From a bacterium (GTDB lineage Bacteria > Vulcanimicrobiota > Vulcanimicrobiia > Vulcanimicrobiales > Vulcanimicrobiaceae): a DNA stretch of 34,870 nucleotides. Positions 1 to 34,870 of the stretch are shown piece after piece (the stretch's first letter is position 1; the number at the start of each line of letters is the position of its first letter). The notes under the pieces are model-generated. The model had not been told where the DNA came from. It searched no databases and worked only from the letters and a program-made list of their open reading frames with translations. A program made the translations under genes and the position numbers. The stretch is taken from assembly GCA_021778415.1 (NCBI GenBank), contig JAJYCL010000029.1, forward strand, positions 1 to 34,870. Direction: 5' to 3'.

Positions 1-116
1 AGCACCTCCGTCGATCTGCACATTGCGCAAAAATCACTTCTACGAGGTGAATCGAGGCGACTACCGGGCAATTTCCTCCGAATGCCGCACATAATGCTCT
101 ATATTTTCCCCTACCT

Positions 117-707
117 ATGGGGTACGATAACCCGGTGAATGGCGTCAGAAAATTTTTACACGTAGGCACTTTGCTCGTGGCGGCACTTTTCGCCGCTTGC
201 GGTGGACCGACCCACCTCTACGGCAACATCTTTGTTCCCGCGAAAAAAGCCCCGAGCATCGAGCTCGTAGATCAAAACGGACGTGCATTTTCACTCACGG
301 ACGAGCGCGGCAAAGTGGTTGCCTTATATTTCGGTTTTACTCATTGTTCCGACGTGTGCCCTGCTACGCTCGCTCTTCTCGGTAAAGCAGTGCGCGCTTC
401 CGGCGTCGCCTCGCGGACTCGCATTATTTTCGTGAGCGTTGATCCAAAACGTGACACGCCAGCCGCACTCCGTGCGTTCATCCGAAGAGTCGGAGTAACT
501 GCAACGGGACTATCTGGAACCTTGGCACAACTGCAGCCAATTTGGAAAGCCTACGGCGTTAGCGTAGAACCTCATCGATCCGATATCGGACACAGCGACT
601 ACATTTATTATATCGATCCTAGCGGACGGCTTCGCGTTTTGGCGAGCACCTCCGAATCGCTTGCCCATCTTAGCGAAAATTTCCGCAATTTGCTTACGCA
701 TTCGTAA
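117..707 (+). CDS. SCO1/SenC/PrrC-family copper chaperone (lipoprotein)
   Basis: Thioredoxin-fold protein that delivers copper to the CuA centre of heme-copper oxidases or maintains its redox state on the outer face of the membrane. Seen: an N-terminal hydrophobic stretch ending in a lipobox (LFAAC), the CxxxC copper motif CSDVC followed by Pro, the conserved FVSVDPKRDTP segment, and the distal His in GHSDYIYYID. About 196 residues is normal for the family. The start may be ATG 117 or the in-frame GTG 135; the latter gives a more typical signal peptide, and neither has a clear ribosome site. It lies about 500 bp from the end of a CuA-containing oxidoreductase operon on the other strand, its likely client. 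In Nitrosomonas norSY-senC clusters a SenC protein accompanies a nitric oxide reductase (known from the literature), which fits the neighbours here. Confidence 0.9.
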   Translation: MGYDNPVNGVRKFLHVGTLLVAALFAACGGPTHLYGNIFVPAKKAPSIELVDQNGRAFSLTDERGKVVALYFGFTHCSDVCPATLALLGKAVRASGVASRTRIIFVSVDPKRDTPAALRAFIRRVGVTATGLSGTLAQLQPIWKAYGVSVEPHRSDIGHSDYIYYIDPSGRLRVLASTSESLAHLSENFRNLLTHS

Positions 708-755
708 GTTCTCGTAGGCGGATGTTGGGCCGATCTCAAGAATAAGGCCCCCATC

Positions 756-1220
756 ATGATGTCATCGCCTCTACCCATTTCCGATATCAGCGATCACCCG
801 CTTGTTCGCGATGTCAATCAGGAGAGCATTGACCGCCTATCAGCAACGGAACTTGCCTGTAAGTCGATATCGAATGCAATCGGTGCGCCAATTGCCTTAG
901 CCTTGGCAATTCTTCTACAGGCAGTTTGGATCATCGTTGGCGTCATGACAAAGTGGGATCCGTTCCCATTTGTCTTCCTGCTCACATGCTCTAACGTCCT
1001 ACAGCTCATTCTTATCTTCGTACTTGCCGTCGGCCAGCGGCAATCATCGGCTCACGCCGAACTCCGAGCCGAACACGATCATGAATCGATTTCGCGCCTG
1101 CTCTACCATCAAGAAGTGCAAGAGCGTATTCTACTCGCTATCGCTCAAAAGACCGAAACCGATGTCGAACAAATCGCTACGATGGTCACGCAACTCATCG
1201 CCCAAGACACTCCAAAATAA
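756..1220 (+). CDS. DUF1003-like small membrane protein
   Basis: A 154-residue protein with two predicted membrane helices (around residues 40-65 and 72-95) joined by a short loop containing WDPFPF, then a charged, probably cytoplasmic coiled tail. This helix-WDPFPF-helix layout, followed by QRQ and a run of Glu/His/Arg, is typical of DUF1003 proteins; low-affinity iron-permease-like proteins share a similar layout. The function of DUF1003 is not known to me. An AAGG about 9 nt upstream supports the start at 756; a second ATG follows immediately. It is 48 bp downstream of the SCO gene and may be cotranscribed with it. It ends 5 bp from the stop of the convergent cytochrome c gene. Confidence 0.6.
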   Translation: MMSSPLPISDISDHPLVRDVNQESIDRLSATELACKSISNAIGAPIALALAILLQAVWIIVGVMTKWDPFPFVFLLTCSNVLQLILIFVLAVGQRQSSAHAELRAEHDHESISRLLYHQEVQERILLAIAQKTETDVEQIATMVTQLIAQDTPK

Positions 1221-1225
1221 TGCTG

Positions 1226-1966
1226 CTATAGAGTTTCGATATATGCCGCTACATCGCGAACATCGGATCGCGTTAAAACCGCAGGATAGAACTTCGGCAT
1301 AGGAGGGCTCGGATTCATGATCCACTGTTGAGCCTGGGCGAAATTTTTTCGGCTTTTCTCTGCAATGAGCGACGGCCCCTCACCTCCAACACCGTGCGCA
1401 CCGTGACATACGGCACAATTTTGCGCAAACAACTTCCCTCCGAGTGCGAGATCGGGAGACCGCAACATCTGCGCCGCAGACGTTGCGGCAGACTGCGCGG
1501 TCGTCCCTGTCGTAACCATCGGCGAAATAGCATGCGCCACACCAAAGCCCCAAGCCGAGGCTACCGCCATAAAGACTACGCTCAAACCCGTAGCCCAGCC
1601 TACCCCGGCCGCATAGCGTTGGCCGGCGTATCCCGTAATAAACCCTAAGCCGAGAATCCCGAGATGCTCAAGAATATGTCCGCTTGCATGACGTTCGTAC
1701 CAGGCATACTCAGACGGCCACATCAAGAGCATTGCGGCAAATGGCGAAAAAACCGCTAACAACAACCAACCATAATGTCCACTCCCAACATCGCGCGACG
1801 GCGTGGCAAGCAACAACGCGGAAAGTAGCCCACCGGCAATGAGTGCGGCGTGAATCAAGTGATGCTGCGGAATGGGGATTTCAACCGCACCACGGACTAG
1901 CGGGATTAGGGCGACAAGCACCGTCAATGCGAGAATGATCCAACCGAGAATTTTCTTTACGCTCAT
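1226..1966 (-). CDS. Membrane-anchored cytochrome c, oxidoreductase subunit
   Basis: A 246-residue protein. The first ~145 residues form about five hydrophobic segments containing His-rich positions (PQHHLIH, HASGHILEH). A periplasmic class I cytochrome c domain follows, with heme motif CAVCH (C184, C187, H188) and a likely Met ligand in PPMPKF (M223). It overlaps the upstream subunit I gene by 4 bp (ATGA at 1963-1966), so it is translationally coupled to it and most likely feeds electrons to the CuA subunit. The six-residue-deep membrane part does not look like a standard cytochrome oxidase subunit III or CtaG-type protein. The His-rich helices could hold additional heme or only mediate assembly; that is inference. 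Confidence 0.8.
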   Translation of the reverse strand: MSVKKILGWIILALTVLVALIPLVRGAVEIPIPQHHLIHAALIAGGLLSALLLATPSRDVGSGHYGWLLLAVFSPFAAMLLMWPSEYAWYERHASGHILEHLGILGLGFITGYAGQRYAAGVGWATGLSVVFMAVASAWGFGVAHAISPMVTTGTTAQSAATSAAQMLRSPDLALGGKLFAQNCAVCHGAHGVGGEGPSLIAEKSRKNFAQAQQWIMNPSPPMPKFYPAVLTRSDVRDVAAYIETL

Positions 1967-3432
1967 GCTGCCACGCTCGTATTCTTGCTTCTCGCTAAGC
2001 GGACCGCCTCAATGATTGCCAACAGAAATCCAAGCAAGAGGATCGCTGCGCCAACAGTTGCGACTCCCGCATAATACGGTCCCGGTGTAGGCTCGGTAGC
2101 GTATCGACGTGGCACGCCATCGGCGCCCGCGATGTAGAACGGAAGCAAAAATAGGGCTCCACCTCCAAACATTCCGGTTCCAATAAGCCAACGCGTCAGA
2201 AGTGATGAAGCGCTGCCGGCTCGCTGTTCAAGATTGACGAATGCCCAACCCATGATAAAGAGTAACACGCCTTCCAATAGGTAGGTGTGAAAATGCGCTG
2301 GCACCCATAATGTGTTATGCAGCTCGATGTTAATTGGAATCGTCGCATCGAGCACTGCTCCTAAGCCACCGACAACCCATCCAATCATTCCCGCAAACAG
2401 AAACATCGACCCTACACTCCATTTCATTCCGGATCGATGCACCAGCATTACACCGCCAAATACCGTCACAACCACAACTGGAATTGCGGCGAGGTAAGAA
2501 GAAATCTCACCAACATATTGAACGAACTGCAACTGCGCAAAATCCATATAAAGATGATGGAAGTAGGCAATGATAACAAAGGTTAGTGTTCCCCACCAGG
2601 CGATTGCTAGCGGAATCGACGTGTGATACGCTCGCTTGGTGCACATTGGTAATCCGACGTATACGCCGGCAACGGCCATGTACATCGTTAAGTTCGCAAA
2701 CGTATGACCGAACTGGTAAATAAGGTTTTTAGCCCAAAGCGGATCGATTGCGACGCTTGGATCAATCCAATGGACGATAAGAGCTACAACAACCAGTAAC
2801 CCGGCCGTTCCGCCGATAAATCCATCGATCGCAGTAATTGCTGCAGCAAACATTTCCGGAGGTGGCGGCTCTTTTCCACTCTGCGTGAATTCGCGATTTT
2901 TAAAAACATAATCAATAGCAAGGATGCCCCGAACTCCGCCAAAACGAGCCAACAATGCACCAAGTATTTGCGCACACCAAATCATAAAGCCAATCATGAC
3001 AAGACTATTACCAATTAACCAGGCTCCTGTTGCCCAATTTGGCCAATATGTTCCAGTAAATGGCAACGGATAGAGCGCAGTCCAAAGGGCGCCGTAATGC
3101 CCCGGAATAACACTGATGATGACACTTGCAACCCCGGCAAGAAAGAATCCATACGCAAGAAATGCTACCCCTTGATTTAGGGGCGTATAGCGACTCACAA
3201 AATACCAGAGAATGCCGAGGCCGGCTATTGCCATCGCCGTGATCATTCCGATACCATGAAGGCTCAGAAGCGAATAGAAGGTTCCGGGATCAATTCCGAT
3301 CCATCCTGCCTGAGCGGCACGCATCGCGATTCCGACAAGTACCATGAGGAAAAATATCCCTAATCCGGTTAACATGTACGTCCACATGACACGTTTTCCG
3401 GCTGACGTATCGGCTATGTTCGTCTGACTCAT
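1963..3432 (-). CDS. Heme-copper oxidoreductase subunit I lacking the active-site Tyr (candidate nitric oxide reductase)
   Basis: A 489-residue polytopic protein with about 12-13 membrane helices. Metal ligands are visible: H59 (SLHGIGM) and H382 for the low-spin heme, H380 for the high-spin heme (AHFHTYLL), and H243, H292 and H293 for CuB (FGHTFAN, YFHHLYMD). In oxygen reductases of types A and B, Tyr sits four residues after the helix VI His and is cross-linked to it; here that position is N247. The type C (cbb3) alternative, Tyr six residues before the HH pair, is V286. Loss of this Tyr is characteristic of nitric oxide reductases. With a CuA subunit and a SenC gene nearby, the best guess is an sNOR-type NO reductase; a divergent terminal oxidase remains possible. 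Overlaps its neighbours by 4 bp on both sides. Confidence 0.85.
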   Translation of the reverse strand: MSQTNIADTSAGKRVMWTYMLTGLGIFFLMVLVGIAMRAAQAGWIGIDPGTFYSLLSLHGIGMITAMAIAGLGILWYFVSRYTPLNQGVAFLAYGFFLAGVASVIISVIPGHYGALWTALYPLPFTGTYWPNWATGAWLIGNSLVMIGFMIWCAQILGALLARFGGVRGILAIDYVFKNREFTQSGKEPPPPEMFAAAITAIDGFIGGTAGLLVVVALIVHWIDPSVAIDPLWAKNLIYQFGHTFANLTMYMAVAGVYVGLPMCTKRAYHTSIPLAIAWWGTLTFVIIAYFHHLYMDFAQLQFVQYVGEISSYLAAIPVVVVTVFGGVMLVHRSGMKWSVGSMFLFAGMIGWVVGGLGAVLDATIPINIELHNTLWVPAHFHTYLLEGVLLFIMGWAFVNLEQRAGSASSLLTRWLIGTGMFGGGALFLLPFYIAGADGVPRRYATEPTPGPYYAGVATVGAAILLLGFLLAIIEAVRLARSKNTSVAA

Positions 3433-3944
3433 TTTACGTCAAAGCCTCCTTGCATTGCGGCATGAGCGATGCCGCAATATTCCAAACAGCGAACGGTGTA
3501 ATGCCCCGGAACCGTAAACGTGACTGCCAAGTGATTGACGTAATCCGGCATAGCCTGTACCTGACTAAATATTTTATCATTGGGACCGTAAATTCCAAAA
3601 CCATGATTGACATCTTTGGATGTAACGTCGAAAACAATCGGCGTATTTAATGGCAGGGTTGATGGCATTGAAAAACTATATTGCTGTGCCACCACAGGAT
3701 AGTGACGAGCGTTTGCATCGGCCTTCGCCTTTTGATACGGAAATTGCGGAACCGTAAACGCGAACACGGCAACTGCTACGATCAGCGTCGTCCAAAGCCA
3801 GTATCGCCGAATAGCGTATCCGGTCGCCGAAACATCGGCTTGCGGGATCGGATCCGACGAACGGTAATTCGCAAGCCAGAGCATCAGCACAATTGCCAAG
3901 CCGGCAACTCCGATGAAAATTTCTAAAACCAATGTACTTTGCAA
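3429..3944 (-). CDS. Heme-copper oxidoreductase subunit II with CuA site
   Basis: A 171-residue protein with two N-terminal membrane helices (about residues 5-25 and 48-66) and a periplasmic cupredoxin domain. The binuclear CuA ligands are complete: a His in DVNHGFGIY, then C-L-E-Y-C-G-I-A-H-A-A-M, giving Cys, the backbone-ligand Glu, Cys, His and Met with canonical spacing. It therefore accepts electrons from a cytochrome c, possibly the membrane-anchored one encoded two genes downstream. It is the first gene of the minus-strand operon and overlaps subunit I by 4 bp. The 157-bp gap to the divergent regulator gene would hold both promoters. Confidence 0.9.
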   Translation of the reverse strand: MQSTLVLEIFIGVAGLAIVLMLWLANYRSSDPIPQADVSATGYAIRRYWLWTTLIVAVAVFAFTVPQFPYQKAKADANARHYPVVAQQYSFSMPSTLPLNTPIVFDVTSKDVNHGFGIYGPNDKIFSQVQAMPDYVNHLAVTFTVPGHYTVRCLEYCGIAHAAMQGGFDVK

Positions 3945-4101
3945 CGAACAATCTCCACAGCAAGCACCCCGGGAGTGAGCATCTACCCATTCGCAGAGTA
4001 CCTGAGCAGGCCTCGAACAAAAGCAACCCGAGTCAATTTACGCGATGAAAAACCGGCGTTGACCAGGTCGTGGCCGAGAACGCAATAAATCCTCCCGGCG
4101 A
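3945..4101. promoter_or_regulatory. Divergent intergenic region with two FNR-type half-sites
   Basis: This 157-bp gap separates the oxidoreductase operon (left) and the DUF2249-CRP regulator (right). It contains GTCAAT at 4032-4037 and TTGAC at 4059-4063. Each equals one arm of the perfect palindrome found at 7273-7288, but neither is part of a properly spaced palindrome. They may be degenerate sites for the neighbouring regulator or chance matches. No convincing -10/-35 pair was identified. Confidence 0.3.
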
Positions 4102-5013
4102 ATGGATGTCAGACAGATTCCGACTATGGAGCGCCACGCCCTCATTTTCTCGCAATTCGACGGCCTTGCCGTCGGCGAGGCGTTGACGCTCATCGTGGAC
4201 CATGAGCCCCGCCCCCTTCGGGCCCAGTTCAACGAGCTTCGCCCGAGAAAATTCATCTGGATGCAACGTTTCCTAGGCAACGCTACCTGGGTTGCAACGA
4301 TTCGTCGCGTCGAGGATACCGGGGCGGAAAACGACATCCCCGCATTCCTCGCTCGCTGCCCAATCATGCAAGGTCTCGCTGCCAACAAGCGGGATTCGCT
4401 TGCGAACCGAGCCACGACGGTCACGATTCCCCGTCATGGAGCGGTCGTAGAGCAGGATCAGGACTGGCCGTATATCGGCCTCGTGCTCACTGGCAGTATC
4501 AGTGCCATTCTGGTTTCTGCGGATGGCCGAGAGCAAACACTCTATGACATTTTTGCGACCGAGGCATTCAACGAAATCAGTCTCTTCGACGGCGGAGCGA
4601 CGATCGCACGTTTCGTCGCGACAACGAAAGAGGCACAAGTCGTGCTCTTACCGGCATCAATGATCGACGAAATGCTCACCGATCGCGTGAGTATCCACGC
4701 CATCGCCTTGCTTGCCGGACAACGCAGTCGCTTGATGATTCAACGTTTCTCCGAACAACTTTCGCGACCGATCATCGCTCGCGTCGCGTCAATGCTTCTC
4801 GCTTTCGCGCAACCGGCTGCCGGCCTGACGCCCGTTCTCGCGACGCTCGAGGGCATGACGCAAGTCCAAATGGCCACGTCGACTGGGACCGTGAAGGAAG
4901 TCTTCAGCCGAGCGCTCGCTGAGCTTGAACTTGCGGGCGCGATTCGCCGCCTCCGTGGCCGCATTACCCATCTCGACCGACGCCTCCTCACAGAAATTGC
5001 TCAATCGCCATAA
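4102..5013 (+). CDS. DUF2249-CRP/FNR fusion transcriptional regulator
   Basis: A 303-residue protein with two parts. Residues ~8-72 are a DUF2249 domain (FSQFDGLAVGEALTL, IVDHEPRPLRAQF), closely resembling the free-standing 78-residue DUF2249 protein at 6950-7186. Residues ~85-205 form a cyclic-nucleotide-binding-like beta barrel, and ~215-295 a CRP-type winged helix. The recognition helix reads KEVFSRAL: E266-x-x-S269-R270 is the FNR/DNR-type combination that reads TTGAT/TTGAC half-sites, unlike the R-E-R set of CRP. Only one Cys is visible (C86), so an FNR-type iron-sulfur cluster is unlikely. Genomic context (NO-reductase-like operon on one side, DUF2249/NnrS-like operon on the other) suggests a nitrogen-oxide regulator of the DNR/NnrR kind. 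The sensing ligand is unknown. Confidence 0.85.
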   Translation: MDVRQIPTMERHALIFSQFDGLAVGEALTLIVDHEPRPLRAQFNELRPRKFIWMQRFLGNATWVATIRRVEDTGAENDIPAFLARCPIMQGLAANKRDSLANRATTVTIPRHGAVVEQDQDWPYIGLVLTGSISAILVSADGREQTLYDIFATEAFNEISLFDGGATIARFVATTKEAQVVLLPASMIDEMLTDRVSIHAIALLAGQRSRLMIQRFSEQLSRPIIARVASMLLAFAQPAAGLTPVLATLEGMTQVQMATSTGTVKEVFSRALAELELAGAIRRLRGRITHLDRRLLTEIAQSP

Positions 5014-5030
5014 CACGCCGTCAGCGCGCC

Positions 5031-5342
5031 TTACGAATATCCCAATTGTTTTCGGGCAGCCATCGAAACTCGATCGAGCGACCACGGTGGCTCAAACGTG
5101 ATTGTCACAGTCACGAGGTTGACCCAAGAAATTCTTCCAACGCTTGACCGCACGTCTCTCGCAATCGATTCATGCATGGGGCAACCCGGAACGGTCAACG
5201 TCATGAGAATCTCAACGTCATCGCCATGGACCTCGATCTTATAAATCAAGCCAAGCGAAAGAATGCCAATTCCGAGCTCGGGGTCAATCACGTCATCTAA
5301 GACGGCAACAACTGCTTCTTCACGAGATATTTTATCGTTCAT
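5031..5342 (-). CDS. DUF59/MIP18-family metal-sulfur cluster protein
   Basis: A 103-residue protein matching the MIP18/PaaD/SufT-type DUF59 fold: DPELGIGILSLGLIYKIE followed by MTLTVPGCPMH with the conserved Cys. Family members help mature iron-sulfur proteins. Free-standing copies often sit beside DUF2249 and NnrS-like genes in denitrification neighbourhoods (general knowledge). It is the last gene of the five-gene operon, and its ATG overlaps the upstream stop by 4 bp (ATGA, 5339-5342). It could assist a metalloprotein encoded in this region; the specific client is not shown. Confidence 0.85.
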   Translation of the reverse strand: MNDKISREEAVVAVLDDVIDPELGIGILSLGLIYKIEVHGDDVEILMTLTVPGCPMHESIARDVRSSVGRISWVNLVTVTITFEPPWSLDRVSMAARKQLGYS

Positions 5343-5557
5343 GGTTGTTCGATAGTGAAAAGAAAACTCTGATCATCCTGCTCCACGCACGTGTAACGGA
5401 GACCGCGTTCCTCAAGCTCAGGTAAAAGGAACATCGGCCGGCGGTCCATGAGAGCCTCAATTCTATCTCCCGTAGCAAGCCCGTCGCACAGAGTCAAAAT
5501 TCGTACAAGCGGCTCAGGCGGCGCTAGGCCCCGGTTATCAACTCTGATTATATTCAT
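5339..5557 (-). CDS. DUF2249 domain protein
   Basis: A 72-residue protein beginning MNIIRVDNRGLAPPEPLVR. The opening D-x-R-G-L-x-P-P-E-P-L and the later R-P-M-F-L-L-P-E-L-E-E-R-G-L are the hallmark of the PPEP-type DUF2249 domain (also related to the TusA/SirA-like alpha-beta fold). A longer open frame extends upstream to 5716. The start at 5557 was chosen because it yields the family length and overlaps the upstream stop as ATGA (5554-5557). Its function is unknown; it is part of the coupled operon that also contains two other DUF2249 proteins of different sequence. Confidence 0.8.
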   Translation of the reverse strand: MNIIRVDNRGLAPPEPLVRILTLCDGLATGDRIEALMDRRPMFLLPELEERGLRYTCVEQDDQSFLFTIEQP

Positions 5558-6726
5558 GATCCTGTTTTCGCGAAAACGTAGCTTCGCGCAATTTGTCCAA
5601 AGAGCATGACGTAGCACACGCTGCCGGCAAGATAAATGGAAGCGGATAAGGGTAGATACCCCGGCGCCCATGCAAGGCTCGCAGAAGTAGCTAGCGTGCC
5701 AACGAATAATGCACAAAGTGCAATACGTGCGAGAATCTCTGGGATCGCTTTTCCCAATGGAAGCAATGTAATAGCTCCACGCTCACGTGCAAATTGCCAT
5801 GCGAGAAAACCGAGAATTTTCATCGCATAACCTAAGATTGCAATTGCGATCCAACCCATAAGCGCTAAACAAATCAACGATGCCCCAATCGATGACGAAA
5901 AACTTGCACAGAGTAATGCGACAGCGCCGAGAACCCATGAGGCTGCGGCAAAGAGCAAACTGGCGTCGACTTTTTTCCGTAAGCGAGTGGAAAATGTGCG
6001 AAGATGTTGCCAGCACAAAGTGACGGAAATCAGCAGTAAAACGACATATCCTATACGAGCGTACACTCCGACTGCGATCATCGTGGTGCTGGCGATAGCG
6101 ATGAAAAGAGCAAACCGAGAACCATACGCACCGGAATGCGAAAGAGCAAACATTGGAACAAACTTATAGGACAGTGCGACAATGAGGATTGAGGAAAACG
6201 ATAGAAGCATCAGCGCCGCGTGCATCTGCGGAAGCCACGAAGAAAACCCGCCCATCCATCGGAGCAGCATTGTCACTCCTAGGAATACAGCAAGCGAAAA
6301 TGCAGCGACGGCAAGCCCGAATCCCACTGCCAGACGTCGCTCCGCCCGCGCAAGCAAAATGCGTGTACCGATTGCGACAACCCATACCATTGTAGCCAGT
6401 CCGAGAAAAATCGCTGCAAACTCAAATGTCGATGCACCTGAAAAGCCTGCAACGAGAAGTACAAAGCCTACAAAGTAAAGTAGGGCAGCACCGATGGTCA
6501 CGAAGAGCGGAAGCGGTCTGACACGAAAGAGAACGGGCAAGAGTTGGTGACTTGCGGCAACGATTGCCAACACAACAAAAGCCGCATAGGCATGGAGAAC
6601 CGAAAGCTCAGAAACGCCGAATGCGAGCATACAAGAAGCGCTAAGATGTACCAGGATCGCTCCTGAAAGTATTATGATACTCCCCAATGGAGCATCGCCG
6701 GCGCGAAAAGATTCCGAAGCAATCAT
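5554..6726 (-). CDS. NnrS-like polytopic membrane protein
   Basis: About 390 residues and about 12 predicted transmembrane helices. Numbered from M6726, two segments look like internal copies about 123 residues apart: LHAYAAFVVLAIVAASHQLLP (H45, H60) and MHAALMLLSFSS...YKFVPMF (H168). Both have a helix opening with His and ending in a Pro-hydrophobic turn. Such His-helices occur in NnrS and in proteins distantly related to heme-copper subunit I, and NnrS proteins protect against NO stress by affecting cellular iron-dinitrosyl chemistry. I cannot assign the family firmly. The start at 6726 gives an ATGA overlap (6723-6726) with the upstream gene; an earlier ATG at 6750 would overlap it by 28 bp. 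Confidence 0.65.
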   Translation of the reverse strand: MIASESFRAGDAPLGSIIILSGAILVHLSASCMLAFGVSELSVLHAYAAFVVLAIVAASHQLLPVLFRVRPLPLFVTIGAALLYFVGFVLLVAGFSGASTFEFAAIFLGLATMVWVVAIGTRILLARAERRLAVGFGLAVAAFSLAVFLGVTMLLRWMGGFSSWLPQMHAALMLLSFSSILIVALSYKFVPMFALSHSGAYGSRFALFIAIASTTMIAVGVYARIGYVVLLLISVTLCWQHLRTFSTRLRKKVDASLLFAAASWVLGAVALLCASFSSSIGASLICLALMGWIAIAILGYAMKILGFLAWQFARERGAITLLPLGKAIPEILARIALCALFVGTLATSASLAWAPGYLPLSASIYLAGSVCYVMLFGQIARSYVFAKTGS

Positions 6727-6953
6727 CGCGGGGTAAAAAGCACGTGCCATTCATCCGGACGTATTTCAACGGACTCTGCATCGTAGCCGCGTTTATCCAT
6801 AACCCGAAGCAACGGTTTAGGATCAAAAGAGTTGATCAGCAAAAACTCTTGACCTTCTTCGAGACCATACACAACATCCATAATGGCAGCAAATGGCTCC
6901 TCTTTTCGCGCATGGAACGGGCGAACGTCGAGAACCGCCTGTGGTTGTTTCAC
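6723..6953 (-). CDS. DUF2249 domain protein
   Basis: About 76 residues from the GTG at 6953. Key segments are LDVRPFHARKEEPFAAIMD, then LINSFDPKPLLRVMDKRGY and EWHVLF. This is the DUF2249 variant with an N-S-F-D-P-K-P-L core. The GTG start overlaps the upstream TGA (GTGA, 6950-6953), matching the other junctions of the operon; an ATG at 6980 is possible but overlaps the upstream gene by 31 bp. No biochemical role is established for the family to my knowledge. Many members occur with hemerythrins, NnrS and nitrite/NO reductases. Confidence 0.8.
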   Translation of the reverse strand: MKQPQAVLDVRPFHARKEEPFAAIMDVVYGLEEGQEFLLINSFDPKPLLRVMDKRGYDAESVEIRPDEWHVLFTPR

Positions 6954-7186
6954 GCAATTTTCCCGATTTGTACGCGCCATGTTTCCGGGCCCTCTGCAAG
7001 ATAGGTCCACGTGTACATACCGGGATGGTCGGCCTCAATTTCGAAACGCAATGGGCGAGGATCGTGATCATTAATAATGAGCAGCGAGTCACCAATTCGA
7101 AGTGCCGAGAGTCGAGCATGGATCGTTGGATGCTTTTCTCGTGGCAGCAGAATTCTAACGTCCAGTTCGTTGACAGAAACGTCCAT
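6950..7186 (-). CDS. DUF2249 domain protein, first gene of operon
   Basis: A 78-residue protein. Motifs: LDVRILLPREKHPTIHARL, IINDHDPRPLRFEI, MYTWTYLAEGPETWRVQI. This is the R-E-K-H-P / N-D-H-D-P-x-P-L type of DUF2249, the same type that forms the N-terminal domain of the CRP-like regulator at 4102-5013. It opens a run of five genes joined entirely by 4-bp overlaps. The FNR-type palindrome at 7273-7288 lies about 95 bp upstream of its ATG, so it is the likely regulated gene. Confidence 0.85.
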   Translation of the reverse strand: MDVSVNELDVRILLPREKHPTIHARLSALRIGDSLLIINDHDPRPLRFEIEADHPGMYTWTYLAEGPETWRVQIGKIA

Positions 7187-7272
7187 GTGGCGTCTTTCTT
7201 ATTCAATAGGGCTGAAATATCACGCCTAGTCGGCATGACGAGCCCACCGTAGCACGATGGCAACGACGGCAC

Positions 7273-7288
7273 ATTGACTCTCGTCAAT
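7273..7288 (-). promoter_or_regulatory. FNR/DNR-type operator palindrome
   Basis: ATTGAC-TCTC-GTCAAT is a perfect inverted repeat with 6-bp arms and a 4-bp spacer, the architecture bound by FNR/DNR/NnrR-type regulators. If it acts as a class II site centred at -41.5, transcription would start near 7239 on the minus strand. The hexamer at the expected -10 position (7246-7251) is TACGGT, which keeps the conserved T, A and final T. It sits upstream of the DUF2249/NnrS-like operon and matches the E-x-x-S-R recognition helix of the nearby regulator. Confidence 0.7.
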
Positions 7289-7310
7289 TTTGCAACTGCA
7301 AACCCATTTC

Positions 7311-7910
7311 ACACGCTGCGCGTGCTCCTCATGCTTCGAGACGCACGCTGCGCGTGCTCCTCAGCATGACAGTAGTCAGCATAGTCACCCTGAGGAGCGA
7401 TGCGAAGCAGCGCGTCTCGAAGGGCCCGTCTCGAAGGGCCCACGGTGCGCGTGCTCGTCATGCTTCGAGACGCACGCTGGGCGTGCTCCTCATGCTTCGA
7501 GACGCACGCTACGCGTGCTCCTCAGCATGACAGTAGTCAGCATAGTCACCCTGAGGAGCGATGCGAAGCAGCGCGTCTCGAAGGGCCCGTCTCGAAGGGC
7601 CCACGCTGCGCGTGCTCCTCATGCTTCGAGACGCACGTTGCGCGTGCTCCTCATGCTTCGAGACGCACGCTGCGCGTGCTCCTCAGCATGACAGTAGTCA
7701 GCATAGTCACCCTGAGGAGCGATGCGAAGCAGCGCGTCTCGAAGGGCCCGTCTCGAAGGGCCCACGGTGCGCGTGCTCGTCATGCTTCGAGACGCACGCT
7801 ACGCGTGCTCCTCATGCTTCGAGACGCACGCTGCGCGTGCTCCTCAGCATGACACAGTAGTCAGCATAGTCACCCTGAGGAGCGATGCGAAGCAGCGCGT
7901 GGCGAAGGGC
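7311..7910. repeat. REP-like palindrome array, 161-bp period
   Basis: Dense array of REP-type units in both orientations (CTTCGAGACGCACGC...GCTCCTCAGCATGAC and its inverse GTCACCCTGAGGAGCG...CGTCTCGAAGGG). A marker segment (GACAGTAGTCAGCATAG, or GACACAGTAG in the last copy) recurs at 7368, 7529, 7690 and 7851, so a 161-bp composite unit is tandemly repeated at an exact spacing. The array ends a few bases from the stop of the minus-strand gene at 7917. The long open frames through it are products of the repeat and not genes. Confidence 0.9.
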
Positions 7911-7916
7911 AGTTAG

Positions 7917-8135
7917 CTATTTTGCTTCGACGCGAAGGCGGGAGGCCTCAATATTGTGTATGGTTGCAACGCTCGTAAATGGAACGATCTCGGCTGTGTC
8001 ATGCTCGGGATGAACTTTAACGCCAAGAAAATCGTCACCAACGAAAATAACTTCGCCGCTAATTGGTCTTCCCGACGTGAGTTCCAGCATGATCCTCGTG
8101 CCGGAAAATGAGCGCATAAACGATTCGAACTTCAC
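7917..8135 (-). CDS. Small Sm-like-fold protein, function unknown
   Basis: A 72-residue protein starting at a GTG, with AAAGGG about 7 nt upstream. The body alternates hydrophobic residues in the pattern of a five-strand Sm-like barrel: RIMLELTSGRPISGEVIFVG, then DDFLGVKV and AEIVPFTSVATIHNI. LSm/Hfq-like and DUF2642-like proteins share this look, but I cannot assign a family. It lies between the REP array and tryptophanase on the same strand, with a 198-bp gap to tnaA in which I see no other gene. Confidence 0.55.
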   Translation of the reverse strand: MKFESFMRSFSGTRIMLELTSGRPISGEVIFVGDDFLGVKVHPEHDTAEIVPFTSVATIHNIEASRLRVEAK

Positions 8136-8333
8136 TCTTGTTCCCTTTCATTGCGGCCGGTTACGGGGATACCACAGCAATGGTTCTCCGCGTTATGTGG
8201 CGCGACATTCACACCATACCCTGCTTATTGCACACATTAGCCCATCACGACAAGCAAGCAGCCTCCGTTTAGCCCCATCGACGGTTGCACTAGCTCTGCT
8301 CCCGGTTTGATCTAGTGCGACCGTGCCAGAATT

Positions 8334-9734
8334 TCACCGGCTTCCACTCGCCACTGATTCGCAACGTTCGAAGTGGGCCGTAAAATGACGTAACGGTGGA
8401 GATTGCCAGACGATTTTCATTCCCGCTATCGCGTGTCGCCGCGCATACACGTCGGCCACTACTTCGCTCACGTAATCGATATGACTCTGTGTATACACAC
8501 GACGGGGAATTGCTAGACGAACCAATTCCATAGGAGCTGTCTTTTCGAGCTGAGTTCCTTCGTCTGTTGTCCCAAACATAACGGTCCCAATTTCGACCGC
8601 CCGAATTCCCCCCTCAAGATAGAGCTCGGCAACGAGCGCCTGGCCCGGAAGCATCGTCGCAGGCAAATGATCGAGCATAGCCCCGGCATCGATATAAATG
8701 GCATGCCCGCCGGGAGGTTGCACGATCGGGACACCACTTTCAGTAAGGCGGCGACCCAGATACGCCGTCGATGCGATCCGATAGTTCAAATAATCCTCAC
8801 GTAAAACTTCGCGCAATCCCGTAGCAATAGCGTCCAGATCCCGTCCCGCTAAGCCGCCGTACGTCGTAAATCCCTCGGTGAGAATAAGTAATCGAGATTC
8901 TGCTTTGGCCAGTACGGCATCGTTGCCAGCCAAGAACCCACCAATATTGACTAATCCATCTTTTTTCGCCGACATCGTGCAGCCATCAGCGTAAGAAAAC
9001 AGTTCGCGAGCGATATCATAGGGCGATGTGGAAGCATAGCCCGCCTCCCGCTCACGGATGAACCAACAATTCTCCGCAAAGCGACATGCATCAATGTATA
9101 ATGGGATACCATGCTCCTGACAGACCGCACGAACATTCTTGATATTAGTCATCGAAACGGGCTGCCCACCGCCGGAATTGTTTGTGATCGTAAGCATGAC
9201 TAAAGGTATTTTAGCGGCGCCGACCTGAGCAATGAGTGCCTGGAGAGCCTCGACATTCATGTTGCCCTTGAATGGAAATGGAATACCCGGGTTGCGACCC
9301 TCCACGCATGGCAGATCTACAGCCACGGCCCCGGTATTTTCGATATTTGCCCGCGTGGTATCAAAATGCGTGTTGTTAGGAACGATATCGCCCGGCTTAC
9401 ATAACGATTCAAAGAGAATACGCTCCGCGGCCCGGCCCTGATGCGTTGGAAAAATATATTGAAATCCAAAAATTTCACGCACCGTCTCCTCGAACCGGAA
9501 AAACGAAGTACTTCCAGCATAGGATTCATCGCCGCGCATTATCGAAGCCCATTGCTCCGCGCTCATCGCACCCGTGCCACTGTCGGTTAAGAGGTCGATC
9601 AAGACATCTTCTGCGCGTAACAAAAATGGATTAAACCATGCCTCAGTAAGAAACCGTCTTCGCTCCGCCTCATTTGTCATGCGAATCGGCTCGACAGTTT
9701 TTATGCGGAAAGGTTCGATAATTGACCGGGGCAT
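8334..9734 (-). CDS. tnaA: Tryptophanase (tryptophan indole-lyase)
   Basis: A 466-residue PLP enzyme of the tryptophanase/tyrosine phenol-lyase family, cleaving a beta-substituted aromatic amino acid to pyruvate, ammonia and the aromatic product. Seen: EPFRIKTVEP, LLTDSGTGAMS, THQGR, NNSGGGQPVSM, the PLP lysine in SAKKD (K258), and RLAIPRRVYTQ. Residues that separate the two activities favour indole-lyase: D125 (FDTT; Thr in tyrosine phenol-lyase), I382 (AVEIG; Arg in tyrosine phenol-lyase) and H450 (RHFTA; Phe in tyrosine phenol-lyase). A clear AAGGAGA precedes the ATG. No tnaC-like leader or permease is present. It is divergent to the MaoC-like gene with only 28 bp between starts. Another aromatic leaving group cannot be excluded. 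Confidence 0.9.
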   Translation of the reverse strand: MPRSIIEPFRIKTVEPIRMTNEAERRRFLTEAWFNPFLLRAEDVLIDLLTDSGTGAMSAEQWASIMRGDESYAGSTSFFRFEETVREIFGFQYIFPTHQGRAAERILFESLCKPGDIVPNNTHFDTTRANIENTGAVAVDLPCVEGRNPGIPFPFKGNMNVEALQALIAQVGAAKIPLVMLTITNNSGGGQPVSMTNIKNVRAVCQEHGIPLYIDACRFAENCWFIREREAGYASTSPYDIARELFSYADGCTMSAKKDGLVNIGGFLAGNDAVLAKAESRLLILTEGFTTYGGLAGRDLDAIATGLREVLREDYLNYRIASTAYLGRRLTESGVPIVQPPGGHAIYIDAGAMLDHLPATMLPGQALVAELYLEGGIRAVEIGTVMFGTTDEGTQLEKTAPMELVRLAIPRRVYTQSHIDYVSEVVADVYARRHAIAGMKIVWQSPPLRHFTAHFERCESVASGSR

Positions 9735-9762
9735 TTTCTCTCCTTCACGAATCGACGCAAAT

Positions 9763-10233
9763 ATGGCTGCACTTGTCGTTCACGGGCTAGAGGGTATTCG
9801 CGCCCTCATTGGGCACGATTTTCCTCCAACCCCATGGATCAAACTCTCTCAACGAAAAATCGACGCATTCGCCGCTTGCACGGGTGATAACCAATGGCCG
9901 CATGTAGATGTCAATCGAGCTCGCAATAGTACTTTTGGCTCAACGATCGCTCATGGATACCTCATTTTATCTCTCGTACCAATGCTCTGGCATCAGGCAT
10001 GCAACGTTCTCGATACGGCAGTAACGATAAACTACGGAATAGATCGACTGAGGTTTACATCTCACGTCGAATCCGGTTCAGAAATTCGCGCTCGATTCCA
10101 GATCATCGATGCTCGAGATTCGGCACACGGGCTGCGCACAACCTTAAGGGTGACTATCGAAAAGCGTCATGCATCCAAACCAGCCTGTGTCGGCGATATC
10201 ATTTTTCTATTTCAACCATTTGGTTCTGAATAA
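9763..10233 (+). CDS. MaoC-like (R)-enoyl-CoA hydratase domain protein
   Basis: About 156 residues with a hot-dog fold hydratase pattern: WIKLSQRKIDAFAACTGDNQW, then H-V-D-x-x-R-A, FGSTIAHGYLILSL (catalytic-loop region with Asp/His) and the later NYGIDRLRF. It resembles NodN/MaoC-type (R)-specific enoyl-CoA hydratases acting in fatty-acid or ring-product beta-oxidation. The open frame extends upstream to 9574 inside tnaA; ATG 9763 was chosen because conserved sequence starts there and it clears the divergent tnaA start. Its 3' end overlaps the convergent hemerythrin gene by 35 bp. It could hydrate CoA thioesters downstream of ring opening; that is inference from position. Confidence 0.75.
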   Translation: MAALVVHGLEGIRALIGHDFPPTPWIKLSQRKIDAFAACTGDNQWPHVDVNRARNSTFGSTIAHGYLILSLVPMLWHQACNVLDTAVTINYGIDRLRFTSHVESGSEIRARFQIIDARDSAHGLRTTLRVTIEKRHASKPACVGDIIFLFQPFGSE

Positions 10234-10717
10234 GTCGCTCCCACACCGCGGGACCTGCTGATCGAATCACATCGCTTTCAACACGAGCGAACTCAGCGCT
10301 AAGAGCAGAGGCGATCGAATCATCCAGCCCCGATTCTATTGCATCAAAAACCATTTCGTTCTCTAGGCGAATATGATGACGCATAAAATCGGTATAGTTT
10401 GCAATTTCTCGCGATTGTACTACTCGATCGCCGAGTGCCTCCTTTATTTTTACTACGAGATGACGCCCATAAATATGTTCTTCCGACAAGACATGCGGAA
10501 TATCTTGGAAGAATGCGTTCGCAAGTAACTTCGGAAATAAGAAACCCTCTTCTTTCCCGTGGTGATTATCGTCGATAAAAAGAGTGGCAAATAACAAGAA
10601 ATCACTAACTATACGATCAAACAATGCATCGTCACGGCATTTTGCCAATTGATTTTCAACATGATCGAAAACCTTCAATATCACTTCATGCTCATTGCGC
10701 AATTCGGTCAGTTTCAT
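10199..10717 (-). CDS. Hemerythrin-like HHE-domain protein
   Basis: A 172-residue protein with the diiron ligand pattern of hemerythrin: H10 (NEHEVIL), H52/H53 with E56/E57 (DDNHHGKEEGFLFP), H81/H86 (EEHIYGRH), and H114/H115 with E119 (MRHHIRLENEMVF). Such proteins bind O2 or NO reversibly at a diiron site or serve in sensing or iron-nitrosyl repair. It is the last gene of the benzoyl-CoA reductase run and overlaps the bzdQ-like stop by 4 bp, so it is translated with the reductase. A role in shielding the oxygen-sensitive reductase from O2 or NO is attractive but inferred. Confidence 0.85.
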   Translation of the reverse strand: MKLTELRNEHEVILKVFDHVENQLAKCRDDALFDRIVSDFLLFATLFIDDNHHGKEEGFLFPKLLANAFFQDIPHVLSEEHIYGRHLVVKIKEALGDRVVQSREIANYTDFMRHHIRLENEMVFDAIESGLDDSIASALSAEFARVESDVIRSAGPAVWERLIQNQMVEIEK

Positions 10718-11502
10718 GCTGCTGATTTTTCTAGTTTTCGTATACCGAGTAGAGCGGCACCGAGCGCGTTGATCATTTCAGGATTTTCCGGACAGTTCAT
10801 TGGCATTCCAAGCGTATCACTCAGAGAACGTATCATTCCCTCTTGATTCCCCATCCCACCAACAAGCGTAACTTCCGATTCAATACCTATTCTTTTTAGT
10901 AACAACGTTGCTCGTTCGGAAAGCGAATCATGCACCCCACGAAGAATATCTTCAGCGGTTTCGCCTCGGCTTACATGGTTAATAATTTCTGACTCTGCAA
11001 GTACCGCGCAGACGCTAGATATCGTGACAGGAGTATTCCCATTCATGGAGAGCCGTCCCACGTCTTCTAATGGTACTTCCAGATAGTGGGCCGCACGCTC
11101 CACGAAGCCACCAGCTCCGGCGGCACATTTATCATTTGATTTGAATTCCCGGACCCGGCCGTCGGGAGCAAGCTTCATCGCACGCGAACTTTGTGCCCCG
11201 ATATCTATAACGCACTTCGTGTTCGGAAATGCGTGCATTGCACCGAAGGCTGCAGACGTGACGTCTGTAAGTTGCAAATCACGATCGGGATAACTTGAGC
11301 GACCAAAGCCCGTAGTCGCGACATAACTCACATCAGTACGCAGTGCACCAATTTGTTTTAATGCATTTTCGATATTCGAATCGACGAGATCTATTAGGGG
11401 TGGACGCGTACGAGAACTATACACGGCTAAAATATTCCCCAGGCGATCTACGAGAACGACTTTCGTATGTCGCGAACCAATGTCGACACCAGCGATAATC
11501 AT
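10714..11502 (-). CDS. bzdQ: Benzoyl-CoA reductase ATPase subunit (BzdQ-like)
   Basis: A 262-residue member of the BadF/BadG/BcrA/BcrD ATPase family. Two such subunits bind a shared [4Fe-4S] cluster and use ATP to push electrons to the active-site subunits. Seen: phosphate-binding GVDIGSRHTK, the DIGAQ loop, cluster cysteines C126 (DKCAAGAGGF) and C165 (SSVCAVLAESEI), and the ATP-site GGMGNQ segment. The DIGAQ loop differs from the DMGGQD of its partner, as expected for the second, non-identical subunit. It starts 15 bp after the bzdP stop and overlaps the hemerythrin start by 4 bp. Confidence 0.88.
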   Translation of the reverse strand: MIIAGVDIGSRHTKVVLVDRLGNILAVYSSRTRPPLIDLVDSNIENALKQIGALRTDVSYVATTGFGRSSYPDRDLQLTDVTSAAFGAMHAFPNTKCVIDIGAQSSRAMKLAPDGRVREFKSNDKCAAGAGGFVERAAHYLEVPLEDVGRLSMNGNTPVTISSVCAVLAESEIINHVSRGETAEDILRGVHDSLSERATLLLKRIGIESEVTLVGGMGNQEGMIRSLSDTLGMPMNCPENPEMINALGAALLGIRKLEKSAA

Positions 11503-11517
11503 GTATTCAATCCTCCC

Positions 11518-12309
11518 TCACGAACCACTCGCAGCCAATGCGTGCTCGAGCGCAAACATCGCTGCGCCAATAGCCCCCATATAATGCGAATCCTCGCATA
11601 CGTTAAGTTTCGCCCCAAGCTTCTCTTCGAGCATTTTAACCATGCCGACATTGAGAGAGACGCCACCGGTGAACGTATATTCCGGCTTGAGACCAACGCG
11701 ACGCACTAAGGCAATCGTCCTCGCAGCGATCGCGCTGTGAATACCCCCAAGGATATCCTCAATTTGCTTTCCTTGAGCAACGTACGACATGATATCAGAC
11801 TCGACAAATACAGTGCAGACAGTCGATAACCTGACAGGATTGCGCGCCTGCAGTGACAGCGCCCCAATTTCATCTAAGCGCAAACCTAAGGTATCGGCAG
11901 CTGTGGAAAGAAATCTCCCCGTGCCAGCTGCACATTTATCGTTCATCACAAAATCGGTCACCTCGCCGTTGGCAATGCTTATTCCCTTAGCGTCTTGGCC
12001 GCCCATATCGATAACTGTTGACGTGCCAGGGAAAAGGACGCTCGCTCCTTTGGCGTGACAGGTAATCTCGGTTATTTGAAGATCCCCAAATTCGACTTTA
12101 AACCGACCGTACCCGGTTCCCGTAACGCACAAAACATCGTCGCGGGAAATATTTCCGGCTTGGAGTACCGCTTCAAAACCACGTTCCCCCGCGCGCGTGA
12201 TATTCGCACCAGTTTCACGCAGTGCACGCGCCACGATCTTCCCATTTTCATCTATGAGAACGCACTTTGTTTGCGTTGATCCAACATCGACTCCGGCAGC
12301 GTACTTCAT
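11518..12309 (-). CDS. bzdP: Benzoyl-CoA reductase ATPase subunit (BzdP-like)
   Basis: A 263-residue ATPase with [11 protein letters not shown], the DMGGQDAKG loop, and cysteines C126 ([10 protein letters not shown]) and C165 ([12 protein letters not shown]) for the inter-subunit [4Fe-4S] cluster. It is paired with the homologous gene immediately downstream. Thauera BcrA is much longer (about 430 residues), whereas Azoarcus BzdP and BzdQ are both short, so two short subunits argue for the bzd type. 2-hydroxyacyl-CoA dehydratase activators are similar but usually form homodimers from one gene. Overlaps the bzdO stop by 4 bp. Confidence 0.88.
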
Positions 12310-13574
12310 ACGGTCACCGATTGTCCCTGCGTTGAGCGATGTTCCAAGGATTCGAAAAACGCATCAATCCTATTGCGCATTTGTGCCTCGCTAAAATAGC
12401 GGGGATCCTCTAAGTCCGATTCGACCAGAAGCGTGGGGATTCCACGCTTGGTGAAATATTCGCGCATGTCACCTTGGCCGGCTGAGAAAAGTCGGCAGCT
12501 TTTCACGGAGTGAATAACGAGCGCGTGAGCATCCCACTCTTCGATGTAGCGGCCAATTTGATCATATCGTTGCAGAAAATTTCTGTTTGTTAGGTTCCAT
12601 TCCAGCAAATGACGGGCAATTGATTCAATTGGAGAATCCGGGTCGTGCGTAAAACCGAACTCCCACAAACCACCAACCGTGGAATACGTCGAAGCCACCG
12701 CAATAGCACTCCAACGTGAAAACATATCACGAAATGTTCGCAAATGCGGCCATGGGGGAGGGCCCTCGATCACATATCGGAAACGTTCCTCGGAGAGCGC
12801 ACCAATGCCGGCATTTGCCTTTTCCTGCAACTCCGCATAGGCGGTTTCAAAAAAATCCAACCCTGCTTGCGTTCCTCGCAAACAATACAGAGGTGCCATC
12901 ATGGTTACCGAATCAAAATACGCGTCATACGGGGCGGGGTGCGCTTTTGTAAGATGCTTAATTTTCGACCATAAAGCGCCGGTTTCAGAAGAAAGGCGAA
13001 CCGCCTCTCGAAGGCGATCTTGATCAAGCTTGCGCCCCGTTATTTCTTCACATTGCTCAATAAGTCGGTGCAACTGCGTCGTAACGTATGCAATATCGTC
13101 CTTCGAAGGCTTTCCTGATGCTGTACGAATAAAGGGAATATCTAACTGGAAAATTGGTCGTCGGCTATAATCGGCGAGATGTTCAAACCAATCTAAATAG
13201 ACATTACAGCCAACATAGTTGCAGAGAAGTAACGACGGTTCCGGAATCGTAGCGAAGGGGGTTGTTCTGCCGCCGAAATACATGCCGATATCCGCCTTAA
13301 CGTACGCGCAATTATCGGATGAATAGCCCATAAATTCTGCCGCCTGAATAAACGGCAAGGATTGCTTACGAACGGCGAGTTGCAGGGCATTTACCTCTGG
13401 AAAAACAGGCAGGATATCGAACGCCCTGAGGATTTCCACCGGGTTTCCACCGATAAGAAGATAGGCAGCCGGCAATCCACTTCCGTTTGCCGAGGCAGTC
13501 AATTCGGCATAGTAGTCTCCCATCAGCTCTTTCTGCAGCGTATGGAGATGTCCCTGATACTGCAATTTTTCCAT
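12306..13574 (-). CDS. bzdO: Benzoyl-CoA reductase subunit (BzdO-like, HgdB family)
   Basis: A 422-residue protein of the 2-hydroxyglutaryl-CoA dehydratase D-component family, one of the two subunits that hold the electron-transfer clusters and the ring-reducing site. Candidate [4Fe-4S] ligands are C89 ([18 protein letters not shown]), C118 and C123 (LLLCNYVGC) and C360 ([19 protein letters not shown]). The ADIGMYFGG and NYVGCN segments are typical of BcrB/BzdO. It starts 11 bp after the bzdN stop. No truncation is evident compared with the usual ~430-450 residues. Confidence 0.87.
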
Positions 13575-13585
13575 TTTTCTAACTC

Positions 13586-14767
13586 CTATGCGAACAGCAT
13601 GGACTCGACAAATGTTTCAATCTCGTTTTTGACGCGATCGAACATCCACATTTTTTCTTCGAATTCCAAAAAGAGATTTGGGATGCCGGCCGCCTGCAGC
13701 GCTCGGCGATAGAGAGGATACGCAAACAAAGCAGGCTCGCAAAATTTTGCGCAAAGAACGATAACGGCATCGGCATTGAGCCTGCGAGCCCGATCAATTA
13801 GCATTTGCGACTGTGAGACTCGAAGATCGTGCTTCACAGGCGACGCGACACTCTGGTTTCTATAGCCATCTGCGAGCGCCAGCAACGGATCGGAGACTCC
13901 GGTATCAACATCTCCAATGAGCCAACGACGACCAATGAGAAAATCATCATCGACGACGTAACAACCAGCGTCTTCGACTGCCGAGATAAGATCGATCGGA
14001 GGTTGTTCGCAAAAAGATCCCACTATCAGAATGCGTAGTCGATCACGTGACTTCCCTTCACGTCGCTCAATTGCAGCGAGCGCCTCGACGAGAATTTCCG
14101 CATGCCTTTCGGGTGGTGTGAGATTTCCCACTCGAACCAACGAATACAATTCACTTGTGCGAATAGCGTGCGGGCGCTCTGCGCGCAACCCATAGAGAAG
14201 TCGTATCAATCGACGTATGCGATTATAGAGCGATAAAGATTCTTTGAGCCGGCCAGGGGTTACCGTCGTCCCTGTTATCGAGGCTGCAAACGTAGCTAGT
14301 CGTTCATACTCGCTGCGCAAGTGCATGGCCGCCTCGGGAAGGGCGAAATTCTGCGGGTAATGCAGATATTCGACGGGAGTATTTGGGAAATTTCGCGTGT
14401 AGACGCTAGCAAGATTTCGAGCCGAATCGCAGATCGAATGAAAGACCATGCCATCGATCTCATCAAGCATTCCCGTCATTCCCTGTTCCAAGGTGCTCTT
14501 AATAATCGAGCACACGAAAGATTGGAAGCGCGAATCCGAATGCACGATTTCCAGCCGATTTCCGCCCCCGGCGAGTCCGACCGGCAACGCTCCCGCAGCA
14601 TGAAAAATTTCCACCGGAGTGTAGACCGGAAAACAACCGATTAACTTGCGACCCCGTTCGGCATGTTTCCATGCTACAGCCGGTTCTATTCCGGGAATAT
14701 CGAAAATAGTACGACACTCTTCAATGACCTCTTCGAGATTTCGAGAAGCTGTCGTGGTGATCATCAT
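13586..14767 (-). CDS. bzdN: Benzoyl-CoA reductase subunit (BzdN-like, HgdB family)
   Basis: A 393-residue HgdB-family protein. Key segments are GCFPVYTPVEIFHAAGALPV, C86 (SFVCSIIKS), HSICDSARNLASV (C113) and VLCAKFCEP (C339, C343). The CDSARNL motif followed by N-F-P and YLHYPQN is characteristic of BcrC/BzdN. It pairs with the next gene to make the active-site half of a class I, ATP-dependent benzoyl-CoA reductase, which dearomatises benzoyl-CoA to cyclohexa-1,5-diene-1-carbonyl-CoA. Its ATG overlaps the upstream dehydrogenase stop by 4 bp. Confidence 0.88.
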   Translation of the reverse strand: MMITTTASRNLEEVIEECRTIFDIPGIEPAVAWKHAERGRKLIGCFPVYTPVEIFHAAGALPVGLAGGGNRLEIVHSDSRFQSFVCSIIKSTLEQGMTGMLDEIDGMVFHSICDSARNLASVYTRNFPNTPVEYLHYPQNFALPEAAMHLRSEYERLATFAASITGTTVTPGRLKESLSLYNRIRRLIRLLYGLRAERPHAIRTSELYSLVRVGNLTPPERHAEILVEALAAIERREGKSRDRLRILIVGSFCEQPPIDLISAVEDAGCYVVDDDFLIGRRWLIGDVDTGVSDPLLALADGYRNQSVASPVKHDLRVSQSQMLIDRARRLNADAVIVLCAKFCEPALFAYPLYRRALQAAGIPNLFLEFEEKMWMFDRVKNEIETFVESMLFA

Positions 14768-15807
14768 GCACCTCCGCGAGGCATCGATGGAATGACGATA
14801 GTTCGCAACCCTTCGCCGTTACGCAGGGAATCCAAGCCATCGTTGATATCGGCTAACGAAACGCGACCGGTAACGAGCTCTGCGAGTCGCAATTTACCGG
14901 AGCGCACCAATTCTATAATGCCCGGGTAATCGACTGGTCGGCAGCCTAGGGATCCGCGAATTTCGAGTTCGGAAAACATTATTTTTCCAGCGGGTAAATT
15001 AACCGACTCTGCACTAAATCCAACAACGACGACACGACCGCCTCGACGCACCGAATCTAATGCCGTGCGAATTGTTTGCGGCTTTCCAATAACTTCAAAT
15101 GCCACGTCGCAGCCGCCATCCATCTGGCGACGCACGTAGCGAGCGACGTCGCTCGTGCTGCTTGCGTCGATACAGTGAGCTGCTCCGAATTGTCGAGCGA
15201 GTTCCAGTCGGTCGGAGCGCGTATCGACCGCCCACACCTGCGCTCCAACGGCGGCGGCGACTTGAATAACGTTGATTCCTACCCCGCCGCAACCAAAAAC
15301 TACAACGCGATCTCCGAGCGTTACTTCACCACGACGAATCACCGCATGATACGGAGTCGACACCGCATCGGCGATAAGACATGCTTCTTCTAGCGGCAAT
15401 CCCGCTGGAAGTGCAACAACGTCTTTTTCTAGCACGCATATGAACTCGGCAAATCCTCCATCGATATGATTTCCGAGCATGGTTGATTTTTCGCATAAAT
15501 TTTCGCGACCAAGTCGGCACATGTGGCATTTTCCACATGACAGCACAGCAGGAATCAAAACCGAGTCGCCGATTTTCCACCGTTCACTGCCAACACCGAC
15601 TTCGCTAATGATTCCGGATATTTCGTGCCCTAAAATGAGAGGTGGCTTCGCAAACGTAGGGACGCCGTGATCGAGGTAATGTAAATCGGTGTGACAGATG
15701 CCGCATGCGGCGACCTGAACGACGATTTCTCCAGGACCAGCTTTGGGCATATCCCGATCCTCGACGACAAGTCGTTTTCCCGGGCCATAAAAAATGGCGG
15801 CTTTCAT
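14764..15807 (-). CDS. bzdX: 6-hydroxycyclohex-1-ene-1-carbonyl-CoA dehydrogenase (BzdX/Had-like)
   Basis: A 347-residue zinc alcohol dehydrogenase. Seen: the catalytic zinc site CGICHTDLH (C38) and GHE (H61, E62), the structural zinc cysteines C91, C94, C97 and C105, and the Rossmann motif FGCGGVGINV. Segment IADAVSTPYHAV matches what I recall of Had enzymes. In the pathway it oxidises the hydroxyl introduced by the dienoyl-CoA hydratase, using NAD+. Assignment to this substrate rests mostly on context between the hydrolase and reductase genes; sequence alone would only say zinc-dependent dehydrogenase. Overlaps both neighbours by 4 bp. Confidence 0.82.
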   Translation of the reverse strand: MKAAIFYGPGKRLVVEDRDMPKAGPGEIVVQVAACGICHTDLHYLDHGVPTFAKPPLILGHEISGIISEVGVGSERWKIGDSVLIPAVLSCGKCHMCRLGRENLCEKSTMLGNHIDGGFAEFICVLEKDVVALPAGLPLEEACLIADAVSTPYHAVIRRGEVTLGDRVVVFGCGGVGINVIQVAAAVGAQVWAVDTRSDRLELARQFGAAHCIDASSTSDVARYVRRQMDGGCDVAFEVIGKPQTIRTALDSVRRGGRVVVVGFSAESVNLPAGKIMFSELEIRGSLGCRPVDYPGIIELVRSGKLRLAELVTGRVSLADINDGLDSLRNGEGLRTIVIPSMPRGGA

Positions 15808-16637
15808 CGGCGTGCGCGACGGATTGCAGCATAGTCGGGAGGACGCTTTTCAACAAAGGCCCGCATACCTTCCGCAGTTTCCTGACTTGCAAAATGGGAT
15901 GCAAGCCATTCGCGAGCATGCCCGATCGTGGCGTACCACGATTGATCCTTCCAGTAATTCACCTGACACTGTGTATAGCTTAAACACTGAGGAAACTTAT
16001 CAAGTAACTTATCGCACAGCTCTCGTACCACCGCATCCAATCTCTCGGTTGGCGCGACGCGATTGATGAGGCCCCACTCGAGTGCTTTTTCAGCAGAAAT
16101 CGGCTCACACAAAAACAGCATCTCTCGCGCTCGACGGTCTCCGACCATAATCGGCAGCCATTGCGTTCCCCCGCCAGCTGCGACGCTTCCCACGCGTGTG
16201 CCCACTTGCCGAAACACAGCATGCTCGGCTGCGACCGCGAGATCGCAAGCCATGTTCATTTCATTACCGCCGCCTACGGCCATTCCGTTAATACGAGCGA
16301 TGGTGGGCTTACCCATAGTCCGAATTGCATCGATGCAGTCTTGAAACAAAACCATATATTTCCAAAACTGCTCTGGGCGCTCAACATAGCGCTCGGCATA
16401 TTCCTTCACATCGCCGCCGGTACAAAATGCAACGTTGCCGCTACCTGTGAGCACGACGACTCCTATTTCGTCATCCCACATAGCTCGGCGAAGTGCCTTA
16501 TGCAAATGCTCTAGCGTCTCCGTAGTGTACGCATTGTGAGCATGCGGGCGATTAAAGGTAATCGTTGCCACTCGATCACTCACAGTGTACAGAACGTCTT
16601 CCTCGATGACGCGAACCGGATCCGAAGTTACCGACAT
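15804..16637 (-). CDS. 6-oxocyclohex-1-ene-1-carbonyl-CoA hydrolase-like crotonase (BzdY/Oah-like), short form
   Basis: A 277-residue crotonase. The block FCTGGDVKEYAERY, then NGMAVGGGNEMNM, GSVAAGGGTQWLPIMVG and CEPISAEKA follows the ring-opening hydrolase Oah/BamA closely, as does the late ELCDKLLDKFPQCL with AREWLASHF. Known Oah proteins are, from memory, about 375-380 residues; this one lacks roughly 100, apparently the segment between the CEP-S-A block and the C-terminal helices. MenB-type naphthoate synthases are similar in length and also end in a K-R-x-P-D-like tail, so a different crotonase reaction is possible. It opens the ring to give pimelyl-type CoA if Oah. Starts 3 bp after the dch stop. 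Confidence 0.72.
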   Translation of the reverse strand: MSVTSDPVRVIEEDVLYTVSDRVATITFNRPHAHNAYTTETLEHLHKALRRAMWDDEIGVVVLTGSGNVAFCTGGDVKEYAERYVERPEQFWKYMVLFQDCIDAIRTMGKPTIARINGMAVGGGNEMNMACDLAVAAEHAVFRQVGTRVGSVAAGGGTQWLPIMVGDRRAREMLFLCEPISAEKALEWGLINRVAPTERLDAVVRELCDKLLDKFPQCLSYTQCQVNYWKDQSWYATIGHAREWLASHFASQETAEGMRAFVEKRPPDYAAIRRARR

Positions 16638-16640
16638 GAA

Positions 16641-17393
16641 TTAGCCTCCAACAGGTGTTGAGTGAGCCCAGACGGGGGAACGCTTTTCAAGGAATGCGGC
16701 AATGCCCTCAACGCCGTCCGAACTGGTCAGGATGACATCCCGATACAGATGCATTGCTCGAGAAATTTCGCCTACGTCGATCGCTCGCTTACATGCCCGA
16801 ACGGCTATATCTGAGAGAGACAGCACGCGTTCGCAGTAGTCTTGCGCTGCACGCGCAAGTTCACTCGGCTCGACAATGTCGGCGACGATCCCCCACGCAA
16901 GCGCAGTTTGCGCATCGATTTTTCGCATCGATATGACGGTATCAAATGCGCGCTGGCGTCCAATGAGGGATGGAAGTAGCACGCTCGCGATCGGCGGGAT
17001 CGCTGCAAGCTGAACTTCCGGCAAAGAGAAGTACGCCTTTGGCGAACACAGTGCGACATCGGCGAGAAGTACCAGTTCGAATCCGCCGCCGATGGCCGGT
17101 CCATGAACGCTGCAAATGATTGGGGCCGGGGCTGCGGCAAAGGTCTTCGCAAGGAGCTCGAACACGTCGAGCATTCTATTGGCCCGTTCGGGAACATGAT
17201 CGGACACTTCAACGCCGGCGCAAAATGCGCGCTCGCCGCTTGCATCAAGGAGTATTACTGAACAATGCTCGCAGGAAACAATAGCATCACAAAGTGCAAG
17301 AATATCGTCGATACCTAAGACATTTAATGGCCCTGCATGAAGAGTAATCCGCCCTAAACGGCCGTCGATGCGCGTGATAACTCGCGAGTTCAC
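16641..17393 (-). CDS. bzdW: Cyclohexa-1,5-diene-1-carbonyl-CoA hydratase (BzdW/Dch-like)
   Basis: A 250-residue crotonase. Block FCAGVEVSDHVPERANRMLD, followed by VHGPAIGGGFELVLLADVAL and SLPEVQLAAIPPIASVLLP, is the pattern of dienoyl-CoA hydratases of the benzoyl-CoA pathway (V-D-V-x-D-H, then R-M-x-x-V-F). It would add water to the diene made by benzoyl-CoA reductase. The GTG start overlaps the TetR stop (GTGA, 17390-17393), so regulator and enzyme genes are coupled. Confidence 0.82.
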   Translation of the reverse strand: MNSRVITRIDGRLGRITLHAGPLNVLGIDDILALCDAIVSCEHCSVILLDASGERAFCAGVEVSDHVPERANRMLDVFELLAKTFAAAPAPIICSVHGPAIGGGFELVLLADVALCSPKAYFSLPEVQLAAIPPIASVLLPSLIGRQRAFDTVISMRKIDAQTALAWGIVADIVEPSELARAAQDYCERVLSLSDIAVRACKRAIDVGEISRAMHLYRDVILTSSDGVEGIAAFLEKRSPVWAHSTPVGG

Positions 17394-17980
17394 AATAATG
17401 CCTCCGCAACGTTTCCTGAGGCGAGTAGCCCTCCGAGAAAGAGCGATGTAAGCGCATCCGTCGCCTGATCACAATTTCCGTCAATTTCAGCTCGATACCA
17501 CGTTGGCGCCCAATTTAACATACCGAAAAGCGCTCCGGCGGCTAAACGAGCGGTGAACCGAGCGGCAGGGTCGATCCGCGCGATCATATGCGCAAGCGAC
17601 CGAAAATAGTTTCGTTTCCGTAGCCTGACGCGTTCGCTTGCCGCGCCTTCAAGTAATTCCATGTCGTGCAAAAGAACGCGATAGGCGCTGTCATTAGCAA
17701 GGACATAACGCAAGTGGCTTCGCACAAAACGTTGCAAGAGTTCTATTGGGGTCGCCGCACTATCGGGAGTCGGCACGCCTGCATCAAGTCGATCGAAAAT
17801 ACGTTCGCAAACCATTGCGAGTGCAATCTGTTTACTCGGAATATAATAGTAAATACCGGCGACGCTTAGCCCTGACGCGTCGGCAATGTCCCGCATACTC
17901 GTTGCGTGATAGCCGTCTCGCGCAAAAAGTGCTTCGACGCTATCGAGGATACTTTCGAGACGGCTATCGTGAGCTTGCAC
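17390..17980 (-). CDS. TetR-family repressor, first gene of the bzd-like operon
   Basis: A 196-residue regulator: an N-terminal helix-turn-helix (ILDSVEALFARDGYHATSMR, DIADASGLSVAGIYYYIPSK) and a helical ligand-binding domain with an aromatic/Trp-rich C-terminal part (FGMLNWAPTWYR). GTG start with GAGGAG about 10 nt upstream. It is coupled by 4 bp to the dienoyl-CoA hydratase gene, so it probably controls the aromatic operon and itself in response to a CoA thioester or aromatic acid. This differs from Azoarcus, where BzdR is an XRE-shikimate-kinase-like fusion. Confidence 0.85.
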   Translation of the reverse strand: MQAHDSRLESILDSVEALFARDGYHATSMRDIADASGLSVAGIYYYIPSKQIALAMVCERIFDRLDAGVPTPDSAATPIELLQRFVRSHLRYVLANDSAYRVLLHDMELLEGAASERVRLRKRNYFRSLAHMIARIDPAARFTARLAAGALFGMLNWAPTWYRAEIDGNCDQATDALTSLFLGGLLASGNVAEALL

Positions 17981-18089
17981 CGCGTGTTGACTCCTCGCAT
18001 CGATGTCGGAGCGCTCGAACGAACGTTCACTAGATTCGACTGTACGAGAAATTCCCGACGACTCGGCAGAGGCAGCCGACCCAACTCTC

Positions 18090-18728
18090 CTAGTGCAAAC
18101 GAATCAGGCCTTGGCGAAGGCCGAAAACAACGGCTTCGGCGCGCGAGTGAGCGCTAAGTTTTTCAAGCACATTTTGTACGTGATTGCGCACGGTCGCCGG
18201 CGATATGCTCAATTCACGAGCAATTGTTGCCGTCTTCGATCCTTGCGCAAGGAGCGCGAGGACATCTTGTTCGCGCTTCGTTAACGGGCTCCGAACCTCC
18301 GAGGTGATTTCGCGGGGTTCAGAAACGGACCCGAGTTCTTGGAGTACACGCGTGGCAAGCGTCGTCATATGACGCGCGGCGACGCTCTCGCAAAAAACGT
18401 GCAGTGATATCGGGTGAGTGTGATCGTCGGAAATAACGCAGGTGACCACATCGAGCCAAAGTTCGGTTCCGTCCGGTTGCTTCACGACCATTTCGAATCG
18501 CCTGGGCGCTCGAAGGTCCAAGCAGCTCTTACGAATTCCACAGTTCGGGCCGCAAAGATGCCCGCCAGCCGGTGTTAACCCGGCAAGCACATCATGGCAT
18601 GCCAAGCCCAGCACATCGCGCTCCAACCGACCGAAGAGTTTCTCGGCAGCCTGGTTCCAAAGGACAATCGTTCCGCCCTCATCGATCCCAATGAGGGCTT
18701 CAGCGCAATGCCCAACTGTGAATGACAT
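18090..18728 (-). CDS. PAS-LuxR transcriptional regulator with Cys cluster
   Basis: A 212-residue protein. Residues ~5-110 are a PAS domain (GIDEGGTIVLWNQAAEKLFG). Residues ~145-208 are a LuxR/GerE helix-turn-helix (LTKREQDVLALLAQGSKTAT, then ISPATVRNHVQNVLEKLSAH). Inside the PAS domain there is an insertion with C44, C59, C63 and C69 (CHDVLAG...HLCGPNCGIRKSC), spaced like an iron-sulfur or zinc site. A redox or O2/NO-sensing role is plausible but not shown. It lies 109 bp upstream of the TetR gene in the same direction and could regulate the aromatic operon or be cotranscribed with it. Confidence 0.85.
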   Translation of the reverse strand: MSFTVGHCAEALIGIDEGGTIVLWNQAAEKLFGRLERDVLGLACHDVLAGLTPAGGHLCGPNCGIRKSCLDLRAPRRFEMVVKQPDGTELWLDVVTCVISDDHTHPISLHVFCESVAARHMTTLATRVLQELGSVSEPREITSEVRSPLTKREQDVLALLAQGSKTATIARELSISPATVRNHVQNVLEKLSAHSRAEAVVFGLRQGLIRLH

Positions 18729-18813
18729 CGTTTACTCGCCTTAGCCACGCATACGTCGCAGCACCTTTATTCGACGCATTCGCCGGCAACAGATCGCTCA
18801 ACCGTGCGTATGG

Positions 18814-19242
18814 TTACTTTAGTTTGTGCAACACATAATAGGCGACATCGTGAAGATCTTGCTTTGAGAGTTGCCATCGCGGCATCACGGGATTGAGCGA
18901 ATCACCATCGTCATCAATACCTGTGGAAATTGCACGCTCTAAAAGCGCCATCGTGTACGGGTGTTTCTGCCCGGAGACAAGGGCCGAGTAACGCAAATCG
19001 GCACTAACGGCTCCGCCCGGGAGATGAACGCCACCCGCTCCGTTTGCGCCATGACAAGCCTGACAGCTTGGCATTAAGGGTGGAGTTTGCGCCGCTATCG
19101 TTTGACCTTGGCTATCGCGCCCGGTGCTGAAAATCGCCTTTCCATTGGCCAAGGCATCCGCACGAGCATCCGTTGCCGACGACGCGCATCCCCCAAGCAG
19201 TATACATAACGAGACGAGCGTAGCGATCTGATAATATTTCAT
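18814..19242 (-). CDS. Cytochrome c lipoprotein
   Basis: A 142-residue protein with a lipoprotein signal (LCILLGGCASS) and one class I cytochrome c domain: heme site CQACHG, distal Met in NPVMPRW, and the final helix DLHDVAYYVLHKL. Probably anchored outside the inner membrane and carrying electrons among respiratory complexes; it could donate to the CuA oxidoreductase of region 1, which is inference. A GGAG about 7 nt before the ATG supports the start. Stands alone, 85 bp upstream of the PAS-LuxR gene on the same strand. Confidence 0.88.
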   Translation of the reverse strand: MKYYQIATLVSLCILLGGCASSATDARADALANGKAIFSTGRDSQGQTIAAQTPPLMPSCQACHGANGAGGVHLPGGAVSADLRYSALVSGQKHPYTMALLERAISTGIDDDGDSLNPVMPRWQLSKQDLHDVAYYVLHKLK

Positions 19243-19362
19243 ACAATCTCCGACGACAACGGGTTTGGACCGTGAACGCTATCACAAGCATCTTTGTTTC
19301 CGATAGATCGAAAGAGCGGCCCTATTCCTCATTTATTCCCAGAGATAGGCTAAGCCGAGAGG

Positions 19363-19833
19363 ATGAAACACGTCCTCCGGACGACGCGCGTGGATGCGCC
19401 CTTTAGTACCGCCATATCGCATGTCGCCGAGTTTTTTTCCGCCCATCCACGCTTGCGGGTTGAATCGCTGGCTTCGGCCCGGGTTCCCCTCACTGCCGAA
19501 GCACGGGTGATCGACGATGCCACCGACGCCGCCAGGCATCACGAAGCCGTCTTGTTGTTTTTGCGCCCAAAATCGCGGCTCATTCCTCACTTCAAAGGCG
19601 CCATTACGGTTCGCCCACACCTTTGCGGAACAATGCTGCGAATCGAAGGATCATACGATCCGCCTGGTGGTGTGCCCGGACGGGTTTTCGACTGGCTCAT
19701 CGGCCGTTGGCTCGCCGTTATAACGTTGGATCATCTCCTGTTTAACGTCAAACGAGTGGTGGAGCTCCGACATCGCGAATTTGTCCGCAGCTGCCCCAGC
19801 ATCGATGAACTCAATAAAACTGCCCTGCATTAA
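19363..19833 (+). CDS. SRPBCC/START-like protein, function unknown
   Basis: A 156-residue protein with the broad pattern of the SRPBCC helix-grip fold: an early beta strand with VDAPFSTAISHVAEFFSAHP, central strands, GSYDPPGGVPGRVFDWLIGR, and a long C-terminal helix ending in KRVVELRH. Such domains bind hydrophobic ligands or catalyse cyclase/hydrolase reactions. No closer assignment is possible from sequence reading alone. It faces the pst operon across a REP array. Confidence 0.55.
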   Translation: MKHVLRTTRVDAPFSTAISHVAEFFSAHPRLRVESLASARVPLTAEARVIDDATDAARHHEAVLLFLRPKSRLIPHFKGAITVRPHLCGTMLRIEGSYDPPGGVPGRVFDWLIGRWLAVITLDHLLFNVKRVVELRHREFVRSCPSIDELNKTALH

Positions 19834-19844
19834 GTAATCTAGCT

Positions 19845-20192
19845 GCTTCGAGACGCTCGCTACGCTCGCTCCTCAGCATGACGGAATGCTGTCACCCTGA
19901 GGAGCGCACAAAGTGCGCGTCTCGAAGGAGCTGTGTTCGCTCCTCATGCTTCGAGACGCTCGCTGCGCTCGCTCCTCAGCATGACGGAATGCTGTCACCC
20001 TGAGGAGCGCACAAAGTGCGCGTCTCGAAGGAGCTGTGTTCGCTCCTCATGCTTCGAGACGCTCGCTGCGCTCGCTCCTCAGCATGACGGAATGCTGTCA
20101 CCCTGAGGAGCGCACAAAGTGCGCGTCTCGAAGGGGCTGCGCTCGCTCCTCATGCTTCGAGACGCTCGCAGCGCTCGCTCCTCAGCATGACA
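19845..20192. repeat. REP-like array, 103-bp period
   Basis: Alternating orientations of the same REP family as at 7311 (CTTCGAGACGCTCGC...CGCTCCTCAGCATGAC and GTCACCCTGAGGAGCGCACAAAGTGCGCGTCTCGAAGG). A marker (GACGGAATGCTG) recurs at 19880, 19983 and 20086, an exact 103-bp spacing. It fills the gap between the convergent SRPBCC-like gene and pstA, where it may act as a bidirectional terminator or 3' mRNA shield. Confidence 0.9.
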
Positions 20193-20205
20193 CGCCATAC
20201 GGGAA

Positions 20206-21060
20206 CTAGCCGCCGCGGGTGCGGAGGACCCAATAGTCGACAGCAGTGCGCGAGACGAGATTGAGGGTAAAAATCAGAATCATGAGCAACGCCGCAGCCG
20301 CGTACGCAAGCGCATGCGAATCCGAGAACGGCATACTAATAAACGTCCAGACGACATAGGTGAGATAGCCCACCGGCGAATGCGTCGGTGCAAGCGACGG
20401 CATAAAATTCGACCACCCGGCGGTGTAGATCAGCGGAGCAGTCTCCCCTAAGCCGATACCGGTCGCGACTAACAGCCCGGTTAAAATTCCGGGAATCGCC
20501 CAAGGGATTGCAATCGAAAAGGTTACGGTTGCCGGCCGCGCACCGAGCGCAATGGCGCCGTCGCGCAAGGCCCTGGGCACTCCCGAAAGGGCTAGATCGG
20601 CAGCACGGACGACAAATGGAAGCATGATAATCGTCAGCGAAATCGCGCCGGCGAGGAGAGAAAATCCCCAGCCTAAACTTTCCACCAGTGCCACGTAGAG
20701 AAAATACCCGACAACGATCGATGGAACTCCGGCGAGAACATCGATAGCAAATCGCACCAACCGACGTTGCGACGGATTCGCGAATTCAACCATCCAGAGT
20801 GCCGTTCCAATGCCGATGAGCGTCACTAAAACGACGCCGCAAATGACCAACAAAAATGTTCCCGCGATGGCGTTAGCAAGGCCACCACTCGTACCGCTTG
20901 TTACGGTAAAGAGTACCGAGGGCTTCAGCGCCGGAAGACCGCGAGAAATCACAAATCCGAAAATTGCCACCAAAACAGCAATCACCAACAGCAATGCGAC
21001 GACCGATGCGGCCCACCAAAACTGTCCAGACACGCGATTACGCAATGTGGTCGCCCTCAT
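20206..21060 (-). CDS. pstA: Phosphate ABC transporter permease PstA
   Basis: A 284-residue inner-membrane permease with six helices and the PstA signature: a periplasmic segment after helix 1 followed by GIGTALWMVEFANPSQRRLV, VLAGVPSIVVGYFLYV, and the EAA-type loop GVPRALRDGAIALGARPAT. Forms the membrane channel of the high-affinity phosphate transporter with PstC. Overlaps pstC by 4 bp. No pstB ATPase follows; the operon ends in a REP array. Confidence 0.93.
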   Translation of the reverse strand: MRATTLRNRVSGQFWWAASVVALLLVIAVLVAIFGFVISRGLPALKPSVLFTVTSGTSGGLANAIAGTFLLVICGVVLVTLIGIGTALWMVEFANPSQRRLVRFAIDVLAGVPSIVVGYFLYVALVESLGWGFSLLAGAISLTIIMLPFVVRAADLALSGVPRALRDGAIALGARPATVTFSIAIPWAIPGILTGLLVATGIGLGETAPLIYTAGWSNFMPSLAPTHSPVGYLTYVVWTFISMPFSDSHALAYAAAALLMILIFTLNLVSRTAVDYWVLRTRGG

Positions 21061-22091
21061 GCTTCACCGGAACGATCGGCGCCATGAAGGATTAAACGAG
21101 CCACAATATTGACGAAAAGCGTGATGACAAACAGCATTAATGCTAATTCTGCAAGCGATTTCTGCGCCAATCCCGTTGGATCGGTCAGCGCCGATTCCAA
21201 CTGCGAGACAATTACTGCGGCAATCGTATTCACCGATTGAAATATATTCTGCGCAAAAATTCCGACGGCTCCTCCGCAAACCATCAACACGGCCATCGTC
21301 TCGCCAAGTGCACGCCCGAGAGCAACGAGAACGGCAGCAAAAATGCCGTTTGTCACCGAGGGCATCACCGCTTTGGTGACCGCTTGCCACGATGTGGATC
21401 CCAGCGCCATCGACGCTTCGAAAATCGATTTTTCTTGCGCGAGAATGACATCGCGAATGGTAGCAACCATAAATGGCATCGCCATCAGCGAAAGCAGAAC
21501 CGACGAGGCAAGCAGGCCATTGCCGCTTCCCGCCGGCCCACCGAGAAACGGAAGGAAGCCGAGATGTTCCGTCGTCCAGGGCCCTAATCGTTGGCCGATA
21601 AACGGCACGAGTACGACGATTCCCCAAAGCCCGTAGACAACCGACGGCACGCCGGCCATCAATTCGACAACAGCATTAACAAGCGGGCGAAGACGAGGGG
21701 GAACGCGATAGACGAGGGCAACGGCCACAAGCAAACTCAGAGGAACAGCAAAGAGCATCGCAACGAATGCGGTGACGACGGTTCCGAAAACAAACACAAG
21801 ACCGCCGAATTGTGCGCCCTGCATGGCCGTGATGCCGGCACGAACGACATGCCCACTACCGTACTGATCGCCAATATTCCAGACGGATTGCGTCAGAATA
21901 CCAAGACCATTGAAACGTATGGCCGGGAACGCATAGATCCCCAGAAATACGAGCATCAAAACAATAACCAGCGTAGATATAGTCGCCGCCGACCCAAAGA
22001 GAAAGCGCACGACACGCTGTGTGCCGATGCGCTGGAGGAGTGGGAGGCGCGCTTTTGGCGCGCCTCCTGCATATCCTAGGTTCGAATCCAC
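21057..22091 (-). CDS. pstC: Phosphate ABC transporter permease PstC
   Basis: A permease of about 344 residues with the PstC signature (ELMAGVPSVVYGLWGIVVLV, EAA loop SMALGSTSWQAVTKAVMP, RALGETMAVLMVCGG). The open frame starts at 22250 inside pstS, but the GTG at 22091, one base after the pstS stop and with AAAGG about 7 nt upstream, is the likely start. A strong hairpin (22043-22067) lies just inside the predicted coding sequence; a second GTG further down, near VRFLFG, would place the start after the hairpin and is an alternative. Confidence 0.88.
   Translation of the reverse strand: MDSNLGYAGGAPKARLPLLQRIGTQRVVRFLFGSAATISTLVIVLMLVFLGIYAFPAIRFNGLGILTQSVWNIGDQYGSGHVVRAGITAMQGAQFGGLVFVFGTVVTAFVAMLFAVPLSLLVAVALVYRVPPRLRPLVNAVVELMAGVPSVVYGLWGIVVLVPFIGQRLGPWTTEHLGFLPFLGGPAGSGNGLLASSVLLSLMAMPFMVATIRDVILAQEKSIFEASMALGSTSWQAVTKAVMPSVTNGIFAAVLVALGRALGETMAVLMVCGGAVGIFAQNIFQSVNTIAAVIVSQLESALTDPTGLAQKSLAELALMLFVITLFVNIVARLILHGADRSGEA
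22043..22067 (-). promoter_or_regulatory. Perfect inverted repeat at the pstS-pstC junction
   Basis: GGAGGCGCGC-N5-GCGCGCCTCC: 10-bp perfect arms, nearly all G/C, 5-nt loop. No T-run follows on the minus strand, so it is not a classical intrinsic terminator. It lies 25-50 bases after the pstS stop. Such hairpins behind binding-protein genes protect the 3' end of the upstream message or reduce read-through, giving more PstS than permease (general knowledge). Its overlap with the proposed pstC start region leaves the pstC start open. Confidence 0.6.
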
Positions 22092-22092
22092 C

Positions 22093-23148
22093 CTAGCCTT
22101 TGATGCTGGCGATCTGTTTACGGCTCTTCTCGACAATCGATGCCGGGAGCGGAATGAAACGCACCGCGTTGAGGAAGTGCGCACTGTTGCCGCCATTGCG
22201 ATCAACTGCCCAGTTGAGGAACTTCTTGAGTTCGTTCGCAACCTGGCCATTGGCCTGCTTTGGATTCACGATGGCATATTCGTAATTAATGATCGGATAC
22301 GAGTTTGCACCCGGAGCGAAGATCAGCGAAATACGTTCATCGTTCGGGGTCTTGCCGACGAGGGTTCCTGCAGCCGACGAGATTGTCGAAGCGGTCGGCA
22401 GCACGAAGCGACCGGCGCGGTTTTTGAGGGCAGCGAAGCCAAGACCGGCTTTGTTCGTTTGGTTCAGGAACGAGACGCCGATATAGGCGATCGAGTAACG
22501 CGTGTTCTGGCAGGTCTGCACCATGCCCGGGTTACCGTTCGCACCGACGGCCGTTGCGACGGCTGGCCAGGAAATGCTCGTACCGTACCCTGGACCGTTC
22601 TTCCACGACGGGGTCGAAAACGAGAGGTACTGCGAGAAAATGAACGTGTCGCCCGAACCGTCCGTACGGTGAATCGGAATGATCGTTTGATGCGGAAGCT
22701 TTGACGCGATGGAGCGATTCAGCGCCTTGATTTGCGCATTGTCCCACATCGTGATTTTGCCGCTATAGATACCGGCAAGAACCGGACCGGAGAGATTGAG
22801 ATGAGCGTTGTTGAGGCCCGGAATATTGTAATTGATCTGCTGTGCGGAAATCGCAAGCGGGATGTTGAGCATTTTGCCTTGGGCAAGCTGTCCGTTCGAC
22901 ATGTACGCATCCGAAGCGCCGATCTGAGCAACGCCGGAAACCGCCTGCGCAATGCCCGTACCTGAGCCGGTCGATTGCGTGGTAATCTCAACCGAGGGAT
23001 TCTTCTTCTGATAGGTGGCAACCCAGAGATTCATCAACGGATAGACGAGCGATGAACCGGTTTCGAGCATCTTCGTTGCGGCCAAAGCCGAACCAGCACT
23101 CGTGAGAACGAACGCCAGCGCGAGCGCGGCGGCAGAAATCTTACGCAT
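22093..23148 (-). CDS. pstS: Phosphate-binding protein PstS
   Basis: A 351-residue periplasmic protein with a Sec signal peptide (MRKISAAALALAFVLTSAGS, cleavage after ALA) and phosphate-binding loops TGSSLVYPL, STGSGTGIAQ, ASDAYMS and HRTDGSGDTF. Captures phosphate for the PstCA transporter. GGAG about 7-8 nt before the ATG. First gene of the operon, with a 180-bp upstream gap to a divergent lipoprotein. Confidence 0.93.
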   Translation of the reverse strand: MRKISAAALALAFVLTSAGSALAATKMLETGSSLVYPLMNLWVATYQKKNPSVEITTQSTGSGTGIAQAVSGVAQIGASDAYMSNGQLAQGKMLNIPLAISAQQINYNIPGLNNAHLNLSGPVLAGIYSGKITMWDNAQIKALNRSIASKLPHQTIIPIHRTDGSGDTFIFSQYLSFSTPSWKNGPGYGTSISWPAVATAVGANGNPGMVQTCQNTRYSIAYIGVSFLNQTNKAGLGFAALKNRAGRFVLPTASTISSAAGTLVGKTPNDERISLIFAPGANSYPIINYEYAIVNPKQANGQVANELKKFLNWAVDRNGGNSAHFLNAVRFIPLPASIVEKSRKQIASIKG

Positions 23149-23328
23149 TAATTACTCCATGCAGCAAAGGGAGAGAACTGCTAACAGTGCCAAATGGCAC
23201 CTCCGCTACTCTACCCCGTCGAGTTCAAGTCAATTCAAAGGCGAGATTATCAAGATTAAGATGATCTTATGCCGGGTTAATCTTTCGCCGGCAAGGGCTC
23301 CCTTTCGTGGCACGGAACACCCCCGTCC
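23149..23328. promoter_or_regulatory. pstS / lipoprotein divergent intergenic region
   Basis: The 180-bp gap should contain the pst promoter. It has an A/T-richer stretch at 23220-23275 that includes the small palindrome AAGATGATCTT. I could not recognise Pho boxes with confidence. Confidence 0.25.
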
Positions 23329-23769
23329 ATGAATGGACACGCCCACACGCGATTTTCGCGAGTCGCCTCGCTCATTGGATCTCTCGCGCTCATCGCGCTT
23401 GTTGCCTGCGCAAAGAAATCTTCGGCGCCCCCGGTAACGCCAACTCCCGGCCCGCTGACCCCGTCAGTAGCAACAATCGCACTCTCGCTCTCTGGAGCCG
23501 GAACCGTGCCGAAATCGATCGCGACGGTTACCGTTACCCAGGCCAACGCAACGGGCGCGCTCACGTATTCGACGACGTCGTGCTATGGCGCGACACCATC
23601 GCCGACATCGATTCTCGTGATGCCAAATTCCACGACATCGCTTTTCTCCAACGGAACGGCAACGCTGACGTTCGGACCGATTACGAGCCAAGCCACAGGA
23701 AGCTGCTCGTTTATTGTGACTCCGGCATCGGGAACCGCTTTGACGATTCCGGTCACGGTGAGCCCGTAA
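23329..23769 (+). CDS. Small lipoprotein of unknown function
   Basis: A 146-residue protein with a lipoprotein signal (SLIGSLALIALVACAKK), a short Pro/Thr linker (PPVTPTPGPLTP), then a Ser/Thr/Ala-rich beta-type domain with two Cys (TTSCYG, GSCSF) that may form a disulfide. It resembles an Ig-like or surface-exposed lipoprotein domain. No family is recognised. It is 7 bp upstream of the hydroquinone reductase gene, on the same strand, so the two may be cotranscribed. Confidence 0.65.
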   Translation: MNGHAHTRFSRVASLIGSLALIALVACAKKSSAPPVTPTPGPLTPSVATIALSLSGAGTVPKSIATVTVTQANATGALTYSTTSCYGATPSPTSILVMPNSTTSLFSNGTATLTFGPITSQATGSCSFIVTPASGTALTIPVTVSP

Positions 23770-23776
23770 CGCAACG

Positions 23777-24718
23777 ATGTCTCGCGCACAATTTCCCGAC
23801 GAACAATCGGCCGACGGCCACTTTCACCGGCAAGAGGATGCGTTTCGCGACTGGGTGCGCGCAGATGGAAGCACTGCGTTTGCTCCCGAAGCAGATCGCT
23901 ATCATCTGTATGTATCGCTTGCCTGCCCGTGGGCGCATCGAACAATCATCGTGCGCAAGCTCAAGCATCTGGAAAACGCCATCGGCATGAGCATCGTCGA
24001 TCCCATCCGAGATGAACGCGGATGGGCCTTTCGCGATGTCCCGGGGGCTAGCGGCGATGACGTCAATCATTTTGAGTATTTACTCCAGGCCTATCAGGCA
24101 AATGATCCGCACTATTCTGGGCGCGTGACCGTTCCCGTTCTCTGGGACAAAGCAACGAAACGTATCGTCAGTAACTCCGATGACGATATTATGCGCATGT
24201 TTGAAACTGAATTTGACGCATTTGCGAGTGCAGAGCCCGACCTTTATCCGCATGCGCTCCGCGAGCGTATCGACGATCTCAACGAGATCATCTATCAAAA
24301 AATCAACAACGGGGTCTACCGTGCCGGATTTGCGACATCGCAGCGCCCCTATGAAATTGCGGCACACCACGTATTTACCGCCCTTGATGAGATCGAGGCT
24401 CGGTTAACGAACCAACGCTATCTTTTCGGATCGCTGCCGGTTGAAACCGATTGGCGCTTGTTCGTGACCCTCATTCGCTTTGATCCAGTCTACGTCGGCC
24501 ACTTCAAATGCAATCTCAAACGAATAATCGATTATCCCAATCTCTGCGGTTATCTACGCGATCTCTATCAGATTCCCGGCATCGCCGAAACCGTGAACTT
24601 CGATCACATCAAGCGCCACTACTATATGACGCACGACGAAATCAACCCAACCCGCATCGTCCCCATCGGCCCGGAACAGAATCTGCTCGCTCCGCATCAT
24701 CGCGAACGCCTGTCCTAG
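23777..24718 (+). CDS. Glutathionyl-hydroquinone reductase (Xi-class GST)
   Basis: A 313-residue protein of the YqjG/ECM4 family, which reduces glutathionyl-hydroquinones using a Cys nucleophile. Seen: C50 in SLACPWAHRTIIVRKLK, then SNSDDDIMRMF (glutathione-site region) and a C-terminal all-helical domain (NNGVYRAGFATSQRPYE). These match the family closely in order and length. Its substrate here is unknown; quinone-conjugate handling could relate to aromatic metabolism, but it is 6 kb from the aromatic operon and such genes are common. Confidence 0.92.
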   Translation: MSRAQFPDEQSADGHFHRQEDAFRDWVRADGSTAFAPEADRYHLYVSLACPWAHRTIIVRKLKHLENAIGMSIVDPIRDERGWAFRDVPGASGDDVNHFEYLLQAYQANDPHYSGRVTVPVLWDKATKRIVSNSDDDIMRMFETEFDAFASAEPDLYPHALRERIDDLNEIIYQKINNGVYRAGFATSQRPYEIAAHHVFTALDEIEARLTNQRYLFGSLPVETDWRLFVTLIRFDPVYVGHFKCNLKRIIDYPNLCGYLRDLYQIPGIAETVNFDHIKRHYYMTHDEINPTRIVPIGPEQNLLAPHHRERLS

Positions 24719-24869
24719 CCCGTGGCCTCTGCAGTGGCAAAAACCGCTTTAACAATCTGATGCAGCAAATCGCCCGATCAATCCGCGCTTCTGCCGTAAG
24801 GAATTGACAAGCCAACGAGTGGAGCGTGTACACGACCCGACTGCGGCGGCTAATCCGCCGCAACGCTCA
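24719..24869. terminator. Intergenic region with GC hairpin
   Basis: TGCGGCGG-CTAAT-CCGCCGCA at 24842-24862 is a perfect 8-bp stem. It lies 8 bp past the stop of the minus-strand coiled-coil gene and 120 bp past the reductase gene on the plus strand. No T-run follows on either strand, so terminator activity is only likely, not shown. Confidence 0.4.
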
Positions 24870-25133
24870 TCACCTCGTTAAGCGCGCGATTCCCGCCACA
24901 TCAAGGCGCTGATCCGTCGCCAATCGCCAGCGCTGCAAGCCCCGAACTTCCGCCTCAATTGAGGTCGTCTTGGCTTCGATCGAGCCGATCTTGGCTTCGA
25001 TCGTGCCGACCCTCGTCTCAATCGTGCCGACCCTCGTCTCTAACGCGTCAACCTTTGTAAAGCCAAAAAGCATCGCGCTGTGGAGATCCAAAACGGCGTT
25101 CATCACATCGTCAGTCGTGTATTTCGTTGCCAT
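24870..25133 (-). CDS. Short heptad-repeat coiled-coil protein
   Basis: An 87-residue protein. After an N-terminal segment (DDVMNAVLDLHSAMLFGFTK) come five near-identical heptads: ALETRVG, TIETRVG, TIEAKIG, SIEAKTT, SIEAEVR. Hydrophobic residues fall at the a/d positions of a parallel coiled coil. The DNA repeats in 21-bp units. Similar short proteins are often toxin-antitoxin- or phage-like in annotation, but I recognise no family. Divergent to thrS with 83 bp between. Confidence 0.65.
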   Translation of the reverse strand: MATKYTTDDVMNAVLDLHSAMLFGFTKVDALETRVGTIETRVGTIEAKIGSIEAKTTSIEAEVRGLQRWRLATDQRLDVAGIARLTR

Positions 25134-25216
25134 GGTGGGGAGCGTAGCATGCGACTATTGCCGCAGCATTACCTCCACGAAGGCTCAGCCCATGAGGCCC
25201 GCTAATCTGAGGCCTC

Positions 25217-26950
25217 GTGAGTGATTCTACGACCAACCATCCGACGCTGGCTGAGCTACGGCATACCGCAGCACACGTTCTAGCCTATGCTGTCCAGGAT
25301 CTGTTCCCTGAGGCCAAACCCACCATTGGGCCAGCCATCGAGAACGGCTTCTACTACGATTTCGACCGTGCGAAGCCATTTACGCCGGAAGACCTCGAGC
25401 GCCTTACCGCTCGCATGCGAGAGATCGTCGCTGCAAATTACCCAATGACGGGCGAACAAGTCACGCGTGCGCACGCCATCGAGCGCTTTGCCGGCAACCC
25501 GTATAAGGCGGAAATAGCGCGCGAAATTCCCGAAGGTGAGCCGATCACGCTCTATACCATTGGCGAATTCACCGATCTCTGCCGCGGCGGCCACGCTCAC
25601 ACGACCGGAGCCATAGGCGGCAGCACGTTAACGAGCGTTGCCGGCGCCTACTGGCGCGGCAAAGAGACAAATCCAATGCTCCAACGCATCTACGGCACCG
25701 CGTTCCCCACGCAAGCCGAACTCGATGCGTATCTCGTTCAGCTTGCCGAAGCTCACAAACGCGATCACCGCAAACTCGGCGTCGAACTGGATCTCTTCAC
25801 CGTCGAAGAGGAGGCCGGCGGCGGACTCATTTTCTGGCATCCAAAAGGCGCCACCGTACGCGGCATCATCGAAAACTTTATTCGCGACGGACTGCGCGAC
25901 CGCGGCTATCAGCCGGTCGTAACGCCGCATATCGTCAGCGAGAAACTCTACGAAATATCCGGGCATCTGCAAAATTATCAGGCGAATATGTTCGGCCCAA
26001 TCGAGGTCGAAGAACAACGCTTTCGCTTAAAACCGATGAATTGTCCCGGGCATATTCTCATCTTCAAATCGCGGCTGCATTCGTATCGCGAACTTCCCAT
26101 TCGCTACAGCGAATTCGGAACCGTCTATCGTTACGAACGAAGCGGCGTGCTTCATGGTCTTACGCGGGTGCGCGGATTTACCCAAGACGACGCGCATTTA
26201 TTTTGCACGCCTGAACAACTGCAATTCGAGTTCGAGCAAACGCTTGATGAAGCACTTCGTCTCATGGAAGCCTTCGGATTTACCGATTTCGAATACTTCC
26301 TATCGACGAGATCGGCTGCGGAGCGCGGTGAAACCGATCCGATCGCCGAGGACGCAATTCGTCGAGCTTTAGAATCTCACCACCTTCCCTATCAAATCGA
26401 TGAGGGTGGTGGCGCCTTTTACGGCCCCAAACTTGATATCAACGTTCGCGACGCGATCGGTCGCAAATGGCAGCTTGGAACAGTACAAGTCGACTTCGTG
26501 TTACCGGGGCGCTTTGGGCTCAAATACCGCGCAGCCGACGGGCATGATCACACGCCGGTGATGATCCATCGTGCGCTTGCGGGCTCAATGGAACGTTTCT
26601 TCGGCATTCTTGTCGAGCATTTCGGCGGCGCGTTTCCAGCTTGGCTCGCTCCCGTACAAGCGGTTGTCGTTCCCATCGGCGAAACGCAACTCGAGTATGC
26701 GCGAGACGTTGCCGAGCGATTGCGTCCGCATGGTTTCCGCATCGAGGTCGATGAATCGAACGAAAAACTCGGCTATAAAATTCGTCATTGGAAAACGCAG
26801 AAGGTTCCCTATGTCCTTGTCGTCGGCAAACAAGAGATGGCCGATGGAAGCGTCAATGTCAATGAACGCGGCTCGGAAACAAAGCGCACCGTCACCGTTG
26901 ATGAATTCGCTCAAGAACTGCGTCAAAAAACGGAGACTCGCGCATCATGA
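25217..26950 (+). CDS. thrS: Threonyl-tRNA synthetase lacking the TGS domain
   Basis: A 577-residue class II synthetase that charges tRNA-Thr. It begins directly with the editing domain: HTAAH (H16, H20) and CRGGH (C122, H126), the four residues that hydrolyse Ser-tRNA-Thr. The catalytic core follows with KPMNCPGH (zinc Cys), RYERSG, GGGAFYGPKLD and HRALAGSMERFF, then an anticodon-binding domain (VVPIGETQLEYARDV). The usual N-terminal TGS domain of about 60 residues is absent. GTG start at 25217 with GAGG upstream. Overlaps the next gene by 4 bp. Confidence 0.95.
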   Translation: MSDSTTNHPTLAELRHTAAHVLAYAVQDLFPEAKPTIGPAIENGFYYDFDRAKPFTPEDLERLTARMREIVAANYPMTGEQVTRAHAIERFAGNPYKAEIAREIPEGEPITLYTIGEFTDLCRGGHAHTTGAIGGSTLTSVAGAYWRGKETNPMLQRIYGTAFPTQAELDAYLVQLAEAHKRDHRKLGVELDLFTVEEEAGGGLIFWHPKGATVRGIIENFIRDGLRDRGYQPVVTPHIVSEKLYEISGHLQNYQANMFGPIEVEEQRFRLKPMNCPGHILIFKSRLHSYRELPIRYSEFGTVYRYERSGVLHGLTRVRGFTQDDAHLFCTPEQLQFEFEQTLDEALRLMEAFGFTDFEYFLSTRSAAERGETDPIAEDAIRRALESHHLPYQIDEGGGAFYGPKLDINVRDAIGRKWQLGTVQVDFVLPGRFGLKYRAADGHDHTPVMIHRALAGSMERFFGILVEHFGGAFPAWLAPVQAVVVPIGETQLEYARDVAERLRPHGFRIEVDESNEKLGYKIRHWKTQKVPYVLVVGKQEMADGSVNVNERGSETKRTVTVDEFAQELRQKTETRAS

Positions 26951-27852
26951 AGTCACAATTTCATCGCCTAACGGCACTATGCTTTGCGGTTGGAACGCTT
27001 GCCCTTGCAGCATGCTCCGGAAACTTTGCCAGCGGTACCGCTGCACCCGGCGGCGTTACGCCGCCGATGAACGGCCAACAGCAACTTCCTGGGCAACCAA
27101 CGCCGTCTCCCACGCCAACTGCCGCGCCAAAAATTCCACCAGGTGCCTCGGTGACGTACGCCTTCGCCGACGCGCCAAAGGGATTGCAATGCCCCGAATC
27201 CTCCGGATTTACGTGTATCGTCGTCTTTAATTTACCGACACCGCCACCGTCACCAAAACCGGGTGAGTCGGCAAGCCCGTCCCCGTCCCCGTCGCCGACT
27301 CCTACACCAACGCCGACGCCAACGCCGTCGCCAACACCCTCGGGATCGCCGTCCGGATCGCCAAGTCCGTCGCAGTCTCCAAAACCGAGCGGTCCCCGCG
27401 TCACGCTCGAAATCGAAGCGATGACCAAAAACGCTCCGCCGATGCACGATCCGAATCCCAAATCCGTCGGAACGATCCCTCTCGTTGTCTTGCGCGTGCA
27501 AACGGACCACGATGAAATGATTACCGGCGGAGCCGCAATCATTTTTACCATTCCGAAAGAACAGCTGGGTGGACGTGGATTTGCCTTACAACTTTTTGAA
27601 GAATCCCCAGTGAAAAAGAAATTCGTCGATCACTTCATTGCAGCATATAATCAGAGCACCGTCACAAAAAACGGGAAGCTTGCCTTTAAGTTCACCGTCC
27701 CGCCGCTTTCCGTCAAAGCAAATGAACGGTGGCTGATCGTTCTTTACGGCGACGATAAACCTGCCACTCCCGCACCGTCGACTGCCCCGTCCGCAAGCGC
27801 ATCCTCAAGTGCCTCACCGCTTCCAACTCCGAGTGCTTCGAGTTCGCCATGA
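26947..27852 (+). CDS. Pro/Ser/Thr-rich lipoprotein, function unknown
   Basis: A 301-residue protein with a lipoprotein signal (ALAACSG). It has two low-complexity linkers: residues ~40-60 and ~100-150, the latter an extended P-T/P-S run; a third Ser/Ala/Pro-rich tail closes the protein. Between them is a folded domain of about 130 residues (TLEIEAMTKNAPP to RWLIVLYGDD) with mixed beta-type character. Surface display beyond the membrane is likely. Coupled by ATGA to thrS before it and to the MFS gene after it, an unusual position for a lipoprotein. Confidence 0.75.
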   Translation: MKSQFHRLTALCFAVGTLALAACSGNFASGTAAPGGVTPPMNGQQQLPGQPTPSPTPTAAPKIPPGASVTYAFADAPKGLQCPESSGFTCIVVFNLPTPPPSPKPGESASPSPSPSPTPTPTPTPTPSPTPSGSPSGSPSPSQSPKPSGPRVTLEIEAMTKNAPPMHDPNPKSVGTIPLVVLRVQTDHDEMITGGAAIIFTIPKEQLGGRGFALQLFEESPVKKKFVDHFIAAYNQSTVTKNGKLAFKFTVPPLSVKANERWLIVLYGDDKPATPAPSTAPSASASSSASPLPTPSASSSP

Positions 27853-29114
27853 TGATTCGGAGCGTCTGGAACGAGCTCGACGCTGCGGCAAAACGAACGT
27901 TTACCGCGGCATTCCTCGGCTGGACACTCGATGCATTCGATTTTTTTCTCGTTACGTTCGTACTGGTCCAACTCAGTCATGATTTTTCACGATCGATCCC
28001 CGAAATTGCCTTTGCCGTCACACTAACGTTGATGTTCCGCCCATTGGGCGCACTGATCTTTGGCTGGCTCGGCGACCGGTTTGGCCGGCGAATTCCGCTC
28101 ATCATCGACATTGCACTTTTCGGTGTCATTGAACTCGCAACAGCCTTTTCACCGAATATCACCGTGTTTCTCGTGCTCCGCGCGCTTTTCGGCATTGCAA
28201 TGGGCGGTGAATGGGGACTCGGTGCCGCGATGGCGATGGAAGCCCTACCGCCGAATCGTCGCGGGCTTTTCAGCGGTATTTTGCAAGAAGGCTATATGGT
28301 CGGCTATCTCTTAGCAGCGCTCGCTTTTTATCTTGTTTCGACGTTTACTCCCTGGGGTTGGCGCGGGCTGTTTGTGATCGGCGCGATTCCATCGGTTTTC
28401 GTTATGTATATTCGTAATGCCGTCCCTGAATCGCGCATTTGGATGAAACGCATCGCCACTCGCATCGATTCGCGGGCTATGCTCCTAGCATTCTGGCGCA
28501 ATGCTCCACTCGTTCTTTACGCCATCGTTTTTATGGCCGGATTCAATTTTATGTCCCACGGAACGCAAGATCTCTACGCGACATTTCTACAAAAACAACA
28601 TGGATTCGCGCCGACGATCACATCGAGTATTGGGATCATTGCAGCCTTTGGTGCGATTCTCGGCGGCGTTGTTGCAGGCGGACTCTCGCAGCGCTTAGGC
28701 CGACGAAAAACGATCGTCATTGCGACGATTTTGGGACTTCTGGTCGTTCCTCTGTGGGCATTTTCGCAATCCATATTAGCGCTCGCACTTGGTGGGTTTG
28801 CCATGCAATTTGCCGTGCAAGGCGCATGGGGAGTCATTCCGGCGCATCTCAATGAGCTTTCACCGGAGGATTTGCGCGGCACATTTCCTGGTTTTACCTA
28901 TCAGATCGGCAACCTCATTTCAGCCGGGGCTCTACAAATTGAAGCGACCATTGCAAAATCATATTTCGCTTTACCCTCCGGTGAACCCGACTACGGCAAA
29001 GCGATGGCAGCTATGGCTGCGACCGTTTTACTCGTCGTGGGGATTCTTGCACTCGTTGGTCATCTCGTTAAACCGGAAATGCGAAGCGCCGATTTCGCGG
29101 AATCATCGACATAG
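27849..29114 (+). CDS. MFS transporter (sialate/aromatic acid:H+ symporter-like)
   Basis: A 421-residue transporter with 12 predicted helices. Signature segments: GWTLDAFDFFLVT in helix 1, GWLGDRFGRR in loop 2-3, RALFGIAMGGEWGLGAAMAM, and the second-half GGLSQRLGRRKT. The LDAFDFF pattern fits the metabolite:H+ symporter group that includes sialate, lactate and aromatic acid carriers; the substrate cannot be inferred. Coupled by 4 bp to the lipoprotein, 8 bp before tsaD. Confidence 0.82.
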   Translation: MMIRSVWNELDAAAKRTFTAAFLGWTLDAFDFFLVTFVLVQLSHDFSRSIPEIAFAVTLTLMFRPLGALIFGWLGDRFGRRIPLIIDIALFGVIELATAFSPNITVFLVLRALFGIAMGGEWGLGAAMAMEALPPNRRGLFSGILQEGYMVGYLLAALAFYLVSTFTPWGWRGLFVIGAIPSVFVMYIRNAVPESRIWMKRIATRIDSRAMLLAFWRNAPLVLYAIVFMAGFNFMSHGTQDLYATFLQKQHGFAPTITSSIGIIAAFGAILGGVVAGGLSQRLGRRKTIVIATILGLLVVPLWAFSQSILALALGGFAMQFAVQGAWGVIPAHLNELSPEDLRGTFPGFTYQIGNLISAGALQIEATIAKSYFALPSGEPDYGKAMAAMAATVLLVVGILALVGHLVKPEMRSADFAESST

Positions 29115-29122
29115 GATAGCCG

Positions 29123-30157
29123 ATGCTGCTTCTTGGTATCGAAACGTCCTGCGACGATACGGCAACCGCTGTCGTGCGCGACGGCTGCGAAGTCCTATCG
29201 TCGGTGAGCACCAACCAAGACGAATTCCATGCAGCGTATGGCGGCATTGTGCCGGAGATTGCCAGTCGCGCACACCTCGCATTACTCTCGGCAGCCATCG
29301 AGAACGCCCTTGCGCGAGCCGATGTCGCGTTGGCCGATCTCGACGGTATTGCGGTGACCCAAGGGCCTGGCCTTATCGGAAGTCTTGTGGTCGGGGTCGC
29401 GTCGGCAAAGGCACTTTCCTTCGCACGCAATCTCCCATTGTATGCCGTTAATCATCTCCATGGGCATATTTTCGCGACATTTCTTCGCGACCAACACATG
29501 CGCGATGCCCCTCTACCGCGTTATCCGTTTTTAACGCTTCTCGTTTCCGGTGGCCATTCGCAGCTCGTTGCCGTCGATTCACCAACGTCGATGCGCATTC
29601 TTGGACGCACACACGATGATGCGGCAGGCGAGGCGTATGATAAGACTGCACGGCTTCTCGGCCTTGCATTTCCCGGAGGCCCGCAGCTTGATGCATTGGC
29701 GCAGCACGGGGATCCCCGCATGCATCGTTTTCCACGACACCGACCCGAAAACGGATCACTCGATCTCTCGTTTTCCGGGCTCAAAACATCGGTGCGATAT
29801 TATCTTGCAACGCCCGAAGGCAAAGCTGCCCGTCGAGAGGATGTCGCCGCTTCCTTTCAGGCCGCCGTCGTCGATGTCTTGATGGCGCGCGTACGTTCTG
29901 CATGCGAGCGCGAGACGTTTCGTGCCGTTGCGTTGAGCGGCGGCGTTGCCTCAAACAGCGGTTTGCAAACGGCGTTACGTGCATGGGGCGAAGCCAACGG
30001 AATGCCGATTTGGATTCCGCCGCGACACTTCTGCACCGATAACGCGGCGATGATTGCCGCCGCCGCTTACTACCGTCGCGACGTTGCCCGCGTCGACCCT
30101 CTCATGCTACAACCCGATCCGAATTTACCATTTCTCTCCAACCTCGGCGCTGCATGA
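29123..30157 (+). CDS. tsaD: tRNA N6-threonylcarbamoyladenosine transferase TsaD
   Basis: A 344-residue protein of the TsaD/Kae1/Gcp family. It transfers threonylcarbamoyl to A37 of ANN-decoding tRNAs with TsaB and TsaE. Seen: LGIETSCDDTATAVV, TQGPGLIGSLVVG, the metal-binding NHLHGH (H111, H115), LVSGGHSQLV, and LSGGVASN. Length is normal for the family. It is 8 bp after the MFS gene, closing the thrS run; a REP array follows directly. Confidence 0.95.
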   Translation: MLLLGIETSCDDTATAVVRDGCEVLSSVSTNQDEFHAAYGGIVPEIASRAHLALLSAAIENALARADVALADLDGIAVTQGPGLIGSLVVGVASAKALSFARNLPLYAVNHLHGHIFATFLRDQHMRDAPLPRYPFLTLLVSGGHSQLVAVDSPTSMRILGRTHDDAAGEAYDKTARLLGLAFPGGPQLDALAQHGDPRMHRFPRHRPENGSLDLSFSGLKTSVRYYLATPEGKAARREDVAASFQAAVVDVLMARVRSACERETFRAVALSGGVASNSGLQTALRAWGEANGMPIWIPPRHFCTDNAAMIAAAAYYRRDVARVDPLMLQPDPNLPFLSNLGAA

Positions 30158-30171
30158 CGCGTTACGCGGGC

Positions 30172-30285
30172 CGACCCTTCGAGACGCGTGCTTCGCACGC
30201 TCCTCAGGGTGACACGAGGCACGGCGTATTCACGGGCCGACCCTTCGAGACGCGTGCTTCGCACGCTCCTCAGGGTGACAGGGTT
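30172..30285. repeat. Two REP-like units behind tsaD
   Basis: Two copies in the same orientation: (G)CCGACCCTTCGAGACGCGTGC-TTC-GCACGCTCCTCAGGGTGACA at about 30170-30212 and 30237-30280, each a hairpin with perfect GCGTGC/GCACGC inner arms. The first begins 13 bp after the tsaD stop. Confidence 0.9.
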
Positions 30286-30423
30286 CGTATCTGTCATGCT
30301 GACAAGCGCGTATCTGTCATGCTGACAAGCGCGTATCTGTCATGCTGACAAGCGCGTATCTGTCATGCTGACAAGCGCGTATCTGTCATGCTGACAAGCG
30401 CGTATCTGTCATGCTGAGGAGCG
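30286..30423 (+). repeat. 23-bp tandem repeat, REP-derived
   Basis: CGTATCTGTCATGCTGACAAGCG is repeated at 30286, 30309, 30332, 30355 and 30378 (exact 23-bp steps). A sixth copy starts at 30401 and runs into a REP unit. The unit contains TGTCA-TGC-TGACA, and its GTCATGCTGA is the outer end of a REP element, so it looks like amplification of a truncated REP end. Confidence 0.9.
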
Positions 30424-30656
30424 AGCGAAGCGAGCGTCTCGAAGCATCGTCGATACGGAGCACGCGGAGCGTGCAACCTTTGGGCCGGCCCGTCGAGACG
30501 CGTGCTTCGCACGCTCCTCAGGGTGACAAGACGCGCATCTGCTACTCCCACCATAATGACGATACGCATGCTACGCCGTAAGAACCGAGCTTGTCATCCC
30601 GAGCTACCGGCTTGTCATCCTGAGGAGCGAGCGCAGCGAGCGTCTCGAAGGATCGT
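30410..30656. repeat. Further REP units upstream of the solute-binding protein
   Basis: Three REP units: about 30410-30445 (TGTCATGCTGAGGAGCGAGCG...GTCTCGAAGC), 30488-30530 (opposite orientation), and 30610-30653, the last ending about 20 bp before the likely start codon of the next gene. Long ORFs through this stretch encode the peptides CHPEERAQRASR or similar and are not genuine. Confidence 0.85.
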
Positions 30657-30675
30657 CTCCCTCTTCGTCCTCACG

Positions 30676-32271
30676 ATGTCGGTCACAGTATTTTTTTTGC
30701 TTGCTGCCGCCTGTAGTCAACGCGGAGCAACCAACATCGAAACCACGTCGCTCACGATCGTACAACAGCGCGAACCTCGCTCTCTAAATCCGCTCTTCGA
30801 GAACGGGACCGCCAGTAAGGAATTTGGAGAGCTGATTTTCTCCTATCTCCTGACGTGGAATAGTCACGGGCAACTCGTCCCGGATGTAGCAAGGCAAGTC
30901 CCCACGCTTGCAAATGGAGGGATTTCCTCCGATGGACTGACGATAACGTACCATCTGCGCCCCAATGTTCGTTTCTCGGATGGAACACCGCTCACGGCCA
31001 ATGACTGCATTGCAACATTTCATGCGATCATGAATCCTCATTTGCTCGTTCAATCACGGTATGGTTACGATCGAATCAGTGCGCTCAATGCTCCAACTCC
31101 TTATACGCTCGTGATTCACTTACGCAAACCGTTTGCACCGATACTAACGCTTTTCTTTGCGCCTATGGGATTCCCCATATTACCGAAGCACAGTATTACC
31201 CATATCGCCAATCTCAATACATCATCATTTAACGAAGCTCCCATCGGCTCAGGTCCCTACCGTGTCGTGCGGTGGAATCACGGGAATCGCATTGACCTTG
31301 TTGCGAACTCTTTTTTCTATCGTGGAATTCCGCACATCGCGCATCTCATTCTTCGTTTCGTGCCCAGTCCCAACGTCGCAATCGAACAGTTGCAAACAGG
31401 TGAAGCTCAGTTCTTTTTTAACGACGAAGATTGGTCGACCATTCCACAGCTTCGGACGCTTGCACATATAAGGACGCTTGTCACGCCGATGAACGGCATC
31501 GGTGCCTTAATTTTTAATTTGCACGCGTCTCCGACCAATGCCATCGCGATTCGACGGGCGGTCGCCTTCGGCCTCAACATTCCCATGCTGGTCTCTCGAT
31601 CTTATCGCAATGCAATTACTGCCAGCCATGCAACGCGCGGCCTTTTCATGGAGATGGCAAACGACAGGGCATGGCCGATGCTGCCATTTCGGCCAGATTT
31701 GGCCGCGCAATCCCTGCAACGAGATGGATGGAAATTCGATGGCCACCACATTCGCACAAAAGATGGGAAACCGCTACGGATGCTTTTGGCCATTGCTGCT
31801 GGAACGCCAAGCGACGCTGCGATGGCAGCACAAATTCGACAAGAACTTTTGAGCATAGGCATCGATGTCGAAATTAAAACCTACGCGATGACGCAATTCG
31901 CAGCTCCCGCCGAGGCCGGTGGTCCGGTTTACGGCGGAAACTTCAACCTTGCGCTGTATCCGTTTGTCCCTGGAGATGATCCGGATACCACGGACCAGTT
32001 TGCTTGCAACCGAATACCACCCAACGGCTATAACAAACCGCGTATTTGCGACCCAAAAATCGACGCACTCTTACTTGCCGGTCGACAAACCTATGATCCG
32101 ATTGTACGGGCGAATATCTATCGTCGGCTGCAGGGCCAACTGGCACGAGACTTGCCGATGCTACCGCTCTTTCAAGCGCGAGGGGTTAACGCATTTACCT
32201 CGCGCCTTCATGGCGTAAGCGGATCTGTTGCCACCGTATTCTGGAATGTCTACCATTGGCACTTCAAATAA
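30676..32271 (+). CDS. Peptide/nickel-type ABC transporter solute-binding lipoprotein (SBP_bac_5)
   Basis: About 531 residues. A hydrophobic signal ending in LLAAACSQRG (lipobox) precedes the family-5 binding-protein body: QREPRSLNPLFENG, PTLANGGISSDGLTITYHLR, VRFSDGTPLTANDCIATFHA, GSGPYRVVRWNHGNRIDLVA, and RANIYRRLQGQLARDLPMLP. It delivers an oligopeptide or similar ligand to an ABC importer; permease genes are not in the window. The frame extends upstream to 30502 through REP sequence. ATG 30676 was chosen because it follows the REP, but it leaves the signal peptide without the usual basic start, and RR residues just before it are REP-encoded. Confidence 0.85.
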   Translation: MSVTVFFLLAAACSQRGATNIETTSLTIVQQREPRSLNPLFENGTASKEFGELIFSYLLTWNSHGQLVPDVARQVPTLANGGISSDGLTITYHLRPNVRFSDGTPLTANDCIATFHAIMNPHLLVQSRYGYDRISALNAPTPYTLVIHLRKPFAPILTLFFAPMGFPILPKHSITHIANLNTSSFNEAPIGSGPYRVVRWNHGNRIDLVANSFFYRGIPHIAHLILRFVPSPNVAIEQLQTGEAQFFFNDEDWSTIPQLRTLAHIRTLVTPMNGIGALIFNLHASPTNAIAIRRAVAFGLNIPMLVSRSYRNAITASHATRGLFMEMANDRAWPMLPFRPDLAAQSLQRDGWKFDGHHIRTKDGKPLRMLLAIAAGTPSDAAMAAQIRQELLSIGIDVEIKTYAMTQFAAPAEAGGPVYGGNFNLALYPFVPGDDPDTTDQFACNRIPPNGYNKPRICDPKIDALLLAGRQTYDPIVRANIYRRLQGQLARDLPMLPLFQARGVNAFTSRLHGVSGSVATVFWNVYHWHFK

Positions 32272-32317
32272 ACGCACCGCAGCCAAACGCCGTGACCTAA
32301 AAACGCCGCAGGCGTTT

Positions 32318-32640
32318 CCTGTCACCCTTCAGGAGCGCCCAAAGCACGCGTCTCGAAGGGCCGCGTCACCCTGAGGAGCGCACGAAGTGCGCGTCTCGAA
32401 GGGCCGTGTGCTTCGAGACGCTCGCTGCGCTCGCTCCTCAGCATGACAGAAAGTCGTCACCCTGAGGAGCGCACGAAGTGCGCGTCTCGAAGGGCCGTGA
32501 GCTTCGAGACGCTCGCTGCGCTCGCTCCTCTGCATGACAGCGCGTGCTTCGAGACGCTCGCTGCGCTCGCTCCTCTGCATGACAGAATGTTGTCACCCTT
32601 TTAGGAGCGCACAAAATGGTCGTTTCGAAGGGGTGCTTCT
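32318..32640. repeat. REP-like array between convergent genes
   Basis: Several units in both orientations; one composite segment (GTCACCCTGAGGAGCGCACGAAGTGCGCGTCTCGAAGGGCCGT) recurs at 32365 and 32456, 91 bp apart. The last unit (about 32593-32635) is degenerate and overlaps the 3' end of argB. It fills the gap between the binding-protein gene and the convergent argB. Confidence 0.88.
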
Positions 32641-33455
32641 TCGCGAATGACGGTTGCATCGCCGGAAATTGCACGACGAATTGCGTTCGGTGCGGCGGCG
32701 CAAATATATGCAGTATCAACTCCTCGCTGTACGGCAGTAATCGCCGCTTCAATCTTCGGCTTCATGCTCGATCGGCATGCATCACTCGTAAGGAACGCTT
32801 GCGCCTCAGTGCACGACAACGCAGAAATCCCACTAGCGTCGTCGCCGGGGTTGGCAAGCACGCGAGGAACGTTGCTGACAACCACAAAGGCCTGCGCGTG
32901 CAGCGCACCGGCAATAGCCGCCGCAGAACTATCCGCATTCACATTTAACGCCGACGACATCGCGATATCCAAGGCAAGCGGGGCGATAACTGGGAGATAA
33001 CCGGCAGACAAAAGAGCGATGATCAGGGAAGGATCACACGCTGGAACGCCACCCACAAACCCTAAGGAACACCCCGACGCGCTTCGGACGCGACCACTTC
33101 GTAGCATACCGGCATCTTGACCGCTGACGCCAACGGCCGGCAACCCGAGCGCTAAACACGCACGCACGAGACGCTTGTTGAGCGTCCCGCAAAGAACGGA
33201 TTCTGTCGTCTCCAATGTGGCAGCGTCGGTAACGCGTAGGCCATCAACACGCTCACTGACAATGCCGCGTTCAGAAAGTTGTCGATCGATTTCCGGGCCG
33301 CCGCCGTGAACAAGCACGATTTTCACCCCCTCAGCATGGAGTGCAGCAATCTCCACTAGCACGGGATCGGCATCGCCAAACGCGCCCATGGCGTTTCCAC
33401 CATATTTCACGACGATCGGACCCGACAGGGTAGGGCTTGCATAATCATGCGACAT
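32601..33455 (-). CDS. argB: Acetylglutamate kinase
   Basis: About 284 residues; phosphorylates N-acetylglutamate in arginine synthesis. Seen: IVVKYGGNAMG, IVLVHGGGPEIDRQL, RVTDAATLE, ALNVNADSSAAAIAGAL and the final GDATVI (usual family end GTxI). The open frame extends to 33581 inside argF, but MSHDYASPTLSGP from 33455 is the natural start (33461 is an alternative). The last ~13 residues (EEAPLRNDHFVRS) and the stop lie in a degenerate REP element. Divergent to argF with a 19-bp gap. Confidence 0.9.
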   Translation of the reverse strand: MSHDYASPTLSGPIVVKYGGNAMGAFGDADPVLVEIAALHAEGVKIVLVHGGGPEIDRQLSERGIVSERVDGLRVTDAATLETTESVLCGTLNKRLVRACLALGLPAVGVSGQDAGMLRSGRVRSASGCSLGFVGGVPACDPSLIIALLSAGYLPVIAPLALDIAMSSALNVNADSSAAAIAGALHAQAFVVVSNVPRVLANPGDDASGISALSCTEAQAFLTSDACRSSMKPKIEAAITAVQRGVDTAYICAAAPNAIRRAISGDATVIREEAPLRNDHFVRS

Positions 33456-33474
33456 ATGCATAATTATACAACAC
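33436..33474. promoter_or_regulatory. Divergent argB/argF promoter with candidate ARG box
   Basis: TGCATAATTATACA at 33457-33470 matches 12 of 14 positions of the E. coli-type ARG box half consensus TGAATwwwwATTCA. It overlaps a -10 for each direction: TATAAT on the minus strand (complement of 33463-33468) and CATAAT on the plus strand (33459-33464, with TTGCAT at 33437-33442 as a possible -35, 16-bp spacer). No ribosome site fits before either ATG, so both messages may be leaderless. argR is encoded just downstream. Confidence 0.6.
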
Positions 33475-34446
33475 ATGCTTGCCATAACGCCAGCCCCCAG
33501 CCACGGGCTTTTGGGGCGCAATCTGCTTCGGACGAGCGATCTCTCGATCAGCGAGCTCGAATCGCTCCTTCGTCTTGCCATCTACCTCAAGGCCCGGCCG
33601 CTTCACGAGCAGCACGCCCTCCTTCGCTCGCGCACGCTGGCCATGCTCTTTGAAAAGCCGAGCCTACGTACACGCGTCTCCTTCGAAGTCGCAATGACGC
33701 AACTTGGCGGCGAAACGCTGTTCGCTAACGGCTCGGAATTTCTCGTCGGATCTCGCGAGACTCCCGAAGACGCCGCACGCGTGCTCTCGCGCTATGTCGA
33801 TGCAATCGTCGTACGCACGCACGCTCATGAGCCGTTGGAACGCTTTGCTGACGCATCGAGCGTTCCGGTCATCAATGGCCTTTCCGCACTCGCGCATCCG
33901 TGTCAATCGCTTGCCGATATGCTGACCATTGCCGAACGCTTCGGCAATATCGCCGGACTTCGCATGTGCTATTTAGGCGATGCACGGAATAACGTGGCCG
34001 CTTCGCTTGCCGAAGCCGCCGTCATGTTGGGCGCAACGATCCATTTTGCATCGCCGACGACCCATCGCCCAAGCGAAGCGTTTCTCGCCCACCTCGCATC
34101 ACTTTCGCGTCCCGGCGCTGCGCGCGCATTTACCGATCCTGTGCGAGCCGTACGAGGTGCCGATGTCCTTTACACCGATGTCTGGACATCGATGGGCGAA
34201 GAGCGTTATAGCGAACGCAACGATGCCATGCTTCGCCCGTATGCCGTCACAGATGATTTGCTTTCCTTCGCACAACCACACGCCATCTTCATGCATTGCC
34301 TTCCTGCACATCGCGGCGAGGAAGTCGCCTCCGGAGTCATCGACGGAGAACGCAGTGCCGTCTTCGACCAAGCCGAAAATCGTCTGCATGCGCAAAAAGC
34401 GCTCCTCGTCGCCCTTCTCACCGATTGCAAAGGGATGCCACTATGA
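33475..34446 (+). CDS. argF: Ornithine carbamoyltransferase
   Basis: A 323-residue transcarbamylase that makes citrulline from ornithine and carbamoyl phosphate. Seen: FEKPSLRTRVSFEVA (carbamoyl-phosphate loop, S-x-R-T-R), HPCQSLADM, the DARNNVAASL segment and the ornithine-type HCLPAHRGEEV. The start at 33475 leaves about 12 extra residues before LLGRNLLRTSDLS; an in-frame TTG at 33511 is an alternative. Overlaps argR by 4 bp. Confidence 0.94.
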   Translation: MLAITPAPSHGLLGRNLLRTSDLSISELESLLRLAIYLKARPLHEQHALLRSRTLAMLFEKPSLRTRVSFEVAMTQLGGETLFANGSEFLVGSRETPEDAARVLSRYVDAIVVRTHAHEPLERFADASSVPVINGLSALAHPCQSLADMLTIAERFGNIAGLRMCYLGDARNNVAASLAEAAVMLGATIHFASPTTHRPSEAFLAHLASLSRPGAARAFTDPVRAVRGADVLYTDVWTSMGEERYSERNDAMLRPYAVTDDLLSFAQPHAIFMHCLPAHRGEEVASGVIDGERSAVFDQAENRLHAQKALLVALLTDCKGMPL

Positions 34447-34870
34447 AAGACCGCCGTCAGCGCGCTATTCTTACCCTCGTTGCCACGCGACCGATTCATT
34501 CCCAAGACGAACTCGTAGCGCTGCTCGAAAAACAGCATTTCGAGGTCACGCAAGCGACAGTTTCTCGCGATATTAAAGAACTCGGATTGGTCAAGGTGCC
34601 GATAAAAACGGAAAGCGACGAGGAACCCATGTTTAAATATGTCGTTCCCAGCGCAACCGTCAATTACGTCAGCCGCTTGCACCGAGTTGTTGCAGAACTC
34701 GTGACAAGCGTGGAAGGAAGCGTCAATCTCCTGGTGCTTCGAACCCCTCCGGGAAGCGCGATGATGGTGGCATCCGCTATTGACGAAGCCTCGTGGCCTG
34801 AAATTCTTGGAACCATCGGCGGCGACGATACGATTCTTTGCATCGTCCGGTCGGCCCAAGAGATGCCGGT
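34443..34870 (+). CDS. argR: Arginine repressor, C-terminus beyond window
   Basis: The open frame from 34443 (ATGA overlap with argF) runs to the window end without a stop, giving at least 142 residues. It starts MKDRRQRAILTLVATRPIHS, has the winged-helix segment TQATVSRDIKELGLVKVP, and the C-terminal arginine-binding block TIGGDDTILCIV. This is the arginine-responsive repressor that would act on the argB/argF region. A normal ArgR is about 150-170 residues, so only a short tail is missing. Confidence 0.92.
   Translation, partial: MKDRRQRAILTLVATRPIHSQDELVALLEKQHFEVTQATVSRDIKELGLVKVPIKTESDEEPMFKYVVPSATVNYVSRLHRVVAELVTSVEGSVNLLVLRTPPGSAMMVASAIDEASWPEILGTIGGDDTILCIVRSAQEMP

Follow-up and report, generated by a model that had tools for sequence, protein, structure and literature searches.

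The 34,870-nucleotide stretch of DNA analysed here (the window), from an uncultured Eremiobacterota (WPS-2) bacterium whose genome is 95.6% complete, very likely encodes a nitric oxide reductase (NOR) of the sNOR type: a cytochrome c-fed enzyme, most likely built of three subunits, that would detoxify or respire NO. The host organism is probably an NO reducer that ordinary annotation has missed. The features on which the argument turns are as follows (positions are those of the window).

117..707, plus strand: SCO1/SenC copper chaperone (PF02630, E=4.7e-30)
1226..1966, minus strand: third subunit, four predicted transmembrane (TM) helices followed by a C-terminal cytochrome c domain (PF13442, E=7e-11)
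1963..3432, minus strand: sNOR-type heme-copper catalytic subunit I (NorY-like), 489 aa (PF00115, E=5.5e-42; HCO fold, Z 37.9; Asn clade, 100/100)
2680..2682, minus strand: codon of Y251 (H243+8), invariant (113/113); may belong to an altered proton path
2692..2694, minus strand: codon of N247 (H243+4), where oxygen reductases have their cross-linked helix VI Tyr; Asn in 113/113
3429..3944, minus strand: CuA electron-entry subunit II (NorS-like), listed with a TTG start (PF00116, E=1e-7; CuA ligands conserved)
3945..4101, no strand: intergenic, presumed promoter region that separates the operon from the divergent regulator (gene layout)
4102..5013, plus strand: divergent regulator, N-terminal DUF2249 fused to a Crp/Fnr type (PF10006, E=9e-20; PF13545; PF00027)
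5031..5342, minus strand: PaaD/SufT-like iron-sulfur assembly protein (FeS_assembly_P; PF01883, E=1.6e-19)
5339..5716, minus strand: DUF2249 protein, start probably further in (PF10006, E=1.1e-13)
5554..6750, minus strand: multi-spanning membrane protein, 398 aa (no Pfam or NCBIfam match; cluster 14 with L070, L071 and L091)
6723..7010, minus strand: DUF2249 protein (PF10006, E=1.2e-17)

The active site of subunit I

The initial annotation had read 1963-3432 as a heme-copper subunit I with an altered active site, and this was borne out: the gene, on the minus strand, is complete (489 aa, ATG start), and its AlphaFold2 model (pLDDT 86.8) has the fold of HCO subunit I (VIA Z 37.9 across 451 residues), while its matches to the NCBIfam oxidase equivalogs lie far under their cut-offs. 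All six metal-binding histidines that had been reported are present (H59, H243, H292, H293, H380 and H382), and residue 247, four residues after H243, is indeed Asn; it aligns with Y216 of the host's own ba3 oxidase. The position of the alternative Tyr of cbb3 enzymes – in helix VII, six residues before the HH pair – is held by V286, again as first described. Subunit I is thus without Tyr at both canonical cross-link positions.

These residues can be set against the signatures of the known types. The A- and B-type oxygen reductases carry Tyr at H+4 (all reference A and B rows do so) and the C-type (cbb3) enzymes carry the helix VII Tyr; neither is found here. An eNOR has Gln at H+4 and a gNOR an active-site Asp, where subunit I has N247 with all of the CuB histidines kept. 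The active-site Glu of cNOR and qNOR is likewise Asn, and subunit II is of the CuA type, being neither a heme c protein nor fused. The published residue table gives Y for oxygen reductases, N for sNOR, Q for eNOR, D for gNOR and N for CuANOR (PMC8756737, Table A4).

That N247 is not an isolated mutation follows from its presence in all 113 sequences of an alignment comprising the window protein and 112 homologues from many phyla, gathered from genomes of the phylum, plasmids and all species genomes (best 80 of 436 relatives). Equally invariant are Y251, H243, H292, H293 and D297, while position 286 is V, I, T or L and never Tyr. An early suggestion that Y290 or Y295 might substitute for the missing Tyr did not survive this comparison: Y290 is replaced by W, F or T in 10 of the 113 sequences and Y295 by Leu in three. 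Both are therefore non-essential to the family and poor substitutes, and on these grounds we rule them out as catalytic replacements.

Y251, which was missing from the initial annotation, may nonetheless leave a small opening for a substitute Tyr. An alternative reading makes use of it: the enzyme would be a high-affinity oxygen reductase in which the helix VI Tyr is replaced, most plausibly by Y251 one turn on, without the usual cross-link. The invariance of Y251 and the intact set of six His and CuA are in keeping with such an enzyme, as is the Nitrosomonas sNOR, which is induced under O2 limitation and has been argued to be a possible high-affinity oxidase (PMC6967387). Yet characterised oxygen reductases have their Tyr cross-linked to a CuB His (PMC3475470), and Y251, eight residues from H243, would lie beyond the known cross-link geometry. 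Moreover the host genome already holds Tyr-bearing A- and B-type oxidases, and the Tyr-less bNOR (Asn) and eNOR (Gln) are reported to be biochemically characterised NORs (PMC11388526). We regard an oxygen reductase as distinctly unlikely.

The proton path bears on the same question. The B-type (ba3) cytochrome c oxidases share with the window enzyme the HCO fold, a CuA subunit and part of the K-path: measured against the K-path residues of Thermus ba3 (PMC3141039), Y248 and T312 are kept (Y258 and T323), whereas Y237, Y244, S309 and T315 have become N247, V254, V320 and G326. The literature credits sNOR with no proton channel; from its residues, a path running by way of Y258/T323 and Y251 to N247 is possible in the window enzyme.

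Phylogeny and family assignment

A phylogeny had been proposed as the check on what was then a tentative sNOR reading. In a tree of 55 proteins (IQ-TREE in careful mode; Nitrosomonas NorY absent from the set) the Asn-type rows, the bNOR-like L169 aside, form one clade that includes the window protein (29/29, support 100/100) and is separate from A-type, ba3, eNOR and bNOR proteins. Its members come from the window, other Eremiobacterota, Methylomirabilota, Verrucomicrobiota, Planctomycetota, Deinococcota, Acidobacteriota, Bacillota, Bacteroidota, Thermomicrobium and Ruegeria pomeroyi. Subunit I falls outside every Tyr-bearing oxygen reductase group and alongside taxa listed as carrying sNOR: it shares a clade (100/100) with the Ruegeria pomeroyi protein (L036) and that of Methylomirabilis (L068). 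'Silicibacter', the earlier genus name of Ruegeria pomeroyi, stands among the sNOR genera of PMC8756737 (Table A4). Two Methylomirabilis species are reported to have one sNOR each (PMC6094997), and the sole Asn-type HCO seen in the Ca. Methylomirabilis genome that we searched belongs to the sNOR clade. This clade, together with the lack of Tyr at either known cross-link position, supports the sNOR reading, and we consider membership of subunit I in the sNOR family to be solid. Support for sNOR as sister to the B family is weak (71/25).

The Asn at H+4 is also found in the bNOR (qCuANOR) of Bacillus, and the purified enzyme of Bacillus azotoformans bears the same Tyr-to-Asn change (PMC3475470). 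That the window enzyme is itself such a menaquinol-accepting bNOR is scarcely credible, even though the two have in common the Asn, a CuA subunit and an SCO-type (SenC) gene nearby (PMC3475470). Our bNOR reference – a single row, L169, picked out of Bacillota genomes on the strength of an H-T-A-V-N motif and a length of 568 aa – nests inside the ba3 oxidases, a joint clade of this one bNOR-like row with sNOR is rejected (AU test, p-AU 0.0013), and L169 is the longer protein (568 aa vs 489 aa). It follows that the Tyr-to-Asn change arose at least twice, and one of the lineages in which it did so (bNOR) contains a purified NO reductase.

The eNORs, CuA-linked and HCO-related, are Tyr-less like the window enzyme and differ in having Gln at H+4 (motif H-G-A/S-Q-Q in L123, L124, L142 and L143) and in forming a separate clade outside sNOR. 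Two eNOR-type (HGAQQ) genes lie on plasmids of Thermus thermophilus (TTHNAR1; L123, 2321-4006) and Thermomicrobium roseum (L124, 2444-4174), where they are annotated as cbb3-type oxidases; the Thermomicrobium plasmid bears an sNOR-type gene as well (L035). On the plasmids of Ruegeria, Parasedimentitalea and Thermomicrobium (L036, L037 and L035) a formate/nitrite transporter gene stands downstream of subunit I, which suggests a connection with nitrite or some related anion.

Within the clade Methylomirabilota are nested among Eremiobacterota, and L033 and L034, from the same phylum, are placed far off; this branching pattern points to horizontal transfer.

Operon, regulator and host genome

The CuA subunit that the initial annotation had placed beside subunit I is there (3429-3944, minus strand), with a full and conserved ligand set (H114, C153, E155, C157, H161 and M164), and of 69 loci of the family 57 have a CuA gene immediately upstream of subunit I. 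The cytochrome c it had mentioned proved to be the gene directly downstream (1226-1966, minus strand). Overlaps of four bases join the CuA subunit to subunit I and subunit I to this third gene, whose product has HHxxH and HxxxH motifs, both invariant, in its membrane domain. Residues 166-246 adopt a cytochrome c fold (Z about 9); a fold search with the membrane half gave no convincing match, the cytochrome c half alone being recognised. In relatives a homologue of the third gene immediately follows subunit I, in some cases lacking the heme domain, and in two loci subunit I and the third (membrane) subunit are fused in one frame, with the cytochrome c in L087 (5929-8379) and without it in L097 (5533-7926). 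Such fusions argue that the third protein is a true subunit, and an enzyme of three subunits is most likely.

The accompanying SCO/SenC was only partly as described: the gene is nearby (117-707), but it lies on the plus strand, opposite to the others, and hence outside the operon. SCO follows the sNOR genes directly only in other sub-clades of relatives (L036, L102-L115). The known sNORs (NorSY) of nitrifiers, Ruegeria/Silicibacter, Deinococcus, Geobacillus and Methylomirabilis resemble the window enzyme in the Asn at H+4, the six His, a short subunit I (about 480-500 aa) and a CuA gene just upstream, and the Ruegeria and Methylomirabilis genes fall in the same clade. The window differs in its host phylum, in the gene that comes next downstream (a four-TM cytochrome c subunit rather than senC), and in the strand of its SCO gene.

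On the far side of the presumed promoter region is a divergent regulator, a DUF2249-Crp fusion that also adjoins sNOR in L044 and L070 (same phylum); a Crp-like cluster is present in 24 loci. An FNR-type box was considered for this promoter and rejected: 3945-4101 holds no match, and one-mismatch matches across the window do not exceed chance. Beyond the regulator further DUF2249 genes follow, giving three such domains inside 4 kb. DUF2249 genes of Haloferax, a haloarchaeon, are induced during denitrification, and the Thermus DUF2249 proteins DrpA and DrpB have been linked to nitrate respiration (PMC11218638). Homologues of the 398-aa membrane protein adjoin sNOR in three relatives (L070, L071 and L091). 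Its identification as NnrS was discarded, since PF05940 has no match in the host genome and within the phylum matches only in other families.

Elsewhere in the window there are palindromic REP-like repeats (CGTCTCGAAGGGCC / CACCCTGAGGAGCG) at 7312-7910, 19844-20191 and 32321-32540, arranged as tandem arrays with units of 161, 103 and 91 bases, and a perfect 23-base array at 30286-30417. We also note membrane proteins of about 150 aa with the motif HAHxxFVGWLxNLVMGIALWFLP, one beside sNOR (L056, 9416-9859) and one elsewhere in the host genome (L004, 1456-1908; weak PF00115 match); no Pfam family matches them above cut-off.

The host genome encodes an A-type and a B-type oxidase, both Tyr-bearing; apart from subunit I, its full-length HCOs carry Tyr. 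A search of this genome found no second NOR, neither cNOR nor qNOR. As candidate partners NirK, NirS and NosZ were sought there and set aside, with no NirK above cut-off and no NirS or NosZ found; NnrS was not found either. The supply of NO would then be external, chemical or by a further route beyond NirK and NirS. The failure to find an internal NO source, taken with the regulator adjoining the operon, could be read as favouring an NO/O2 sensor or a degenerate paralogue, in either case without reduction of NO or O2 at any useful rate. We think this very improbable, given that the metal ligands and the full electron-entry chain are kept across many phyla: relaxed selection would lose them.

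Within the phylum an sNOR homologue occurs in 30 of 149 sampled genomes, about a fifth, permafrost peat and mine drainage being among the sources. Earlier work described respiration in Eremiobacterota in terms of A-family oxidases and a bc complex (PMC6664022), and a mine-drainage study reported denitrification genes to be absent from its two Eremiobacterota MAGs (PMC8357290); the GenBank MAG of the same name as one of these, MAG 15 (matched by name), is L044 and carries an sNOR gene. The sNOR gene is commoner in genomes with NosZ (5/8 vs 25/141, p=0.009; by genus, p=0.04) and much commoner in those with a homologue of the window's benzoyl-CoA-reductase-B-like gene (15/22 vs 15/127 genomes, p=8e-8; by genus 8/12 vs 9/58, p=7e-4). 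Genomes of one phylum are not independent, so these associations are leads and not proof.

The latter gene belongs to a class I benzoyl-CoA reductase-like cluster at 10714-17393 (minus strand), all of whose matches are below equivalog cut-offs: two activase-type subunits, BcrB-like and BcrC-like proteins; next come dearomatising dehydrogenase, oxo-acyl-CoA hydrolase and dienoyl-CoA hydratase homologues, and a TetR-like regulator adjoins the cluster. Beside this aromatic-degradation cluster, at 8334-9734 (minus strand), is an enzyme of the tyrosine phenol-lyase/tryptophanase family, which possibly feeds it phenol or indole. The literature examined holds no mention of benzoyl-CoA reductase together with Eremiobacterota.

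Proposed function and its meaning

Oxygen reductases draw the fourth electron and the proton for O2 splitting from the cross-linked Tyr; the conversion of two NO to N2O requires two electrons only. A site without the cross-linked Tyr would be unable to supply that fourth electron and proton. From the anatomy of the window enzyme and established knowledge of HCOs we infer that electrons would enter at CuA and that NO would be reduced at the heme/CuB site. The donor could be a periplasmic cytochrome c or, directly, the cytochrome c domain tethered in the third subunit; from CuA (subunit II) electrons would pass to the low-spin heme (H59, H382) and on to the heme/CuB site, whose heme is ligated by H380 and whose CuB by H243, H292 and H293. 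There two NO would yield N2O. In a host with Tyr-bearing oxidases and with no NirK above cut-off, no NirS and no NosZ, the enzyme most likely handles external or chemical NO, supplied perhaps by neighbours or by chemical reduction of nitrite. Its role would be detoxification or supplementary respiration, presumably under the control of the divergent DUF2249-Crp regulator.

In favour of NO as the substrate we count the invariant N247, the sNOR clade, the full CuA site, the overlapping operon, the DUF2249 genes, the co-occurrence with NosZ and the Tyr in the other HCOs, all of which are consistent with a NOR. Against it count the failure to find a nitrite reductase in the host, the invariant Y251 and the partial K-path (Y258, T323). 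NO turnover by the window enzyme, as by sNORs generally, is proposed on such grounds: sNOR is a NOR family put forward from sequence, and the literature examined yielded no biochemical characterisation and no purified, assayed member of this clade. The argument that the Nitrosomonas sNOR could be a high-affinity oxidase (PMC6967387) also counts against NO.

A bolder, and rather improbable, extension of the sNOR reading is that sNORs have a rerouted proton path by way of the invariant Y251 and Y258/T323 to the Asn site, so being neither a channel-less NOR nor a standard oxidase, and possibly reduce both NO and O2 with conservation of energy; the Eremiobacterota form would have three subunits and a tethered cytochrome c of its own, and would be used along with anaerobic degradation of aromatics.

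While the sNOR is an enzyme type already known, the three-gene form and the association with a benzoyl-CoA-reductase-like cluster are new, as is Eremiobacterota as a host phylum, though the survey of Murali et al. 2024 may already list Eremiobacterota sequences. Standard annotation labels sNOR as cytochrome c oxidase. The presence of the gene in 30 of 149 genomes means that, in this largely uncultured phylum, N2O production and resistance to NO are likely under-counted. More generally, the repeated change from Tyr to Asn, separately in sNOR and in bNOR, is a natural test of the residue that separates O2 from NO chemistry.
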